DNA of 64,000 nucleotides, taken from Paucimonas lemoignei (GTDB taxonomy: Bacteria > Pseudomonadota > Gammaproteobacteria > Burkholderiales > Burkholderiaceae_D). The DNA lies in contig NZ_SLZQ01000003.1 of assembly GCF_004342585.1 (NCBI RefSeq), forward strand, positions 62,001-126,000, in the 5' to 3' direction. Position numbers and translations under genes: made by a program. Under the pieces are notes generated by a model, which did no database searches, was not told where the DNA came from, and worked only from the letters and a program-made list of their open reading frames with translations. Below, piece by piece: positions 1 to 64,000 of the stretch (the stretch's first letter is position 1; every line of letters begins with the position of its first letter).

Positions 1-783
1 CGCTTCCTGTTCGAGCACGGTATCCGGCCAGCGGATGTTGAGGCCGCCCGGCGGCAAATCGAAATCTTCCGGCATGGCGATCTGTACACGGTGCGGATCG
101 ATCTCCACCACCGCGCCCGACTCGACCAGGTCGGTCACGCATTTCATCGCCACCCACAAGCCGGTATAGCGGCTCATGGCCCAGCCATGCAAGCCATAGT
201 CCAGATACTCCTGCACCGAGGACGGGTAGAACACCGGAATGCCACAGGCCTTGAGGATATGCTCGCTCTGGTGCGCGGTCGTGGAAGACTTGGCCGCATG
301 ATCGTCGCCGACCGCCATCAACACGCCGCCATGAGGGCTCGTGCCAGCCATGTTCGCATGCTTTAACACGTCGCCGCAGCGGTCCACGCCCGGCCCCTTG
401 CCGTACCATAGCGAGAACACGCCCTGGTACTGCGCGCCGGGGAAAAGGTTGACTTGCTGCGTGCCCCAGATGGCCGTCGCCGCGAGGTCTTCATTGACGC
501 CGGCCTGGAATTTGACGTGATGCGCCTGCAAGTGCTGCTGCGCCTTCCAGGCCGTCATATCGACATTGCCCAGCGGAGAACCGCGGTAGCCGCTGATATA
601 CCCGGCCGTGTTCAAGCCAGCTGCGACGTCACGCTGTCGCTGCAGCATGGGCAGCCGGATCAATGCCTGCGTTCCTGTCAGAAAGGCGCGGCCTTGCTCG
701 ATGGTAAACTTGTCGTCTAGGGAAATGCCATCCGAGCGCGCTGCCGGCTTCGCGGCCTGCTCCGGGTAAAGGGGGGCGTTCAT
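1..783 (-). CDS. Indolepyruvate ferredoxin oxidoreductase, fused IorA/IorB type, N-terminal part
   Basis: The reverse strand gives 261 codons open to the window edge, starting MNAPLYPEQAAKPAARSDG and continuing with GTQALIRLPMLQR, GLNTAGYISGYRGSPLG, FQAGVNEDLAATAIWGTQQ and WYGKGPGVDRCGDVLKHANM. This is the thiamine-diphosphate pyrimidine-binding N-terminus of the long fused (about 1150-residue) indolepyruvate:ferredoxin oxidoreductase common in Burkholderiales. The enzyme oxidatively decarboxylates aryl pyruvates from aromatic amino acid breakdown. The DDHAAKSSTTAHQSEH stretch is typical of the family. The ATG at 783 is preceded by AAGGAGAC about 7 nt upstream. The rest of the gene, including the gamma-subunit domain, lies left of the window. 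Confidence 0.88.
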   Translation of the reverse strand, partial: MNAPLYPEQAAKPAARSDGISLDDKFTIEQGRAFLTGTQALIRLPMLQRQRDVAAGLNTAGYISGYRGSPLGNVDMTAWKAQQHLQAHHVKFQAGVNEDLAATAIWGTQQVNLFPGAQYQGVFSLWYGKGPGVDRCGDVLKHANMAGTSPHGGVLMAVGDDHAAKSSTTAHQSEHILKACGIPVFYPSSVQEYLDYGLHGWAMSRYTGLWVAMKCVTDLVESGAVVEIDPHRVQIAMPEDFDLPPGGLNIRWPDTVLEQEA

Positions 784-1088
784 GCGATATGTCTCCTTGC
801 CAAAAATCGTGTCTTTGGAAGTACTGCGGCACGTGATTCATGCCATCTAATCAGGCGCCTTGTGAGCGCTTGTTTTTCATATTGTAGACCCTAACACAGG
901 CCTGCGGCGGCAACTATGCGCGGCGCAGCAAAAAGCCTCATCATCGGTCAACAGAAGGCGAGACAGCGCAAAAGGCAGGCCAAAGGCCGGCTGTAACAGG
1001 CGTAACAAACCGTAAGCTTGCTTGGGAAACTGTTTTCCACGCGGTTTAATGTCCTCAAGCCGATACGGCTCTTTTCAAGGAGAACACT
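784..1088. other. Divergent intergenic region
   Basis: These 305 bases separate the minus-strand oxidoreductase from the plus-strand EF-hand gene and must hold promoters for both. The ribosome binding sites at each end are clear (AAGGAGAC on the minus strand, CAAGGAGAAC on the plus strand). No convincing paired -35/-10 elements, operators or RNA structures were recognised. No short ORF in it resembles a known protein. Confidence 0.5.
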
Positions 1089-1619
1089 ATGCAAGTGAAA
1101 CTGATCACCAGCCTGGTTGCTGGCCTGTTCGTCGCCGGTGCGGCAATGGCGCAATCGACTGCTCCGGCTACCGGCACTCCCGGCGCACCTGCCACGCAGT
1201 CCGCCCCGGCAGACAAGGCGGCACGTCCGCACCACGCACCCGGCCGCCATCTGGAACAGCTCGACAAGGATAAGGATGGCTTCATCAGCAAGGCAGAAGC
1301 CGCCGGCCATCCAATGCTGAGCAAGCAGTTCGACGCCATCGACAGCAACAAGGATGGCAAGCTATCCAAGGAAGAAATGCAGGCAGCGCACCAGGCAATG
1401 CGCGAGAAGCACCGTGAACGCGGCGAAGCCCACTTCAAGGCTGCAGACAAGGATGGCGATGGCGCCCTGAGCCGGCAGGAAGCCGAAGAGGCCGCGCGTG
1501 AAAAAGTCGCCCGCATGTTCGAACGCCTGGATACCAACAAGGATGGCAAACTGACCCAGGAAGAATTGCGCGCCGGACGCGCCCAAGGGCACCAGCGCAA
1601 GCCTGCCGCCGGCAGCTAA
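1089..1619 (+). CDS. Secreted EF-hand calcium-binding protein
   Basis: The 176-residue protein starts with a Sec signal peptide (MQVKLITSLVAGLFVAGAAMAQ, likely cut after AMA). An Ala/Pro/Thr-rich spacer follows to about residue 50. There are four canonical 12-residue EF-hand loops: 59–70 (DKDKDGFISKAE), 85–96 (DSNKDGKLSKEE), 120–131 (DKDGDGALSRQE) and 148–159 (DTNKDGKLTQEE), each with D at positions 1, 3 and 5, G at 6 and E at 12. It is therefore probably a periplasmic or extracellular Ca2+ binder. The partner and role are unknown. CAAGGAG lies 7 nt before the ATG, and a strong terminator follows, so it is probably monocistronic. Confidence 0.9.
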   Translation: MQVKLITSLVAGLFVAGAAMAQSTAPATGTPGAPATQSAPADKAARPHHAPGRHLEQLDKDKDGFISKAEAAGHPMLSKQFDAIDSNKDGKLSKEEMQAAHQAMREKHRERGEAHFKAADKDGDGALSRQEAEEAAREKVARMFERLDTNKDGKLTQEELRAGRAQGHQRKPAAGS

Positions 1620-1686
1620 GCCGTCACGCACTGATCATTTCGTAGTCTCTCACTTCTCCCTTTCGCCGCGCGATGCGGCGATTCCG

Positions 1687-1721
1687 CCCTCCCCTGCAGT
1701 ATTCGGGGAGGGATTTTTTTT
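1687..1721 (+). terminator. Rho-independent terminator of the EF-hand gene
   Basis: An 8-bp GC-rich stem, CCCTCCCC (1687–1694) with GGGGAGGG (1705–1712), has a 10-nt loop and is followed by ATTTTTTTT. It lies 67 nt after the EF-hand stop codon. On the minus strand there is no T-run, so it should act mainly on the plus strand. Confidence 0.88.
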
Positions 1722-1781
1722 ATGGAGACGGAAAGTGCATTGGTGAAGTCGTGCGCAGCCCGATTGCCGAGTGCGATCCGG

Positions 1782-2456
1782 CTAATTGCCTTTTACGCGC
1801 GGAAAGCTCTTGATGAATTTGCCGAATGCGCGCGTATTGGCCTTGAGCGTGTAATCGAGGTTGGCGACTTGCTCGTCCAATACTTCGCGAAACATGCTGG
1901 CCGTATCGGCAGGGGGCAATTTCAGATAAGCCTCTGCTTCGCCATGTTCACGGTGAATGCTCATGCCGGCCTTTGCCGCGATATGGAGGATCACATCGTT
2001 GGACGAGAGGCAATGCATGTACAAGGTATCGATATCGTCGTTGCGGCAATGCATGGCTGCGCGCTCGAAGAGCTTGGTGCCGATGCCCTGGTTGCAGTAC
2101 GCCGCCAGCACAGAGACGCCGAATTCCGCGATCCGTTCGCGCTCGGTGGCGGTATCCATGCCCGGCTTGGCGTCGCGCGGGATATAAGCCAGATGTCCCA
2201 CGCCCACCAGGTTCAGCGCATCGTCATAGACGCCGAACAGCACGTCGCGGGCGAAATTTATTTTCTGCACATAACGAGTCACGAGTTCATCCGGCAAGGC
2301 ACTGCCGAATCGCATCTGCCTTTCTTCCTCGTTCAGCGCGAGAAAATGCATGAGCAAACGGCGCCGATCACGTTCCATCAATTCTTTAACACGGATCGGA
2401 AAGTGCGTATGTTCGGGATGACCAGTCTGCTTGGCGAAGATCTCATCAGAAACCAT
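1782..2456 (-). CDS. GNAT family N-acetyltransferase
   Basis: The 224-residue protein has a GNAT core. LVGVGHLAYIPR is the beta4-type strand, and EFGVSVLAAYCNQGIGTKLFERAA is the acetyl-CoA pyrophosphate-binding motif A (Q-x-x-G-I/L-G). The substrate is not evident. An upstream in-frame ATG at 2498 exists, but the ATG at 2456 (MVSDEIFAKQ) has GAAAGGA 8 nt before it and is preferred. The C-terminal stretch after about residue 185 is not part of the core fold. It is transcribed in the same direction as the cca block but 206 nt downstream, so operon membership is uncertain. Confidence 0.8.
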   Translation of the reverse strand: MVSDEIFAKQTGHPEHTHFPIRVKELMERDRRRLLMHFLALNEEERQMRFGSALPDELVTRYVQKINFARDVLFGVYDDALNLVGVGHLAYIPRDAKPGMDTATERERIAEFGVSVLAAYCNQGIGTKLFERAAMHCRNDDIDTLYMHCLSSNDVILHIAAKAGMSIHREHGEAEAYLKLPPADTASMFREVLDEQVANLDYTLKANTRAFGKFIKSFPRVKGN

Positions 2457-2662
2457 CAAAGCATTCCTTTCTCGAATCGCCCACATGCTGCGGCGCACAA
2501 ATTCATTGTAGGCGCTTCGAGTAAAAATACGAAAACATTAAAAACGCGAGATTTGAGAAAAGCGATATCGCGGTGGAGTTTCTTAGCCCAAACGCAAGGC
2601 TTTAACAGCTAAGAAATGAGTAGAGGAAATAAAAACGCTGATTTATTTACCTGTATTAATAT

Positions 2663-3892
2663 TTAATGCGGCTTCAACTCCGCCATTGCGGTGGCCACGG
2701 CTGTCACGCGTGCAGCATGCACACTTTCGGCGATTTTCTGCGGCTGGTTCGTCAACTGCCGTGCAATCGCCCCGGCATCGACCCGGCGTGCAATATCCAG
2801 CAAAGCCTCGAGGTAAGTCGCCTGAGGGAAGGGACGGTCCTCAAAACCGGTGCGTCCCCGCTGGTCGCATTCCGCTGCACGGATCATGTCGACAAAGCGC
2901 TGCGGCTTGCGGAAACCATCGCAGCGCTCGAAGAGTTTGACCATGGTATTGGCGCGTAATTCCAGTGCACGCGCAATATTGCCGTGCTCGCGCGCCGTCA
3001 TCACGGCCAGGTCGCGGCAATCGTTGGGGATTTTCAGGCGCTTGCAGACTTGTTCGACCAGCTTCATGCTGTGAAATTCATGGCCATGATGCGAAGGCCA
3101 TTCCTCAGGCGGCGTGGCGCCCTTGCCCAGGTCGTGGGTCAGCACGGCAAAACGGATCGGCAGGCTCAATCGTGCGCGAGCGGCGCAGTCCAGCGCCAGC
3201 ATGACATGCACACCGGTGTCGATTTCCGGATGGTGCTTTTCCGGCTGCGGCACGCCCCACAAGGCATCCAGCTCCGGCAGGATGCGCGCCAGCGCGCCGC
3301 ACTCGCGCAAGACCGCGAACATGCGCGACGGCGCCTGCTCCATCAAGCCGCGCGCCAGTTCTTGCCAGACGCGTTCCGGCACCAGCGCATCGACTTCGCC
3401 GGCTTCCACCATCTGCCGCATCAGCTGTTGCGTTTCCGGCGCCACCGTGAAATCGGCAAAGCGCGCAGCAAAGCGCGCCAAGCGCAGGATGCGCACCGGG
3501 TCTTCGGCAAAGGCATCCGAGACATGGCGAAAAACCCTGGCGGCGATGTCGGCCTGGCCATGGAAGGGATCGATCAGCGTGCCGTCCTCAGCCTGGGCGA
3601 TGGCATTGATGGTGAGGTCGCGCCGCTGCAAATCCTCTTCCAGCGTGACATCGGCATCGGCATGAAAGACGAAGCCCTTGTAGCCGGGCGCCGTCTTGCG
3701 CTCGGTGCGCGCCAGGGCGTATTCCTCATGCGTTTTTGGATGCAGGAAAACCGGAAAATCCTTGCCCACCGGCGTGAAGCCGCGCGCCACCATCTCGTTG
3801 GGCGAGGCGCCGACCACCACGTAATCGCGATCCTGCACCGGCAAGCCGAGCAAGCCATCGCGTACCGCGCCGCCGACTGTATAGATTTTCAT
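2663..3892 (-). CDS. cca: Multifunctional CCA-adding tRNA nucleotidyltransferase
   Basis: The enzyme adds and repairs the 3'-terminal CCA of tRNA. The 409-residue protein opens MKIYTVGGAVRDGLLG, the class II nucleotidyltransferase glycine-rich motif, followed by DRDYVVVG with the metal-binding DxD. RRDLTINAIA and EDPVRILRLARFAARF are the conserved flexible-loop and nucleotide-recognition motifs. From about residue 225 an HD-type domain is visible (HHPEIDTGVHVML, FAVLTHDLGKGATP), which is typical of the proteobacterial multifunctional form. The start ATG overlaps the stop of the upstream GST gene by 4 nt (ATGA), so the two are translationally coupled. An in-frame extension to 3949 lies inside the GST gene and was not used. 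Confidence 0.95.
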   Translation of the reverse strand: MKIYTVGGAVRDGLLGLPVQDRDYVVVGASPNEMVARGFTPVGKDFPVFLHPKTHEEYALARTERKTAPGYKGFVFHADADVTLEEDLQRRDLTINAIAQAEDGTLIDPFHGQADIAARVFRHVSDAFAEDPVRILRLARFAARFADFTVAPETQQLMRQMVEAGEVDALVPERVWQELARGLMEQAPSRMFAVLRECGALARILPELDALWGVPQPEKHHPEIDTGVHVMLALDCAARARLSLPIRFAVLTHDLGKGATPPEEWPSHHGHEFHSMKLVEQVCKRLKIPNDCRDLAVMTAREHGNIARALELRANTMVKLFERCDGFRKPQRFVDMIRAAECDQRGRTGFEDRPFPQATYLEALLDIARRVDAGAIARQLTNQPQKIAESVHAARVTAVATAMAELKPH

Positions 3893-4599
3893 GGATGCGT
3901 ATCGTACTTGGCCACGCCGAAGGGCTCTTCCCTGGCGGCGGTGATCCATTCCGCCACGGCAGGATGGGCTTTGACGCGCTCGCAGTATGCTTGCAGCGCC
4001 GGCGCCAGCGCCACGTCATACGTCGCGAAGCGCATCACCACCGGCGCGTAATAGGCATCGGCAATCGAGAAGTCGCCGAACAGGTATTCATGATGACCGA
4101 ATTGCGACAGGCAATCTTCCCACAGCTCGCTGATGCGGCCGATATCCGCTTGCGCGCCCGCAGTGCGGCCCTTGCCGGCAAAGTTGGCGCGGATATTCAT
4201 CCACATCGCCTGGCGCAAGTCGGCAAAGCCGGCATGCATCTCGGCGCACATGCTGCGCGCCATGGCGCGCGCAGCGACATTGGTCGGCCACATATGCTTG
4301 TCGGGAAATTGCTCGGCAAGGTATTCGCAAATGGCCAGCGAATCCCAGATCACCATATCGCCATGCAGCAGCACGGGCACGCGGCCGCTGGCGGTGTAGC
4401 TGGCGATCTGGCTGGCGGTATCAGGCTCGCCGAGCCTGACCTGGATTTCCTGAAAAGGAATGCCGAACGCCTTCAGTACGACCCACGGCCGCATCGACCA
4501 GGAAGAGTAATTTTTATTGGCGATGACAAGGGTCAGCCTGTCCTTGCCAGCCTTGTCCAGGGTTTGCGCCAGGGTGGGATCGAGTTCGGTGGATTGCAT
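3889..4599 (-). CDS. Glutathione S-transferase family protein
   Basis: The 236-residue protein has a thioredoxin-like N-terminal domain (LTLVIANKNYSSWSMRPWVVLKAFGIPF). The SSWSMRPW stretch carries the glutathione-activating Ser, and RVPVLLHGDMVIWDSLAICEYLAE is the G-site cis-Pro/Glu-Ser region. An all-helical C-terminal domain follows. It probably conjugates or reduces small electrophiles in the cytosol; the substrate is not predictable. It overlaps cca by 4 nt downstream and follows the NDUFA9-like gene by 94 nt. No strong RBS is visible before the ATG. Confidence 0.85.
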   Translation of the reverse strand: MQSTELDPTLAQTLDKAGKDRLTLVIANKNYSSWSMRPWVVLKAFGIPFQEIQVRLGEPDTASQIASYTASGRVPVLLHGDMVIWDSLAICEYLAEQFPDKHMWPTNVAARAMARSMCAEMHAGFADLRQAMWMNIRANFAGKGRTAGAQADIGRISELWEDCLSQFGHHEYLFGDFSIADAYYAPVVMRFATYDVALAPALQAYCERVKAHPAVAEWITAAREEPFGVAKYDTHP

Positions 4600-4693
4600 T
4601 GCTTGTTGGACTAGTTGACGGAGTAAGAGTGAAACCTTACCACAGCCTTACCTTGACACAATCCCTAATGTAACGCGCGCCTGGCAAGGCGGC

Positions 4694-5683
4694 CTATCCT
4701 CGCCCTCTTTCACGGTACAGCTCTACCCGGTTGACATTCCCGGCCAGGTAAGTCGGCGCCACGGCTTCCAATGGGGTCGGGGTGATTTCCAGTTCGGCAG
4801 GAATCGGCAGGCGGGCCACATTATCGGCCTGCATCGAGTCGAGATTGTCGCGGCTCATGATCGGCCCGCCCGGCACATGCTCCAGGAACCAGGCTTGCAG
4901 GCGCGCCAATGTTGGCGGCAGGTTCACCACGGGATGCGGATGGCCGCTCAGCTTGCCGGCCAGTTCGACCAGTTCACGCAGGGTATAGACCTTGGGGCCG
5001 GCCAGCTCATAGACATGGCCGATGGTATGGTCGTTTTCCAGCGCATGCAGGAAAGCTGTCGTAACATCGCCCACAAAGACCGGCTGGAATTTCGCTTCCG
5101 CGCCGCCGAGCGGAATCACCGGGAGGATTTTTTGCAGATGGGCGAACATGTTGAGGAAATGATCGCCTTCGCCAAACACGACGGCTGGCCGGAAAATGGT
5201 GACGCCGACTGCCGGATTGCCACTGACCGCCGCTTCGCCCGCGGCCTTGGAACGCAGATACATGGATGGCGCCTGCGGATCGGCGCCGAGCGCGCTCATA
5301 TGCAGCAAGCGCCGCACGCCGGTCGCCGCGCAGGCAGAAACGATCTTTTTCGGTAACTCGACATGCGCCCGCGCGAAATCCGGACCATAAGGTTCACCGT
5401 GTGCCGCCGGCTTGCCATGAAGAATACCCACCAGGTTGATGACGGCATCGACATCGGCCATCAGGCTGCGCAATTGCGCTTCATCGTGCACATCCGCAAC
5501 CGTGATATCGACGCCCGGCAAGACCAGCAGATGTCGGGCATGTTCCTCGTGCCGGGTCGGCACCAGCACACGGTAATCGTGCGCCGACAATTGCGCAATC
5601 AGGTGGCTGCCGATAAAGCCGGAGCCGCCGATGACCAATAACGAGGGATACTTGCGACCGCCATCCAGGCCGAAGGTATTCAT
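4694..5683 (-). CDS. Complex I NDUFA9-like NAD(P)-binding protein
   Basis: The 329-residue atypical short-chain dehydrogenase/epimerase has a Rossmann motif, LLVIGGSGFIGSHLIAQL, near the N-terminus, VINLVGILHG after beta4, and MYLRSKAAGEAAV in place of the catalytic Tyr-x-x-x-Lys region (Y-L-R-S-K). VTIFRPAVVFGEGDHFLN is typical of the NDUFA9/YwnB-like family. Mitochondrial NDUFA9 is an accessory complex I subunit; the bacterial role is not established. The start overlaps the slt stop by 4 nt (ATGA), so the genes are co-transcribed. Confidence 0.85.
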   Translation of the reverse strand: MNTFGLDGGRKYPSLLVIGGSGFIGSHLIAQLSAHDYRVLVPTRHEEHARHLLVLPGVDITVADVHDEAQLRSLMADVDAVINLVGILHGKPAAHGEPYGPDFARAHVELPKKIVSACAATGVRRLLHMSALGADPQAPSMYLRSKAAGEAAVSGNPAVGVTIFRPAVVFGEGDHFLNMFAHLQKILPVIPLGGAEAKFQPVFVGDVTTAFLHALENDHTIGHVYELAGPKVYTLRELVELAGKLSGHPHPVVNLPPTLARLQAWFLEHVPGGPIMSRDNLDSMQADNVARLPIPAELEITPTPLEAVAPTYLAGNVNRVELYRERGRG

Positions 5684-7614
5684 GGCAGTTCGGATTGCAC
5701 CATTCCTTTCGGGGCTACCGTACCCAGCCGCGCCTTGAGCGACTGCGGCTTACCCTCAAACAATGCCGCGTAATACGTGGCATTCGACAATACATTTTTC
5801 ACATAACCGCGCGTTTCCGAAAATGGCACGGTCTCGGCGAAGATCGCGCCCTCGACCACGCGCGGCAAGGTTGAACGCCAGGCCCGCGGCCGACCGGGAC
5901 CGGCGTTGTACGCCGCCGTCGCCAGCGCCTGGGAGCCATCCAGGTCGTTCAACACCATGTTCAGATAGTTTGTACCAAGCTGAATATTGGTGTCGATTTG
6001 ATTGACCTGCCCATGATCGAAATCGTTCATGCCAATTTTCTTGGCGACGTAGCGCGCCGTGGCCGGCATGAGCTGCATCAGGCCCGACGCCCCCACATGC
6101 GACCGGGCATGCATGACGAAGCGCGACTCTTGTCGGATCAGGCCATAGACCCATGCCATGTCCATGCCCAGCGCCTGCGTGGTCTTGTACATCACGTCGC
6201 GGAAAGGCGTCGGGAAACGCTGGTCGAAATCATGCTCCGAACGGGTCCGGTCAGAGGTATTGACCATGCGGTCGAGCACATTGTTCTGGCGGGCGAATTC
6301 GGCGGCCGCCAGATACTCGCGCTCGGTTTTCATGCGGCGCAATTCCCAATTCCATTCGCGCACGCCTTCAAAGCGCAAATCCATGGCAAAGAATTTCAAC
6401 GCACGGCGCAAACCGGCATTCGACGCCACGCCTGACAGTTCAGTCATGGTGACTGGTGACGCGGTTTGAGGAATGGAAATTTTCTGACCCAATTCCTCCG
6501 TCGCCAGCTGGCCATAGAAATGGAACTGGTCGGCGATCGAACGATACAGCTCGCGCGCTTCCTCGCGCTTGCCTTCGGCCTGCAATGCACGGCCGCGCCA
6601 GTACACCCAGGCCGGGTCGTTGCGCAGCGCTGCCGGCATCTGATCGATGTTAGCCTTGACGGCTTTCCAGTCTTCATTGCGCAAGGCGATGCGCACTTTC
6701 CATTGCTGCCCTTCCTGCGACAGCGGCGCGCCTTGCGCCTTGCTCCAGTACGACGCCGCTTCCGGCTCCAGCTTGTAGGATGATTGCAAGGCGATCTGCG
6801 CCCAGCCGATGGCTTGTTCGCGTGCCGTCAGCTTGTCGGCCGCCCTCATGGACAAGGCATTGGCGGCTTGCTCGGGACTCTGCTTGGCGGCGCGGCCCAG
6901 CGCCACGAGATAGGTTTCGCGTTCGGCGCGGCCGGAGCCGACACCGCGCGCCACGAATACCACGGGGCTTTCGATCGCCGCCGCCACCCGTTTTTCATCG
7001 CCACCAGCCAACGGCGCCAGACGTCGCGCCACCGCGACCTGATTGTTTTCCGCCGCCAGGCGAATCTGCGCCCAGACGTCATCCGCGTTGAATTGGCCGG
7101 ATTCGACCAAGGTCGTGATCAGCGCCGGACAAGCCTCGCCGTAATCCTTCGGCGACACCAGCAAGGCACGCGCCTCTTCCGCGACCGTACTGCCCTTCGC
7201 CAGCTTCGACATCAGGGCATAGCACTTGACCTGCGTGTCGTCATTCACGACATACAAGGGCAGCTGTTCATCGAACACGGTCCAGTCGCGCTTTTTGCCC
7301 AATTCCAGCAGCCAATCATTGCGCAGGCGGTCGGCAATCGCTTCGCCATCGTAGCGCGCCAGATAATCGCGGATCTCCATGCCCGCCGCATCCTTGAGAC
7401 GCGGCTTCAGGCGGTAGTAGTCAACATACGAAGGGATGGCATAATTCGGCAGGCGCGCAGCCAGTTGCGCCGCCTGGTTGGCATCGTTGCGGCGCGCGGC
7501 ATCGCGCAGCGCCAGGAAGATATCGTCATCGCCGGCAGCGTGCGCGAGCGGCAGCGACATTACGAACGCACCGGCTGCGAATGCGATTCCGGCAATCCGT
7601 TTTAAAGAAGACAT
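5680..7614 (-). CDS. slt: Soluble lytic murein transglycosylase
   Basis: The enzyme cleaves the MurNAc–GlcNAc bond of peptidoglycan in the periplasm, leaving 1,6-anhydroMurNAc ends. The 644-residue precursor starts MSSLKRIAGIAFAAGAFVMS with cleavage near AHA|AGDDD. The long middle part is the helical superhelix (U and L domains), with repeated W-x-x-IAL-type helices. The C-terminal catalytic domain has YGLIRQESRFVMHARSHVGA (catalytic Glu in QES), SGLMQLMPATA and TAAYNAGPGRP. A TTG four codons upstream could also start the frame; the ATG at 7614 was chosen. It is divergent from fau with only 67 nt between them. Confidence 0.93.
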   Translation of the reverse strand: MSSLKRIAGIAFAAGAFVMSLPLAHAAGDDDIFLALRDAARRNDANQAAQLAARLPNYAIPSYVDYYRLKPRLKDAAGMEIRDYLARYDGEAIADRLRNDWLLELGKKRDWTVFDEQLPLYVVNDDTQVKCYALMSKLAKGSTVAEEARALLVSPKDYGEACPALITTLVESGQFNADDVWAQIRLAAENNQVAVARRLAPLAGGDEKRVAAAIESPVVFVARGVGSGRAERETYLVALGRAAKQSPEQAANALSMRAADKLTAREQAIGWAQIALQSSYKLEPEAASYWSKAQGAPLSQEGQQWKVRIALRNEDWKAVKANIDQMPAALRNDPAWVYWRGRALQAEGKREEARELYRSIADQFHFYGQLATEELGQKISIPQTASPVTMTELSGVASNAGLRRALKFFAMDLRFEGVREWNWELRRMKTEREYLAAAEFARQNNVLDRMVNTSDRTRSEHDFDQRFPTPFRDVMYKTTQALGMDMAWVYGLIRQESRFVMHARSHVGASGLMQLMPATARYVAKKIGMNDFDHGQVNQIDTNIQLGTNYLNMVLNDLDGSQALATAAYNAGPGRPRAWRSTLPRVVEGAIFAETVPFSETRGYVKNVLSNATYYAALFEGKPQSLKARLGTVAPKGMVQSELP

Positions 7615-7681
7615 TGTTTTCAATCCCGTCGATCTTGGTTATTCTGCTCGGCAATTAGCATAGCACGCTCACTACCCCTTT

Positions 7682-8242
7682 ATGGCTGCACATCCACAAC
7701 ATAAACCTAGCCTGCGCCAGGAATTATTGGCACAGCGTCAAGCTATTTCCTCGGTATTGCGTGAAGAGTGGAATGCCGCTATTGGCAAACACTTACAGCA
7801 CTTGCTGGAGTGGCAACCGGCACGTTCTATCGGCGTATTCTGGCCCATGCGCAGCGAGCCGGATTTGCGCCAGCTCTTTGACGAATGGACCGCATCCGGC
7901 GTGCAACTGGCATTGCCAGTGGTAATCGACCCGCTTTTGCCCTTGAAGTTCTTGGCCTGGGCACCAGGCGACCCGCTGATGAAGGATGCCATGGGCGTAT
8001 GGGTACCGGCGAAAGCGTGTGGGGAGTTGGAGCCCGAGTTGCTGCTGATCCCATGTGTGGGATACAACCGTGACAAGTTCCGCCTGGGCTATGGCGGCGG
8101 ATTCTATGACCGTACGCTGGCGTCATCGCCGCGGCCGCGCGCCATCGGCGTGGCTTATTCTTGCAGCCGCGCCGACTTTGCCGTGGAAAGCCATGACATT
8201 GCGCTGGATGCGGTAGTGACGGAGGCCGGCATCGAAAGCTGA
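7682..8242 (+). CDS. fau: 5-formyltetrahydrofolate cyclo-ligase
   Basis: The 186-residue protein converts 5-formyl-THF to 5,10-methenyl-THF with ATP. The N-terminal LRQELLAQRQAIS carries the conserved basic ATP-binding Arg. IGVFWPMRSEPDLRQLFDEW and LLLIPCVGYNRDKFRLGYGGGFYDRTL form the family signature, including the folate/phosphate-binding RLGYGGGFYD loop. In many proteobacteria this gene follows 6S RNA, but here only 67 nt separate it from divergent slt, which is too short for ssrS. Confidence 0.94.
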   Translation: MAAHPQHKPSLRQELLAQRQAISSVLREEWNAAIGKHLQHLLEWQPARSIGVFWPMRSEPDLRQLFDEWTASGVQLALPVVIDPLLPLKFLAWAPGDPLMKDAMGVWVPAKACGELEPELLLIPCVGYNRDKFRLGYGGGFYDRTLASSPRPRAIGVAYSCSRADFAVESHDIALDAVVTEAGIES

Positions 8243-8345
8243 AATCGCCGGCTCCTGCCATTTACGGTACCCTTACCAGGTTATCAATTATTCCGAATGA
8301 CAGCCGATAAAAGATGGCGGGCCGGAAAGCGCAATCGCGCAGGTC

Positions 8346-11300
8346 TCAAACGGCCAACTCGATCAGCAGGTCCTTGGCGCTGACGGCGGTGCCGGCCTTG
8401 ACGTGCACCTGAGCCACAGTGGCGTCACGCTCAGCACGGATCATGGTTTCCATTTTCATCGCTTCTAGCGATACCAATGGATCTCCCTTGGCAACCGACT
8501 GACCCGGCTTGACCGCCACCGTCACCACCATGCCTGGCATCGGTGCGCCAATATGACATGCATTCCCTTCCTCGGCCTTGGGCGCGACGGCAGGCTTGAC
8601 TGCGCCGGCGCGCTCGATGCGCATGACGCGTGGCTGGCCGTTCAATTCAAAAAAGATCTTCGCTTGCCCTTCTTCCGCTTCGCTTACGCCCAGCAACCGG
8701 ATCACCAGGGTTTTCCCCTGGTCGATATCGACTGAAATTTCCTGGCCATCCTTCAAACCGTAGAAAAATGCCGGGGTTGGCAGCACACTGACGTTGCCAT
8801 AACGGCTGTCATGTTCGGCAAACTCGATAAACACCTTCGGGTACATGAGGTAGGATGCAAGCTCCTGTTCGCCGATGACCCGTCCGACCTTCTGTTCAAC
8901 CTGTCTTTTCACCTCGGCGAAATCAACCGGCTGCAAGCTAGCTCCCGGACGATCCTGCAGCGGCTGTTCGCCCTTCAACACCTTGCGTTGCAAGTCCTGC
9001 GGAAAACCGTCCGAGGGAAAGCCGAGCTCGCCCTTGAACAGGGAAATGACCGATTCGGGGAAAGCGACTTCTTTCTCCGGATTTTGCACATCGGCCGGGC
9101 TCAGATCGTGAGCCACCATAAACAAGGCCATGTCGCCCACGACCTTCGATGTCGGCGTGACTTTCACAATATCGCCGAACAATTGATTCACATCCGCATA
9201 GGCTTGCGACACCTCGCTCCAGCGGTGCGCCAGTCCCATCGCGCGCGCCTGTTCGCGCAGGTTGGTGTACTGGCCGCCCGGCATTTCATGGCGGTACACA
9301 TCTGACGTACCGGAGCGGATATCGGCCTCGAATGGCGCATAGGCGCGGCGCACACCTTCCCAGTATTGGGAAATACTGAAAAGCGCTTTCCTGTCGAGAT
9401 GCGGATCACGCCCGGTGCCTTCAAGAGCGGCGGCGATCGAACCGAGGTTAGGCTGCGAGGTCAGGCCACTCATCGCATCCATGGTGCCATCGACGGCGTC
9501 GCAGCCTGCCTCGATAGCAGCCAGCACACTGGCCGCGGCGATTCCGCTGGTGTCATGGGTATGGAAGTGGATCGGCAGCCCGACTTCTTCCTTCAATGCT
9601 TTGACCAGAGCCGTCACCGCGCGAGGCCGGCACACGCCTGCCATATCCTTGATGCCGATAATATTGGCGCCGGCGCGCTCCAGCTCTTTCGCCATCGAGA
9701 CGTAGTAGCGCAGATTGTATTTGGGGCGGGCCGCATCGAACAGGTCGCCGGTGTAGCAGATCGCCGTTTCGCACAGCGCGCCGGTTTCCCGCACCGCATC
9801 GATCGCCACGCGCATGTTGTGCACCCAGTTGAGCGAATCGAACACGCGGAAGAGATCGATGCCGCCCTTTGCAGCCTGCACGACGAAGTGCCGCACCACA
9901 TTGTCAGGGTAATTGGTGTATCCCACGGCGTTGGATGAGCGCAGCAGCATCTGGAACAGGATATTGGGCACCTGCTCCCGCAATTTCGCCAGGCGCTCCC
10001 AGGGATCTTCCTTTAGAAAGCGCATCGCCACGTCGAACGTGGCGCCACCCCAGCACTCCATGGAAAACAGCTCCGGCAGCAGGCGAGCGTAATAGGGCGC
10101 GATCGCCAGCATGTCGGCGGTACGCATGCGCGTGGCAAACAGCGACTGGTGCGCATCGCGCATGGTGGTATCGGTCAACAGCACGCGCTTTTCTTCACGC
10201 ATCCATTGCGCGAATTTTTCCGTGCCAAGCACGCGCAGGCGATCGCGCGTGCCAGGCTGTATCGCCAACTCCATGCCAGCACGCGGCAGCAGCGGCGCCA
10301 TCAAGGTGTCTTGTGGCTGACTGCGCCCCTGCATCTCGGGGTTGCCATTGACCGTTACATCGCCGATAAATTGCAGCAAACGCGTCGCCCGGTCGCGTCG
10401 CTTCGCGAATTGAAATAGCTCCGGTGTAGTATCGATGAAGCGGGTTGCGCATTCGCCGCTCTTGAACAAGTCGTGATTGATGACGTTTTCCAGAAACGCC
10501 AGATTGGTCGACACACCACGGATGCGGAACTCGCGCAAAGCCCGGTCCATGCGCGATATGGCTTCTTCGGAAGATGAAGCCCAGGCAGTAACCTTTACCA
10601 GCAACGAGTCATAGTAAGGAGTAATGATCGCGCCCGAATAGGCGGTGCCGCCATCGAGGCGAATGCCGAATCCGGAAGCGCTGCGGTAAGCAGTCAGGCG
10701 GCCGTAGTCCGGCGTGAAATTGTTCTCCGGATCTTCGGTAGTCACACGGCATTGCAGCGCATGACCATTCAGGCGGATATCCGATTGCCTCGGCACGCCG
10801 GCGCCGGCAGGCCCATCGACGCCGATTGCCGCGCCCTCGGAAATGCGGATTTGCGCCTTGACGATATCGATGCCGGTCACCTGCTCGGTTACGGTATGCT
10901 CGACTTGAATGCGTGGATTGACCTCGATGAAATAGAACTCGTCAGTGTCGGCGTCCATGAGAAACTCCACCGTGCCGGCATGAGAGTAGCGGACGGCTTT
11001 CCCGAGGCGTAAGGCAGCCCTGCACAAGGCATCGCGCTGTTCCATGCTCAAATAAGGCGCCGGCGCCCGCTCCACCACCTTCTGGTTGCGGCGCTGCACC
11101 GAGCAGTCGCGCTCAAACAGGTGCACCAGGTTGCCATGCGTATCGCCCAACAATTGCACCTCGACGTGACGTGCACGCCTGACCAGCTTTTCCAGGTACA
11201 TTTCATCGTTGCCGAAAGCCGCCAGCGCTTCGCGGCGCGCCACCTCCAGCTGGCCCGGCAATTCCGCTTCAGACTCGATCACGCGCATGCCGCGACCGCC

Positions 11301-11816
11301 GCCGCCCCAGCTGGCTTTGAGCATCAGCGGATAGCCGATCTGTGCCGCCAGCTGCCGGGCCTCGTCGATATCGTGTGGCAGCGCTGCAGTTGCCGGCATT
11401 ACCGGCACGCCGGCCGCAACAGCAGCTGCACGGGCCGCCACCTTGTTGCCGAGCGAGCGCATGACCTCAGGCCGGGGGCCAATAAATACGATACCGTTTG
11501 CCGCACATTTTTCAGCAAACTCCGGATTCTCCGACAGGAAACCATAGCCTGGGTGAATCGCATCCACGCCGGCTTGCTTGGCGATGCGGATGATGTCATC
11601 GATGTCGAGGTAAGCTGCAATCGGCTTCTTGCCTTCGCCAACCAGGTAACTTTCATCGGCTTTGAATCGGTGCAGCGCAAAACGGTCTTCAGCGGCATAG
11701 ATCGCCACCGTGCGAATGCCCAGTTCAGCCGCGGCACGCATGACGCGAATACAGATTTCCGAACGGTTGGCGACCAGGATTTTTTCGATACGGCGGCCGG
11801 GAAGTGTCGTGGACAT
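8346..11816 (-). CDS. pyc: Pyruvate carboxylase, single-chain
   Basis: The enzyme carboxylates pyruvate to oxaloacetate using biotin, ATP and bicarbonate (anaplerosis). The 1156-residue chain holds three domains in order. First is biotin carboxylase (start KILVANRSEICIRVMRA; ATP-grasp GGGGRGM at 171–177; EVNPRIQVEHTVTE). Next is the carboxyltransferase (LTDTTMRDAHQSLFATRMRT; IHFHTHDTSG with metal-binding His). Last is a biotinyl domain with EAMKM at 1118–1122, biotin Lys1121. Length matches the alpha4 single-polypeptide form. The ATG at 11816 is used; a TTG four codons upstream is in frame. No terminator is obvious in the 103 nt before convergent fau. Confidence 0.96.
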   Translation of the reverse strand: MSTTLPGRRIEKILVANRSEICIRVMRAAAELGIRTVAIYAAEDRFALHRFKADESYLVGEGKKPIAAYLDIDDIIRIAKQAGVDAIHPGYGFLSENPEFAEKCAANGIVFIGPRPEVMRSLGNKVAARAAAVAAGVPVMPATAALPHDIDEARQLAAQIGYPLMLKASWGGGGRGMRVIESEAELPGQLEVARREALAAFGNDEMYLEKLVRRARHVEVQLLGDTHGNLVHLFERDCSVQRRNQKVVERAPAPYLSMEQRDALCRAALRLGKAVRYSHAGTVEFLMDADTDEFYFIEVNPRIQVEHTVTEQVTGIDIVKAQIRISEGAAIGVDGPAGAGVPRQSDIRLNGHALQCRVTTEDPENNFTPDYGRLTAYRSASGFGIRLDGGTAYSGAIITPYYDSLLVKVTAWASSSEEAISRMDRALREFRIRGVSTNLAFLENVINHDLFKSGECATRFIDTTPELFQFAKRRDRATRLLQFIGDVTVNGNPEMQGRSQPQDTLMAPLLPRAGMELAIQPGTRDRLRVLGTEKFAQWMREEKRVLLTDTTMRDAHQSLFATRMRTADMLAIAPYYARLLPELFSMECWGGATFDVAMRFLKEDPWERLAKLREQVPNILFQMLLRSSNAVGYTNYPDNVVRHFVVQAAKGGIDLFRVFDSLNWVHNMRVAIDAVRETGALCETAICYTGDLFDAARPKYNLRYYVSMAKELERAGANIIGIKDMAGVCRPRAVTALVKALKEEVGLPIHFHTHDTSGIAAASVLAAIEAGCDAVDGTMDAMSGLTSQPNLGSIAAALEGTGRDPHLDRKALFSISQYWEGVRRAYAPFEADIRSGTSDVYRHEMPGGQYTNLREQARAMGLAHRWSEVSQAYADVNQLFGDIVKVTPTSKVVGDMALFMVAHDLSPADVQNPEKEVAFPESVISLFKGELGFPSDGFPQDLQRKVLKGEQPLQDRPGASLQPVDFAEVKRQVEQKVGRVIGEQELASYLMYPKVFIEFAEHDSRYGNVSVLPTPAFFYGLKDGQEISVDIDQGKTLVIRLLGVSEAEEGQAKIFFELNGQPRVMRIERAGAVKPAVAPKAEEGNACHIGAPMPGMVVTVAVKPGQSVAKGDPLVSLEAMKMETMIRAERDATVAQVHVKAGTAVSAKDLLIELAV

Positions 11817-11975
11817 GGTATGACTCAAACTAAAGTTGGAAAGATTGATGTGCTGCTTTAAAAACTTTTACAAGACAACATATAGCCATGCTTGCCCGTT
11901 CAGCGCGCCTGGTCCCAGAAGCGATACTGTCGCCGCCGCTCTATTCAAACATTTGCCACTGCCATAACGGCAATC

Positions 11976-12004
11976 GAAAAAAAGCCCGCTCATCCAGAGC
12001 GGGT
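11976..12004 (-). terminator. Rho-independent terminator of PHA depolymerase A
   Basis: On the minus strand CCCGCTC (from 12003) pairs with GAGCGGG (to 11985) across a 5-nt loop, followed by C and seven T. It lies 93 nt past the depolymerase A stop and upstream of pyc, so it insulates the two same-strand genes. The remaining intergenic bases between 11817 and 12096 show nothing else recognisable. Confidence 0.85.
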
Positions 12005-12096
12005 AAATCCATCTATCCTGCAGCTGATAAATGGCGAAAAAACTTCAGGCATTGGCCGTGCGTTTAACCATGGCAAAACCAATGCCGGCTCTCTCG

Positions 12097-13353
12097 TTAA
12101 GGGCAGGTTCCGATCACGTAGTAATTGGATCCTGTCATTTTTAAGGTAGTCATCTGGAAGGTGTTATACAAACCCATATCCTGATTTGAACCATTCGCCG
12201 CAGCACGCCCCGTACTGATAACCAGATGAGCACGGCCTGCCTGGACATGCGCATAGTTACTCGCCGAGTAGCAGGTCGCCGCGACAGTCGTTGTCGTTGT
12301 CGACGTCGTGGAAGTCGTTGAGCCTGCCGTTGTCGTGGTCGTCGTGCCACCACCGCCTACCCGCAGGTTATTGGCGAATATCCAGGGAACGATGTAGGAC
12401 GGGTAGTTGACATGCGTATAGTCGACGTAGGTGCCGCCGCCGGAGCCGCCCGAGCCTGCAGGCCACGCATGGCTCATGCCACTGACAACCATATTCGAGA
12501 TGCGCACCTTGCCATTAGCGTCTTTCCAGATATCGGCAGTTCCGCCGCCGGAAACGGTTACCGTGCCGCCACTGGTATTGGCGCCGTACAGAATTTTCAT
12601 GCCGTCGCGATTGCGTACGTTATGCGATGGCTTGACGATAGCATCGTTGGAACCGTAAACATTGGCGAATATCTGGGTATTGAAATAGCTGTTGTACTGA
12701 TTGCCGTTGATCGCTTTACAGGTATCCGCGACTTGCTGAGCGGTGCGCACCGGGTCGGAGAAAATATCAGTCGAAGCCGACCCCAGCGCTGGTGCGGCAT
12801 TGGGCACGACGCCAGCAAAATAATCCGGGAAGGAACAGCCCAGCACATGGGTTTCAGCCGCGCCGGACGACAGGCCGCTGATATAAATCTGGTTCGGGTC
12901 GATATCCAGATTGGCGCGTGCCTTTACCGCATCGATCAATTTAATCAATGGCACGGCGTCGCGGCTCGTGCGATTATGATTGGCGCCAAACCAATCCCAG
13001 CAACCGGAACTTGTGCGCGTCGAACTGGTACCGCTCGGCACCGTAGGAGCAATCACGACCATGCCGTATTGTTCTGCAACTGACTCCCAGTTGAATTTTT
13101 TATTGGTTACATTGCCGGATGCGGTTTGTCCGCAACCATGCAGGCTTAACATCAATGCCCGCTTGCCATTGATGACCTGAGGATTGGCATTACTGGGAAC
13201 ATAGACATAGGCATCCTGCAAATTCGGCGTGCCATAGGTTGCGCTTTCTTTTACCCACGCACCACTTCCTGGCGTAAGGGCGAAAGCAGCAGTCGATGCC
13301 AACGTGGCGATGAGCGCAGTCGCTGCGCGTTGAGTCATTTTATTTACTTGCAT
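12097..13353 (-). CDS. Secreted PHA/PHB depolymerase A (type 2-like catalytic domain)
   Basis: The 418-residue precursor has a signal peptide (cleavage near AAFA|LTPGSG). The alpha/beta-hydrolase domain has oxyanion LHGCGQTASG near residue 72, lipase box G-L-S-S-G at 160–164 (Ser162 nucleophile), a likely Asp237 (GSNDAIVKP) and His295 (SGMSHAWP). This fits the short-chain-length poly-3-hydroxyalkanoate depolymerase family that hydrolyses extracellular polyester. A Thr-rich linker (about 337–358) leads to a 58-residue C-terminal domain, 361–418, beginning CYSASNYAHVQAGRAH and ending in Cys-Pro. The same domain ends the depolymerases at 49348 and 52002. GGAGACGACAAC precedes the ATG at 13353. 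It is divergent from an AraC regulator. Confidence 0.87.
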   Translation of the reverse strand: MQVNKMTQRAATALIATLASTAAFALTPGSGAWVKESATYGTPNLQDAYVYVPSNANPQVINGKRALMLSLHGCGQTASGNVTNKKFNWESVAEQYGMVVIAPTVPSGTSSTRTSSGCWDWFGANHNRTSRDAVPLIKLIDAVKARANLDIDPNQIYISGLSSGAAETHVLGCSFPDYFAGVVPNAAPALGSASTDIFSDPVRTAQQVADTCKAINGNQYNSYFNTQIFANVYGSNDAIVKPSHNVRNRDGMKILYGANTSGGTVTVSGGGTADIWKDANGKVRISNMVVSGMSHAWPAGSGGSGGGTYVDYTHVNYPSYIVPWIFANNLRVGGGGTTTTTTAGSTTSTTSTTTTTVAATCYSASNYAHVQAGRAHLVISTGRAAANGSNQDMGLYNTFQMTTLKMTGSNYYVIGTCP

Positions 13354-13733
13354 GTTGTCGTCTCCATTCATCCTCGTATTCGGTTTCTAGAACTTATTCT
13401 TGTTTTTCTACGGCGCGGGAAAATCGTTAAACTGTTTTTGCATCCTGGTTGCTTTCGCTTATAGGCAGCCCTTTCATCAAGTCCTGGTTAATTGAAATAT
13501 CTTTTTTCAGGATTGGCTCTGCAAGGAGATTTCTCGTTAGGATTGCGTCAGTCAAGGTTTCGGACACTGTCGTGCAATTCCGGAGGCCATCTTGAAATTT
13601 CAAGCAAAGAGAATTGTTAAAATTTTTGCACTTTTTTCTGCAAACTGGAAAATCTACTGGCTTACGCGTATTCTGTATCCAAGGGCAACTCACTCACCAA
13701 TTTGCTTCAGCTAGGCTCGGCCATGGGAAGGAT
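13354..13733. promoter_or_regulatory. Divergent control region between depolymerase A and its AraC neighbour, with a 14-bp palindrome
   Basis: These 380 AT-leaning bases lie between two divergent genes and hold both start regions. A perfect 14-bp palindrome, CTTGAAATTTCAAG, is at 13591–13604, about 130 nt before the AraC start and 240 nt before the depolymerase start. It could be an operator, though AraC-family sites are usually direct repeats. No clear sigma70 pair was recognised on either strand. Confidence 0.45.
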
Positions 13734-14705
13734 ATGAGCGGTATCAGCTTTTCAATTTCTGCTGACGAGGGACGGCCAAAAGTGGAGGCCTGGCGCCATA
13801 CTTTGTGCCAGGCCTTTGGCCCAATCGAAGTAGGATTGAATTCGCGTGAAGACTTCAGCGGCTTCGTTCGTACCTATAAAAGACAGGAACTGCAATTCAA
13901 CGAGATTTGCTATCGCGGCCAGACCCTGGAGCGCACGGCGCAAAACCTCGCTGGATTCGACCAGGAATACTTCACCTTCAGCCGGCCGGTATCGGGCCCC
14001 TTGTATTTTGAGCAAAACGGTGGGAAATTCACTGTCAATTCAGGCACATTGGTGCTGCTGAATCAGACATCGCCGTACAAGGCTTTCACCAACGCCTGTT
14101 ATCACGCATTCAGCGTATCCATTCCCAAAAAGCTGCTGCTTCAGCGTGCACCGCAAATTGGCGCGTTCTATAAACTGGACGCGGTCCAGGGCTCACCGCG
14201 CGGCCAGCTGCTTGCCAATTTCTTGCAATGTCTGAATGAAGGAATCAGCGGGTGGACCGAGCCAGAATTCATGGCTTTGAGAGAACAGCTATTGGACTTG
14301 ATCGTGTTATTGATGGTGAGCGACAAGAGCAAGGTCATGTCGTCTGAAGAATCCAGCATCAAGGCAGCGCATCGGGAACGGGCAATGGCCTACATCAAAT
14401 ACAACCATCGCAATGCGCAGCTGAATCCACAGTTGATTGCAGGGGCCTGCGGCATCTCGGTTGGCTACCTGCACAAGATTTTCCAGGCTGTGAATCTACG
14501 GGTAGAACACTTTTTATATTCGCAGCGGCTGGAAACTTGCAAGACTCTTTTGCTTGATCCGCAGTACCGGCATTACTCGGTTCAGCAAATCGCTTACCAG
14601 TCCGGCTTCAATCACCCTTCTCATTTCAGCCGGCTATTCAAGGAAAAATTCAGCGTATCGCCCTCGGACTTCCGGGCCGCCCACAAAGAAGCTGCGCAGG
14701 ATTAA
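13734..14705 (+). CDS. AraC family transcriptional regulator
   Basis: The 323-residue protein has an N-terminal beta-rich ligand-binding-like region (GQTLERTAQNLAGFDQEYFTFSRPVSGP … NSGTLVLLNQTSPYKAF), resembling the AraC-binding-like domain of FeaR-type regulators. The C-terminal double helix-turn-helix includes LIAGACGISVGYLHKIFQAV and VQQIAYQSGFNHPSHFSRLFKEKFSVSPSDFR. The frame opens at a TTG at 13614; the ATG at 13734 (MSGISFSIS) gives the usual family length and has GGAAGG just upstream, with short spacing. Divergence from depolymerase A suggests it controls that gene, but no effector or site is shown by the sequence. Confidence 0.85.
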   Translation: MSGISFSISADEGRPKVEAWRHTLCQAFGPIEVGLNSREDFSGFVRTYKRQELQFNEICYRGQTLERTAQNLAGFDQEYFTFSRPVSGPLYFEQNGGKFTVNSGTLVLLNQTSPYKAFTNACYHAFSVSIPKKLLLQRAPQIGAFYKLDAVQGSPRGQLLANFLQCLNEGISGWTEPEFMALREQLLDLIVLLMVSDKSKVMSSEESSIKAAHRERAMAYIKYNHRNAQLNPQLIAGACGISVGYLHKIFQAVNLRVEHFLYSQRLETCKTLLLDPQYRHYSVQQIAYQSGFNHPSHFSRLFKEKFSVSPSDFRAAHKEAAQD

Positions 14706-14794
14706 GGAAAACGTAAGCTCCCTCTGGACGCTTCCATATATCAGGCGACTGGCAGCGGCCGTTTACCGCTGCTGCCGCATGGACACCGCTTGCC

Positions 14795-16294
14795 TTAGTT
14801 CTTGTAAAAGCCGCAGGCGATCACCAGATCGTCGCAGATTTCAAAGTAGGCAGACTTGACCATGGTTTCCTTGGTCAGCGGATGCACCCACTTGTAATCC
14901 ATCCAGCCGCTGCCTTGAGCACGCGCGGCATTAACCATTTCGCTGACAAAGAAGCGCCCGTCGGTGTCCTTGATCTTGTTCCAATCCTGATTCCACAGGC
15001 GACGATTCGCGCCATGCGCGACGATCGTGCCGTCTGTGGCATAAATGCTGAGATACAGATCACGGTCGACAAACTGACCCTGGCTCAGTTTATTGACATC
15101 CTCGATCAGCGCAGCACGACTGTAGCTACGCATGTATTGCGCGCCGGCCTGCACCATGGCGACAGCTTCGTCGGCATTGCCATATTCGCGCGCGCCAAGG
15201 TTGAAGATCGACACCGCTTGCGACAGCGCCACGGCCTGTTCCTGCAGGCTGGCGGCAGTGCGCATGGCTTCTTCCACCAGGGCGGCATTCTGCTGGGTGG
15301 TGGCATCGATCTGCACTACGGCCTTGTTGACTTCTTCGATGCCACTGCTCTGCTCGGAACTGGCGGCGGCGATCTCGCTCATGATGCCGGCGACGCGATT
15401 GACGCTGGCGACGATTTCATTCATTGCCGTGCCGGCGTCATCCACCAGCTTGCTGCCGGCATCGACTTTTTCCACCGAATTCGAAATGAGGCCGGCAATC
15501 TCCTTGGCTGCTGCCGCGGAGCGCTGCGCCAGCGTGCGCACTTCCGCCGCCACCACGGCAAAGCCGCGTCCCTGCTCGCCGGCGCGCGCTGCTTCCACCG
15601 CGGCGTTCAAGGCGAGAATATTGGTCTGGAAGGCGATGCCGTCGATGACGGAAATGATGTCGACGATCTTGCGCGAGCTTTCCTTGATCGACCCCATGGT
15701 CGCCACCACGCTGCCGACGACCTGGCCGCCCTTGACGGCGGACTCGGCGGCATGCGCGACCAGCTGGTTGGCCTGACGGGCATTGTCGGCATTCTGGCGC
15801 ACGGTCGAGGTCAGTTCTTCCATCGACGAAGCTGTCTCTTCCAGCGAGCTGGCCTGCGCTTCGGTACGTGCCGACAGCGCCGTATTATCAGCGGTAATCA
15901 AGCCGGAAGTCGCTGCCACTGCCGTCGTACCAGAGCGCACATGCGCCACGATCTTGAACATGCGCTCGCTGGTTTCCTGCAGCGCCTGCTGCAACTCGCC
16001 CAGCTCGCCCTTGGCATGGGCTTCAAACGGCTCACTCAAGTCACCCTGCGCCAGGCGTCTGGCAATTTCCGTTGCTTCCTGCAGCGGCTTGGCGATACTG
16101 CGCAACAACCACCAGCCGGCAATCAGACCAAGCGCGATCGTGCCAATGCCCAGTCCCACGACATAGCTGGTCGCCTCACTGGCGCTGCCAGACAGACTAT
16201 AAGCGGCCAACCCGGTCAAGCCTGCCACGAGGATTAACAGAATGCCAAAGCTGACGGTCAGGCGAGCGCCGATTTTAAGATTTGCGAAATTCAT
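14795..16294 (-). CDS. Methyl-accepting chemotaxis protein with C-terminal Cache-like domain
   Basis: The 499-residue receptor has two membrane helices (about 13–34 and 43–64) with only about 10 residues between them, so it has no periplasmic sensor. A HAMP-like segment ([22 protein letters not shown]) follows. The signalling domain has the tip [36 protein letters not shown], which contacts CheA/CheW. After the methylation helix, residues 370–499 form an extra domain ([23 protein letters not shown] … [22 protein letters not shown]) resembling single Cache modules, here on the cytoplasmic side. It is convergent with the AraC gene. No CheR pentapeptide is seen. Confidence 0.9.
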
Positions 16295-16460
16295 TCTTTG
16301 TAATTTTCCTTGTCTCCACTTCTAGCGCAAGGCGGCATATCCGTTTGCCTGCCATACCTAAAAGCAACTTCATCATAAACCAAGTATTGCCTTAAGACAC
16401 GGGACACGATGGAATGATGCTAGAGCCCAACACTAGCATAAAGGAATTACCGAATCGCAA

Positions 16461-16500
16461 ACAAAAAATAAGGGGAGGAAACATGGCTTCCTCCCCTTAT
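16461..16500 (-). terminator. Rho-independent terminator of the ahcY–metF operon
   Basis: A perfect 13-bp inverted repeat (16468–16480 with 16488–16500, core AAGGGGAGGAA / TTCCTCCCCTT) has a 7-nt loop and is followed on the minus strand by TTTTTG. It lies 38 nt beyond the metF stop. The remaining bases up to 16294 between it and the chemoreceptor gene hold nothing recognised. Confidence 0.9.
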
Positions 16501-16537
16501 CAAGGAATACTGCAACGCAGCATTGCGGTAAAACCTC

Positions 16538-17395
16538 CTATCTCACCAAGCGCTGCCAGATCGCCGTGGTCGCCGCTGCCTGATTCAACGTATAGAAATG
16601 CAGGCCGGGCGCACCGCCCGCCAGCAAGCGTTCGCACATGGCCGTGACGACATCCAGGCCAAAGGCACGAATCGACTCGGTATCGTCGCCGAAGCTGGCG
16701 AGCTTGAGGCGAATCCAGCGCGGAATCTCGGCGCCGCACATGTCGGAAAACCGCGTCAGCTGCGTGTAATTGGTGATCGGCATAATGCCCGCCACCACCG
16801 GCACCTCGACGCCCGCCGCGCGCACTTCATCGACAAAGCGGAAGTAAGCGTCGGCATTGTAGAAATACTGGGTGATGGCCGAATTGGCGCCGGCCTTCAC
16901 CTTGCGCACGAAATTCTGCAAATCATCCTGCGGCGATTTGGCTTGCGGATGCATTTCCGGATAAGCGGCCGTTTCGATATGAAACCAGTCGCCAGTCTCG
17001 GCGCGGATGAATTCGATCAGCTCGTTAGCGTGATGGAATTCGCCCGCTTCATGGCCGACCGCGCCATACCCGCTGGGCAGGTCGCCACGCAAGGCCACCA
17101 CGCGACGGATGCCGTGCTCGCGATACTCTTTCAGGATGGCGCGCAATTCATCGCGCGAACGACCGATGCACGACAGATGCGGCGCGGCCTCGTGGCCTTC
17201 CTTGCGGATTTCCAACACGGTATCGCGCGTGCCGGCTTGCGTAGAGCCGCCAGCACCGAACGTCACCGAGAAATAAGCCGGTTTCAGCGCCGCCAGTTGC
17301 GCGCGCACGGCACGCAGCTTTTCCACGCCTTCCGGCGTGCGCGGCGGGAAAAACTCGATGCTGAAATTTTGTTGAACAGATGTCGGGTTTGTCAT
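16538..17395 (-). CDS. metF: 5,10-methylenetetrahydrofolate reductase
   Basis: This FAD enzyme reduces 5,10-methylene-THF to 5-methyl-THF, the methyl donor for homocysteine in methionine synthesis. The 285-residue TIM-barrel protein has FSIEFFPPRTPEGVEKL (catalytic Glu in the N-terminal EFFPP motif), SVTFGAGGST and RRVVALRGDLPSG, all family signatures. GANSAITQYFYNADAYFRFVDE and PVVAGIMPITNYTQL are the later substrate-binding strands. Length is normal for the bacterial enzyme. Its start overlaps the holin-like gene's stop by 4 nt, and the operon as a whole lies behind the SAH riboswitch at 19284–19358. Confidence 0.96.
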   Translation of the reverse strand: MTNPTSVQQNFSIEFFPPRTPEGVEKLRAVRAQLAALKPAYFSVTFGAGGSTQAGTRDTVLEIRKEGHEAAPHLSCIGRSRDELRAILKEYREHGIRRVVALRGDLPSGYGAVGHEAGEFHHANELIEFIRAETGDWFHIETAAYPEMHPQAKSPQDDLQNFVRKVKAGANSAITQYFYNADAYFRFVDEVRAAGVEVPVVAGIMPITNYTQLTRFSDMCGAEIPRWIRLKLASFGDDTESIRAFGLDVVTAMCERLLAGGAPGLHFYTLNQAAATTAIWQRLVR

Positions 17396-17733
17396 TTGCT
17401 TAGTAATAATGAAGACAGGGCCCAGGAAATCAGGCTATACACCAGCGCGCCACCGACGGCAGACCAGAAGCCGCCCACATGGAAGCCCGGCACCAGCCGC
17501 CCGGCAAACCAGAAGAGCAAGCCATTGATGACGAGGATGAACAAGCCCAGGGTCAGTAATGTCACCGGCAAGGTCAGGATCACCAGCACCGGCTTGATCA
17601 GGGTATTGATCAAGCCAAGCACCAGCGCCGCAATCAGCGCGACGCCGAAACTCCTGATCTTGATCGACTGGATCAGGTAAGGCAGCACGAACAGCGCGGC
17701 GGCATTGATCAGCCAGGTCAGTAACAAACGCAT
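17392..17733 (-). CDS. Small membrane protein of the phage holin 4_2 superfamily
   Basis: The 113-residue protein is almost entirely hydrophobic, with about four membrane segments (LLLTWLINAAALFVLPYLIQ, FGVALIAALVLGLINTLIKP, LLTLGLFILVINGLLFWFAG and the C-terminal GGFWSAVGGALVYSLISWAL). The LGLINTLIKPVLVILTLPVTLLTLGLF wording is typical of this chromosomal family, which despite its name is not phage-linked. Its function is unknown. It sits between ahcY and metF, an arrangement I recall from Burkholderiales. AAGGAGTCCCGC gives a strong RBS for the ATG at 17733. Confidence 0.88.
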   Translation of the reverse strand: MRLLLTWLINAAALFVLPYLIQSIKIRSFGVALIAALVLGLINTLIKPVLVILTLPVTLLTLGLFILVINGLLFWFAGRLVPGFHVGGFWSAVGGALVYSLISWALSSLLLSK

Positions 17734-17828
17734 GCGGGACTCCTTATGGTTGGGGACAAACGCTCTGCAAATTCCTGCGGCGGGCACGCGCCCCTTCCCT
17801 GCGTCAGGAAAAGGGGTGGCGCCTCGAA

Positions 17829-19253
17829 TCAATAACGATAGTGGTCAGCCTTGTACGGGCCTTCCTTCTTCACGCCGATGTAGGCAGCCTGCTCGTCGGA
17901 GAGCACGGTCAGTTGCGCGTTGAGCTTCTTCAGTTGCAGGCGCGCGACCTTTTCATCGAGATGCTTGGGCAGCGTGTAGACGCCCACCGGGTAAGCCTTC
18001 GTATTGGTGAACAGCTCGATCTGCGCAATGGTCTGGTTGGCAAACGACGAGCTCATTACGTAAGACGGATGGCCGGTGGCGCAGCCGAGATTGACCAGGC
18101 GGCCTTCAGCCAGCAGGATGATGCGCTTCCCATCCGGGAAAATGATGTGGTCGACTTGCGGCTTGATGTTTTCCCAGGTGTACTGGCGCAGCGCAGCGAC
18201 TTCGATTTCATTATCGAAGTGGCCGATGTTGCAAACGATGGCCTGGTCCTTCATCTTCTTCATGTGCTCGTGCGTGATCACATGGTAGTTACCGGTGCAG
18301 GTGACGAAGATATCGCCATGCTCGGCGGCGTAATCCATGGTCACCACGCGGTAGCCTTCCATCGCGGCCTGCAGCGCGCAGATCGGGTCGATCTCGGTGA
18401 CCCACACTTGCGCCGACAAGGCACGCAGCGCCTGCGCCGAGCCCTTGCCCACATCGCCGTAACCGCAGACCACGGCGACCTTGCCGGCCACCATGACGTC
18501 GGTGGCGCGCTTGATGCCATCGACCAGCGATTCGCGGCAGCCGTACAGGTTGTCGAACTTCGACTTGGTGACGGAATCGTTGACGTTAATCGCCGGGAAG
18601 GCCAGCTTGCCTTCCTTGTGCATCTGGTACAGGCGGTGCACGCCGGTGGTGGTTTCCTCGGTCACGCCCTTGATTTCTTTCAGGCGGGTCGAGTACCAGG
18701 TCGGATCGACGGCAAGCTTTGCCTTGATCGAATTGAACAGGCAAACGGCCTCTTCCGAATCCGGATTGTTCAGGACGCTGGCATCCTTCTCGGCGCGCGC
18801 GCCCAGGTGCAGCAGCAGGGTCGCATCGCCACCGTCATCGAGGATCATGTTGGAATAACCGCCATCGGTCCATTCGAAGATGCGGTGCGTGAAATCCCAG
18901 TACTGATCCAGATTCTCGCCCTTGAAGGCGAACACCGGCGTGCCATTGGCGGCAATCGCGGCGGCGGCGTGGTCCTGGGTCGAATAGATGTTGCAGGAAG
19001 CCCAGCGCACCTTGGCGCCCAGCGCTTCCAGCGTCTGGATCAGCACGGCGGTCTGAATGGTCATGTGCAGCGAACCGGTGATGCGCGCGCCTTTCAGCGG
19101 CTGTTGCGCGGCGAATTCTTCGCGGATGGCCATCAGGCCGGGCATTTCGGTTTCGGCGATGCGGATTTCCTTGCGGCCCCAATCGGCAAGGCTCAGGTCG
19201 GCAACAACAAAATCCTGGGTGGAATCTTTGGAATTCAAGACTGCGGCGTTCAT
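17829..19253 (-). CDS. ahcY: S-adenosylhomocysteine hydrolase
   Basis: The enzyme hydrolyses S-adenosylhomocysteine to adenosine and homocysteine, removing the product inhibitor of methyltransferases. The 474-residue protein contains [20 protein letters not shown] near the N-terminus, [37 protein letters not shown] and the NAD-binding [19 protein letters not shown]. It ends PYKADHYRY, the conserved tail that reaches the neighbouring subunit's active site. It carries the insertion typical of proteobacterial and plant enzymes. AAAGGAGG lies 5 nt before the ATG at 19253. It heads the ahcY–holin-like–metF operon. Confidence 0.97.
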
Positions 19254-19283
19254 CACGCCCTCCTTTCATGAGAAAAAAGTAAC

Positions 19284-19358
19284 GTGAGCGCCGTTGCGGG
19301 TGAAAATTGGTCCAAGCCTGACATGGCGGGCCGCCATGCTGCAACGCTCCTTGGAGCC
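19284..19358 (-). ncRNA. SAH riboswitch upstream of ahcY
   Basis: The minus-strand leader contains GGCTCCAAGGAGCGTTGC, a hairpin (CATGGCGG with its GCCATG partner), then CAGGCTTGG, then GCAACGGCGCTCAC. GAGCG and CGCTC close the main stem. CCAAG can pair with CTTGG as the family's pseudoknot. This matches the order and wording of the S-adenosylhomocysteine riboswitch, known upstream of ahcY in beta- and gammaproteobacteria, where ligand binding turns expression on. It ends about 30 nt before the ahcY start, so the RBS lies just downstream of the aptamer. The identification rests on motif recognition, not a covariance search. Confidence 0.88.
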
Positions 19359-19361
19359 GAG

Positions 19362-19367
19362 ATTATA
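19362..19367 (-). promoter_or_regulatory. -10 element of the ahcY operon promoter
   Basis: The minus strand reads TATAAT here, a few bases before the 5' edge of the SAH aptamer, so transcription should start at or just before the aptamer. The -35 region about 17 nt upstream (CACGAT) is poor, so activation or an unusual -35 may be involved. Beyond it, up to 19499, nothing else was recognised. Confidence 0.6.
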
Positions 19368-19499
19368 ACTGAGTTTGGCGCGAAATCGTGCTCACCCGCG
19401 CCCAATCTGCGCACCAGTCCCGTGTTAATTCTCTATTCAAGCATCGCAAGTCTACCGGCGCAGACCGCTGAATGTCGCGGCCCATCCACTTATTGCAGG

Positions 19500-20504
19500 T
19501 TATTTCGCCACAACCTGGCGGATCGGCGATGCTACCGGCTTTTGCGACACATTTCGCTGGATCCAGGTCAGCATATCTTCCCAGATTTTTTTCGACTCGG
19601 CTTCGCTTGGCATCGCCAGCGCATTCGGCAATTCGATCGTAATGATCGGCACTTTCTTATGCAAGCCGCTGTAATTACCCAGTGACCCCGGATACACGCC
19701 GACGGGCGTAAATACCAGGCGGCCGAATTTACGCGGCGGCTGCACGGGCCCGTCGAAATCCAGCACGCCGAATGGCGCATGCACGGAAATCACCACATCC
19801 GGCTTGAACCGGGCGATTTCATCATTGACCCAGCGGCTTTCCGGCTCCGACAGCGGCTGCTTGCCGGGAAAACGACGCGGATCGCGCCCGGTACGCTTAA
19901 CCCAGTACGTCGGCGCTTCCTGGTGCCAGTCAGGCGTGGGGAAATTGCGATTCAAGTCGACGCCGTTGGCATTCATGCGGGTCGGCTTATTGGTCAGAAA
20001 ACCATCCGGATTCACCACCGGCGCTACGCTCCAGTGGAATTCCTGGGCTGCCCCCTGATTCATCCACTGCATCCATTTGAACACAATGGCGGGCGCAGTC
20101 AGTTCATCGCCGTGTATCCCGCCGAGCAAGAGCACGCGGACCGGAGGTGTGCTCTTGCCACTTTTGACTGGCGGGATTTGCCGGTGCAGGATGGGAAAGC
20201 CTTGCACGGAAAGCGTGCCGCTCGGGGTCAGGCCGCTTTGCCGGCAGGTCTCCAGTGAAAGGCTCGCCAAGCGAGCGGAAAAGCGCTGGCACCAGTCCAC
20301 CTGCGGCGCAGCATTGCGGGCAGCAGACATTGTTGCTCCGCCAAGCTTTACAGCCTTGTTATTGCTCTCAGCTGACGCGGGGGACGCATCCTTGGAAGCC
20401 GCGCTTGCGGTCGTGGCAAGAACCAGACCGGCGGCGCAGACCGATGCCAAAATGCCACGCTGCATCAGATGCAAAAAGGCGTCAGCCATTATTGCTGACG
20501 CCAT
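19500..20504 (-). CDS. Exported M14 family zinc carboxypeptidase (MpaA-like)
   Basis: The 334-residue precursor has a signal-like N-terminus (MQRGILASVCAAGLVLATTASA after a 13-residue lead). The M14 zinc site is visible: GGIHGDELTAP (His and Glu ligands) and VISVHAPFG (third His). NPDGF and NGVDLNRNFP are the substrate-binding motifs, and IITIELPNAL carries the catalytic Glu. Relatives such as MpaA cut the gamma-D-Glu–diaminopimelate bond of murein peptides; an exported form would act in the periplasm. The substrate assignment is inferred. It stands alone between metK and ahcY on the same strand. The ATG at 20504 was taken as start. Confidence 0.85.
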   Translation of the reverse strand: MASAIMADAFLHLMQRGILASVCAAGLVLATTASAASKDASPASAESNNKAVKLGGATMSAARNAAPQVDWCQRFSARLASLSLETCRQSGLTPSGTLSVQGFPILHRQIPPVKSGKSTPPVRVLLLGGIHGDELTAPAIVFKWMQWMNQGAAQEFHWSVAPVVNPDGFLTNKPTRMNANGVDLNRNFPTPDWHQEAPTYWVKRTGRDPRRFPGKQPLSEPESRWVNDEIARFKPDVVISVHAPFGVLDFDGPVQPPRKFGRLVFTPVGVYPGSLGNYSGLHKKVPIITIELPNALAMPSEAESKKIWEDMLTWIQRNVSQKPVASPIRQVVAK

Positions 20505-20589
20505 GATTAGATTGCCTCATTATCCTGCCACTACTCAACACAAAAACCGTATCTTAATCGAAGAGACAGGGGAGCGGATGCGCAAAGCA

Positions 20590-20783
20590 ACAGTCTTGTG
20601 GTCTGCAAACACATCCGCTGCGCAGATATGGACTCTACCCGAGGCCAGGGTTCGCTTCGCGAACGCCGAGCTTACAGCCCGGCCGCTGCACGCAGCACGA
20701 CCGCATTGTGGTCTACGTTCACATCCGCTGCGCGGATATGAACTCCGCCCCAAAGCCCAGGGTTCACTTCGCGAACGCCGAGC

Positions 20784-20809
<26 letters not shown>
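20590..20809 (-). repeat. Two tandem ~110-bp repeats spanning and following the metK stop codon
   Basis: Copy 1 (about 20590–20699) and copy 2 (about 20700–20809) are highly similar with a small indel (period 110–112). Copy 2 contains the last codons and stop of metK (LRAAAGL then TAA); copy 1 repeats that coding end and the sequence after it, now untranslated. Each copy has an inverted repeat, in copy 2 GTTCATATCCGC with GCGGATGTGAAC around GCA. No T-run follows, so these are not standard terminators. The structure looks like a duplication of the metK 3' end. Confidence 0.82.
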
Positions 20810-21946
<1,137 letters not shown>

Positions 21947-21947
<1 letters not shown>

Positions 21948-22014
21948 CGCAGGCTCCATTACGTAATGATTGACCATGGTGTCGCGGCCAGAACATAGAT
22001 ATTTGAGCCTGCGA
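21947..22014 (-). promoter_or_regulatory. Inverted repeat in the metK leader that can mask the RBS and start codon
   Basis: On the minus strand TCGCAGGCTC (22014–22005) is perfectly complementary to GAGCCTGCGA (21956–21947). The second arm includes part of the GGAG ribosome binding site and the first base of the metK ATG. The 48-nt loop also holds a 12-bp palindrome, CATTACGTAATG (21957–21968), directly next to the stem. In an RNA, the long stem would hide the RBS, as in riboswitch expression platforms or thermosensors. I do not recognise a SAM riboswitch class here. Confidence 0.6.
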
Positions 22015-22177
22015 CGCTTTAGCGAGATTTGTATACCGCCTCGCAAGTTGTCATTAACTCGGCGGAATCGATGGCATTGGCACCCTGGCAATTGCCAGAC
22101 TGGCGCTGTTTTGCCTATCGATATCGTGCTATTTTACGCGTCTTGGAAAAAATCGGCAAAAAACTCTGTCCCCGCTG

Positions 22178-23035
22178 ATGCTTGTCAAACTGTTTCGCCT
22201 GCTTTCCCACCTGTCTTTGCCCGCCCTGCATGCCATCGGCAGCATGCTGGGTTGGGTCGTGTATTGGGCATCCCCCACCTACCGCCGCAGGCTGAAAGAA
22301 AACATCACGCGTGCCGGCCACGCGAGCCATTTGCGCGCGGCCATTTCCGAAGCTGGCAAGAATGTCATGGAACTGCCCTTCGTCTGGTTCGCCGATCCCC
22401 GCAAGGTCTTGCCACTTGCTGTCTGCGAAGACTGGTCAGCCGTCGAAGCGGCGCTGGCCCGCGGACGCGGCATCATTTTCCTGACCCCCCACCTGGGCTG
22501 CTTTGAAATCCTCGCGCAGGGTTTCGCCGCGCGCCATCCGCTTACCGTGCTCTACCGCCCGCCGCGCAAGGAAGCACTCAAGCCCTTGGTCGAAGGCGCG
22601 CGGGCTCGTGAAAATCTCGCGCTGGCGCCCGCCAATCTAGCCGGCGTACGCATCCTGCTCAAAGCGCTCAAGAATAATAAGCCGATCGGCTTATTGCCCG
22701 ACCAGGTGCCGCAAAACGGCGAAGGCGTATGGGCTGACTTTTTCGGCAAGCCTGCCTACACCATGACGCTGCCAGCCAAGCTGCAGCAGATGTCGGGCGC
22801 ACCGATCGTGCTGGCCTATGCGAGGCGGCTGCCGCGGGGCGCAGGATACCGGCTCCACTTCACGCTGTTCGACGAGGAACTGGGAGACACGCCCGAGCAA
22901 CAGGCCCGCGCCATCAATGCCGCCATGGAAAAACTGATCGCCCAGTGTCCCGCACAGTATTTCTGGAGCTACAACCGCTACAAAGTGCCGGCCGGCGTCA
23001 CGCCGCCAACCACCAACCCGGGAAAGCCAACATGA
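22178..23035 (+). CDS. Lipid A biosynthesis lauroyl acyltransferase (LpxL/HtrB family)
   Basis: The 285-residue inner-membrane protein transfers a secondary acyl chain from acyl-ACP to Kdo2-lipid IVA-type substrates. It has an N-terminal hydrophobic segment (LPALHAIGSMLGWVVYWA), the catalytic H-x4-E motif in IIFLTPHLGCFEILAQGF, and downstream LYRPPRKEAL and IGLLPDQVPQNGEGVWADFFG, which are family signatures. It overlaps the following homologue by 4 nt (ATGA). Paired late acyltransferases suggest lipid A with two secondary acyl chains. Which position each modifies cannot be told from the sequence. The RBS is weak. Confidence 0.9.
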   Translation: MLVKLFRLLSHLSLPALHAIGSMLGWVVYWASPTYRRRLKENITRAGHASHLRAAISEAGKNVMELPFVWFADPRKVLPLAVCEDWSAVEAALARGRGIIFLTPHLGCFEILAQGFAARHPLTVLYRPPRKEALKPLVEGARARENLALAPANLAGVRILLKALKNNKPIGLLPDQVPQNGEGVWADFFGKPAYTMTLPAKLQQMSGAPIVLAYARRLPRGAGYRLHFTLFDEELGDTPEQQARAINAAMEKLIAQCPAQYFWSYNRYKVPAGVTPPTTNPGKPT

Positions 23036-23898
23036 GGCTACTGATTGCACTGATGTGGCTGCTGCACTGGTTGCCCCTGCCGATCCTGGGCCGACTGGGA
23101 GAGGCGCTCGGGTCGCTCCTTTACTGGGCCATTCCCAAGCGCCGCCGCATCGCCCTGACCAACCTGGCCTTATGCCTGCCGCATTTGACGGAAGAAGAAC
23201 GACGCACCCTGGCGCGTCGCCATTTCCAGGCTTATTCCCGCAGCATCCTGGAGCGCGGCATCCTCTGGTGGGCGCCGGAATCGCGCCTGCGCAAGCTGAT
23301 TCACATGGAACCCGGACTACCACTGGAAGAAATCCAGTCCGGCCCGGTCATCCTCTTGTGTCCGCATTTCGTCTGCCTGGACGTGGCAGGAGCGCGGATT
23401 GCCATGGAAATTTCGGCATCCTCCGTCTACATGGAGCAGCGCAACAAGGTCGCCGATGCCGCGCTTCGCCGTGGACGCTCGCGCTTCAAGCCGGTCAAAC
23501 TCTTGTCGCGCGCCGAAGGCATCAAGCCGATCCTGCGCGCCATGCGCGAAGGCCTTCCCTACTTCATGCTGCCTGATCTGGATTTTGGCTTGAAGGATGC
23601 CGAGTTCGTGCCTTTCTTTGGCGTTCCCGCCGCGACCCTGACGGCGCCGGCTCGCATCGCCGCAGCCACGGGCGCCAAGGTGATCCCCGTCATCGCCACT
23701 TTCCTGCCCAATTATCGCGGCTGGACGGTGAAGTTTTATCCGCCCGTGCCGGATTATCCGGGCAAGGATCTGCTGGCCGCCACCCGCCGCATGAATGCCT
23801 TCATCGAAGACCGGGTGCGCGAGATGCCGGCCGAATACCTGTGGACGCACAAGCGCTTCAAGACCCGCCCGCCCGGCTCTCCCGGCTTCTACGACTAA
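23032..23898 (+). CDS. Second LpxL/LpxM-type lipid A acyltransferase
   Basis: The 288-residue paralogue of the preceding gene starts MRLLIALMWLLHWLPLPILG at the overlapping ATG. Its catalytic motif is H-x4-D (LLCPHFVCLDVAGARIAME), the variant used by many late acyltransferases. VYMEQRNKVADAALRRGRSRF and YFMLPDLDFGLKDAEFVPFFG are the matching substrate-side motifs. Translational coupling suggests both proteins are made together. It ends 48 nt before dapF, so a longer operon is possible. Confidence 0.9.
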   Translation: MRLLIALMWLLHWLPLPILGRLGEALGSLLYWAIPKRRRIALTNLALCLPHLTEEERRTLARRHFQAYSRSILERGILWWAPESRLRKLIHMEPGLPLEEIQSGPVILLCPHFVCLDVAGARIAMEISASSVYMEQRNKVADAALRRGRSRFKPVKLLSRAEGIKPILRAMREGLPYFMLPDLDFGLKDAEFVPFFGVPAATLTAPARIAAATGAKVIPVIATFLPNYRGWTVKFYPPVPDYPGKDLLAATRRMNAFIEDRVREMPAEYLWTHKRFKTRPPGSPGFYD

Positions 23899-23946
23899 GC
23901 CACTTCAGGCAGCGCTGCACCAAGTGCTCAGCGCTATAATCGCACC

Positions 23947-24798
23947 ATGAAAATCAAATTCACCAAAATGCATGGCGCCGGCAACGACTTTGTCGTGCTC
24001 GACGCCATCCGCCAATCCATCGATTTCACGCCGGCGCAATGGCAGGCGCTCGCTGACCGGCGCTTCGGTGTCGGCGCCGACCAGATGCTCGTCATCGAAA
24101 AGTCGCAAACGCCCGGCGTCGACTTCCGTTACCGCATTTTCAATGCCGACGGCAGCGAAGTCGAACAGTGCGGCAACGGCGCCCGCGCCTTCGTCAAATT
24201 CGTCATCGAAAAAGGCTTGACCGACAAGCGCGCCATCCGCGTTGAAACCATGTCGGGCGTGATCGAACCGACCATGCAGGAAGATGGCCGCATTACCGTC
24301 GACATGGGCGCGCCGATTCTGGAACCGGCGCTGGTGCCGTTCGATGCCAGCGGCCTTCACCCTGTACAGCAAGGAGATGACCAGCTCTGGCTGCTGGAGA
24401 TCAACAGCAAGGCGCTGCTCTTTTCTACGCTATCGATGGGCAATCCGCATGCCGTCCAGTTGGTGGACGATGTCGATAACGCGCCGGTGGAACAGGATGG
24501 TCCGGCAATTGAAAACCACCAGCGCTTCCCGAAGCGGGTCAATGCCGGCTTCATGCAAATCATCGATCGTCACCACGTCAAGCTGCGCGTATTCGAGCGC
24601 GGTGCCGGCGAAACCCTGGCTTGCGGCACTGGCGCCTGCGCCGCCGTGGTAGCCGGCATCCGCCGTGGCTTGCTCGATTCTCCCGTGGCAGTCTCGACAC
24701 GCGGCGGCGAACTGTCGATTGCCTGGGACGGCGGCGATGCGCACGTGATGCTGACCGGGCCTGCAGTCACGGTTTTTGAAGGCGAAATCGACATCTGA
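23947..24798 (+). CDS. dapF: Diaminopimelate epimerase
   Basis: The enzyme converts LL- to meso-diaminopimelate for lysine and murein synthesis. The 283-residue protein opens [20 protein letters not shown], the family start. The two catalytic cysteines are Cys75 in [15 protein letters not shown] and Cys226 in [12 protein letters not shown], giving the usual two-base PLP-independent racemisation. Gene order dapF–DUF484–xerC is a common proteobacterial arrangement and supports all three calls. Confidence 0.96.
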
Positions 24799-24953
24799 CC
24801 GTTGTCGAAAAAGCCGCCAACGCAAGCCGGCGATGTACAATTACGCACGTCCTGTACATATAGCAAGCGCGCTTGCAGCATCTGCCTAGCGCAAGCTTTA
24901 TAGGACCTGCTTTTAGCGCCAACCATACTGCCCACTGATATCGGCTAATCACG

Positions 24954-25622
24954 ATGACTGCCCAACTCGATTCCAACACCGTCGCCCAATACCTGCTCGA
25001 CCATCCGCACTTCTTTGAAGAGCATGCCGACCTGCTGGCACAGGTCAAGCTGTCCAGCCCGCTGGGCGGTCGCGCCGTATCGCTGCAGGAGCGACAGATG
25101 GAAGTGCTGCGGCATAAATATCACGCACTGGAATTGAAGCTGGCCGAACTCATTCGCATCGGCCGGGAAAATGACGAGATCGCGCAAAAATTTCAGCAAT
25201 GGGCGCGCAGCCTGCTCTTGGCGCGCAATGATGTCGATTTGCCGCACGTGCTGATCGATGGCTTGCAAACCATCTTCGGCGTGCCTTACGCCACCCTGCG
25301 CCTGTGGGGCGTGGCACCCGACTATTCGCACACCTGGTTCGCCGAGGGCGTTTCCGACGATGCCCGCCTGTTTGCCAATGGCTTGAATGGCCCGTTCTGC
25401 GGCCGCAACAACGATTTCGAAGTCGCCTCCTGGATCGATGAAGCACAGGCCATCGAGTCCGTCGCCATCCTGCCGCTGCGCCGCGACGGCGCGGCCGACA
25501 CCTTCGGCCTGTTGGTGCTAGGCTCCCCGGATGCCAGCCGCTTTACCTCGGACATGGCCACCGATTTCCTTTCCCGCATCGGCGATTGCGCCGCGGCGGC
25601 GACGACTTGCCTTCTCGATTAA
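24954..25622 (+). CDS. DUF484 family protein
   Basis: The 222-residue protein starts with the DUF484 signature VAQYLLDHPHFFEEHADLLAQVKL, then SLQERQMEVLRHK and a coiled region. The second half (LLARNDVDLPHVLIDGLQTIFGVPYATLRLW … SVAILPLRRDGAADTFGLLVLGSPDASRFT) reads as a GAF-like domain. No biochemical function is established for the family. It is encoded between dapF and xerC, 19 nt before the latter, and probably shares their transcript. Confidence 0.88.
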   Translation: MTAQLDSNTVAQYLLDHPHFFEEHADLLAQVKLSSPLGGRAVSLQERQMEVLRHKYHALELKLAELIRIGRENDEIAQKFQQWARSLLLARNDVDLPHVLIDGLQTIFGVPYATLRLWGVAPDYSHTWFAEGVSDDARLFANGLNGPFCGRNNDFEVASWIDEAQAIESVAILPLRRDGAADTFGLLVLGSPDASRFTSDMATDFLSRIGDCAAAATTCLLD

Positions 25623-25641
25623 ACGTAGTCTGCAGAAGGCA

Positions 25642-26595
25642 ATGGAAAAGCCCGGTAATCAGGAATGGCTGAACCGGTACCTGGATAGCCTGGCGACACA
25701 GCGCAAGCTGGCCGAGCACACCGTCGCCAATTATCGCCGCGACCTGGCCGAACTGATGCAACTGGCCGAGGCCGCCAAACCGGCGCTATCGCTCGAAGCA
25801 CTCGATCATTTCCACATCCGTAAATTCGCCGCGCAATTGCATGCGCAAGGCTTGAGCGGCGGTAGCATCGCCCGCAAGCTGTCAGCCTGGCGCGGCTTCT
25901 ATGCCTGGTTGGCGCAGCAGACCACTTTGCCAGCCAACCCCGTCGAAGGCATCAAGCCGCCCAAACGCGCCAAGCTCCTGCCCAAGGCCTTGTCGGCGGA
26001 TGACGCCGTGCGCCTCGTGAACCAACCCAATCCGCGCAAGGATGCCAATGCCACCAGCGAACTCTGTAACCGCGCCATGTTCGAGTTGCTGTATTCGAGC
26101 GGCTTGCGCATTTCTGAACTGGTGCAACTGGATGTCCGCTATGCCAAGGAAAACGGCCATGAATCGGCCGGCTGGATCGATTTCGACGCCGGCGAAGTCA
26201 CCGTCACCGGCAAGGGCGGCAAGATGCGCCGGGTGCCTGTGGGTGGCGCGGCGATGCAAGCACTTGCTGCCTGGATCGCCGTGCGTCCGGCACTGGAGAA
26301 GCTCGACCCGCATGCGCTGTTTCTAACGGAGCGCGGCACGCGCATGTCGGCGCGCCTCGTGCAGTTGCGCATCAAGGCACATGCCAAGGCGCTGGGTATT
26401 CCAGCCGACGTCCATCCGCACATGATGCGCCATTCCTTCGCCTCGCACGTCCTGCAATCTTCCGGCGACTTGCGCGCCGTGCAGGAAATGCTTGGCCATG
26501 CCTCGATCGCGGCGACACAGATTTACACCGCGCTGGACTTCCAGCGCCTGGCCCAGGTGTACGATGCGGCGCATCCCCGCGCAAAGAAAAAATAG
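25642..26595 (+). CDS. xerC: Tyrosine recombinase XerC
   Basis: With XerD this recombinase resolves chromosome dimers at dif during division. The 317-residue protein has the SAM-like N-terminal core-binding domain (WLNRYLDSLATQRKLAEHTVANYRRDL). The catalytic domain has Arg in YSSGLRISELVQLD, Lys in VTGKGGKMRRVPV, HMMRHSFASHVLQSSGDLRAVQEMLGH (H-x-x-R and second His) and nucleophile Tyr in ATQIYTALD. AGAAGG precedes the ATG at 25642; an in-frame opening further upstream lies inside the DUF484 gene. Context marks it as the housekeeping recombinase rather than a phage integrase. Confidence 0.95.
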   Translation: MEKPGNQEWLNRYLDSLATQRKLAEHTVANYRRDLAELMQLAEAAKPALSLEALDHFHIRKFAAQLHAQGLSGGSIARKLSAWRGFYAWLAQQTTLPANPVEGIKPPKRAKLLPKALSADDAVRLVNQPNPRKDANATSELCNRAMFELLYSSGLRISELVQLDVRYAKENGHESAGWIDFDAGEVTVTGKGGKMRRVPVGGAAMQALAAWIAVRPALEKLDPHALFLTERGTRMSARLVQLRIKAHAKALGIPADVHPHMMRHSFASHVLQSSGDLRAVQEMLGHASIAATQIYTALDFQRLAQVYDAAHPRAKKK

Positions 26596-26721
26596 CCGCG
26601 CTATCATCATGCGTCTTGGCTGCGCCGGCAGACCGCGCGACAAATCCCTGCGGCGCCCAGGTCCGAAGCCGCGTACCGCTGGATTTCTGGGCTGTCCTGA
26701 ACCTTTCACTGACTTTTCGAT

Positions 26722-27783
26722 ATGGCACTGATCCCGACCACCATCCTCACCGGCTTTCTCGGCGCGGGCAAAACCACCCTGCTCAACCGCATTCTGCAGG
26801 AATCGCATGGCTACAAGATCGCGGTCATCGAAAACGAATTTGGCCCGGAAAACATCGACAATGCCATCCTGGTACAGGAAAGCAATGAACAGATCGTCGA
26901 AATGAATAACGGCTGCATCTGCTGCACCGTGCGCGGCGACCTGATTGAAGCGCTGAACAACCTGGCACGCCAGCGCGCCGCCGGCAAAATCCAGTTCGAC
27001 CGCGTCGTCATCGAAACCACCGGCCTGGCCAATCCCGGTCCGGTGGCGCAAACCTTTTTCATGGATGACGAGGTCGCCTCGCGGTACATGCTCGACGCCA
27101 TCGTTACGGTGGTCGATGCCCGGCATGGCATGCAGCAGCTCGATGCGCAGGAAGAAGCGCAGCGCCAGGTCGGTTTCGCCGACCGCATCCTGCTGTCGAA
27201 AACCGACCTGGTCGACGAACCTGCCATCGACCAGTTGACGCAACGGCTCGGCCGCATGAACCCGCGCGCACCGATCAGCAAGGCCGATTTCGGACGCGTG
27301 CCGCTTGCCGACGTGCTGGATCTGCGCGGCTTCAACCTCAATGACAAGCTGGAACTCGATCCCGACTTCCTGCGTGCGGATGAAGACGAGCATGCTCACC
27401 ACGAGCATGCATGCAGCGCAGACTGTCAGCACGACCATGCCCATCACGGCCACCACAAGCATCATGGACATGCACACCATCGCCACGATCAGATCGCCGC
27501 ATTCGCCTTCACCAGCGAGCGCCCGTTCGACAGCCTGAAGCTCGATGAATTTCTCGGCCAGATCATCCAGGTCTTCGGTCCGCAACTCTTGCGTTACAAG
27601 GGTATCCTGTCGATGGCCGGCGGCGAGCGCAAGGTCATCTTCCAGGGCGTTCATCAAATGATGGGGACGGACTTGGGAGCGAAATGGCAGGACGGCGAAC
27701 CGCGCTGCAGCAAAATGGTCTTTATCGGAAAAGATTTACCAAAAGACATTTTTATTGCTGGATTAAAACAATGTTTGGTATAA
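26722..27783 (+). CDS. CobW/COG0523 family GTP-binding metallochaperone
   Basis: The 353-residue G3E-family GTPase has Walker A GFLGAGKTT (11–19), the metal-binding C-x-C-C motif NGCICCTV (Cys65, 67, 68) and SKTD (159–162) as the guanine-specificity loop. An extremely His-rich stretch spans about 224–255 (HAHHEHACSADCQHDHAH and onward), followed by the CobW C-terminal domain. COG0523 proteins insert or traffic metals, with Zn(II) best known (ZigA/YjiA type). The His stretch suggests zinc, nickel or cobalt. No Zur box or vitamin B12 context was seen. Confidence 0.9.
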   Translation: MALIPTTILTGFLGAGKTTLLNRILQESHGYKIAVIENEFGPENIDNAILVQESNEQIVEMNNGCICCTVRGDLIEALNNLARQRAAGKIQFDRVVIETTGLANPGPVAQTFFMDDEVASRYMLDAIVTVVDARHGMQQLDAQEEAQRQVGFADRILLSKTDLVDEPAIDQLTQRLGRMNPRAPISKADFGRVPLADVLDLRGFNLNDKLELDPDFLRADEDEHAHHEHACSADCQHDHAHHGHHKHHGHAHHRHDQIAAFAFTSERPFDSLKLDEFLGQIIQVFGPQLLRYKGILSMAGGERKVIFQGVHQMMGTDLGAKWQDGEPRCSKMVFIGKDLPKDIFIAGLKQCLV

Positions 27784-27885
27784 ATTAGTTCAGTTCAGAA
27801 AATTGCTAATAAATAGATGGGAAAGGCTTTTCTGAATTAAATTAATTTGATCAATGGGCATCGGGACTGCTTCAAGGAGCGCGCC

Positions 27886-28767
27886 ATGAACGCAACCGTT
27901 GTAAAAAAAACACGAAAAATCAGCGAAACTGCAAGTCCCAAGGCGAAAAGCCCGAGCAGCGGAAAGCAAACTGCCGCTAAATCCGTGGCAAATAACGGTT
28001 TGAACAAAATCTCGGGCAAATCTGCTGTAAAATCCGTGACCGCAAAAAAAACCGCCTCTGCGGCCAGCCGTTCAGCAACCAAGAAGGCAGCAGAACAAAA
28101 GCCATCCAAGAGCGCGGTCATTGCGAAATCATCCGGCACGTCAAAACGGCCGGCAGTTAACAAAGCGGCGAAATCGATTGCCAAGGCTCCAGCAACTCTT
28201 GCTTCTGCCTCAAGCAAAACGGAAAAGCCGGTCCCGCGCAAGAGCACCAAGAGTGCGCCGGAACGTCTTTCTCCTTCAGTCGATACCGCCCTCGATTCGA
28301 AAGTAAGCGAAGTGGCAACCAAGACAAGCAAACCGAATCCTGACACTCCTGCCCAAGGCAGCCTGTTGACCGAAGAGCAAATCCTGAAGATGGATGAAAA
28401 GGATTACATGAACGAGGCGCAGTTGGCCTTCTTCAAGGCTCGCCTGCAGCAACTTGAACGCGATTTGCTCAAGAATGCCGATGAAACTACCGAGCACCTG
28501 CGTGAAACCGTGCTGGTGCCGGATCCGGCTGACCGCGCCACCATCGAGGAAGAGCATGCCCTGGAGTTGCGCACCCGCGATCGCGAGCGCAAGCTGCTCA
28601 AGAAAGTGCAGCAATCCCTGGCTGCCATCGAGTCTGGCGACTATGGCTGGTGCGAGGAAACCGGCGACCCGATCGGTATCCCGCGTCTGCTGGCCCGTCC
28701 AACGGCAACCCTGTCGCTGGAAGCGCAGCAACGTCGTGAACTCAAGCAAAAGCTGTACGGCGACTGA
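27886..28767 (+). CDS. DksA-family RNA polymerase-binding protein with long basic N-terminal tail
   Basis: The 293-residue protein has two parts. Residues 1 to about 158 are low-complexity Lys/Ala/Ser/Thr (SVTAKKTASAASRSATKKAA and similar), like histone H1-type tails. Residues from about 160 are a DksA domain: coiled coil (AFFKARLQQLERDLLKNADE), the tip region VPDPADRATIEEEHALELRTRDRE, and the globular end GDYGWCEETGDPIGIPRLLARPTATLSLEAQ. Canonical DksA has four zinc Cys; here only Cys256 remains, with Thr259, Ser277 and Ala280 in the other places. DksA acts in the RNA polymerase secondary channel, often with ppGpp. CAAGGAG precedes the ATG. A terminator follows. Confidence 0.87.
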   Translation: MNATVVKKTRKISETASPKAKSPSSGKQTAAKSVANNGLNKISGKSAVKSVTAKKTASAASRSATKKAAEQKPSKSAVIAKSSGTSKRPAVNKAAKSIAKAPATLASASSKTEKPVPRKSTKSAPERLSPSVDTALDSKVSEVATKTSKPNPDTPAQGSLLTEEQILKMDEKDYMNEAQLAFFKARLQQLERDLLKNADETTEHLRETVLVPDPADRATIEEEHALELRTRDRERKLLKKVQQSLAAIESGDYGWCEETGDPIGIPRLLARPTATLSLEAQQRRELKQKLYGD

Positions 28768-28794
28768 TACCATCCATTCAGGTTTTCTGTATTC

Positions 28795-28827
28795 ATGCCG
28801 GCAGGGCGACTTGCCGGCATTTTCATT
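28795..28827 (+). terminator. Rho-independent terminator of the DksA-type gene
   Basis: A 9-bp stem, ATGCCGGCA (28795–28803) with TGCCGGCAT (28812–28820), has an 8-nt loop and is followed by TTTCATTT. It lies 28 nt after the stop codon. Confidence 0.82.
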
Positions 28828-28903
28828 TCAGTGGTCCGCCGAAATGATGCATGAAGACAGCTCGCATATTGTTGCCAAAAAGACGGCATTCAGCACGGAT
28901 CAT

Positions 28904-28932
28904 TTGACAAATCGCCCTCAGCAAGCTGTAAT
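28904..28932 (+). promoter_or_regulatory. Sigma70-type promoter upstream of the STAS-domain gene
   Basis: TTGACA (28904–28909) is followed after 17 nt by TGTAAT (28927–28932), a near-consensus housekeeping promoter about 130 nt before the GTG start at 29065. A second, exact TATAAT occurs at 28957–28962 with a poorer TCGACA 19 nt upstream, so two start sites are possible. Nothing else was recognised between 28828 and 29064. Confidence 0.65.
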
Positions 28933-29064
28933 CGACATCCGCCCTTTTCTTAGGGCTATAATTGCCGAATGGAATTTAGTCTTTCAGACTAACGCTGGTT
29001 TTGGCATGCTGCGATGTAATGACGGAAATACGCAGATGCCGGTAGTAATAGGGACAGGAGAGAC

Positions 29065-30453
29065 GTGGGGATTTTTTCGTTTTTAGGCAAGAAGGACCGA
29101 CAAGCAGACACACCCGAGTCTGACCGGGACGCTTCTCGCCGCAAGCCCGCCAGCGAACAAGCTCGTTCATCCAGCGCTCGCTCTCCCGCACGCAATCTGC
29201 AGCAGCGTGATGCAGCGCGCGCGACCGCCGAAAAAATCGATGCGATCGAATCCGAAATGACCTCGGAACTGGGTCGCTCATCCAGTAAATCGGGCAGCCA
29301 GAACACTCTGCCTCCGGCAACGTCGAAGCCCGCATCGCCATCCACCGCTACTGGCCAGCCAGCCAATAGCCAGCCGGCTTCGACCTCTGCTCTGCCGAGA
29401 CTCGACAACACCACGGCATTTGGCCTGGACTTGAAAGCAGGCAGCGTCGTCGTCGCCAGCTCGGAAACGCATCCGGCCATCGAAGAAGCAGCGGTCTTGT
29501 TCGCCAATGAGCAAAATGATCTGGTCGAACAAATGCTGCTTGACGCTATCCACGACCCTTCGCTCGGCGAAAAGAGCGGCATGGTCTGGCGCATGTTGTT
29601 CGATCTTTACCAGGTCATGGGCAAGCAAGACAAATTCGAAAACCTGTCGATTGAATTTGCTGCCAAGTTTGAAACGTCGCCACCGGCGTGGGACGACGGT
29701 CGTGCCGATTTGGACAATACGGTGCAACCAAGCGCCAGTGCCACTCCTGCCATTACCTTCTCCGGCAAGCTCGATGAATCAATCGTCAAGCAACTCGAGC
29801 GTGCCCAGAAGCTGAGCGAAAAGAATGGCATGTTGCGCCTGGAATTCGCGCGCGTCAGCGAAGTCTTGCCGGAAGGCTGCGAACTGCTGCTGGCGACATT
29901 AAAGAAACTGCAGAAGGCAGGCTACGAACTGATTCTGGTAGGCGCACCCGAACTGGCTTCCAAGATTCGCGGCATTATCGAAACCGGCCGCCGGGATGCC
30001 ACCGATGCTCCGTGGTTGCTGCTGCTGGAAATTCTGCAATTGCTGAACCGCGAACAGGAATTCGAAGAAACCAGTATCGATTACTGTGTCACGTTTGAGG
30101 TATCGCCGCCGGCTTTTATCGCGCCGAAAAAAGTATCGACCGCCGTAGAATTGCCGGATTTGTCGCAAGAGGCGGAATCGGAAAAATTCCAAATGCCGGC
30201 CGTGATCGACGTCCGCAGCAATGCCTTCAACACCATCACGGATTACATCAACCGGCATGAGCATGCCGTTCTTGATTGTAAAAACCTGATTCGCGTCGAT
30301 TTCAGCGCGGCCGGCCAATTGCTATCTTTGATGGCGCCATTGACCGGCCAGGGTAAAGTGATTGAATTGTGTAACGTCAGCTATCTGGTCGCGGCATTGT
30401 TCCAAGTGATCGGCTTGCGTGAAGTTGCCCAGATCACCTTGCGCAAGAACTAG
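29065..30453 (+). CDS. Duplicated STAS-domain protein of unknown function
   Basis: The 462-residue protein opens MGIFSFLGKKDRQ from a GTG preceded by AGGAGAGAC. Residues about 15–115 are disordered, rich in Ser/Ala/Pro/Gln. Two similar modules follow. Each has a helical segment (152–209, LFDLYQVMGKQDKFENLSIE then FETSPPAW; and 315–351, LEILQLLNREQEFEETSIDY then FEVSPPAF) and then a STAS-like domain (about 228–310 and 376–462, the latter VLDCKNLIRVDFSAAGQLLS). STAS domains bind ligands or anti-sigma-type partners. No Ser clearly equivalent to the SpoIIAA phosphosite is evident. No signal peptide or membrane segment is present. It lies upstream of hslVU but has separate promoters. Confidence 0.8.
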   Translation: MGIFSFLGKKDRQADTPESDRDASRRKPASEQARSSSARSPARNLQQRDAARATAEKIDAIESEMTSELGRSSSKSGSQNTLPPATSKPASPSTATGQPANSQPASTSALPRLDNTTAFGLDLKAGSVVVASSETHPAIEEAAVLFANEQNDLVEQMLLDAIHDPSLGEKSGMVWRMLFDLYQVMGKQDKFENLSIEFAAKFETSPPAWDDGRADLDNTVQPSASATPAITFSGKLDESIVKQLERAQKLSEKNGMLRLEFARVSEVLPEGCELLLATLKKLQKAGYELILVGAPELASKIRGIIETGRRDATDAPWLLLLEILQLLNREQEFEETSIDYCVTFEVSPPAFIAPKKVSTAVELPDLSQEAESEKFQMPAVIDVRSNAFNTITDYINRHEHAVLDCKNLIRVDFSAAGQLLSLMAPLTGQGKVIELCNVSYLVAALFQVIGLREVAQITLRKN

Positions 30454-30764
30454 CATTAAACCGCCTTTCTCTCATCGCCAGCCTGCATGAAATTGCAGAA
30501 TTGCAAGGTAGCCATTCCAGGCTAATTCCATTCAGGCTGTTCCTCCCTCGTTCAGCTCTTTAGCTTGTCTTCCGGGATCAGCCGAATCTCATTGCGCTCG
30601 TCATTGCGTTCGTCATTGCCTTATCTTGTAATTGCCGATTTGGTCCCCATTATCTTGATATTGCCTGTCCGTCTGGCTTGAGCAGTTTCAACGCTTCTCT
30701 ACATGGCAGAGTGAATCCTGCAGACGCGGAGCAAAATAACAGCCATCTTTCAATTGAGGTTTTC
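30454..30764 (+). other. Intergenic region upstream of hslV
   Basis: These 311 bases separate the STAS gene from hslV. They contain the sigma32-type promoter described separately and no recognisable terminator or ORF. A weak CTGCA/TGCAG inverted repeat after the STAS stop has no T-run. Confidence 0.5.
30625..30652 (+). promoter_or_regulatory. Sigma32 (heat-shock) promoter for hslVU
   Basis: CTTGTAA (30625–30631) and CCCCATTA (30645–30652) are 13 nt apart. The sigma32 consensus is CTTGAAA, 13–17 nt, CCCCATnT, so nearly every position agrees. hslVU is a classical heat-shock operon, which supports the call. The site lies about 110 nt before the hslV start. Confidence 0.8.
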
Positions 30765-31301
30765 ATGGAACAATTTCACGGCACCACCATTGTTTCCGTT
30801 CGGCGCGGCAATGCGGTCGCACTCGGCGGCGATGGACAAGTGACTCTCGGCAACGCAGTCATGAAAGCCAGCGCTCGCAAAATCCGCAGGCTGTATCACG
30901 GCAAGGTGCTGGCTGGTTTCGCCGGCGGTACTGCCGACGCTTTCACGCTGATTGAACGTTTTGAAGCCAAGCTGGAAAAGCATCAAGGTCATTTGTTGCG
31001 CGCCTCGGTCGAGCTCGCCAAGGATTGGCGCACCGACCGCATGCTGCGCCGCCTGGAAGCCATGCTGCTGGTCGCGGACCGCGAATCAACCCTTGTCATC
31101 ACCGGCAATGGCGATGTGCTGGAACCGGAAGACGGCGTCGGCGCCATCGGCTCGGGAGGCTTGTACGCGCAATCGGCAGCCAAGGCGCTGCAGGAAAACA
31201 CCGATCTGCCGCCACAGGATATCGTCAAGAAAGCACTGACCATCGCCGGCGAGCTGTGCATCTACACCAACCTGAACCACGTGATCGAAACCCTCGAATA
31301 A
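30765..31301 (+). CDS. hslV: ATP-dependent protease proteolytic subunit HslV
   Basis: HslV is the threonine protease core that degrades unfolded proteins with the HslU unfoldase. The 178-residue protein starts [20 protein letters not shown]; processing exposes the catalytic Thr of [29 protein letters not shown] and [25 protein letters not shown] are conserved. An earlier in-frame opening at 30678 is not needed. TGAGG precedes the ATG. hslU begins 19 nt later. Confidence 0.96.
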
Positions 31302-31320
31302 CCTATTGCAGACTGACACC

Positions 31321-32664
31321 ATGAATATGACTCCTCCGGAGATCGTCTCCGAACTCGACAAGCACGTGGTCGGCCAGGCCAATGCCAAGCGCGCCGTTGC
31401 TATCGCCCTGCGCAACCGCTGGCGCCGCCAGCAGATCGAGGAACCGCTGCGCCACGAAATCACGCCCAAGAATATCCTCATGATCGGTCCGACCGGCGTC
31501 GGCAAGACTGAAATCGCCCGCCGCCTGGCCAAGCTGGCCGATGCGCCATTCATCAAGATCGAAGCAACCAAGTTCACCGAGGTCGGCTATGTCGGCCGCG
31601 ACGTCGACACCATCATCCGCGATCTGATCGACATCGGCATCAAGCAGACGCGCGAATCGGAAATGCGCAAGGTGCGTTCGCGCGCCGAAGATGCCGCGGA
31701 AAACCGCGTGCTTGACATCCTGCTGCCGCCGCCGCGCGACTTCGGCTTTCACTCCAGCCCCGCACCGGAAGAAGATGCCGGCGCCGGCAGCTCCACGCGG
31801 CAGACCTTCCGCAAGCGTCTCCGTGAAGGCGAACTGAACGACCGCGAAATTGAAGTCGAAGTCTCGGAAGCCGCGCCGCACATGGAAATCATGGCGCCGC
31901 CCGGCATGGAAGAAATGACGGAGCAGATCAAGTCGATGTTTTCCGGCATCGGTGGCGGGCGCAAGAAAAAGCGCAAGCTCAAGATCAAGGAAGCCTTGAA
32001 GCTGCTGGTGGAAGAAGAAGCCGCCAAGCTGATCAACGAGGATGAGCTCAAGCAAAAGGCCATTGCCAATGTCGAGCAGAACGGTATCGTCTTTCTCGAT
32101 GAGATCGACAAGATCGCGTCTCGCTCCGAAGTCGGCGGCGCCGATGTTTCGCGTGCCGGCGTACAGCGCGACTTGCTGCCGCTGGTCGAAGGAACCACGG
32201 TCAATACCAAGTACGGCATGATCCGCACCGATCACATCCTGTTTATCGCATCCGGCGCATTCCATTTGGCCAAACCTTCAGACCTGATCCCGGAACTGCA
32301 GGGGCGCTTCCCGATTCGCGTCGAACTGGAGTCGCTGTCCATCGCGGATTTCGAACGCATTCTGACATCCACCGATGCGTGCCTGACCAAGCAGTATGAA
32401 GCGTTGATGGCTACCGAAGGCCTGAAGGTGGAGTTTGCCGAGGATGGCATCAAGCGCCTGGCGGAAATCGCTTATTCGGTCAATGAGAAAACCGAAAACA
32501 TCGGCGCCCGCAGGCTCTACACGGTGATGGAGAAATTGTTAGAAGAACTGTCGTATACGGCCAGCGACATGACGGAAAAAACCGTCGAAATCCACGCGGC
32601 CTATGTCGATGAAAAGCTGGGCGCGCTGGCCGTCAATGAAGACTTGTCGCGCTACGTGCTGTAA
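31321..32664 (+). CDS. hslU: ATP-dependent protease ATPase subunit HslU
   Basis: HslU is the AAA+ unfoldase that caps HslV and feeds it substrates. The 447-residue protein has [16 protein letters not shown] at the N-terminus, Walker [13 protein letters not shown], the family-specific [16 protein letters not shown] loop (GYVG pore motif), an intermediate domain with [20 protein letters not shown], Walker [11 protein letters not shown], and sensor regions ending [18 protein letters not shown]. It ends RYVL, the tail that inserts into HslV. It is convergent with gspC, 5 nt away. Confidence 0.97.
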
Positions 32665-32669
32665 GCCGT

Positions 32670-33332
32670 TCAGCGGCTTGGCGCACGCACTTGTCCGCCC
32701 GGCCCTCCCATGTCGGAAGGCGGGGTGGGACTGGGCGGCGTACCCGGCGCAGCCTGCCCGGACTGCATGCTCGGCGGTGCGCCGGCATAGCCCGGGATTG
32801 GTTTCAAGGCCGAAGTAGGGCTGGTAATCGCCCCTGGCTGTGGCGACTGATTGCCCAGTTCTGTAGGCTGCGCTGGCGACGGACCAGGGCTCGTCGGTAC
32901 CGGCGCCGTAATCAGCATGTCAGACTGGCCTCTGGCACTTTCCGGCAATTCCACCCGCTTGGGCACGCCATTTTCCGTCAGCACCACATACATGGGATGC
33001 ACTTCCTTGAGGACCACGCCCGGCATGATTTCCTTACCTACCGGGATAGCTACTGCCGGTTTGCCATCGGCTGACAAAATCACCGCACTTTCGCGCGCCG
33101 TACCCGACATCAGCACGCCCTTCAATTCATAGTTGCTGGCCACGGCCACTGCCGCAGGCCGGCCGCCGAACAGGGAAGCGGCGGCGTCCACCCTTACCTC
33201 CGCTTGTGCCGTTGCCGGCGGCGGCGCCACCGGTCGCTCGGCGGGCTTGAATAACTGCAGCCCCCAGTACGCCACCGAAGCGCACAGAGCGATGAACAGG
33301 ATGAAACTGGCAACGAGAGGCAACTGCTTCAT
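32670..33332 (-). CDS. gspC: Type II secretion protein GspC (short, no PDZ)
   Basis: GspC links the inner-membrane platform to the secretin in the type II secretion system (T2SS). The 220-residue protein has one N-terminal membrane segment (LVASFILFIALCASVAYWGL) and a homology-region domain (YELKGVLMSGTARESAVILSADGKPAVAIPVGKEI … VHPMYVVLTENGVPKRVELP) that contacts GspD. From about residue 140 it is only Pro/Gln/Gly-rich sequence, with no PDZ or coiled coil. It is the last gene of the gsp operon, unlike operons that begin with gspC. Confidence 0.86.
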   Translation of the reverse strand: MKQLPLVASFILFIALCASVAYWGLQLFKPAERPVAPPPATAQAEVRVDAAASLFGGRPAAVAVASNYELKGVLMSGTARESAVILSADGKPAVAIPVGKEIMPGVVLKEVHPMYVVLTENGVPKRVELPESARGQSDMLITAPVPTSPGPSPAQPTELGNQSPQPGAITSPTSALKPIPGYAGAPPSMQSGQAAPGTPPSPTPPSDMGGPGGQVRAPSR

Positions 33333-33357
33333 TCGATTCCTTTTATTATTTTCTGGG

Positions 33358-34578
33358 CTAGCGCACCAACTGGTTGATCTCGATGATAGGCATGAGCACT
33401 GCCAGCACGATCAGCAGCACCACCGCACCCATTGCCAGAATCAGCACCGGTTCCAGCAAGCCGGCAATCGTCAGCGCGCGGCGCTCCAGATCCTGCTCCT
33501 GGGCATTGGAAGCACGCTCCAGCATGGTCGGCAGCTCACCGGTCACTTCGCCGGCACGAATCATGTGAATCAGCATCGGCGGGAAATGCTGGTGCGCCGA
33601 CAGCGCGCGCGCCAGGCTCACGCCTTCACGCACGCTATTGGTTGCCTCTTCCACCTGTTCGCGCATGGCGACATTGGAAAGCGTATCACGGCTCGTCTGC
33701 AAGGCGCGCAAAATCGGCACGCCGGAACCGGTGGTGATCGCCAGCGTGCTGGCAAAGCGAGAGGTATTCAGACTGCGCTCGAACTTGCCGTACAGGGGCG
33801 CGTCCAGCAGCCAGGTATGCCAGCGCCGCTTGACCGATGGATTCTTCAGCATGCGGCGCCAGATAAGCCAGGCGACAATGATGACGACCGCAACGATCCA
33901 GCCGTAGTTGCGCACGAAGTCCGAAATCGCCAGCATCATCACGGTCAGGAACGGCAGCTTCTGCTTGGTATTGGCAAACACCGAAACGATCTGCGGCACC
34001 ACATAGGTGAGCAGGAAAATGACGATGGCGAAGGCGACGATCGTGACAATCGCCGGATAGGTAAATGCCAAGCGAACTTTCTGCACCAGCGAATTGCGCC
34101 GCTCGATGTAATCGGCCAGCCGCGACAGCACGCGTGACAGTTGACCGATCTGCTCGCCGGAAGCGACCAGGGCGCGGTAAATATCCGGAAAGTCGCGCGG
34201 ATGCTGGGAAAGCGCATCGGAAAGCGACGAGCCTGCCATCACCTCCGAGCGGATCGACGCGATTAGGTCGCGCACATAAGTGCGTTCGGCTTGCTCCAGC
34301 AAGGCGGTAAACGATTGCTCCAGCGGCAAGCCCGCCTCCAGCAAGCTGGCAAGCTGGCGCGTAAATAATGCAATCTCGACCGTCGAGAGCTTGTCGCCGA
34401 AGCCGCGCGAGCGTGTCTGGCCCGCCGCGTCAACCTGGGCAGCGATTGCCTCGACCTTGATCGGCACCATGCTCTGCGAGCGCAAATCGGCACGCGCAGC
34501 ACGGGCGCTGTCGGCATTCAGTACGCCTTTTTTGGTACTGCCGCCGGCATCGACGGCTTCATATCGGAATGCTGGCAA
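33358..34578 (-). CDS. gspF: Type II secretion inner-membrane platform protein GspF
   Basis: The 406-residue polytopic protein has two repeated T2SSF domains. The first includes LFTRQLASLLEAGLPLEQSFTALLEQ; the second includes FASTLAITTGSGVPILRALQTS. Each is followed by membrane helices (FTYPAIVTIVAFAIVIFLLTYVVP; IVAVVIIVAWLIW; LEPVLILAMGAVVLLIVLAVLMPI). It organises pseudopilin assembly with GspE and GspL. It begins 8 nt after gspE ends. Confidence 0.95.
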   Translation of the reverse strand: MPAFRYEAVDAGGSTKKGVLNADSARAARADLRSQSMVPIKVEAIAAQVDAAGQTRSRGFGDKLSTVEIALFTRQLASLLEAGLPLEQSFTALLEQAERTYVRDLIASIRSEVMAGSSLSDALSQHPRDFPDIYRALVASGEQIGQLSRVLSRLADYIERRNSLVQKVRLAFTYPAIVTIVAFAIVIFLLTYVVPQIVSVFANTKQKLPFLTVMMLAISDFVRNYGWIVAVVIIVAWLIWRRMLKNPSVKRRWHTWLLDAPLYGKFERSLNTSRFASTLAITTGSGVPILRALQTSRDTLSNVAMREQVEEATNSVREGVSLARALSAHQHFPPMLIHMIRAGEVTGELPTMLERASNAQEQDLERRALTIAGLLEPVLILAMGAVVLLIVLAVLMPIIEINQLVR

Positions 34579-34586
34579 GACGCCAC

Positions 34587-36023
34587 CTATTCTTTAGTAA
34601 CACGCAAGAGTTCGGCCTCGGTCGTCACACCCTCGGCCAGCCAGCGCTCGCCATCCTCGCGCATGGTACGCATGCCATACTTCTGCGCAGTAGCGCGGAT
34701 ATCGGCTTCAGAGGCCTGGTTATGGATTAGCGCGGCAATCTCGTCATTGGTCTGCAACAGCTCATACACGCCGACACGCCCCTGATAACCGGTATGGCCG
34801 CAGTGGTCGCAACCGACCGCGTGCCAGGTCTTGCCATCGTAACGGCGGCATTCCGGACAGAGCTTGCGCACCAGACGCTGCGCCACCACGCCCAGGAGCG
34901 AAGACGACAGCAGGAACGGTTCGATGCCCATGTCCAGCAAACGGGTAACGGCTGCAGCCGAATCGTTGGTATGCAGCGTTGCCAGCACCAGGTGGCCGGT
35001 CAGCGATGCCTGCACCGCGATCTGCGCGGTTTCCAGGTCGCGGATCTCACCGATCATGATGACGTCCGGATCCTGGCGCAGGATCGCGCGCAGGGCCTTG
35101 GCGAAAGTCATGTCGATTTTCGCGTTGACCTGGGTTTGACCGACGCCGGCCAGCTCATATTCGATCGGGTCTTCGACAGTCAGGATATTGGTGGTCGAGG
35201 CATTGAGGCGCGACAGCGCGGCATACAGCGTGGTGGTCTTGCCGGAACCTGTCGGGCCAGTCACCAGCACGATGCCGTGCGGCTGCGAAATCAGGCGGTC
35301 GAACTCGGGCAATACCGATTCGCTCATGCCCAGATGGCTCAGATCGAGCCGGCCGGCTTCCTTGTCCAGAAGACGCAGCACGGCGCGCTCGCCGTGACCG
35401 GTAGGCAGGGTCGAAACACGCACGTCGACGGGCTTGCCGCCGATGCGCAAGGTAATGCGGCCATCTTGCGGCAAGCGCTTTTCGGCAATATCGAGTTGCG
35501 CCATGATCTTGATACGCGAAATCAGCGAAGCATGGATCGCCTTCTTCGGCCGCACGATGTCGCGCAAGGCGCCATCGATGCGGAAGCGCACGACGGATAC
35601 CTGTTCGAACGGCTCGATGTGAATATCCGAAGCGCCTTCGCGCAAGGCTTGCGTGAGTAGCGCATTGATCATGCGGATTACCGGCGCGTCGTCGGCGGAC
35701 TCCAGCAAATCCTCGACCGCCGGCATGTCGCGCATCAGCTTGGCCAGATCCATATCCGATTCGTACTCATCGATGACCTGGGCGGCGTCACCGCCGGAGC
35801 CCGCATAGGCCTGCGCGATCGCTGCCTCCAGCTCTTCCCGGTCCATCGACTTCAGGCGGATACGGCCGAAACGGCGGCTGACCTCGGCGATGGCAGCAGG
35901 CTGGGTCGCATCCGAGACCCAGACCTCTACCGGTGCACCATCACCGCCACGCTGCGCCAGCACGGCAAAGTCGCGCGCATAGGCATACGGCAGCAGGCGG
36001 GATTCGATTGTTGCGTTTTCCAT
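34587..36023 (-). CDS. gspE: Type II secretion ATPase GspE
   Basis: The cytoplasmic hexameric ATPase that drives pseudopilus assembly. The 478-residue protein has an N-terminal GspL-binding domain, SDIHIEPFEQVSVVRFRIDG, Walker A GPTGSGKTTTLYAAL, Asp box LTVEDPIEYELAGVGQTQVN, Walker B DPDVIMIGEIRDLETAQIA, the His box LATLHTNDSAAAVTRLLDMG, and a zinc-binding C-x2-C…C-x2-C region (KLCPECRR…GCDHCGHTGYQGR). All functional motifs are intact. It lies between gspD and gspF. Confidence 0.97.
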   Translation of the reverse strand: MENATIESRLLPYAYARDFAVLAQRGGDGAPVEVWVSDATQPAAIAEVSRRFGRIRLKSMDREELEAAIAQAYAGSGGDAAQVIDEYESDMDLAKLMRDMPAVEDLLESADDAPVIRMINALLTQALREGASDIHIEPFEQVSVVRFRIDGALRDIVRPKKAIHASLISRIKIMAQLDIAEKRLPQDGRITLRIGGKPVDVRVSTLPTGHGERAVLRLLDKEAGRLDLSHLGMSESVLPEFDRLISQPHGIVLVTGPTGSGKTTTLYAALSRLNASTTNILTVEDPIEYELAGVGQTQVNAKIDMTFAKALRAILRQDPDVIMIGEIRDLETAQIAVQASLTGHLVLATLHTNDSAAAVTRLLDMGIEPFLLSSSLLGVVAQRLVRKLCPECRRYDGKTWHAVGCDHCGHTGYQGRVGVYELLQTNDEIAALIHNQASEADIRATAQKYGMRTMREDGERWLAEGVTTEAELLRVTKE

Positions 36024-36038
36024 ATTGATTCCAATAAC

Positions 36039-38342
36039 TCATTTGCCCGGTTCCGGCACTGCCGCCGGCTGCGGCACCGTCTGGGTGGACGGCTGAACGC
36101 TGGACGGTGGCATGCTCCCCGCCGGCACGCTGGCCGGCTGGGTGCCATTGACGGCGGCCGGCTGCAGCGGCAAGGCTTGCTGCAACATCGTGCCGCCAAC
36201 TGGGCGGCCGTTTTCCAGAGGCGGCAGCATTGGTCCGCCGGTGTTGGGCAGGACCAGGGACTGTCTCGGCGTGGCGGTCATCTGTGCGCCGCGAATGTAA
36301 TCGTAACGATCGGCCACTACACTGGCGTTTTGCTCGGCGGTGCGAATGATCACCGGCCGCAGGAACACCATCAGGTTGCGCTTCGTGCGCTGCCGCGACT
36401 GGGCTTTGAAAAGATTGCCAATGATGGGAATATCGCCCAGGCCGGGAACCTTGTCGGTGCCATCCCGGGTCGTGTCCGAAATTAAGCCGCCTAGGACGAT
36501 AATTTGACCATCATCAACTAAGACATTGGTTTCGATGGAACGTTTCGTCGTAATGATGCCGGCGGTGCTGGAAACCGAACTATCGATATCCGACGATTCC
36601 TGATAAATACCCAGCTTGATGGTCCCGCCTTCGGAAACCTGCGGCTTGACCCGCAATGACAAACCGATATCCCTGCGCTCGACCGTCTGGAACGGGTTCA
36701 CGCCGGCAGCTCCGCCCGATGCGGCGGTCGTGTACTGGCCGGTAATGAAAGGCACGTTCTGGCCGACGATGATGCGAGCTTCTTCGTTATCCAGAGTCAG
36801 CAGGTTAGGCGTGGACAGGATATTGGTATCGGACACGCTTCGCAGCGCATGCAGCACGGCACCAAGTCCGAGCTGGCCATTAATTTGGCGGAACAGGCCG
36901 AGCGACAGGCCAGGTGCAATACTGGGGACACCTGCCTCGGCCGAACCCAGGTTAGCCAAGGAGGTTGCCAGATTGACGATATTGGTGCCGCCCTGATTGA
37001 GCGCACTGACGCCGCCGACACGGTAGCGGCTATCGGAATCCCCCGACAGTCCCAACCATTGCACGCCGAAATCACCGGCATTATCGGCATTGACTTCGAC
37101 AATCAGCGATTCCACATACACCTGGGCGCGGCGGGCATCGAGCTTGTCGATCACGGCGCGCAAGTTGCGATAAACCGCTTCGCTGGCGGTAATGATCAGC
37201 GTATTGGTCGAGGGGTCGGCCTGGATGAAGCCGGCGGAGCCCGACCCCGACTGGAGCCCGGCTTGCTGGGTACTCGAACCGCTGCCCAGCGGGCCTGATT
37301 GCAAGCCTGCGCCCGATGTGGTGCCGGTGCTTCCCTGCTGTCCCAATCCACCTTGCTGTCCAAAGGCGCCCTGCTGCGATTGGGAAAGTCCCGAGCCCTG
37401 CTGGTTGGTATTCAGCGATGAGGCATCTGCCGATACCACGGCGCGCAGCGTTTGCGCCAGCTTGGTGGCGTCGGCGTTTTTCAGGTACACGACGTGCACG
37501 TTACCTGGATTGGAAGTGGGCTGGTCGAGTTTGGCGATAAGCGACTTGGCCAGGTTGGCACGCGCCGCCGAAGGCGCGCGCACGATGACCGAATTGGTAC
37601 GGGAATCCGCAAGCAGGCTGATGCGGTCGGCCCCACCGGGAGCGCCGGCGCTCGGCTCCATCAGGCGGTTGACCATCGTCGCGATGTCGCTGGCAATCGC
37701 ATGGCGAACCGGAACGACATCCATGTCGCCCGAAGCCGGGCTGTCGAGCGCGGCGATGATCTTGCCCATGCGCTTGAGGTTATCGGCATAGTCCGTAATC
37801 ACCAGCGAGTTATTGCCGGGATTGGCATTGATCGTGTTGTTCGGCGAAATGAGCGGCCGCAGCACGGTCACCAGGTTGGCGGCCGATTCGTAATTCAGGC
37901 GGAAGATCTGGGTAGCGATCTGGTCGCCGCGCGCACGCGTCGCCGCACCGGCCTGGATCGGACCGGCTTGCAGCTTGGCATCCGCTTCCGGCACCACCTT
38001 GGCAAATCCATCGCCGATCACCACGGTATAACCCTGCAGGCGCAATGCCGAGGACAGCAGGCTGAAGGCTTCCGACTTCGAGACCGGGCGCTCGGAGATC
38101 AGGCTGATCGTGCCCTTGACGCGCGGGTCGATCAGGAAGGTCATGTTGGTATAGTGCCCCACGGCCTTGACCACCGATTCGATATCCGCGCCAACGAAAT
38201 TCAGTACGGCTTCTCCCTTGGCAGGCTCCTGCTGCTGTGCGTATGCCGGCGGCAGCGCCAGGGCACACATGAGAGCAGCGACCACGCCGCTGCGGCACAG
38301 ATTCTTGCCTGCCTGGAAAGTCTTGCTTGGTTTGATTTTCAT
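36039..38342 (-). CDS. gspD: Type II secretion secretin GspD
   Basis: The outer-membrane channel of the T2SS. The 767-residue precursor has a signal peptide (…CALALPPAYAQQ), N0–N3 ring domains (VLNFVGADIESVVKAVGHYTNMTFLIDP; TQIFRLNYESAANLVTVLRPLIS; NVHVVYLKNADATKLAQTLR) and the secretin core with DNEEARIIVGQNVPFITGQ, DIGLSLRVKPQVSEGGTIKL and LGGLISDTTRDGTDKVPGLGDIPIIGNLFK. The N3 domain contains a Gln/Gly/Ser-rich low-complexity insertion at about 305–372. The C-terminus is Pro/Gln-rich, possibly a pilotin-binding S region. The start overlaps the gspN stop by 1 nt. Confidence 0.97.
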   Translation of the reverse strand: MKIKPSKTFQAGKNLCRSGVVAALMCALALPPAYAQQQEPAKGEAVLNFVGADIESVVKAVGHYTNMTFLIDPRVKGTISLISERPVSKSEAFSLLSSALRLQGYTVVIGDGFAKVVPEADAKLQAGPIQAGAATRARGDQIATQIFRLNYESAANLVTVLRPLISPNNTINANPGNNSLVITDYADNLKRMGKIIAALDSPASGDMDVVPVRHAIASDIATMVNRLMEPSAGAPGGADRISLLADSRTNSVIVRAPSAARANLAKSLIAKLDQPTSNPGNVHVVYLKNADATKLAQTLRAVVSADASSLNTNQQGSGLSQSQQGAFGQQGGLGQQGSTGTTSGAGLQSGPLGSGSSTQQAGLQSGSGSAGFIQADPSTNTLIITASEAVYRNLRAVIDKLDARRAQVYVESLIVEVNADNAGDFGVQWLGLSGDSDSRYRVGGVSALNQGGTNIVNLATSLANLGSAEAGVPSIAPGLSLGLFRQINGQLGLGAVLHALRSVSDTNILSTPNLLTLDNEEARIIVGQNVPFITGQYTTAASGGAAGVNPFQTVERRDIGLSLRVKPQVSEGGTIKLGIYQESSDIDSSVSSTAGIITTKRSIETNVLVDDGQIIVLGGLISDTTRDGTDKVPGLGDIPIIGNLFKAQSRQRTKRNLMVFLRPVIIRTAEQNASVVADRYDYIRGAQMTATPRQSLVLPNTGGPMLPPLENGRPVGGTMLQQALPLQPAAVNGTQPASVPAGSMPPSSVQPSTQTVPQPAAVPEPGK

Positions 38343-39139
38343 TATTTGAACTCGAGCCTGGTTACGTTTTTATTACCTTCCCTGCGGCGTGGCCCCAGCA
38401 GGTTCAGCAGGTTACCCAGCCGTTCCTCCTGCCCTGCTTCGGCTTCCGCCCTCCCCGAAAACTGCAGCCGGCCGTTGATCAGCATGCCTGACCCGGACAG
38501 CAGCATCGGTCCCCTTAATGTCTTCAATGCCACCTGCGCCTGTTGCCCCTCCCAGTCGAACGCCATCGCATACGCCCCCAGGGGCTTGATCGGCGACAGG
38601 CGCGACGACATATCCTGCATTTCCAGCATCATCCTGCCTTGCAGGGCAACGGCTTGCCCCGTGTGCGTCAGCAGCAAGGGCGACCACATCAGTCGCAAGC
38701 GTCCCGACGGCTGTATCGTATTCAGCGGCGCTCCCAGGGTCGCCAGGCGCTCGGCCGGCAAATCCATTTCGCCGCTGCTGATTTCCCATGTTCGCCAGCT
38801 GCCGGTGACACTCATCGGCTTCGACAGGACAGCCGGATTTTCCAGCGTCATGTTTGTCTTGCCGATCAATATCGCCGGCGACAACGTCCAGCTGAAACGC
38901 CCCGGCAGCAATGGCGATACCGGGTCACGTCCGCTTGGTGCCGCGCCAACGAATGCGGAACCGCGCCACAATGTGCCCTGTGCATCCCCCAAGGTAAAAC
39001 GTCCGCCAGTCTGGCGCTCCAGCAGTGTCGCCATCCACGCCGCCGGCAGAAAAACCAGGATCGTAATGGCAATGCTGACAATGCCTGCCAGTAACCATAG
39101 CATGAGGCGATTTACTGTGCCTTTGCTTTTAGTCACCAC
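38342..39139 (-). CDS. gspN: Type II secretion protein GspN
   Basis: The 265-residue inner-membrane anchored protein has an N-terminal hydrophobic segment (LMLWLLAGIVSIAITILVFLPAAWM) and ATLLERQTGGRFTLGDAQGTLWRGSAFVGA, the GspN signature. The rest is beta-rich and periplasmic. GspN is an accessory T2SS component found in some operons, with an unclear role. Its GTG start at 39139 overlaps the gspM TAG by one base; a second GTG follows at 39136. Confidence 0.88.
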   Translation of the reverse strand: MVTKSKGTVNRLMLWLLAGIVSIAITILVFLPAAWMATLLERQTGGRFTLGDAQGTLWRGSAFVGAAPSGRDPVSPLLPGRFSWTLSPAILIGKTNMTLENPAVLSKPMSVTGSWRTWEISSGEMDLPAERLATLGAPLNTIQPSGRLRLMWSPLLLTHTGQAVALQGRMMLEMQDMSSRLSPIKPLGAYAMAFDWEGQQAQVALKTLRGPMLLSGSGMLINGRLQFSGRAEAEAGQEERLGNLLNLLGPRRREGNKNVTRLEFK

Positions 39140-39648
39140 TATTCGCTCTTTTGTTGCTGCAAAGTCAGATTTGCATTCACCGTATCGATTTGCGCCTGCG
39201 CAGTAATATTCGCTTCGGTAACGGTTACCCGGGAAGTTTTTTGCATTTCATCGAGCCAGGCAACCATACCGGCAAAGGATACGGAGGTAAGCTGAACTTT
39301 GGCAATGTCGGTCCCTGCCATCGCCACGTTCTGAGCCTTCAGCCCAGCACGATTCAGCGCGGCATCGATGGCTTCCCTGGTCATGGGGGGAGGCGGTGGC
39401 GGCGTTTCACGGGACAGCGCCGAGGCTTGCGCCGACATGGCTTGCAGTTCGACGGCTTGCTGGCGCATGGTGGGCAGATTCTTCTGCAACTGCTGCCGCC
39501 CGACGTATGCCGGCTCGATCAACAGTATGTAGATCAGCGCCAGCACGATGACGACCGCCATCAGCAGTAATTGTTTGCGCTCGCGTTCGTTGCGCGCATT
39601 CCAGAAATCCGAAAACTTCTGACGGTAATTTTCAACGGCTGGACTCAT
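39139..39648 (-). CDS. gspM: Type II secretion protein GspM
   Basis: The 169-residue single-pass inner-membrane protein has an N-terminal cytoplasmic stretch ending RNERERKQLLLM, a membrane helix (AVVIVLALIYILLIEPAYVG) and a periplasmic ferredoxin-like domain (IDAALNRAGLKAQNVAMAGTDIAKVQLTSVSFAGMVAWLDEMQ). It partners GspL in the platform. The start overlaps the gspL stop by 4 nt. Confidence 0.92.
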   Translation of the reverse strand: MSPAVENYRQKFSDFWNARNERERKQLLLMAVVIVLALIYILLIEPAYVGRQQLQKNLPTMRQQAVELQAMSAQASALSRETPPPPPPMTREAIDAALNRAGLKAQNVAMAGTDIAKVQLTSVSFAGMVAWLDEMQKTSRVTVTEANITAQAQIDTVNANLTLQQQKSE

Positions 39649-40904
39649 TTGCCACTCCTGATTTGCCAGACCTTGTCGTTTTTCTGGGTGACGGTCAGAT
39701 TGCGCGATTGCAGCATGGAGCGCACTTGTTCGATGGGCGCGCCGGCACCATCCTTCAGCGTCACTTGCAGGGCTCGGTCACTGTAGTCGAGCGAAGCAAT
39801 GCCGGCACCGGGACGGCCTTGCGTAGCCGCCTGCCAGGCATCGCCGAATGCCGACGACAGCACCAGGAAGTCATCCGGCGCGGGTTGCCCCGCACGCTGT
39901 TTGGCCGTCGAGATATTGCGGCGCATTTGCAGCACCGGATCGCTGGTCAGCGGTTCCTTCGGATAGACGGACTTGAATGTCTGCGCCATGCCGGCACGCA
40001 GATCATTGGCTTCCCGCCGCAGGCGCAGCCACTCGACATTCATTCCAACGATATTGATCAGCAGGACTAGGCCCGCCAGGATCAACGGCCAGCGCCAGGC
40101 TTGCAGTTGCAGGCCGGGACCGCCGGCCGCGCCCAATCCTGCCGCCAGATTGAAAGGCGATGCCTTGGCTTCGGTAATCCAGCGCGGCCAGTTATCCGCG
40201 AACAGCGCGATGCGCTCTTCCTGATTCATTTCCTGCGCCGCTGCCTGGTAGGCGGGAATGCGATCTTGCGGCACAAACAGCGCGATGGCCTGATGCGGCG
40301 CCAGTGCCGCCAAGGATTCCAGGGCTTCGCGCGCCGCCGCTTCAGGCTGCGCGGGCAGCAATGCCAGGCCGACGCCATCCACGTCGCTCATGCGCAACGC
40401 CAGATCGACGTCCAGGCTGGTATTCGATTCCGTGAATGCAGCCGATACGGTATCGGGCTGGTAGGGCAGGCACAACTGCATGGGTAGCGCGGCAACGCTG
40501 CGTGCGCCCAGCGACAGCATGCGCTGCACGTTCCGTTCGAGCCATGCGCGGCTCACCACGGCCACTGTGCGCTTGCCTTCGATCGAAGGGCCGGCCGCCA
40601 GCACGCAATCAGCCGGATCGGTCATCAACTGGTCTTCCACCAGATTGGGCAATGCAGCCTTCAGCTTGGACGCCGGCATCGGCGGCACCTGGACCTGCAG
40701 CAGGTTGACATCACTGGCGGCCAGCAGCAGGACGACCTTCTGGGCCGCGCTGATGGTTTTTTCCAGCTGGTCGAGCGTGGCGCTACTTTCGCGCTCGACG
40801 GCGCCGCCATCGGTCGCCAGCGCAAAGCGGCACTCGGGCGCAGCCTCCGGCGGCGCTGCCTCCACCGCGGCCTTCGAAGGCAATCGAATATACAGTGTAC
40901 TCAA
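39645..40904 (-). CDS. gspL: Type II secretion protein GspL
   Basis: The 419-residue inner-membrane protein has an actin-like cytoplasmic domain (about 1–270), including KVVLLLAASDVNLLQVQVPPMPASKLKAALPNLVEDQL, which recruits GspE. One membrane helix (PLILAGLVLLINIVGMNVEWL) and a periplasmic ferredoxin-like domain at the C-terminus (GIASLDYSDRALQVTLKDGAGAPIEQVRSMLQSR) follow. It is coupled to gspM. Confidence 0.94.
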   Translation of the reverse strand: MSTLYIRLPSKAAVEAAPPEAAPECRFALATDGGAVERESSATLDQLEKTISAAQKVVLLLAASDVNLLQVQVPPMPASKLKAALPNLVEDQLMTDPADCVLAAGPSIEGKRTVAVVSRAWLERNVQRMLSLGARSVAALPMQLCLPYQPDTVSAAFTESNTSLDVDLALRMSDVDGVGLALLPAQPEAAAREALESLAALAPHQAIALFVPQDRIPAYQAAAQEMNQEERIALFADNWPRWITEAKASPFNLAAGLGAAGGPGLQLQAWRWPLILAGLVLLINIVGMNVEWLRLRREANDLRAGMAQTFKSVYPKEPLTSDPVLQMRRNISTAKQRAGQPAPDDFLVLSSAFGDAWQAATQGRPGAGIASLDYSDRALQVTLKDGAGAPIEQVRSMLQSRNLTVTQKNDKVWQIRSGK

Positions 40905-40922
40905 GGCGTTCTCGCTATTCTT

Positions 40923-41978
40923 TTAATTTTCCCGAATCCAGATCACTTGTGGCATTCGCGCCGCTCCCACGGGATTATCAATGCCACCGCGCTGCATCAA
41001 TGCCTGCACTTCCAGTCCCGCGCGATTCATGCGGACCTTGCCGTTGACCAGAAAGTATTCGGTCTTGAAGTCAAAGATGTCGCAATCCAGGTTGGTTCTG
41101 GCCAGCCGCGTGCCAATCTCGCATTTGTCTCTTAAATATGCCTGGTCACGGCTAGCGATCAACGTCGGCGCGTCTGATGCCGACAGTGTATCAATAGTTT
41201 GCATCTTTGCAGCGAGAACTTCACGGGATGCGGTATTGACATTGATTTTTGTCGAGCGCGGCAACACCACCACGTAGTCCTTGAGCTTGTTGACGATCTC
41301 CGGCGTAAAGCCCTGCACCGCCAACAAGTCGTCGACGTACTCGATTCGCAGCGGCCGCGCCTGGTCATCACCGCTCATGCCGGGATTGATCATGACTGTC
41401 GTGGTGGTGGTCGTGGACACCGTGCTGCTGGTGCTGGCGCTGCCATCGGGAGTTGTCGCGTTAGGCTGCACAATCTTTGGCTGCGCGGCGGCGATAGCCT
41501 GCGCGGCCGGCAGCGCCAGGCCAGGGTTCAAGCGCAATTCACCAAGCAGATTGCGAAACACCGCCACTTCAGCCAGGTTGATTTGTCCGCCGGTCGCCAT
41601 GTTGGTCAGATTGAAGCGGGACTGGGCATCAATGATGCTGCCCGACAGGATCGCTTCACCGGCATCGGAATCCGCCTGGCCGTTTTCGACATACTGATCC
41701 AGGCGCGTCTCGGCCAGGGGTACCGCCCATGGCTCGCCCAGATGATCGGCACCGGAGGTAGAGACATCGGCACGCAGGATCAGCGCCGACCAATCGAGCG
41801 CACCGCGAAGGATCCACTGCTTTTGCAGCTGCAGGCGCTGGTTTTCGATCGAGCGCACCTGCACCTGCTGCTGCCAGAACAGGCTGGCGACGATCGTGAT
41901 GGCCAGGGTCGTCAGCAGTAGCGCCGTCACCACCGCGACGCCGCGCTGCCGGTCAAATGCGCGAGTACCCCTTCTCAT
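40923..41978 (-). CDS. gspK: Type II secretion minor pseudopilin GspK
   Basis: GspK caps the pseudopilus tip with GspI and GspJ. The 351-residue prepilin-like protein starts MRRGTRAFDRQRG|VAVVTALLLTTLAITIV; the usual Glu at +5 is absent, as is normal for GspK. The large head domain includes SRFNLTNMATGG and VDDLLAVQGFTPEIVNKLKDYVVVLP (helix-hairpin-helix-like). A Thr/Ser-rich insertion (STSSTVSTTTTTTV) sits in the middle and resembles the depolymerase linkers in this window. It overlaps gspJ by 4 nt. Confidence 0.94.
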   Translation of the reverse strand: MRRGTRAFDRQRGVAVVTALLLTTLAITIVASLFWQQQVQVRSIENQRLQLQKQWILRGALDWSALILRADVSTSGADHLGEPWAVPLAETRLDQYVENGQADSDAGEAILSGSIIDAQSRFNLTNMATGGQINLAEVAVFRNLLGELRLNPGLALPAAQAIAAAQPKIVQPNATTPDGSASTSSTVSTTTTTTVMINPGMSGDDQARPLRIEYVDDLLAVQGFTPEIVNKLKDYVVVLPRSTKINVNTASREVLAAKMQTIDTLSASDAPTLIASRDQAYLRDKCEIGTRLARTNLDCDIFDFKTEYFLVNGKVRMNRAGLEVQALMQRGGIDNPVGAARMPQVIWIREN

Positions 41979-42667
41979 ACCGGCCCCAGCAGAAAAGTTT
42001 TCACCAGCGCGCCTGGCCGGTCATTCATGCGGATCGACACTTCGATCCCGGTCGGCACGGTCAGCGAGGTAGAGGAAACCGAACTTGCGTTCGAGGCCGG
42101 GTTGGAGCCGGCAACGGCATCCACGCCAGGAGTGCGCCAGCCGGCGCCATCATTCATCCAGGTGCGCACCGACATTTGCGACACGCCCGACTCCAGCGCC
42201 ACGCCGGGAGCGCCGCCGGTATTGCTGGTGACGGATAGCCACAAGGTGTCCAGTGCATTCAGGTCACGCGTGGGCAGCGATTCGCGACGCGTCAACACAC
42301 CGTTTTGCAAGCTATAGGCGACCAGTTGTATGCGTGAAGGCTGATTCTCGGCGAACACCTTGCGCACAAGGACGATGCGATCGGGCTCGACCACGATCGG
42401 CACGCGGCCTGGAATTGCATCCAGTTCGACCAACTGGGTGCAATCCCGCTGCATCTGCGCGAATGCCAATTGCATGCCCCGAGTCTGTTCCATTTCGCTA
42501 GTCAGGGCAATCCGCGCACGAATGATGCCGTCGAGTCCGCGCCAGCCGAGCACCGCGACGATGGCGAGCACGGTAATGGCAACCAGCAATTCCACCAGGG
42601 TAAAGCCACGCCGGTTACGCGCTGCGGGCGTAACGCGAGAAGATCGGCGTGACGAAGATGTATGCAT
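41975..42667 (-). CDS. gspJ: Type II secretion minor pseudopilin GspJ
   Basis: The 230-residue prepilin has a 21-residue leader ending RNRRG|FTLVELLVAITVLAIVAVLG, with Glu at +5, ready for the prepilin peptidase. The head domain contains LDGIIRARIALTSEMEQTRGMQLAFAQMQRDCTQLV and FAENQPSRIQLVAYSLQNGVLTRRE, typical of GspJ. Gene order I–J–K and the overlap with gspK support the call. No gspO (prepilin peptidase) gene lies in the window. Confidence 0.94.
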   Translation of the reverse strand: MHTSSSRRSSRVTPAARNRRGFTLVELLVAITVLAIVAVLGWRGLDGIIRARIALTSEMEQTRGMQLAFAQMQRDCTQLVELDAIPGRVPIVVEPDRIVLVRKVFAENQPSRIQLVAYSLQNGVLTRRESLPTRDLNALDTLWLSVTSNTGGAPGVALESGVSQMSVRTWMNDGAGWRTPGVDAVAGSNPASNASSVSSTSLTVPTGIEVSIRMNDRPGALVKTFLLGPV

Positions 42668-42673
42668 GTTTAT

Positions 42674-43057
42674 CTAGCCGTTATTGGGCACAATCTGCGA
42701 CAGTTTGATGATGCGCCGCTGCGGATTCTGGGCGTCGAAGACGCCGACTTCCACCCGGCGGAAATTGGCATTCGGTGTCGGCAAGACTTCCTCCTCGCAT
42801 AGCAGCGGCAGATCCCCCTGCGGGCACTCGAAGGTACGCTTGCCCAAAGCCGGCCATTCGCGCGCCAGGCGGATTTGCGACAGGCGGTTTTCCGCCGACC
42901 AGGTCGCCATCATGGAGGCGCGCAAGCCATTGCTGTTCTGAGTCAGGCTGCCGACTGCGCGCAGGCTTGCCCCCAGCGCGGTACCGACGATGACCAGCGC
43001 CACCAGCACTTCTAGCAGGGTAAAACCTCTTGAGGAGTATCTGCGCATACCAGGCAT
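42674..43057 (-). CDS. gspI: Type II secretion minor pseudopilin GspI
   Basis: The 127-residue prepilin starts MPGMRRYSSRG|FTLLEVLVALVIVGTALGAS, with Glu at +5. The rest (NGLRASMMATWSAENRLSQIRLAREWPALGKRTFECPQGDLPLLCEEEV) fits GspI. A start at 43057 places the ATG just after the gspH stop; an internal ATG at 43048 is an alternative, and the frame also runs upstream into gspH. Confidence 0.92.
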   Translation of the reverse strand: MPGMRRYSSRGFTLLEVLVALVIVGTALGASLRAVGSLTQNSNGLRASMMATWSAENRLSQIRLAREWPALGKRTFECPQGDLPLLCEEEVLPTPNANFRRVEVGVFDAQNPQRRIIKLSQIVPNNG

Positions 43058-43058
43058 G

Positions 43059-43535
43059 CTAATCCACCGTGAAGTTGCCGATGCCATCGGCACGGATCGA
43101 TACCGTGGCGTCGCCGACCGACATGCTCAGAATGAATGGTTTATCGACCGGTTCACGGCCAAAGACGATGCGCAGCGTATTGTCGTTGTTCTGCCCCATC
43201 ATGGGAGGATCGATGGCCAGACTGACCGGAGCCCTTTGAAATTCCCGCTCGCGCAACATGTCATCCCTATCCATCGCTTGCCAGACATTGTTTTCATCCA
43301 GTATCCAGAATCGATAGCGGTACTGGTCCACTTCGAAGGCGACCGGGCGATTGCGCACAATCGCCTCGTCACGCGCCAGCTGCAATAACAGGGCGATACG
43401 CTGGGCTTCATTCTGCAATGCCTGCCGGCCGCTGGGCAGGGCATTCAACGTGACAAAGCCCAGCATGATGCCGACAATGACCAGCACCACCAGCAATTCC
43501 AGCAGCGTGAAACCGCGCTGGCGAATGTGCTTCAT
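43059..43535 (-). CDS. gspH: Type II secretion minor pseudopilin GspH
   Basis: The 158-residue prepilin starts MKHIRQRG|FTLLELLVVLVIVGIMLGFV (Glu at +5). The following RQALQNEAQRIALLLQLARDEAIVRNRPVAFEVDQYRYRFWILDENN is the GspH/FimT-type head. It lies 8 nt after gspG and 1 nt before gspI. Confidence 0.93.
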   Translation of the reverse strand: MKHIRQRGFTLLELLVVLVIVGIMLGFVTLNALPSGRQALQNEAQRIALLLQLARDEAIVRNRPVAFEVDQYRYRFWILDENNVWQAMDRDDMLREREFQRAPVSLAIDPPMMGQNNDNTLRIVFGREPVDKPFILSMSVGDATVSIRADGIGNFTVD

Positions 43536-43543
43536 TGATATCC

Positions 43544-44008
43544 TTACAGTTCCCAGGAGCCGATGTCGGCATCAGGGCCAGTGCCGCCCGGCTGACCGTC
43601 CGCGCCAAAGGAAAACACGTCGACCTCGCCGTGCATGCCTGGCGAGAGATACTGGTACGGATGTCCCCACGGATCATTCGGCAGACGTTCGAGGTAACCG
43701 CCCTGCTTCCAGCCACGTGGCTCGGGGCCGGCAGTCGGCTTTGCGATCAATGCCTGCAAGCCTTGCTCAGTGGTCGGATACCGCAGGTTGTCCAGCTTGT
43801 ACAACTTCAGGCCTTGCATGATGGTGGAAATATCCTGACGAGCCGCGATGATGCGTGCATCGTCCGTCCGTCCCATCAGCTTGGGCACAACCAGCGCCGC
43901 CAGAATACCCATGATCACGACAACAACCATGATTTCGATCAACGTAAAACCAAGGGAGCGGCGACGCGACGCGGCACGCTGTTTAAAAACAGTCAAAGCA
44001 TTTGCCAT
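43544..44008 (-). CDS. gspG: Type II secretion major pseudopilin GspG
   Basis: The main pseudopilus subunit. The 154-residue prepilin has leader MANALTVFKQRAASRRRSLG cut before FTLIEIMVVVVIMGILAALV (Glu25 at +5), then VPKLMGRTDDARIIAARQDISTIMQGLKLYKLDN and RYPTTEQGLQALIAKP, a strong GspG signature. The C-terminal loop DIFSFG-like stretch (VDVFSFGADGQPGG) is the calcium-binding region of the family. It is the first gene of the operon; the 288 nt upstream to gtrA must hold its promoter, but no convincing consensus was found. Confidence 0.96.
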   Translation of the reverse strand: MANALTVFKQRAASRRRSLGFTLIEIMVVVVIMGILAALVVPKLMGRTDDARIIAARQDISTIMQGLKLYKLDNLRYPTTEQGLQALIAKPTAGPEPRGWKQGGYLERLPNDPWGHPYQYLSPGMHGEVDVFSFGADGQPGGTGPDADIGSWEL

Positions 44009-44296
44009 ACGGATTCACTTTTATAAAAGGAACAAAAAGAGATTGGAAGTATAAGGCCGAAGTAGCAATTCTTACACTATCCACGTGCAGGGTAAAACCT
44101 GATCTGGAGAAAGATTGATTTAAAACACGATACTCTAAGACTCAAAAATTCCCAAAAAGTGCCCCAGCGGCTACTATTCGGGTTTGCGAGCAGTGTCGTT
44201 GGCATCAGATTGCCATCAGTTTACCGGCAAAATAATATCAATTCGACATGTCCAACCCCTTTACTTATTATGGAAGTTTCATGAAAACGAGCTGAC

Positions 44297-44689
44297 ATGA
44301 CCGATCTGTTCCGACAATTTGTGCGCTTTTTCGGTGTGGGCTGCGTCTCCGCGATTGGTCACTATGGTCTGCTGATCCTGCTGGTGCAGGTTGCCAGGAT
44401 TGACGCCGTGCCGGCGTCGGCTGCGGGCGCCTTGCTGGGCGCGTGGATCAATTACAGCCTGAATTATCGTTTCACCTTTCGCAGCAACAAGCGGCACGTC
44501 GAAAGCGTGACAAAGTTCGCTGTCGTCGCCGTTATCGGCTTGCTGCTCAATACCTTATTCATGTGGATCGGCGTTGACCTGCTACATCTGTATTACCTGC
44601 TCGCCCAGGTAATCACTACTGGCTTAGTGATGGTATGGAGCTTTTTGGCGAATCGCTTCTGGACTTTCCACGTCGCCGATGGAAAATAG
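44297..44689 (+). CDS. GtrA family membrane protein
   Basis: The 130-residue protein has four membrane helices and the GtrA signature (FVRFFGVGCVSAIGHYGLLILLV, LGAWINYSLNYRFTFRSNKRH, VITTGLVMVWSFLANRFWTF). GtrA-type proteins are thought to flip polyprenyl-phosphate sugars across the inner membrane for glycosylation. It heads a four-gene plus-strand cluster ending with a GT2 glycosyltransferase at 48204, fitting a GtrA/GtrB pairing. Confidence 0.88.
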   Translation: MTDLFRQFVRFFGVGCVSAIGHYGLLILLVQVARIDAVPASAAGALLGAWINYSLNYRFTFRSNKRHVESVTKFAVVAVIGLLLNTLFMWIGVDLLHLYYLLAQVITTGLVMVWSFLANRFWTFHVADGK

Positions 44690-44767
44690 ACAAATCCAGT
44701 CCTGCACTAGCTGCTATCATGGCAGGCCCCTTCATGTCCAAAATGTCAACCATTCATCCGAACAAGC

Positions 44768-45592
44768 ATGAGGCCATTTCTTCGAATGCCACGCGGCTGG
44801 TTTTGCCTGCTTTTGCTGCCGGTTTTTATCCTGGCATTGCCTGCTCATGCGGGCAATATCTCCTTTAATCTGACGATCAACGGCAATCGGCTGTTACTCA
44901 GCAATCAGGGCGATAGCCCGGCATTCGATCCCGTCGTGATGCGCCTGCTGGATAATGGCCACTGGGAAGTGCTGCCGCCAGCGGCAGGCAGTCCAACCCC
45001 CGTGGAATTCAGGCCGCAAGCCCAGGCGGAAATGGTATGGACCGAGCAACCTGCGCCGCCTTCGCCGGCGTCTCTCGAGACCTTGCGCCCGGTGATGGTG
45101 CGGTTCTTCGACCAGGCTGGCGCCAGCTTTGGCCAGATTTCCTTTTTCAACCAGCCGCAACCAGCCGGCAGCGATTTGATCCTGGACGCGGGTTACGAGC
45201 ATGGCAAACTGCGGATTGCTCCGCCCAAGAATCCCGAACACAAAGTTAGCTGGCTGGTATGGGCGCAGGAAGAAGGCATCGCCGCCCTGACCGACAGCTT
45301 GACGACGCCTCAGCCACAACCCGATGCCTTGCGCATCCAGTGGGGAAAGGATAGCAAGGAGCAAAACCTGGATTTGGGCAAAGGCTTGCCGACCGCATTC
45401 CTGCTGCACGAAACGCCGCAGGGCTTGCGACTGCAAGTCGTGCCGACCGGCCGGGCGCCAGGGCGTCAGCAACGCACTGCCTGGCTGGATCGGGGCGACC
45501 GATTCCGTAGCGCCGCCATGATCGCGCTGCTGGCCGGGCTGGCGCTGCTGGCCTGGCACGTGGCCGGCACCCGCCAACGACACAGTATCTAA
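44768..45592 (+). CDS. Exported or membrane-anchored protein of unknown function in the Gtr-like cluster
   Basis: I do not recognise this 274-residue protein. It has a signal peptide (WFCLLLLPVFILALPAHAG) and a Pro-rich, beta-looking body (SFNLTINGNRLLLSNQGDSPAFDPVVMRLL; VRFFDQAGASFGQISFF). A C-terminal membrane helix (SAAMIALLAGLALLAWHVAG) is followed by a short basic tail, so it probably faces the periplasm. It begins 78 nt after gtrA and ends 11 nt before the large membrane protein, so it belongs to that operon. Confidence 0.75.
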   Translation: MRPFLRMPRGWFCLLLLPVFILALPAHAGNISFNLTINGNRLLLSNQGDSPAFDPVVMRLLDNGHWEVLPPAAGSPTPVEFRPQAQAEMVWTEQPAPPSPASLETLRPVMVRFFDQAGASFGQISFFNQPQPAGSDLILDAGYEHGKLRIAPPKNPEHKVSWLVWAQEEGIAALTDSLTTPQPQPDALRIQWGKDSKEQNLDLGKGLPTAFLLHETPQGLRLQVVPTGRAPGRQQRTAWLDRGDRFRSAAMIALLAGLALLAWHVAGTRQRHSI

Positions 45593-45603
45593 CCATAATA
45601 AAA

Positions 45604-48207
45604 ATGAATAAGACACGACCAGTTCCATTTCCTCGATCGCTAAGGAACATCGGCTGGATTGCCGATGTGTTGTTTACTTTGGTTTGCGCAGGCTTGATTG
45701 CCTCGGTGCTGGGTGTGGCCTTCCTCAATTCGGGAAATTGGCCGACTGGCGGCGACGCTGCCTCGCATCTGCTGTACGCCAAGCTGTATGCCGACGACCT
45801 GCTGTTTTCCGGCCAGATCCTGCCATGGATGCCGGAAGTATTCGGCGGCATGCCCTTCCTTTCCTATTATTTTCCGCTGCCCTTCATTGTCATGGCATGC
45901 CTGTCCAAGTTCACGGGATTGGCGGTCGCCTTCAAGTGGGGCTCGTTCCTGGCTGCCATGGTGATGCCGGGCGCGGTCTTCGCCGCCAGCCGGCGCTGGC
46001 TGGGATTCTCCTGGCTCGCTTCCATGTTCGGCGCGCTGGGCGCATTGGCCTTCCTGGTGCATGAACAGAATTCGATCTGGGGCGGCAACCTGCTCTCCAC
46101 GCTCGCCGGAGAATTCGCCTACAGCTACGGCATGCTGTTTGCGCTGCTGTCGATGATGGCATGGGCACGCGCCGTCACGCTGCAGCGCGGCTGGCTGCTG
46201 GCGGCATTGCTGGAAGCGGCGAGCGGTTTTTCGCATGGCTTTCCACTGCTGATCCTGGGCTTTTCCAGTTTCCTGCTGCTGCTCGATTGCGGCGCGGCCG
46301 GCCCCGAGCGGGCAGCGCGTCTCAAGCGCACCTTCTTCATGCTGATGGCAGGGCATGCGCTAGCTTTCGCGCTATTGGGCGGCTGGCTGTGGCCGATGAT
46401 GGAAATGCATAGCCTGACCATTCCCAACGATGCATCCTTTCCGCTCGGCGGATGGCAAGATTTGCTGCCGGTGACGCTCTGGCCGGTGCTGGGCGGTGGT
46501 GCGCTCGGATTGGCACTGGTCGTCCTGCCATGGGTGCGGCGCGGCTGGGAAAGCGGTCAGCGGCGCGCATTATGCTATTTCATCGGCGCCGCCGGCCTGG
46601 CTGCGGTGGCGTTCATCGCCGGCGACCGGCTGGGCGTTGCGGATATCCGCTTCTTTCCGCTGGTCTGGCTGTTTGGCGCGGTTGCCTGCGGCTGGCTGCT
46701 GGGTCAATCGCTGTACGCATTGAGCGGCACTGGCAACGCCGATGTGACGCTCGTCTCCGCGCGCGTTTTGCTGGCAACCGCTGCCGCGCTTGGCATGCTG
46801 GGCTGGCTCGGCCCGAATATCCAGAAAGCGCCGGACTGGGGCTTGTGGAATCACTCCGGACTGGATGCCAAACCGCAATGGCATAATCTGACGCGCCTGT
46901 TTCCTGCCATGAGCGGCAACCTGTGGAGCCCGCGCTTGGCTTTCGAGCATGACCCGGACAATAACGATCTTGGCTCGACCCGTTCGCTGGAAGCGCTGCC
47001 CATGTTCCTCAACCACCGCCCGGTGCTGGAAGGCTTGTACATGGAATCCGCCGTGCTGGGGCCGGCGATCTACCAGGTGCAGTCGGAGATCTCGACGCGA
47101 CCCTCTTCGCCGCTGGTGCGTTTCCCGAGCGGCAGCCTGGACCCGGAATTCGCCGCGCGGCATTTGAATTTCCTGCATGCGGACACCATCCTGCTGCGCA
47201 GCGACGGCGCCAAAACCGCGATCGAAAATAGCGGTCATTTCACCAAGACGGCGGAAGCGCCGCCGTTTGCCCTGTATCGCGTGAAGAATTTCGACAGCCG
47301 CATGGCACAGGTGGTGACCCAACCACTGCAGCTGCGGCCGCAAAAAGAATGGATGCAGGATGCCTTTGCCTGGTTCCGCACCCGCAGCCGTTTCGACAAC
47401 TACCTGCCGGTATATGGCAAGGATTTGGCGATCAAGCCGCACCAGGGCGCCGCGCCGGCAGTGCGCGAAATATCTTTGACACGCAATGAGCTCGTGTTTG
47501 AAACTGATGCCGTCGGCAGCCCGCATCTGATCAAGATGGCGTATCACCCGCGCTGGCACCTCACGACAAAGGGCAGCATGCATATTGCCGGCCCGGGCTT
47601 CATGCTGGTGGTGCCGCAGGAAAAACAGATCCGCCTGGAATATGGTCATACCCTGGTCGGCAAGCTCGGCATGGTTGCGACGACGATCGGCTTCTTGATG
47701 ACCGCTTTCCTGCTCTGGCGCGCGCGCAGGACTGTTGCGGCAGGCAGCCCGGCTGCTCCTGTTTCCGCCCCAATCGGCCTGCGCGGCTGGATTCCGTTGG
47801 TTGCGTGCTGGCTACTGCTGCTCGTGGCGGGAATTTATTTGGGTCTCAACTCGCCGGAACGGGTGTATATGGCCGGATGGGAAGCGATGAATGCCAACCG
47901 CTATGCCGAAGCAAGCGAGAAATTCCAGCGCGCCTTCGTCTTGCGCAAGCCGCCCGCCAAGAAAGAAGAAGCGCTGTTCTGGCACGCCAAGTCCAATGAA
48001 CTCGCCGGCAAACGCACGCAAGCCAAGGCCGGCTATCGCGAGTTGATCGACACTTATCATGGCTTCTGGGTGCCGGAAGCCATGTACACCTATATTCTCC
48101 TTGAGTGGGAAGATGGCAATCGTGAAGCGATCAAGCCCTATGCGCAGCGACTCCGTGAGGAATACCCGAACAACAAATGGACTCAAAAGCTGGACGAACT
48201 CAAATGA
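45604..48207 (+). CDS. Large polytopic membrane protein with C-terminal repeat region (PTPS-related/GT-C-like)
   Basis: The 867-residue protein has about ten or more membrane helices in its first half. The N-terminal loop PTGGDAASHLLYAKLYADDLLFSGQILPWMPEVFGGMPFLSYYFP resembles the 6-pyruvoyl-tetrahydropterin-synthase-related membrane family and GT-C glycosyltransferases with an acidic first loop. A long periplasmic part follows, then two more helices (LVGKLGMVATTIGFLMTAFLLW; IPLVACWLLLLVAGIYLGL) and a TPR-like tail (YMAGWEAMNANRYAEASEKFQRAFVLRKPP). It could transfer the lipid-linked sugar onto a surface acceptor. It overlaps the next gene by 4 nt. Confidence 0.78.
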   Translation: MNKTRPVPFPRSLRNIGWIADVLFTLVCAGLIASVLGVAFLNSGNWPTGGDAASHLLYAKLYADDLLFSGQILPWMPEVFGGMPFLSYYFPLPFIVMACLSKFTGLAVAFKWGSFLAAMVMPGAVFAASRRWLGFSWLASMFGALGALAFLVHEQNSIWGGNLLSTLAGEFAYSYGMLFALLSMMAWARAVTLQRGWLLAALLEAASGFSHGFPLLILGFSSFLLLLDCGAAGPERAARLKRTFFMLMAGHALAFALLGGWLWPMMEMHSLTIPNDASFPLGGWQDLLPVTLWPVLGGGALGLALVVLPWVRRGWESGQRRALCYFIGAAGLAAVAFIAGDRLGVADIRFFPLVWLFGAVACGWLLGQSLYALSGTGNADVTLVSARVLLATAAALGMLGWLGPNIQKAPDWGLWNHSGLDAKPQWHNLTRLFPAMSGNLWSPRLAFEHDPDNNDLGSTRSLEALPMFLNHRPVLEGLYMESAVLGPAIYQVQSEISTRPSSPLVRFPSGSLDPEFAARHLNFLHADTILLRSDGAKTAIENSGHFTKTAEAPPFALYRVKNFDSRMAQVVTQPLQLRPQKEWMQDAFAWFRTRSRFDNYLPVYGKDLAIKPHQGAAPAVREISLTRNELVFETDAVGSPHLIKMAYHPRWHLTTKGSMHIAGPGFMLVVPQEKQIRLEYGHTLVGKLGMVATTIGFLMTAFLLWRARRTVAAGSPAAPVSAPIGLRGWIPLVACWLLLLVAGIYLGLNSPERVYMAGWEAMNANRYAEASEKFQRAFVLRKPPAKKEEALFWHAKSNELAGKRTQAKAGYRELIDTYHGFWVPEAMYTYILLEWEDGNREAIKPYAQRLREEYPNNKWTQKLDELK

Positions 48208-49193
48208 ACTCGACCATCCCTGCCACACCCGAACTCAGCGTTATCGTCCCCGCCTTCAACGAAGCAGAAGGTTTAGCAGCCTTTCTCGCGCAATTGTTTG
48301 GCGTACTGGCGACGTGCAGCGACAGTTATGAAGTCTGGGTAGTGGATGACGGCAGCCGCGATGCGACCTGGGAGCGCCTGCGCGGTGAACTGGCGCGTTA
48401 CCCGCAACTGCATGGCTTGCGCTTCACCCGCAATTTCGGCAAGGAAGCCGCGATTCTGGCCGGCCTGCGCCAGGTGCGCGGGCGCGCCGTCGTGGTCATG
48501 GATTCCGATGGCCAACACCCGCCTTCGCTGCTGCCGCAGATGCTCGACCTGTGGCGCAGCGGCAAAGCGCAAATCGTGGCGGCGCAAAAAGCCAATCGCG
48601 ATACCGACAGCTGGCTGGCGCGCCTCAACGCCCGCTTGTTCAATGGCTTGATGCATACCCTTACCGGGCTCGATCTCGAAGGCGCCTCCGATTTTCGGCT
48701 GTTGGACCGGCGCGTGGTCGATACGCTGCTGGCTTTCCCGGAAAAGATTCGCTTCTTCCGCGGCATGACCGTTTGGACGGGATTTACCACGGTGCCCTTG
48801 GCCTTCGATGTGGCGCCACGGATCGCCGGCAGCAGCCAGTGGAGCACAGCGCAGCTGATGCGCCTAGCCGTCACGGCGATTACTTCCTATAGCGCCAAGC
48901 CGCTGTCGATCGTGTTCCGTCTCGGCCTGTTCGGCATGCTGGCTGCTTTCCTGCTATTACTGCAGGCGGTCTACTCGTGGTTTACGCACGTCGCCGTGTC
49001 GGGATGGACATCGATGACTGTGGTCGTGCTGTTCTTCGGTTCCGCCAACCTGCTTGGCATCGGTATCCTGGGCGCGTATCTGGCGCAGATCTTCGATGAA
49101 ATCAAAGGCCGCCCCGAATTCCTGGTCGGTGAAATTTTGCCTGCGCCGGCTATCACAACTCAACACGACATCACGGCTAGCAAAACTATTTAA
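48204..49193 (+). CDS. GT2 glycosyltransferase, GtrB/DPM1-like
   Basis: The 329-residue enzyme has a GT-A domain: LSVIVPAFNEAEGLAAFLAQL, VWVVDDGSRD, AAILAGLRQVRGRAVVVMDSDGQHPP (metal-binding DxD) and FFRGMTVWTGFTT. Two C-terminal membrane helices follow (LGLFGMLAAFLLLLQAVYSW and TVVVLFFGSANLLGIGILGAYLAQI). This is the layout of polyprenyl-phosphate glucosyl/mannosyl transferases (GtrB). Its product would be flipped by the GtrA protein at 44297. Its ATG overlaps the upstream stop. Confidence 0.92.
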   Translation: MNSTIPATPELSVIVPAFNEAEGLAAFLAQLFGVLATCSDSYEVWVVDDGSRDATWERLRGELARYPQLHGLRFTRNFGKEAAILAGLRQVRGRAVVVMDSDGQHPPSLLPQMLDLWRSGKAQIVAAQKANRDTDSWLARLNARLFNGLMHTLTGLDLEGASDFRLLDRRVVDTLLAFPEKIRFFRGMTVWTGFTTVPLAFDVAPRIAGSSQWSTAQLMRLAVTAITSYSAKPLSIVFRLGLFGMLAAFLLLLQAVYSWFTHVAVSGWTSMTVVVLFFGSANLLGIGILGAYLAQIFDEIKGRPEFLVGEILPAPAITTQHDITASKTI

Positions 49194-49275
49194 CTACCAT
49201 AAAGCTTTATCGAGTGGCAGACAGATAGCCGGGCCACTTTTAAAGTGTTGTCGCCCCATACCACCGGTAACTTGG

Positions 49276-49307
49276 CATAAAAAAAGCGGATCCATTGGAT
49301 CCGCTTT
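49276..49307 (-). terminator. Rho-independent terminator of PHA depolymerase B
   Basis: An 11-bp stem, AAAGCGGATCC (49283–49293) with GGATCCGCTTT (49297–49307), has a 3-nt loop. On the minus strand it runs into seven T, 41 nt after the depolymerase B stop. On the plus strand only GCTTTGG follows, so termination of the GT2 transcript would be weaker. Its stem closely matches the terminator at 51892–51925. Confidence 0.86.
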
Positions 49308-49347
49308 GCTTTGGTGCGCGCCGCAACAGCGCGCTCCATGTTGCCTA

Positions 49348-50649
49348 TTACGGGCAAGTAGTGTCGATGACGTAGTAATTGGTACCGGTCTTACGCAGCT
49401 TGCTGGTGTAGAAGGTGTTGTTCAGCCCCATCTTCTGGTTCGAACCGTTGGTATATGCATAGCCACCGGTGTCATGAGCACGACCAGCCGTCACGTGCGC
49501 GTAGTTGCTCGAGTTGTAGCAAGCGCCTGCAGTTGTCGTCGTGGTGGATGCAGTAGTTGTAGTGGAAACCTTGGTGGTCGTGGTTGAAGCCTTAGTCGTG
49601 GTGGTTCCTGCCGACGTAGTCGTAGTGGTGCCAGCCGACGTGGTCGTGGTGGTGCCGCTACCGCCGATCAATCCCCAGAACTTGGCAACGTAATAGCTCG
49701 AGCAGATATTCACATCGAGGATATAGGCGCCAGCGGTGCCGCATTGCAGGGAGCCGGTGCCCGGATCAACCGGAGTGCCATGACCCATGCCGGTGATGGT
49801 ATAGGTTTCCACGAGCGCATTACCGCTGGCATCCTTGTACACCTTGTGCGGGAAGCCGGCCACCGTGTCGCTTACGTCTGCGGTTTGGTCGATGCCATGG
49901 TAGTTGGTCCACTGCTCCACTTCTTCGACCTGATTGGATTGCTTGACGGTATAGTCAGCATCGCCGTGCCAGATCGATACGATCGGCTTACGGCCGGTAT
50001 AGCCGCTGTAGCCGCCGCGCGCCAGGTCGCCCCAGGCAGCCGGAGTTTTATCCACGCCCGGGCTCATGCAGGTGAACGCATTGGTCATCGAAGTCGCGCA
50101 CTTGTACGGACCGCCCGAAAAAGGCGCGCCGCCGGCAAAGACGTCGGGATAAGTAGCCAACATGACGTTGACCATGTAACCGCCCGCCGACAGGCCTGTG
50201 ACATACACACGATTCGTATCGATCGAGTGGTCTGCCTTCATCTTGTCGACCATTTGCTTGATCGACAGGGCTTCGCCCTGGCCGCGCGCGATGTCGCCGG
50301 GCTCGAACCAGTTGAAGCACTTGTTCTGATTATTGCTGCTTTGCTGTTCCGGATACACCACATAGAACTTGTAGGTGTTGGCGAGCTGGGTCCAGCCGGT
50401 GGCTTCATAGGCAGAGGCGCTCTGGGTGCAACCATGCATGGCGATGACCAGCGGCGCATTGGCCGGCATGCTGGACGGCACATGCTTGTACATCAGAAGA
50501 TTGCCGGGGTTCGAGCCGAAGCCGGTTACCTGGGTCGCAGCGAGAGCCGAGGATGCGCTCATTGCCAGCAAGGGTGCTGCCGCAAGGAGAAGCCCGCGCT
50601 TGAGGAACAGCGAGAATTTCGAAGATTGTGTGGTCTGACTTGACATCAT
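49348..50649 (-). CDS. Secreted PHA depolymerase / feruloyl-esterase-like hydrolase B (type 1-like)
   Basis: The 433-residue precursor has a signal peptide (SLFLKRGLLLAAAPLLAMSASSALA). The catalytic domain is the LpqC/PHB-depolymerase type 1 family: GNLLMYKHVPSSMPANAPLVIAMHGCTQSASAY, YVTGLSAGGYMVNVMLATYPDVFAGGA (G-L-S-A-G, Ser154), SIWHGDADYTV (Asp230 or 232) and TGMGHGTPVDP (His290). A Thr-rich linker (about 333–375) leads to a 57-residue C-terminal domain starting CYNSSNYAHVTAGRAH, shared with depolymerases A and C. AGGAG lies 6 nt before the ATG at 50649. It is divergent from the LuxR-type gene. Confidence 0.88.
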   Translation of the reverse strand: MMSSQTTQSSKFSLFLKRGLLLAAAPLLAMSASSALAATQVTGFGSNPGNLLMYKHVPSSMPANAPLVIAMHGCTQSASAYEATGWTQLANTYKFYVVYPEQQSSNNQNKCFNWFEPGDIARGQGEALSIKQMVDKMKADHSIDTNRVYVTGLSAGGYMVNVMLATYPDVFAGGAPFSGGPYKCATSMTNAFTCMSPGVDKTPAAWGDLARGGYSGYTGRKPIVSIWHGDADYTVKQSNQVEEVEQWTNYHGIDQTADVSDTVAGFPHKVYKDASGNALVETYTITGMGHGTPVDPGTGSLQCGTAGAYILDVNICSSYYVAKFWGLIGGSGTTTTTSAGTTTTTSAGTTTTKASTTTTKVSTTTTASTTTTTAGACYNSSNYAHVTAGRAHDTGGYAYTNGSNQKMGLNNTFYTSKLRKTGTNYYVIDTTCP

Positions 50650-51072
50650 AAATGTCTCCTGAATATTTTTTATGTGATCTACTTTTAAGGGTTGGCTTTT
50701 CGCTCTTGTAAAATCTTGTTGCCAATACCGCCACAATCTTTCACCTCACGGATATTGAGGTTATGATTGAAAACCGGCTGCGTACTGTGATCCTTCGATT
50801 TTTGGCTTAGCAACATTTGCCAACAAGTTTCGCCTTTACGACAATTAAAATATTGCGATAAGCCAATAAATTCATCATAGTAAACGGTATAAGACTAGAC
50901 AACGGGCCATTTGGCCAGCCGCCAAATGTGCTGCTAAGCAGCAAAATAGCCCGAATAAAATTCGAAAAAGCCCATTAAAAGGATCAAAGAGCAGCGCAGC
51001 AAAGACGAGCGCGCAGCCTTTAAAAAATGGCGCGAGTCATAAAAAAATTTAAGCCGGAAACGGAGACAGGCA
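50650..51072. promoter_or_regulatory. Divergent control region between depolymerase B and the LuxR-type gene
   Basis: These 423 AT-rich bases contain two adjacent inverted repeats: CATTTGGC/GCCAAATG (50908–50928, 5-nt loop) and TGCTGC/GCAGCA (50929–50943, 3-nt loop). Together they form a back-to-back hairpin block about 130 nt before the LuxR start. They could be regulator sites or leader structures. No clear sigma70 pair was found. Confidence 0.5.
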
Positions 51073-51849
51073 TTGGAAACGGAGATGGACGCGCTTGCGC
51101 AGGCGACGGAATTGGGGGTCGATCCCGGCCTGCTAATGAATATTATCGTGCGCTCGACCGCAGTCGCCGACTCGCAAGCTCTCCTGACACTACTGAACAA
51201 CGAAGTGCAGAGCGTCTTGCACCAGGATGTCATGGTATGCGGCGTAGGCGGCGTCAGCCCTAAGGGCAGCTACGCCCATAAGGTGCTGCATCATAGTTAT
51301 CCCCCTGCTTACTTTGAGGATCTGGTCAGTGCCGAAGGCCGGGTTGACAGCCCGTTGATGCAGCGCTGGCGAGAAAAGCAGGAGCCGGTGTTTTTCCAGA
51401 GCGGGCGCGACGATGCGCAATATCCTGCCGACTGGGTGCGGATTTTTAACAAGTACCAGCTGCGCAATACCGTCGCCCATGGCGTGCTCGATGTGCAGCG
51501 CACGCTGTCGTCGTATTTCATCTTTTCGCGCATCCCCGGCGAAGTTGGGCCGCGCGAAGTCTTCATCATGAAGATGATCACGCCGCACCTGCATCTGGCA
51601 TTGGTGCGCGCCCTGACAACGGTGCAGGAATTCAGCCATTTGACGGCGCCGAATGAAGCGCTGAGCGATCGCCAGAAGCAGATCCTGCGCTGGATTAACG
51701 AAGGCAAGACCAACTGGGAAATCGCGCAAATCCTCGAAATGACGGAAAAGAATGTGAAGTACCACATCGAGCAGATTTTCTCGAAATTGCAGGTGAGGAA
51801 TCGCACGCAGGCTGTCGCCAAAGCGATGCTGCTGGGCTTGCTGTTCTAG
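51073..51849 (+). CDS. LuxR-type transcriptional regulator (EpsA-like)
   Basis: The 258-residue protein has a C-terminal LuxR/GerE helix-turn-helix (LSDRQKQILRWINEGKTNWEIAQILEMTEKNVKYHIEQIFSKLQVRNRTQAVAKA). The N-terminal region (PPAYFEDLVSAEGRVDSPLMQRW … YQLRNTVAHGVLDVQRTLSSYFIFSRIPG) is not a receiver or a clear autoinducer-binding domain and most resembles EpsA-type regulators, which I call with reserve. Start is a TTG at 51073 with ACGGAG upstream; the ATG at 51085 (MDALAQATEL) is the alternative. It sits between two depolymerase genes and ends at a bidirectional terminator. Confidence 0.8.
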   Translation: METEMDALAQATELGVDPGLLMNIIVRSTAVADSQALLTLLNNEVQSVLHQDVMVCGVGGVSPKGSYAHKVLHHSYPPAYFEDLVSAEGRVDSPLMQRWREKQEPVFFQSGRDDAQYPADWVRIFNKYQLRNTVAHGVLDVQRTLSSYFIFSRIPGEVGPREVFIMKMITPHLHLALVRALTTVQEFSHLTAPNEALSDRQKQILRWINEGKTNWEIAQILEMTEKNVKYHIEQIFSKLQVRNRTQAVAKAMLLGLLF

Positions 51850-51891
51850 AAGTGCGACTTTAAGCGACTCGACGCGACGTTGCTGTCCAAT

Positions 51892-51925
51892 AAAAAAAGC
51901 GGATCTGATTCGATCCGCTTTTTTT
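51892..51925. terminator. Bidirectional terminator between the LuxR-type gene and depolymerase C
   Basis: A perfect 14-bp inverted repeat, seven A then GCGGATC (51892–51905) and GATCCGC then seven T (51912–51925), has a 6-nt loop. It gives a U-run on both strands and serves the convergent genes ending at 51849 and 52002. Confidence 0.92.
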
Positions 51926-52001
51926 ATTACTGACTCCCTGCCATTCGAGGCAGCCAAACGATATGCCGTCGGCTGCCCCGCTTCCGTCTACCCGTGCCTG
52001 C

Positions 52002-53303
52002 TTACGGGCAGGTACCGATCACGTAATAACCAGGGCTGGTTTGCTTGAGCGTGCTGGTGTAGAAGGTATTGTTCAGCCCCATATTCTGGTTCGAACCGTT
52101 GGCCAGGGCATAGCCGCTACTGTTATGCGCCCGCCCAGCCGTCACATGCGCATAGTTGCTGGAGGTGTAGCAAGTCGCCGCTACCGTGGTGGTCGTGCTG
52201 GAGGCGGTAGTGGTCGTGGTGGCCGCGGTGGTGGTCGTGCCGGCGGCAGTGGTAGTAGTGGTGCCTCCTGCCGTGGTGGTTGTCGTTCCACCGCCGCTGC
52301 CTGCGCGGATGTTGTTGGTGAAGAAGTAATCCATCACGAACAGCGGATAATTCACGTATTGGCTAGTGACGTAGTTGGTGTTCTGTCCGCCAGTGCCCGC
52401 GGGCCAGGCATGACTCATGCCGCTGACCGACAATTCATGCGTACGCACCCGGCCACTACTGTCCTTGTAGGTCGTGTTGGTGCCGCCGGTTGCTACTGAC
52501 GTGCTGGCTTGCTTGGTGAAGGTGCCGCCGTAAATCTGGCGCATCGCATCCATCATCAATGGGTTGTACCCTGGAGCGACCGTGAAATCGCTGGTGCCCC
52601 AAACGACGCCGGCAATTTGCGTGGAAAAGTAGCTGGAGTTGCTGCCAGCCAGCGACAGGCAATTATTCTTCGCATTGGTGGCGGTATAACCAGACGGCAC
52701 GGCGCCAATTTGCAGCGTGGTGGTGCCTGGAGTCGGGCCGGCATTGGAGGCCCAGCCAGCGAACACGTCCGGAGCGATACAACCCAGCACGATGGTTTCA
52801 CCGCCGCCCGAGGACAAGCCGGTCACATATACCTGGTTCGGGTCGATCTCATACTGCGGGTCATTCTTGAAACGGTTGATCAAGTCGAGCAGCACGTATT
52901 CGTGGCCCGTGCTGCGGCTATGGCTGGTGCGGGAATAATCCCAGCAGTGCTGGCTGGAGACATTGCCGGTGGCATTCGGTGCGAGAATCACGGCACCATA
53001 CTGGTCGGCGGCGGCTTTCCAGTTATAGCCATTGTCGCCATTGTTGATCACGTCGCCGGAAGCGGTCTGGGCGCAGCCGTGCAAGACCAGCACCAGCGCG
53101 CGCTTGCCGTTGGCATGGACCGGTTGCGTGGCCGGCCAATAGTAAAAGCCGGTCAGATTGCCGCCATTGACGGAATCGGCCGCCCAGGTTTGCTGGCTCG
53201 ACCAAGCGCCTGGCCCGGCGGTGGCAGCCTGGGTGGCAAACGGGGCGAGCAATGCTGCAGAAATGACGCCGAGCTTGAAAGCGGCCTTCAAAGTGTTTCT
53301 CAT
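52002..53303 (-). CDS. Secreted PHA/PHB depolymerase C (type 2-like catalytic domain)
   Basis: The 433-residue precursor has a signal peptide (LGVISAALLAPFATQAAT). Its catalytic domain parallels depolymerase A: LVLVLHGCAQTASGDVINNG, YVTGLSSGGGETIVLGCIAPDVFAGWASNAGP (G-L-S-S-G, Ser164), WGTSDFTVAPGYN (Asp239) and SGMSHAWPAG (His298). It has the longest Thr-rich linker (about 338–375) and a 56-residue C-terminal domain starting CYTSSNYAHVTAGRAH and ending GTCP. GGAGACAAG precedes the ATG at 53303. A and C are thus paralogues, about 40 kb apart, while B differs in its catalytic domain. Confidence 0.87.
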   Translation of the reverse strand: MRNTLKAAFKLGVISAALLAPFATQAATAGPGAWSSQQTWAADSVNGGNLTGFYYWPATQPVHANGKRALVLVLHGCAQTASGDVINNGDNGYNWKAAADQYGAVILAPNATGNVSSQHCWDYSRTSHSRSTGHEYVLLDLINRFKNDPQYEIDPNQVYVTGLSSGGGETIVLGCIAPDVFAGWASNAGPTPGTTTLQIGAVPSGYTATNAKNNCLSLAGSNSSYFSTQIAGVVWGTSDFTVAPGYNPLMMDAMRQIYGGTFTKQASTSVATGGTNTTYKDSSGRVRTHELSVSGMSHAWPAGTGGQNTNYVTSQYVNYPLFVMDYFFTNNIRAGSGGGTTTTTAGGTTTTTAAGTTTTAATTTTTASSTTTTVAATCYTSSNYAHVTAGRAHNSSGYALANGSNQNMGLNNTFYTSTLKQTSPGYYVIGTCP

Positions 53304-53713
53304 AATTCTTGTCTCCGGTATTGAACTTATTAGTTGGAATGAACTGCCGACTGCGCTTTCCAGCTCTTCCTTTGCCACCCGCTGGGAGGTGGTTGCTTCT
53401 TATTTTTCTTTCATCCATCAACGCGGGAAACACTTAATTTTTTTGCTGCATTTTGTTTCCCTGTTGCAATAAATATGATCCTCTAATTTTCGGTTAGCAA
53501 TTAATTTCTGCATAAGTTTTGCAAACGATTGTTAATTGCCCTGGATGTTGTTTTCTCTCTGTTTTCAAGGAATTTTGACCTTTCGTAGCACTCCACCATG
53601 AAGTCGGAAAAGTTTGTCAGCTCTCAGCATGAGCAGCCTTTGGCTTGCTATGCTGCATTGGCAAGCACCTTGGCAATTACCCTTTATCGATTTGAATATT
53701 TTTGGAGAATCTT
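53304..53713. promoter_or_regulatory. Divergent intergenic region between depolymerase C and the cupin gene
   Basis: These 410 AT-rich bases hold the start regions of both genes. A separated inverted repeat, GCAATTAA (53497–53504) and TTAATTGC (53532–53539), lies about 200 nt upstream of depolymerase C. TTAGCAA occurs here and also upstream of depolymerase B (near 50807), which may be chance. No consensus promoter was recognised. Confidence 0.4.
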
Positions 53714-54049
53714 ATGGCCCTACCGCACGCGAGTTCCGGCCAATTGATCGATGTCCGTCCGCTAGGAAGCCAGCTGACGTCGGCACCTTCTCGCGCCATC
53801 TTGAAAACCTCAGGCCTGGAATTGATGCACATGGTTTTGCCAGCCGGGAGAACCGTGCCCGAGCACCGCGTGCCGGGGGAATGCACGATCCAGTGTATCG
53901 AAGGAAGCGTGGAGCTGACTTCGCATGGCAACACGCAGTTAATGCGTGCCGGCGACCTGGTGTACTTTGAAGGCGGGGTCGTGCATGCCCTGCATGCTCA
54001 GGAAGATTCTTCCTTGCTGGTCACGATATTGATGAAGCACGAAGCGTAA
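53714..54049 (+). CDS. Small cupin-domain protein
   Basis: The 111-residue single-cupin protein contains LMHMVLPAGRTVPEHRVPGECTIQCIEGSVELTSHGNTQLMRAGDLVYFEGGVVHALHAQEDSSLLVTILM. That covers both cupin motifs, though the metal-ligand set is incomplete (first motif P-E-H-R, second G-x5-G then VHAL). It could sense or bind a small molecule; no function is known. GGAG lies 6 nt before the ATG at 53714. It stands alone, divergent from depolymerase C and convergent with gpsA. Confidence 0.82.
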   Translation: MALPHASSGQLIDVRPLGSQLTSAPSRAILKTSGLELMHMVLPAGRTVPEHRVPGECTIQCIEGSVELTSHGNTQLMRAGDLVYFEGGVVHALHAQEDSSLLVTILMKHEA

Positions 54050-54193
54050 GCGCGACGATCGACATGCTGCTTGCGGCGTTGCGACTCCTTGCCGTATGCC
54101 CGTGCTGTCTTCGTCGCCGCGACTTGGTCTCAGCATGCAGACAAGCGCGCCAAGGAGCGTTGCGCCACGCATGCGGCGCAACCACGGAAAGGC

Positions 54194-55201
54194 TCAGGAA
54201 GCGGAAATCGATTCGTCGCGTGGATGGCGGGCGAGCAGTTGCTCGACCGTGGCGCGAGGAGAATGACCATCGAAAAGAATGCCGGCGACGGCATTGGTGA
54301 TCGGCATCTCAATTTGCAATTGCTGCGCCAGATTGCGCACGGCAGCGGCACAGCGCACACCTTCTGCGACGTGACCAAGCTCCGTGACGATAGTCTCCAG
54401 GGGCTTGCCCTGAGCCAGTCCCAGACCGACTTTACGGTTACGCGACAAATCGCCGGTACAGGTGAGAATGAGGTCGCCGACACCGGCCAGTCCCATGAAG
54501 GTTTCGGCACGGGCGCCAAGGGCGATGCCGAGACGGGTGATCTCCGCCAGGCCGCGCGTAATGAGCGCCGCACGCGCATTCAGCCCCAGGCTCATGCCAT
54601 CGAGGATGCCGGTGGCAATCGCCAGGATATTCTTGACCGCGCCGCCGACCTCGACGCCCACCACGTCATCGCTTGAATAGACACGGATCGCCGGACCATG
54701 CACGGCCGCGACCACCAGTTCGCGGAGAGCCGCATCCTCGGCAGCGATCACCAGCGCACAGGGCAAGCCTTGCGCCACTTCCTGGGCAAAGGAAGGACCG
54801 GACAGCACGCCTGCCGGCAACTGGGTGCCCAGCACTTCTCGCACTACCTGGTGCGGCAGCAGCCCGCTCCCCTCTTCCAGTCCCTTGCACAACCAAACCA
54901 GGTTGGGGATTGCTTTGCCTTGCAATTGCTGCGCCAAAGGCCGCAGCCCGGCCACCGAAGTGGCGGCGATCAGCAAGCCGTCGCCCTGCGCCACATGATC
55001 AAGCGCCAGAGAAAAATCGGCGGTCGCCTTGAGCGCAGCGGGCAAGGGGTGGCCAGGCAGGTAAGCGGTGTTCTCGCGGGATCGGGCAGCTTGCGCCATC
55101 GCGTCTTCGCTACGGCCCCACAACACGACGTCATGACGCTCGGCGAGGGCAATGGCTAACGCCGTCCCCCAAGCGCCGGCGCCCAGTATGGAAATACGCA
55201 T
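54194..55201 (-). CDS. gpsA: Glycerol-3-phosphate dehydrogenase [NAD(P)+]
   Basis: The enzyme reduces dihydroxyacetone phosphate to sn-glycerol-3-phosphate for phospholipid synthesis. The 335-residue protein starts [20 protein letters not shown] (Rossmann G-x-G-x-x-G). It has [39 protein letters not shown], the catalytic [22 protein letters not shown] (Lys in VKN) and [26 protein letters not shown]. An ATG five codons upstream (MAGADM) is also in frame. It follows the SH3 gene by 33 nt and is last in the rhodanese–grxC–secB–SH3–gpsA run. Confidence 0.96.
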
Positions 55202-55234
55202 GTCAGCGCCCGCCATCGAAAAGGGAAAAGCCGT

Positions 55235-55681
55235 TCATTCGCCCCATACCTCGGCAGCCTTGACAAAGCCGCCCTGGCCATCGCGATGGCGCACCTTCAG
55301 CCATCCGCCGGGCAAGGCCTCTACGAATTCCAGTAGCACACCCTTATCGCAATGGAATACCGCCACGCCGGCATCGTCAGCGATCGCCCTCACCTTGGCA
55401 TTGGCTGCCTTGACGACGAGCATGCGCTTGGATTGCAGCTGGCTCGATTCGATCCAGGCCAAGTCGCCGCTGGCATCGCGCACCTTGGTCCACTCGCCAT
55501 AAGTCAGCACGATCTCGACCGGCATGCCGCGCGGGGCGACAAACATCTTGCGCCCCTTTTGCGAAGGCGCGTCGTACAGGATGGCCGGCGCTGCGCCGAC
55601 CGATTTGAATTCGAGCGCCTGTGCGCCGGCAGTTGCCGCCAACAGGGCCGCCGCGCCAAGCATGTAGCGCAGGATTCTCAT
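55235..55681 (-). CDS. Periplasmic SH3-domain protein
   Basis: The 148-residue precursor has a signal peptide (MRILRYMLGAAALLAATAGAQA). A bacterial SH3-like pair of repeats follows: LEFKSVGAAPAILYDAPSQKGRKMFVAPRGMPVEIVLTYGEWTKVRDASGDLAWIESSQL and MLVVKAANAKVRAIADDAGVAVFHCDKGVLLEFVEALPGGWLKVRHRDGQGGFVKAAEVWG. Such domains often bind peptidoglycan or act as protein adaptors in the envelope. It is encoded between secB and gpsA. The function is not established. Confidence 0.85.
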   Translation of the reverse strand: MRILRYMLGAAALLAATAGAQALEFKSVGAAPAILYDAPSQKGRKMFVAPRGMPVEIVLTYGEWTKVRDASGDLAWIESSQLQSKRMLVVKAANAKVRAIADDAGVAVFHCDKGVLLEFVEALPGGWLKVRHRDGQGGFVKAAEVWGE

Positions 55682-55750
55682 GAAACTCCTCCCACAAAGA
55701 TGCCGGCAGGCTGCCCGCCTGTTCCGGCACCTGCCGCAGACAATCTCGAC

Positions 55751-56257
55751 TTAGTGTTTGGCAGCGGTACCGTCAGGCATGACCAGGCCCGAGCCGCCAG
55801 CGTTTTGCTGCTCTTGCTGTTGTGCCAGCGCTTGCAGGCGCTGCTGGTAAAACGCTTCGAAATTGATTTCGGCCAGATGCACCGGCGGGAAGCCCGCGCG
55901 GGTGATCACGTCGGCGATATTGGCGCGCAGGTAGGGATACACGATGTTTGGGCAACCGATGCCCAGCAGCGGGTCGAGCTGTTCGGCCGGAATATTGCGC
56001 GCCTCGAAAATGCCGGCTTGCTTGCCTTCGACGAGGAAGGCCACCTTGTCCTTGACCTTGGCAGTCACGGTGATGGTCACGGTCGACTCGAAAATCCCTT
56101 CAGCCAGCGGCTCGGCGCCGACATCCACGGACACTTCGATGGCCGGGGCATCCTGCTCCAGGAAGATTGCCGGGGAATTAGGCTGCTCGAGCGACAGGTC
56201 TTTCAGGTAGACGCGCTGGATCTGGAAAACGGGTTGCAGGTTTTGTTCTTCGGACAT
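55751..56257 (-). CDS. secB: Protein-export chaperone SecB
   Basis: The tetrameric cytosolic chaperone keeps preproteins unfolded and hands them to SecA. The 168-residue protein contains [90 protein letters not shown], the full family signature. It would serve, among others, the Sec-dependent precursors encoded in this window. Its neighbours grxC and rhodanese form a conserved proteobacterial run. Confidence 0.96.
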
Positions 56258-56338
56258 GGGATGCCTTTGTAAAAGTAAAAGTGGAAGATGCCAGGCATCC
56301 TCCGCTTAAGGGTGAATCAATTATTTCCTGGTATGCCT

Positions 56339-56602
56339 TCAGGCGCCGCGCAGCAATTCATCCAGCTTGCCTTGCCGGTCCAGCGCCGAGAGGTCGTCGA
56401 AGCCGCCGACATGCGTATCGCCGATGTAGATTTGCGGCACCGTGCGGCGGCCGGTCTTTTCCATCATCGTCGCGCGCTGCTGCGGATCGAGATCAACGCG
56501 GATCTTCTCAATGTCGTCGACGCCCTTGGCCTTCAAGAGGCGCTCGGCCATCACGCAATACGGACACACTCCAGTGCTATACATTACGACGCGCGAACTC
56601 AT
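56339..56602 (-). CDS. grxC: Glutaredoxin 3
   Basis: The 87-residue thioredoxin-fold protein reduces disulfides with glutathione. It starts MSSRVVMYSTGVCPYCVMAERLLKAKGV with the C-P-Y-C active site, followed by RRTVPQIYIGDTHVGGFDDLSALDRQGKL (cis-Pro and glutathione-binding GG-D-D). GGAG lies 7 nt before the ATG at 56602; a longer in-frame opening starts upstream but lacks support. Confidence 0.95.
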   Translation of the reverse strand: MSSRVVMYSTGVCPYCVMAERLLKAKGVDDIEKIRVDLDPQQRATMMEKTGRRTVPQIYIGDTHVGGFDDLSALDRQGKLDELLRGA

Positions 56603-56636
56603 ATGCACTCCAATCCTAACTTGGGCTTGTTTAGCC

Positions 56637-57038
56637 TTATTTGGCAACCGGCAGCCCCTGGCCCTGCCATGCGGTCAGGCCGCCAGTCAAACTATACACA
56701 TCCTTGAAGCCTGCCTTGTCGAGCTGGGCGCTGGCCTTGGCCGACATCACGCCGGACTGGCACACGACGATGATCGTCTTGGCGCGGGATTTTTCCAGCT
56801 CGCCCACACGCTTGGGCAAATCTTGCAAGGGAATATTGAGGGCGCCGCGAATGTGGCCGTTGGCAAAATCCTCGGCACTGCGGACGTCCAGCACCACGGT
56901 CTTGCCCTGGTTGATTCTTTGCGTGGCCTCGAGCAGCGTGACTTTGCGGCCACGGGTTTGCAGGTGAGGCCAGAGAAGCGCACCGCCGGAAACCAGCAGA
57001 ACGGCGAACAACCAGATGTTATCGATGATGAATTTCAC
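56637..57038 (-). CDS. Membrane-anchored rhodanese-like protein
   Basis: The protein has an N-terminal membrane helix (KFIIDNIWLFAVLLVSGGALLW) and a rhodanese domain (ATQRINQGKTVVLDVRSAEDFANGHIRGALNIPLQDLP, active-site loop VVCQSGVMSAKA with the catalytic Cys). This is the YibN-type gene upstream of grxC–secB in many proteobacteria. Sulfur-transfer specificity is unknown. The start is uncertain: the GTG at 57038 gives 133 residues, a TTG at 57053 adds five, and neither has a clear RBS. Confidence 0.88.
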   Translation of the reverse strand: MKFIIDNIWLFAVLLVSGGALLWPHLQTRGRKVTLLEATQRINQGKTVVLDVRSAEDFANGHIRGALNIPLQDLPKRVGELEKSRAKTIIVVCQSGVMSAKASAQLDKAGFKDVYSLTGGLTAWQGQGLPVAK

Positions 57039-57173
57039 GGTAATCGAGGGCAAGAATGGTGTTAAGTAATCCCGCCATTATAAAATAGAAGCAGGAAAGC
57101 CACTGGAAATTAGCTTTTTCGTGGCAGGCTTGCTCCACCCGACCCTTTTCTTTTTTTATTTCGATCAAAAACC

Positions 57174-57920
57174 ATGTACAAAATCGTATTCATGCGCCAC
57201 GGCGAATCCACCTGGAATCTGGAAAACCGTTTTACCGGCTGGACCGATGTCGACTTGACTGAAAAAGGCATCAATGAAGCGCGCCAGGCCGGCAAGCTGC
57301 TGCGCGAAGCCGGCTTTTCCTTCGATCTCGCGTACACCTCCGTGCTGAAGCGCGCTATCCGCACCCTGTGGCTGGCGCTGGATGAAATGGATCGTATGTG
57401 GATCCCGATCAAAAACAGCTGGCGCCTGAACGAACGCCACTACGGCGCCCTGCAAGGCTTGAACAAGGCGGAGACCGCCGCCAAGTTCGGCGATGAACAG
57501 GTTCTGGTATGGCGCCGCAGCTATGACGTGCCGCCCAATCCGCTGGATCCGAACGACGACCGTACTTCCTACAACGATCCGCGCTATGCCGACCTGAAGC
57601 GCGAGGAAATTCCGCTGACCGAGTGCCTGAAAGATACCGTGGCACGCGTCATCCCTTACTGGAACGAGGAGATCGCACCGGCCATCCGATCCGGCAAGAG
57701 CATCGTGGTCTCGGCGCACGGCAATAGCTTGCGTGCCCTGATCAAGTACCTCGACAAGATGAGCGATGAAGATATCGTCAAGCTCAACATCCCGAATGGC
57801 CAGCCGCTGGTGTACGAACTCGACGCCGACCTGCAGCCGATCCGCCACTACTACCTGGGCGACGCCGACGCCATCGAAGCCGCGTTGAAAGCTGTGGCCA
57901 GCCAGGGCAAGGCGAAGTAA
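57174..57920 (+). CDS. gpmA: 2,3-bisphosphoglycerate-dependent phosphoglycerate mutase
   Basis: The glycolytic enzyme interconverts 3- and 2-phosphoglycerate. The 248-residue protein starts [32 protein letters not shown] with the phospho-acceptor His in RHGES. It continues with [21 protein letters not shown], the long [10 protein letters not shown] loop typical of the dPGM family, and [19 protein letters not shown] with the second catalytic His. It is divergent from the rhodanese–gpsA run and directly upstream of envC. Confidence 0.97.
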
Positions 57921-57928
57921 GAAGACAA

Positions 57929-59413
57929 TTGTTCCGCTTTTTTCTGCATCAGGTAAAAGGCCGCCGTCTTCTGACGGCGGCCTGCCCGCTTGTCGCGTCG
58001 ACGAAGCGAGGCTGGCCGCTATCGACCGCCGCACCGGGCTTGCTGGGTCTGGCGCTGGGCGTGGCGCTATGCCTCAGCGCGCTTCCCGCGCATGCCAGCA
58101 AGCTGACCGAACGCGCCAAGCAAAAACAGGAAGCCGAAAGCGAGCGCGCCGGCCTGCAGAAAAAGCTGGATGATCTCAAGCGCGACATTCAGCAGACCGA
58201 AGGCGCGAAGGAACATGCCGCCGACAGCCTGGCGCAATCCGAGCGTGCCATTTCGGAAGCCAACCGCGCCTTGCATGACCTCGCTAGTGAACAACAGCAA
58301 ACCCGGCAAAAGCTGACTGAACTGGATAAGCAACAGGCGAAACTGGCCCAGACCGTGCATGCGCAGCAAAAGCAGCTCGCCAAGCTGCTGCAGCAGCAGT
58401 ACGTATCGGGCAACGAGGACCACTGGAAGCTGCTGCTCTCGGGCGACAATCCCAACCGCATCAACCGCGAACTGCGCTACCTGGGTTACGTGTCGCAGGC
58501 GCAGGCCAAGTTGCTCGAGTCGCTGCAATCCAATCTGCGCGAGATCGAGGCCAACAAGGCACAGGCGCAGAATGCCAAGGATGAGCTGGATGAAATCGCC
58601 CAGGAAGCAGCCCAGCAAAAACAGGTGCTGGAGCAGGAAAAGGCCAAGCGCGCCACGATACTGGCCCAACTCTCGAACAAGTTGACCGCGCAACGCAAGC
58701 AAGCCGACAGCATCCAGCGCAACGAGCAGCGGCTGGGCAGCCTGGTTAATCGCCTGTCACAATTGATCGAAGAACAGCAGAAAGCGGAAGCCGAGGCGCG
58801 CAAGCGCCGCGAGGAAGAAGCCGAGCGCAGGCGCCTGGCTCAGCGCGAAGCGGAAAAACGCGCGGCGCAGCAGGCAAAAAATGCCGCGAAAGGCGGCAAG
58901 TCGCCTGAGAAAAATCATAATCCGGATGCCATCGACGACGATGAGCCGCCGACAAAATCTTATGGCCGTAATGAACTCACGCCGCAAGCTCCTGTCCAAG
59001 GTGGCGGCAATGGCCGGGCATTTGCTTCCTTGCGTGGTCAGTTGCGCTTGCCGGTACGCGGGGAACTGCTGGCGAAGTACGGCAGCAAGCGCAACGACGG
59101 CCCAGCCTGGAAAGGCTTGTTTATCGGCGCTCCCGAAGGCGCCGAAGTCAGGGCAATCGCGCCCGGACGCGTGGTATTCGCCGACTGGCTGCGAGGTTTT
59201 GGCAATTTGATCATTGTCGATCACGGCAATCAATACCTCAGCATTTATGGCTACAATCAGGCAATATTGAAGCGCAGTGGCGACGCTGTCGGCATGGGCG
59301 AGATCATTGCCAATGCCGGTAATAGCGGCGGCCTCGAACAATCGGGTTTATACTTTGAATTGCGGCATCAAGGCCGCGCTTTTGATCCCCTTGACTGGAT
59401 TTCTCTTAGGTGA
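57929..59413 (+). CDS. envC: Murein hydrolase activator EnvC (degenerate LytM/M23 domain)
   Basis: EnvC activates the division amidases in the periplasm rather than cutting murein itself. The 494-residue frame begins at a TTG with a long lead, then a signal sequence (LLGLALGVALCLSALPAHA). A long coiled coil (about 55–310) is rich in Gln, Lys and Glu. The C-terminal LytM domain is RGQLRLPVRGELLAKYGSKRNDG … KGLFIGAPEGAEVRAIAPGRVVFADWLRGFGNLIIVDHGNQYLSIYGYNQAIL … SGLYFELRHQG. Zinc ligands of active LytM enzymes are lost (KGLFIGA, LYFELR), as in E. coli EnvC. The start is uncertain because a perfect hairpin covers codons 11–18. Confidence 0.9.
   Translation: MFRFFLHQVKGRRLLTAACPLVASTKRGWPLSTAAPGLLGLALGVALCLSALPAHASKLTERAKQKQEAESERAGLQKKLDDLKRDIQQTEGAKEHAADSLAQSERAISEANRALHDLASEQQQTRQKLTELDKQQAKLAQTVHAQQKQLAKLLQQQYVSGNEDHWKLLLSGDNPNRINRELRYLGYVSQAQAKLLESLQSNLREIEANKAQAQNAKDELDEIAQEAAQQKQVLEQEKAKRATILAQLSNKLTAQRKQADSIQRNEQRLGSLVNRLSQLIEEQQKAEAEARKRREEEAERRRLAQREAEKRAAQQAKNAAKGGKSPEKNHNPDAIDDDEPPTKSYGRNELTPQAPVQGGGNGRAFASLRGQLRLPVRGELLAKYGSKRNDGPAWKGLFIGAPEGAEVRAIAPGRVVFADWLRGFGNLIIVDHGNQYLSIYGYNQAILKRSGDAVGMGEIIANAGNSGGLEQSGLYFELRHQGRAFDPLDWISLR
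57959..57982 (+). other. Perfect 10-bp hairpin inside the 5' end of the envC frame
   Basis: GGCCGCCGTC (57959–57968) pairs with GACGGCGGCC (57973–57982) around TTCT. It lies 39 nt after the gpmA stop and looks like a terminator stem, but no T-run follows. It may attenuate read-through from gpmA into envC, stabilise the gpmA mRNA, or mean that envC starts further downstream. Confidence 0.7.
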
Positions 59414-59416
59414 AAA

Positions 59417-60895
59417 ATGGGCAGTAAACTGAAGAATTTCGGCCTGATCGGCCTTGGCATCCTGGCGGGTGTCGCCGGCTCGCTCCAATTCGAGGCAATG
59501 GCGCAAAAAAATGCCGCGTCACCGCTGCCGCTGGAGGAATTACGTACCTTGGCCGATGTCTTCGGCCTGATCAAGACCGATTATGTCGAGCCTGTCGAGG
59601 ATAAAAAACTCCTGACCGAGGCGATTTCCGGCATGGTGGCATCGCTCGATCCGCACTCGGCCTATCTGGACAAAAAGGCCTTCAAGGAGCTGCGCGAAGG
59701 CACCCAGGGCAAGTTTGTCGGCCTCGGCATCGAAGTCGGCATGGAAGACGGCTACGTCAAGGTGATTTCGCCGATCGAGGATTCCCCGGCATTCAAGGCC
59801 GGCCTGAAAGCCGGCGACCTGATCACGCGTCTGGATACCACCCCGGTCAAGGGCATGACCCTGGACGAGGCGGTCAAGCGCATGCGCGGCGAGCCCAATA
59901 CCAAGATCACGCTGACCATCGCCCGCAAGGATGAGGACAAGCCGATCATCGTCACCATCACGCGCCAGGAAATCCGCGTCCAGAGCGTCAAGTCCAAGAT
60001 TGTCGAACCCGGCTATGCCTGGCTGCGCGTGTCGCAATTCCAGGAACCCACCGTGGATGACATGGTGAAGAAGATCAACGCCATCTATGCCGAAGATCCG
60101 AAGCTGAAAGGTCTGGTGCTCGACCTGCGCAATGATCCGGGCGGCTTGCTGCCGGGCGCGATCGGCGTGTCCGCCGCCTTCCTGCCGAAGGACGTGGCGG
60201 TCGTCTCGACCAATGGCCAGTTGCCGGATTCGAAGGCGACGTTCTACGCACGCCGCGAATTCTATGCTTCGCGCACCCTGAGCGATCCGCTGGCCAAGCT
60301 GCCGGAAGCGGTCAAGAAAGTGCCGATGGTCGTGCTGGTTAATGCCGGTTCGGCTTCGGCTTCGGAAATCGTCGCCGGCGCGCTGCAGGATTACAAGCGC
60401 GCCACCATCATGGGCACGCAAACTTTCGGCAAGGGGTCGGTGCAAACCATCCGCCAGCTGACTTCCGATACTGCGGTCAAATTGACTACCGCGCGTTATT
60501 ACACGCCGACCGGGCGCTCGATCCAGGCCAAGGGCATTGTCCCCGACCTGATGGTGGATGAATATGCCGATGGCGATGTCTTGAGCGGCTTGCGCCTGCA
60601 CGAAGCGGATCTGCAAAAGCATCTGCGTAACGACAAGGATAAGGAAGTCCCGGCCAGCACCAAGAACGTGATCGATGAACTGGAAGAGGAACAGCGCCTG
60701 GCGGCCCTTGCCAAGAAGCGCAAGATGCTGGAATTCGGCAGCAAGGAAGACTTCCAGCTGGTTCAGGCCATCAATCATCTGAAGGGCATGCCGGTGCAAC
60801 TGTCGAAGAACAAGGTCGTAGAAAGCAAAAAAGAAAACACGATCAACGAAAACAAGGATGAAAAGAAAGATGAAAAAAATGACGAGAAGAAATAA
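59417..60895 (+). CDS. ctpA: S41 family C-terminal processing peptidase
   Basis: The 492-residue periplasmic serine protease has an N-terminal signal or anchor (LIGLGILAGVAGSLQFEAMA). A PDZ domain (FVGLGIEVGMEDGYVKVISPIEDSPAFKAGLKAGDLITRLDT) follows. The S41 catalytic core has YAWLRVSQFQEPTVDDMVK, LKGLVLDLRNDPGGLLPGAIGVSAAF, the nucleophile Ser in NAGSASASEIVAGALQDYKRA and the Lys base in GTQTFGKGSVQT. The C-terminus ends in a Lys/Asp/Glu-rich tail. It starts 3 nt after envC with AGGTGA as RBS. A strong terminator follows. Confidence 0.95.
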   Translation: MGSKLKNFGLIGLGILAGVAGSLQFEAMAQKNAASPLPLEELRTLADVFGLIKTDYVEPVEDKKLLTEAISGMVASLDPHSAYLDKKAFKELREGTQGKFVGLGIEVGMEDGYVKVISPIEDSPAFKAGLKAGDLITRLDTTPVKGMTLDEAVKRMRGEPNTKITLTIARKDEDKPIIVTITRQEIRVQSVKSKIVEPGYAWLRVSQFQEPTVDDMVKKINAIYAEDPKLKGLVLDLRNDPGGLLPGAIGVSAAFLPKDVAVVSTNGQLPDSKATFYARREFYASRTLSDPLAKLPEAVKKVPMVVLVNAGSASASEIVAGALQDYKRATIMGTQTFGKGSVQTIRQLTSDTAVKLTTARYYTPTGRSIQAKGIVPDLMVDEYADGDVLSGLRLHEADLQKHLRNDKDKEVPASTKNVIDELEEEQRLAALAKKRKMLEFGSKEDFQLVQAINHLKGMPVQLSKNKVVESKKENTINENKDEKKDEKNDEKK

Positions 60896-60914
60896 TCGTC
60901 ATTGATCGAAAGAG

Positions 60915-60945
60915 AAAAGGCCGCAGCGATGCGGCCTTTTGTTTT
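60915..60945 (+). terminator. Rho-independent terminator of the envC–ctpA transcript
   Basis: An 11-bp stem, AAAAGGCCGCA (60915–60925) with TGCGGCCTTTT (60930–60940), has a GCGA loop, then GTTTT. It lies 19 nt past the ctpA stop. Confidence 0.9.
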
Positions 60946-61049
60946 ATGTCGCTGGCTTGTGCGCCAGCACAGGTCCATAGCCTGCTTATGCTATGTTATC
61001 AGCACGCGCTTAGCCCCCTCGGAGTTCCACTTCACGACTGAGGACTTCC

Positions 61050-61889
61050 ATGCCTCGCATCCGCATCATCACGCTGACTGTCATTGCAATGGTGGCATTT
61101 GCGGGCAACTCCTTACTCTGCCGGGCCGCGCTTCGCCACACCAGCATCGACTCGGCAAGCTTTACGATCGTCAGAATCGTTGCCGGCGCCGCGGTTCTCT
61201 GGCTGGCCGCTCGCCTGCATTCCTCATCCCTTGCCGGCAAAGGCAACTGGCTTTCCGCCCTTGCGCTGTTTGCCTACGCAGCATGCTTTTCATTTGCCTA
61301 CGTCAGCCTGCCAGCGGCAACCGGCGCGCTGTTGCTGTTCGGCGCTGTGCAGGCGACCATGATCGGCCACGGCTTGTGGAAGGGAGAACGCTTAGGCTTG
61401 CTGCAAGGGATAGGCATGGCCCTTGCCCTTGGCGGATTAATCCTGCTCTTGCTGCCCGGCCTTTCAGCGCCGCCGCTGGCAAGCTCGCTCCTGATGCTGG
61501 GCGCGGGCATCGCCTGGGGCATTTACTCGCTGCGCGGCAAAGGGGCCGGCGACCCGACTAGGGTCACGGCGGGGAATTTCCTGCGCGCCGTGCCGTTTGC
61601 GGCGACGCTGAGTCTCTTCATGCTTAACGATACCAATCTCGACGAAACCGGGCTCTGGTACGCGGCTGCTTCCGGCGCGCTGGCGTCAGGCGCGGGCTAC
61701 GCCATCTGGTACGCCGCCCTGCCCGCGCTGCGGGCCACGACGGCGGCGATCGTCCAGCTCAGCGTGCCGGTCATTGCCGCCCTGGGTGGCATCATGTTTT
61801 TGAATGAGTCGATGACGCTGCGCCTGGTCATCGCATCGGCCGCGGTGCTTGGCGGGATCGCTCTATTTCTTTCTCGCAGAAGGCTGTAA
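61050..61889 (+). CDS. EamA/DMT family transporter
   Basis: The 279-residue protein has ten predicted membrane helices in two EamA repeats (VIAMVAFAGNSLLCRAALRH … FAYVSLPAATGALLLFGAVQATMI; LMLGAGIAWGIYSLRG … ATTAAIVQLSVPVIAALGGIMFLNESM). Family members export metabolites or drugs; the substrate is not predictable. It is followed at once by a truncated acetyltransferase remnant, which suggests local rearrangement here. Confidence 0.88.
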   Translation: MPRIRIITLTVIAMVAFAGNSLLCRAALRHTSIDSASFTIVRIVAGAAVLWLAARLHSSSLAGKGNWLSALALFAYAACFSFAYVSLPAATGALLLFGAVQATMIGHGLWKGERLGLLQGIGMALALGGLILLLLPGLSAPPLASSLLMLGAGIAWGIYSLRGKGAGDPTRVTAGNFLRAVPFAATLSLFMLNDTNLDETGLWYAAASGALASGAGYAIWYAALPALRATTAAIVQLSVPVIAALGGIMFLNESMTLRLVIASAAVLGGIALFLSRRRL

Positions 61890-61892
61890 TAC

Positions 61893-62003
61893 GTAACCAA
61901 GGTCAGCATCAGCGATCACGTGCTGTTCGGCCCGGGCGTCACCATTGGCGGTGAAACAGTTATCGGCGCCGGCAGCGTCGTCGTGCGCGGCATCCCGGCT
62001 TGA
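61893..62003 (+). pseudogene. Remnant of a left-handed beta-helix (hexapeptide) O-acetyltransferase gene
   Basis: Translated in the frame after the transporter stop, this stretch reads TKVSISDHVLFGPGVTIGG then ETVIGAGSVVVRGIPA and a stop. Those are the start and end of the catalytic region of maltose/galactoside O-acetyltransferases. The usual intervening segment with the active-site His and the earlier N-terminal part are absent. No start codon with an RBS is present. It looks like a decayed fragment with an internal deletion. Confidence 0.7.
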
Positions 62004-62088
62004 GCGCACTATAGCGGAGACAGCGGGCAAACCCGCAAGCACGTGGATTATGCGACACTATCGGTCTGTATCAGTCCGCACCCATGCA

Positions 62089-62847
62089 ATGAATGACCAA
62101 CAGCTGTTACGTTACTCCCGCCATATCCTGCTCGATGAAATCGGTATCGAAGGTCAGGAAAAAATTCTGGCTGCACATGCGCTGGTGATTGGCGCAGGCG
62201 GCCTGGGCTCGCCGGCCTCCCTGTATCTGGCCTCGGCCGGCATCGGCACGCTGACGCTGGTGGATAACGATGAAGTCGATCTAACCAACCTGCAGCGGCA
62301 AATCCTGCACACGACCGAACGCATCGGCCAACCCAAGGTGGAATCGGGAAAACTGGCCCTGCGACAGATAAATCCGGAAGTGCGCATCGCCACGGTCGCT
62401 GAGCGCGTCGAGGGCGCACGTCTAGACGAACTTGTCCGCGCTGCCAGCGTGGTGCTCGACTGCAGCGACAACTTCGCGACGCGCCATGCCGTCAACCGTT
62501 CGTGCGTGGCGCACCGCGTGCCGCTGGTGTCGGGCGCGGCAATCCGCTTCGATGGGCAAATCAGCGTATTCGATCCGCGTGGCGGCGACATGCCCTGCTA
62601 TGCCTGCCTGTTCCCGCCCGACCAGCCATTCGAGGAAGTGCAATGCGCCACCATGGGCGTGTTTGCGCCGCTGGTCGGCATCATCGGCGCCATGCAAGCG
62701 GCCGAAGCCCTGAAACTCATCGCCGGAATCGGCGAATCCCTCGCCGGCCGCCTGCTGATGCTCGACGCCCGCAGCATGGAATGGAGCAGCATCGGCATCA
62801 CCCGCAACGATCACTGCCTCGTGTGTCATCCGCAAAACCCGGCCTGA
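62089..62847 (+). CDS. moeB: ThiF/MoeB family ubiquitin-like protein adenylyltransferase
   Basis: The protein adenylates the C-terminus of MoaD (molybdopterin synthase) or ThiS (thiazole synthesis). The 252-residue protein has RYSRHILLDEIGIEGQEKI, ATP-binding VIGAGGLGSPASLYLA, LVDNDEVDLTNLQRQILH, VVLDCSDNFATRHAVNRSC and zinc-binding Cys pairs (CYAC; CLVC). Length matches MoeB without a rhodanese domain. An in-frame extension upstream to 61945 has no support. Position after ctpA is common in Burkholderiales. MoeB versus ThiF cannot be settled from this sequence. Confidence 0.88.
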   Translation: MNDQQLLRYSRHILLDEIGIEGQEKILAAHALVIGAGGLGSPASLYLASAGIGTLTLVDNDEVDLTNLQRQILHTTERIGQPKVESGKLALRQINPEVRIATVAERVEGARLDELVRAASVVLDCSDNFATRHAVNRSCVAHRVPLVSGAAIRFDGQISVFDPRGGDMPCYACLFPPDQPFEEVQCATMGVFAPLVGIIGAMQAAEALKLIAGIGESLAGRLLMLDARSMEWSSIGITRNDHCLVCHPQNPA

Positions 62848-62881
62848 ACGACGCCTGTCGTTACGCTGTAAAGGAATTCAA

Positions 62882-63847
62882 TTGGTCCGCCCTCGCTATT
62901 TACCAGACAATTTCATGCTCATCCTGCTTGCCATCATCGTGGCGGCAAGCGTAGTGCCGGCGCGCGGACAGTTCGCCGTCTACATGGGATGGCTTACCAA
63001 TGCCGCCATTACCCTGCTGTTCTTTTTGCATGGCGCCAAGCTGTCGACCAAGGCGGTCATTGCCGGCCTGTCGCACTGGCGCCTGCATGCCCTGGTGTTT
63101 GCCTGCACTTTCTTGATGTTCCCTTTGCTTGGCCTGGCATTGAAGCCCGTGCTGCTGCCACTGATCGGCCAGGAGCTGTATGTCGGCATGCTGTACCTGT
63201 GCGCCCTGCCCGCGACCGTGCAATCGGCGATTGCCTTCACATCCATGGCGCGCGGTAATATCCCGGCGGCGATCTGTTCCGCCGCCACGTCGAGCCTGAT
63301 CGGGATTTTCCTGACGCCGCTGCTGGTCATGCTGCTCATCGGCGGCGACATGCATGGGCATTCTTTGGGAGATGCGGTCGGCAAGATCATGGTGCAGTTG
63401 TTGCTGCCGTTCGTGGCGGGACAAGTGGCGCGGCGCTGGATCGGCGCCTGGATCGATAAGAACAAGTCCTGGCTGAAGAATGTCGACCAGGGCTCGGTAT
63501 TTCTGGTGGTGTATACCGCATTCAGCCATGCCGTGGTGGAAGGACTCTGGGCGAAGCTGCCGCTGACGCAATTTGCTGCCCTGTTACTGGCGTGCTCACT
63601 GTTGCTGGCGCTGGTGTTGGGGCTGACGTATTTTCTTGCCAGACGCCTTGGCTTCAATATCGAAGACCGCATCACGATCCTGTTTGCGGGATCCAAGAAA
63701 AGCCTGGCTACCGGCGTGCCGATGGCGCAAGTCCTGTTTGCCAGTGCCGCTATCGGGCCGATGCTGCTGCCGTTGATGCTGTTCCACCAGATTCAATTGA
63801 TGGTGTGCGCGGTGCTGGCCAAGCGCTTTGCCGCCCGGCCGACGTAA
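62882..63847 (+). CDS. Bile acid:sodium symporter (SBF-like) family protein
   Basis: The 321-residue protein has about nine to ten membrane helices. RPRYLPDNFMLILLAIIVAASVVPARG at the N-terminus, LCALPATVQSAIAFTSMARGNIPAAICSAATSSLIGIFLTPL and ITILFAGSKKSLATGVPMAQVLF are typical of the SBF-like YfeH group. The substrate is unknown. The frame starts at a TTG with AAGGAATTCA before it, an uncommon start. It is convergent with the minus-strand gene at the right edge. Confidence 0.88.
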   Translation: MVRPRYLPDNFMLILLAIIVAASVVPARGQFAVYMGWLTNAAITLLFFLHGAKLSTKAVIAGLSHWRLHALVFACTFLMFPLLGLALKPVLLPLIGQELYVGMLYLCALPATVQSAIAFTSMARGNIPAAICSAATSSLIGIFLTPLLVMLLIGGDMHGHSLGDAVGKIMVQLLLPFVAGQVARRWIGAWIDKNKSWLKNVDQGSVFLVVYTAFSHAVVEGLWAKLPLTQFAALLLACSLLLALVLGLTYFLARRLGFNIEDRITILFAGSKKSLATGVPMAQVLFASAAIGPMLLPLMLFHQIQLMVCAVLAKRFAARPT

Positions 63848-63881
63848 ATAAAAAAGACCAGCCGGCATCCACCGACTGGCC
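63847..63881 (-). terminator. Rho-independent terminator of the right-edge gene
   Basis: On the minus strand GGCCAGTCGG (from 63881) pairs with CCGGCTGGTC (to 63856) with two wobble pairs and a 6-nt loop, followed by TTTTTTATTT. A second 9-bp inverted repeat, GCTGCTGCC/GGCAGCAGC (63901–63928), lies between it and the stop codon but lacks a T-run. Confidence 0.8.
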
Positions 63882-63940
63882 AACCTGGCATGAGGCCAAT
63901 GCTGCTGCCTGAAAGTTCCGGCAGCAGCATCCAAAGGAAC

Positions 63941-64000
63941 TTACTGCAGCGGGCCGCAGCTGGACGAGTTGGTCCAGACACCTTCGCACTTGTACAGGGT
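63941..64000 (-). CDS. C-terminal end of a gene cut by the window edge
   Basis: The minus strand reads TLYKCEGVWTNSSSCGPLQ and a TAA stop, entering from the right edge. Two Cys within 11 residues suggest an exported, disulfide-bonded protein end. The product cannot be identified from 19 residues. The terminator at 63847–63881 fits this gene's direction and supports it as real. Confidence 0.55.
   Translation of the reverse strand, partial: TLYKCEGVWTNSSSCGPLQ

Follow-up and report, generated by a model that had tools for sequence, protein, structure and literature searches.

A four-gene cluster of Paucimonas lemoignei predicted to glycosylate threonine tracts of exported proteins

In Gram-negative bacteria, general O-glycosylation is commonly attributed to PglL-type ligases, which move whole oligosaccharides, and PglL/PglO pathways, too, modify exported proteins in the periplasm. 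Multi-component transmembrane glycosylation is described, in the parts of the literature drawn on here, as the joint work of a GT-A synthase, a GtrA flippase and a GT-C transferase, with LPS, teichoic acids and cell-wall polymers as the glycans concerned (PMC8035078, PMC11127046). For S. mutans, the part of the source used here reports that cnm is co-transcribed with pgfS-pgfM1-pgfE, that pgf mutants show altered Cnm mobility and protease stability, and that the threonine-rich region of Cnm is a predicted, not a mapped, site of O-glycosylation (PMC5856776). In the TMTC O-mannosyltransferases, as described in the section cited, a TPR domain lies in the ER lumen (PMC7801869). Here we describe a cluster of four genes in a 64,000-nucleotide stretch of P. 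lemoignei DNA (the window), positions 62001-126000 of contig C3 in a genome of 4.2 Mb and 39 contigs. We think it probable that this cluster glycosylates Thr tracts of exported proteins in the periplasm from a polyprenyl-phosphate sugar, an activity that we predict from gene families, modelled structures and gene neighbourhoods.

Layout of the cluster and its flanks

A sequence-only reading of the window had described a Gtr-like cluster, and we found all four of its open reading frames where that reading had placed them, on the plus strand. The first gene (44297..44689) encodes a small GtrA/DPMS-type membrane protein (GtrA_DPMS_TM PF04138, E = 9.5e-27) that is a predicted polyprenyl-phosphate sugar flippase; the second (44768..45592) encodes a periplasmic accessory protein that, according to its structural model, has a signal peptide, Ig/FnIII-like beta-sandwich domains and a C-terminal membrane helix; the third (45604..48207) encodes an 867-aa membrane glycosyltransferase of predicted GT-C fold (PTPS_related PF10131, E = 9.4e-17), a predicted protein O-glycosyltransferase; and the fourth (48177..49193) encodes a GtrB-like GT2 enzyme (PF00535, E = 2.3e-29). 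The closest solved relatives of the GT2 are Synechocystis sll0501 (E = 1.7e-59, residues 15-320), which we take to be a GtrB, and then an ArnC-type transferase, and its best NCBIfam model is PgfS (NF047588), at 217.2 bits against a cut-off of 500. From these sequence matches we predict that the GT2 is a membrane-linked GT-A synthase of a polyprenyl-phosphate sugar. The pairing of a GtrA with a GtrB-like protein that had been recognised in the cluster is thus borne out.

The genes are closely spaced, with gaps of 78 bp between the first and second and 11 bp between the second and third. The GT-C and GT2 genes overlap by 31 bp if the GT2 starts at the ATG at 48177, whereas an alternative ATG at 48204 forms an ATGA start/stop overlap with the GT-C stop codon (TGA, 48205-48207); the start at 48204 is the more likely of the two. 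The genes had been described as standing in tight succession with overlaps, and the tight succession holds, but there is a single overlap, GT-C/GT2, so the plural was slightly overstated.

Convergent with the cluster and 161 bp from it lies the minus-strand gene for an exported PHB depolymerase that combines a TTTT-rich linker with a C-terminal module of 57 aa (49348..50736; NF050058, 334.7 bits), and beyond it, also on the minus strand, that for a second exported PHB depolymerase with a TTTT-rich linker (52002..53378; TIGR01840, 299 bits). Both proteins are predicted acceptors. A third PHB depolymerase with a Thr linker is encoded on the minus strand away from the cluster, 31 kb upstream (12100..13386; TIGR01840, 252.7 bits); the three proteins have 26, 24 and 16 Thr per 40 residues, respectively. 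On its other side the cluster is divergent from the type II secretion genes gspL-K-J-I-H-G (39645..44008, minus strand), which were assigned by NCBIfam equivalogs that score above their cut-offs for gspL, K, I, H and G and under the cut-off for gspJ. Thr-rich secreted proteins had been placed on either side of the cluster; they are found downstream, as the two PHB depolymerases, but the immediate upstream flank is the run of gsp genes. This adjacent type II secretion system is a candidate for, and probably is, the export route of the acceptor PHB depolymerases here.

Distribution and predicted structures of the cluster proteins

Searches with the GT-C protein as query found it in 2 of the 200 genomes searched from the order and in 9 of 120 relatives, among them 6/6 of the genus; they also gave 20 named loci. 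With its profile, 7 genomes were positive among the 370 searched from the class. The order, relative and class counts include the window's own genome. PF10131 was found in 0 of 14 control genomes. The low counts among the order, the relatives and the class indicate that the system is sparse and patchy. The named loci, most of them metagenome-assembled, include Polaromonas, Sterolibacterium, Desulfobulbaceae and Ectothiorhodospiraceae. One locus, L065, is labelled Omnitrophota yet is 67% identical, and is perhaps misbinned. The four-gene set, whose lack of conservation would have spoken against the sequence-only reading, is found again in relatives and, in varied form, in distant Pseudomonadota and at a locus labelled Desulfobulbaceae. 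A GtrA gene was found in 12 and a GT2 gene in 15 of the 20 named loci, so that neither is always found beside the GT-C gene, and the place of the GtrA gene within the cluster differs among relatives. In L136 a small EamA-type protein replaces GtrA, and inspection by eye suggests the same for L135.

The GT-C protein was modelled with AlphaFold from an 18-row alignment (pLDDT 81, pTM 0.83), and matches found by Foldseek were re-scored with VIA-align. The best VIA-align match was yeast Pmt1-Pmt2 (Z 18.9, rmsd 4.7, 363 residues aligned), followed by Pmt4, STT3/OST, DPY19, AftA, PglB and ArnT, with adjacent ranks tied; Pmt1-Pmt2, Pmt4, STT3 and DPY19 head the list at Z 17-19, and many GT-C enzymes follow down to about 13. 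Foldseek itself ordered the matches as DPY19 (7.8e-6), ArnT (1.6e-5) and AftA (1.8e-5), with Pmt4 at only 8.9e-3. The ranking that places Pmt first is that of VIA-align only, not of Foldseek. On its predicted fold the 867-aa protein appears to be a GT-C enzyme that groups with protein O-mannosyltransferases and oligosaccharyltransferases, a fold match alone being no proof of function, and the suggestion that it is the likely final transferase of the cluster gains from this model. Its C-terminal part (residues about 749-867, 47848..48204) is a TPR domain, recognised by TPR_6 and by YbgF matches (model against YbgF structure 2xev: Z 16.4, rmsd 1.9, 116 residues), and the number of predicted membrane helices would place this domain in the periplasm.

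In GT-C enzymes the catalytic Asp usually lies just after the first membrane helix. Here Asp51 (codon 45754..45756) occupies that position, in a TGGDxxS motif, and is invariant in 18/18 rows of the alignment and in 6 further relatives, making it a candidate catalytic base by analogy with GT-C enzymes. In a 24-row alignment, which takes in relatives matched by profile at 1e-103 to 1e-111, the invariant columns (one gap allowed) include D51, H211, R349, R444, E448, R460, E463, E476 and H641. An acidic pair (DE/DD) is absent from the first extracytoplasmic loop, the residue after D51 being non-acidic in the rows inspected, and the protein has no match to the PMT families PF02366 and PF13231 at E 0.1. 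When PDB sequences were searched with the GT-C profile, TPR and glutathione-transferase proteins made up most of the matches, and GT-C enzymes were absent at E 1. The glutathione-transferase match (about profile positions 306-362, E = 1.1e-4) falls within the membrane helices of the model and was taken as a coincidence.

The second gene product had been noted from its sequence as an unrecognised signal-peptide protein with a C-terminal anchor. It matched no Pfam or NCBIfam family, and a sequence search with its profile returned nothing credible. Prediction of its structure, which had been proposed, gave an AlphaFold model (pLDDT 82) in which beta-sandwich domains lie between a hydrophobic, signal-peptide-like helix at the N-terminus and another helix at the C-terminus. 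The likeness of this model to Ig/FnIII structures is modest (best VIA-align Z 6.6), and the numerous Ig/FnIII chains found by Foldseek aligned poorly (TM about 0.2); because of these low scores we call the protein beta-sandwich, Ig/FnIII-like, and nothing more specific. Of the 19 named loci whose sequence covers the GT-C N-terminus, 15 have its gene immediately before the GT-C gene and one more, L070, has the two proteins fused (HMM E = 1.9e-89); a second lineage with a fusion is G255/L053 (9.8e-37). Among the same 19 loci, the periplasmic protein was not detected in L076, L077 and L078; L077 and L078 have an additional N-terminal domain, in which no homology to the periplasmic protein could be detected. 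In the distant modules L135 and L136 a similar-looking gene lies 3′ of the GT-C gene, not before it, and the proteins encoded there (a two-sequence alignment) match that of the cluster with an hhalign probability of 94.3 (E = 1e-7, 233 columns). The periplasmic protein is a real conserved component of the system.

Threonine-dense proteins beside the cluster

We counted an ORF as Thr-dense if it spanned 80 aa or more from stop to stop and some segment of 40 residues contained 16 Thr or more, a threshold fixed after a first look at the sequences (a looser value of 15 was used earlier). The cluster set comprised 29 genomes, namely the window (G000), L059 standing for G200 (their DNA is identical), 14 other genomes with G numbers and 13 named loci; duplicate loci were removed, G204 is represented by two contigs, and L064 and L073 are close kin. 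The control set comprised 40 stretches (633,837 bases) taken at round coordinates from 14 cluster genomes. A Thr-dense ORF lies near the cluster in 20 of the 29 genomes, and in 13 its distance from the core is 200 bp or less, as against 1 of 40 control stretches (Fisher nominal P = 1.5e-9, a value inflated by the relatedness of the genomes). Among six distant genomes of the class the comparison was 4/6 against 0 of 14 control stretches, of which 12 came from those six genomes and 2 from G119; two of the four positives are also named loci (G596 is L077 and G299 is L076) and the other two, G339 and G457, are new. Two of these 14 controls contain weak matches of their own, L138 to the GT-C profile (TPR part) and L140 to the periplasmic profile; L150 has a GT2.

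The enrichment is largely specific to the residue. With the window left out (29 cluster stretches, 432,068 bases), Thr-dense ORFs numbered 53.2 per Mb near the cluster and 1.6 in the controls, whereas neither Ser-dense (13.9 versus 15.8) nor Pro-dense ORFs (20.8 versus 20.5) were enriched and Ala-dense ORFs were fewer (23.1 versus 44.2). Val-dense (23.1 versus 0) and Gly-dense ORFs (30.1 versus 15.8) were raised, a rise that can stem from ACN repeats translated from the opposite strand, where they read GTN or NGT, and Asp-dense (3 ORFs versus 0) and Gln-dense ORFs (1 versus 0) were also slightly up. Nine of the 29 genomes have no Thr-dense neighbour (G234, G235, G407, G444, L062, L063, L068, L070 and L074). 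In four of these nine the core has, on one side, no more than about 500 bp of contig beyond it. Four of the nine were also counted for (ACN)6 and have 13, 22, 16 and 14 such runs elsewhere in the genome. LPS and Thr-rich exported proteins had both been suggested as acceptor, and this enrichment, which is strong if indirect evidence, favours the second; nothing in the gene families and flanks analysed here pointed to LPS.

The first of these options, in a wider form, would make the cluster a system of the GtrABC serotype-conversion kind, in which the GT-C protein decorates LPS O-antigen or exopolysaccharide with a side sugar while the Thr-rich neighbours are incidental. We consider this unlikely, even though GtrA, a GtrB-like enzyme and a GT-C protein together form a known layout, as set out in the parts of PMC8035078 and PMC11127046 drawn on above, and the GT2 matches sll0501. 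Such a role leaves unexplained why unrelated Thr-rich genes adjoin the cluster in distant genomes, why the Ig-like partner can be fused to the GT-C protein and why L135 and L136 have the placement described below; moreover, in the window the cluster is bordered directly by gsp and PHB depolymerase genes.

The Thr-dense neighbours belong to PF10503, PF07963, PF13442, PF17210 or no family. PHB depolymerases (PF10503) are among them, and other neighbours include a prepilin in L094 (PF07963), proteins that are prepilin-like by eye in L076, L135 and L136, a cytochrome c in L065 (PF13442), a CxxCH protein in L077 with a cytochrome c7 match under cut-off, an SdrD_B-domain protein in L073, at cut-off, and a lipoprotein-like protein of no family in L089. 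Since these otherwise unrelated proteins share a Thr tract and a neighbouring glycosylation machine, the tract itself is in our view the substrate. Upstream of the GT2 gene and on the same strand, L135 and L136 have the Thr-rich prepilin-like gene at distances of 92 and 61 bp, respectively, and the gene order is a PilX-type gene (PF14341 in L136), the Thr-tailed prepilin-like gene, GT2, the EamA-type gene, GT-C/TPR and the Ig-like gene, so that the module looks like part of a minor-pilin operon. These loci, together with the gsp genes that adjoin the cluster in the window, L059 and L075 (G200, G204), would also suit a system that glycosylates pseudopilins or minor pilins and not Thr tracts as such, with Thr-rich exoproteins encoded nearby through a common export machine. 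We regard this as improbable: in L135, L136 and L094 the adjoining prepilin-like protein itself bears a Thr tract, and several loci with Thr-rich neighbours, for example L065 (4 kb examined) and L073, gave neither a GspG nor a GspK match (E 1e-4) within the stretch examined.

Runs of Thr codons across whole genomes show a similar but looser association. The median number of (ACN)6 runs was 14 in the 9 cluster genomes and 2 in 111 other relatives (Mann-Whitney P = 1.7e-5, with kinship not corrected), and in the class sample 7/7 cluster genomes but 56 of 363 others had at least 8 runs, a threshold set post hoc and counted by eye. In all four same-genus pairs of a genome with and a genome without the cluster, the cluster-bearing member has more runs (G339, 12, versus G553, 3; G407, 16, versus G510, 2; G255, 22, versus G224, 9; and G234, 13, versus G261, 5, the last genome being 86% complete). 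In the window's genome, 9 Thr-dense ORFs were found via TTTTT runs, and 9/9 have an export-type N-terminus as judged by hydropathy and eye. Nevertheless, the genome-wide (ACN)6 count is a weak discriminator that also catches simple repeats; 10 or more runs are present in 18 of the 111 cluster-less relatives as well. PF10131 exceeded its cut-off in 0/14 of the most (ACN)6-rich cluster-less genomes of the class sample (one high-(ACN)6 cluster-less genome has a sub-threshold match, at 20 bits) and likewise in 0/14 genomes without any (ACN)6 run. Thr runs in genomes without PF10131 imply that the tract does not require the cluster system. Least probable of all is that Thr tracts are glycosylated by a PglL-type ligase or left unmodified while the cluster serves another acceptor, a view that draws on these many genomes and on a PglL-type protein in the window's own genome (L154) but runs against the linkage of the cluster to Thr-rich genes.

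Proposed pathway and comparison with known systems

In the pathway that we favour, the GT2 would load one sugar onto polyprenyl phosphate on the cytoplasmic side, GtrA would flip the polyprenyl-phosphate sugar across the membrane, and the GT-C protein would then transfer the sugar, on the periplasmic side, to the hydroxyl groups of Thr in Sec-exported proteins, with its periplasmic TPR domain and the Ig-like partner perhaps holding the unfolded Thr-rich acceptor. The glycosylated products would then be exported (PHB depolymerases with TTTT linkers here, prepilins and cytochromes elsewhere), and their glycosylated linkers may be stiff and protease-resistant. PHA depolymerases of P. lemoignei have Thr-rich linkers and have been reported to be glycosylated. 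An open-access literature search returned no confirmation of glycosylated Thr-rich linkers in these enzymes, and nothing on point about a Thr-tract system in Gram-negative bacteria or a glycosylation role of PF10131. Because the window's genome also encodes the PglL-type O-oligosaccharyltransferase L154 (PglL_A, Wzy_C, Wzy_C_2), an exosortase-associated O-ligase and two ArnT-like GT-C proteins, the cluster would be an additional, dedicated pathway.

We lean towards a bolder formulation as well, namely that the cluster is a dedicated Gram-negative O-glycosylation pathway for mucin-like poly-Thr tracts, which works one sugar at a time on an Ig-like/GT-C/TPR platform and is a bacterial counterpart of PMT/TMTC. 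These findings point to a second O-glycosylation route, one that would select Thr tracts by their amino-acid composition and that accompanies exported proteins as different as PHB depolymerases, prepilin-like proteins and cytochromes. If this is correct, the gene set could be used to predict glycoproteins in genomes and might serve as a tool for glycosylating the linkers of secreted enzymes, and a function would be suggested for a subfamily of PF10131 and for the unannotated periplasmic protein.

With GtrABC, GtlA-GtcA-GtlB and CsbB-GtcA-YfhO the cluster has in common, by family or predicted fold, a GT-A synthase, a GtrA-type flippase and a GT-C transferase. It differs from all three in its predicted acceptor, which is protein Thr tracts and not polysaccharide or teichoic acid, and in having both an Ig-like partner in the periplasm and a TPR domain. 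The sequence-only reading had set the gene set apart from the classical gtrABC on these last two grounds, and the conserved periplasmic partner and the TPR on the transferase uphold the distinction. Unlike PglL/PglO, the cluster has no Wzy_C or PglL_A domain in any of its four proteins at E 0.1.

By analogy, S. mutans Pgf (pgfS-pgfM1-pgfE-pgfM2) would be the nearest precedent for a Thr-tract acceptor encoded beside its glycosylation genes. As far as the cited account of Pgf goes, the likeness extends to a GT2 whose best model is PgfS, a membrane partner of the O-mannosyltransferase kind and an adjoining gene for a Thr-rich acceptor. However, the cluster is not a member of the Pgf system: its GT2 scores far under the PgfS equivalog cut-off, and it has neither the epimerase PgfE nor a second GT-C gene (PgfM2), whereas it does have GtrA and an Ig-like protein and a Gram-negative host. 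The eukaryotic PMT and TMTC enzymes differ from the GT-C protein of the cluster in that the latter has no PMT Pfam match and a single conserved Asp where theirs is an acidic pair. They resemble it in their GT-C fold, to which the model matches best in Pmt1-Pmt2, and, to the extent that TMTC is described in the source cited above, in the TPR domain, which is lumenal in TMTC and would be periplasmic here.

The depolymerases and the gene between them

Both exported PHB depolymerases that are the predicted acceptors of the cluster (window 49348-50736 and 52002-53378, minus strand) carry, after the Thr linker, a C-terminal module of 57 aa with the sequence CYxSSNYAHVxAGRAH.... Five copies of this module are present in the P. 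lemoignei genome, within PHB depolymerase-like proteins, with the further copies at C1:312606, C3:74100 and C4:175607 (contig:position). At one fetched locus (L006), the same module is preceded by a stretch that has no dense Thr tract. We note that between the two depolymerase genes sits a gene for a LuxR-type regulator (51073-51849), whose product is near EpsA (TIGR03020, 143 bits, below the cut-off of 170) and has relatives at loci L048, L049, L059 and L071 too.

Variant modules and the GT-C protein

A distant version of the module, in which an EamA-type protein replaces GtrA, occurs at L135 (3358-12358) and L136 (2979-11980), likely within a minor type IV pilin operon. Genome G407 has, just ahead of a GT-C gene, a gene (L134 952-1872) for a CARDB-like protein that scores under the cut-off and seems to have a membrane helix at its C-terminus; that GT-C gene specifies ~300 additional N-terminal residues. 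Thr-rich CxxCH (cytochrome-like) proteins are encoded around the module at two loci from records titled Ectothiorhodospiraceae (L077 2427-4142 and 11890-13203; L078 8491-9771), one of these proteins ending in a sorting-signal-like tail, GGGCTLV...LRRR. The similarity of residues ~306-362 of the window GT-C protein (45604-48207) to a glutathione-transferase C-terminal domain (PDB 6to3, E 1.1e-4) falls inside predicted membrane helices, and we judged it a coincidence.

Thr-codon runs and other glycosylation enzymes

Genome G613 of the class sample contains 445 (ACN)6 matches (220 forward, 225 reverse), far more than the other genomes; a search of it for PF10131 gave no match. In addition to the GT-C protein of the cluster, the P. 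lemoignei genome encodes both a PglL-type ligase (contig C5; L154 527-2410) and an exosortase-A-associated O-ligase (contig C2; L153 1213-2517; PEP_O_lig_1, 517 bits).
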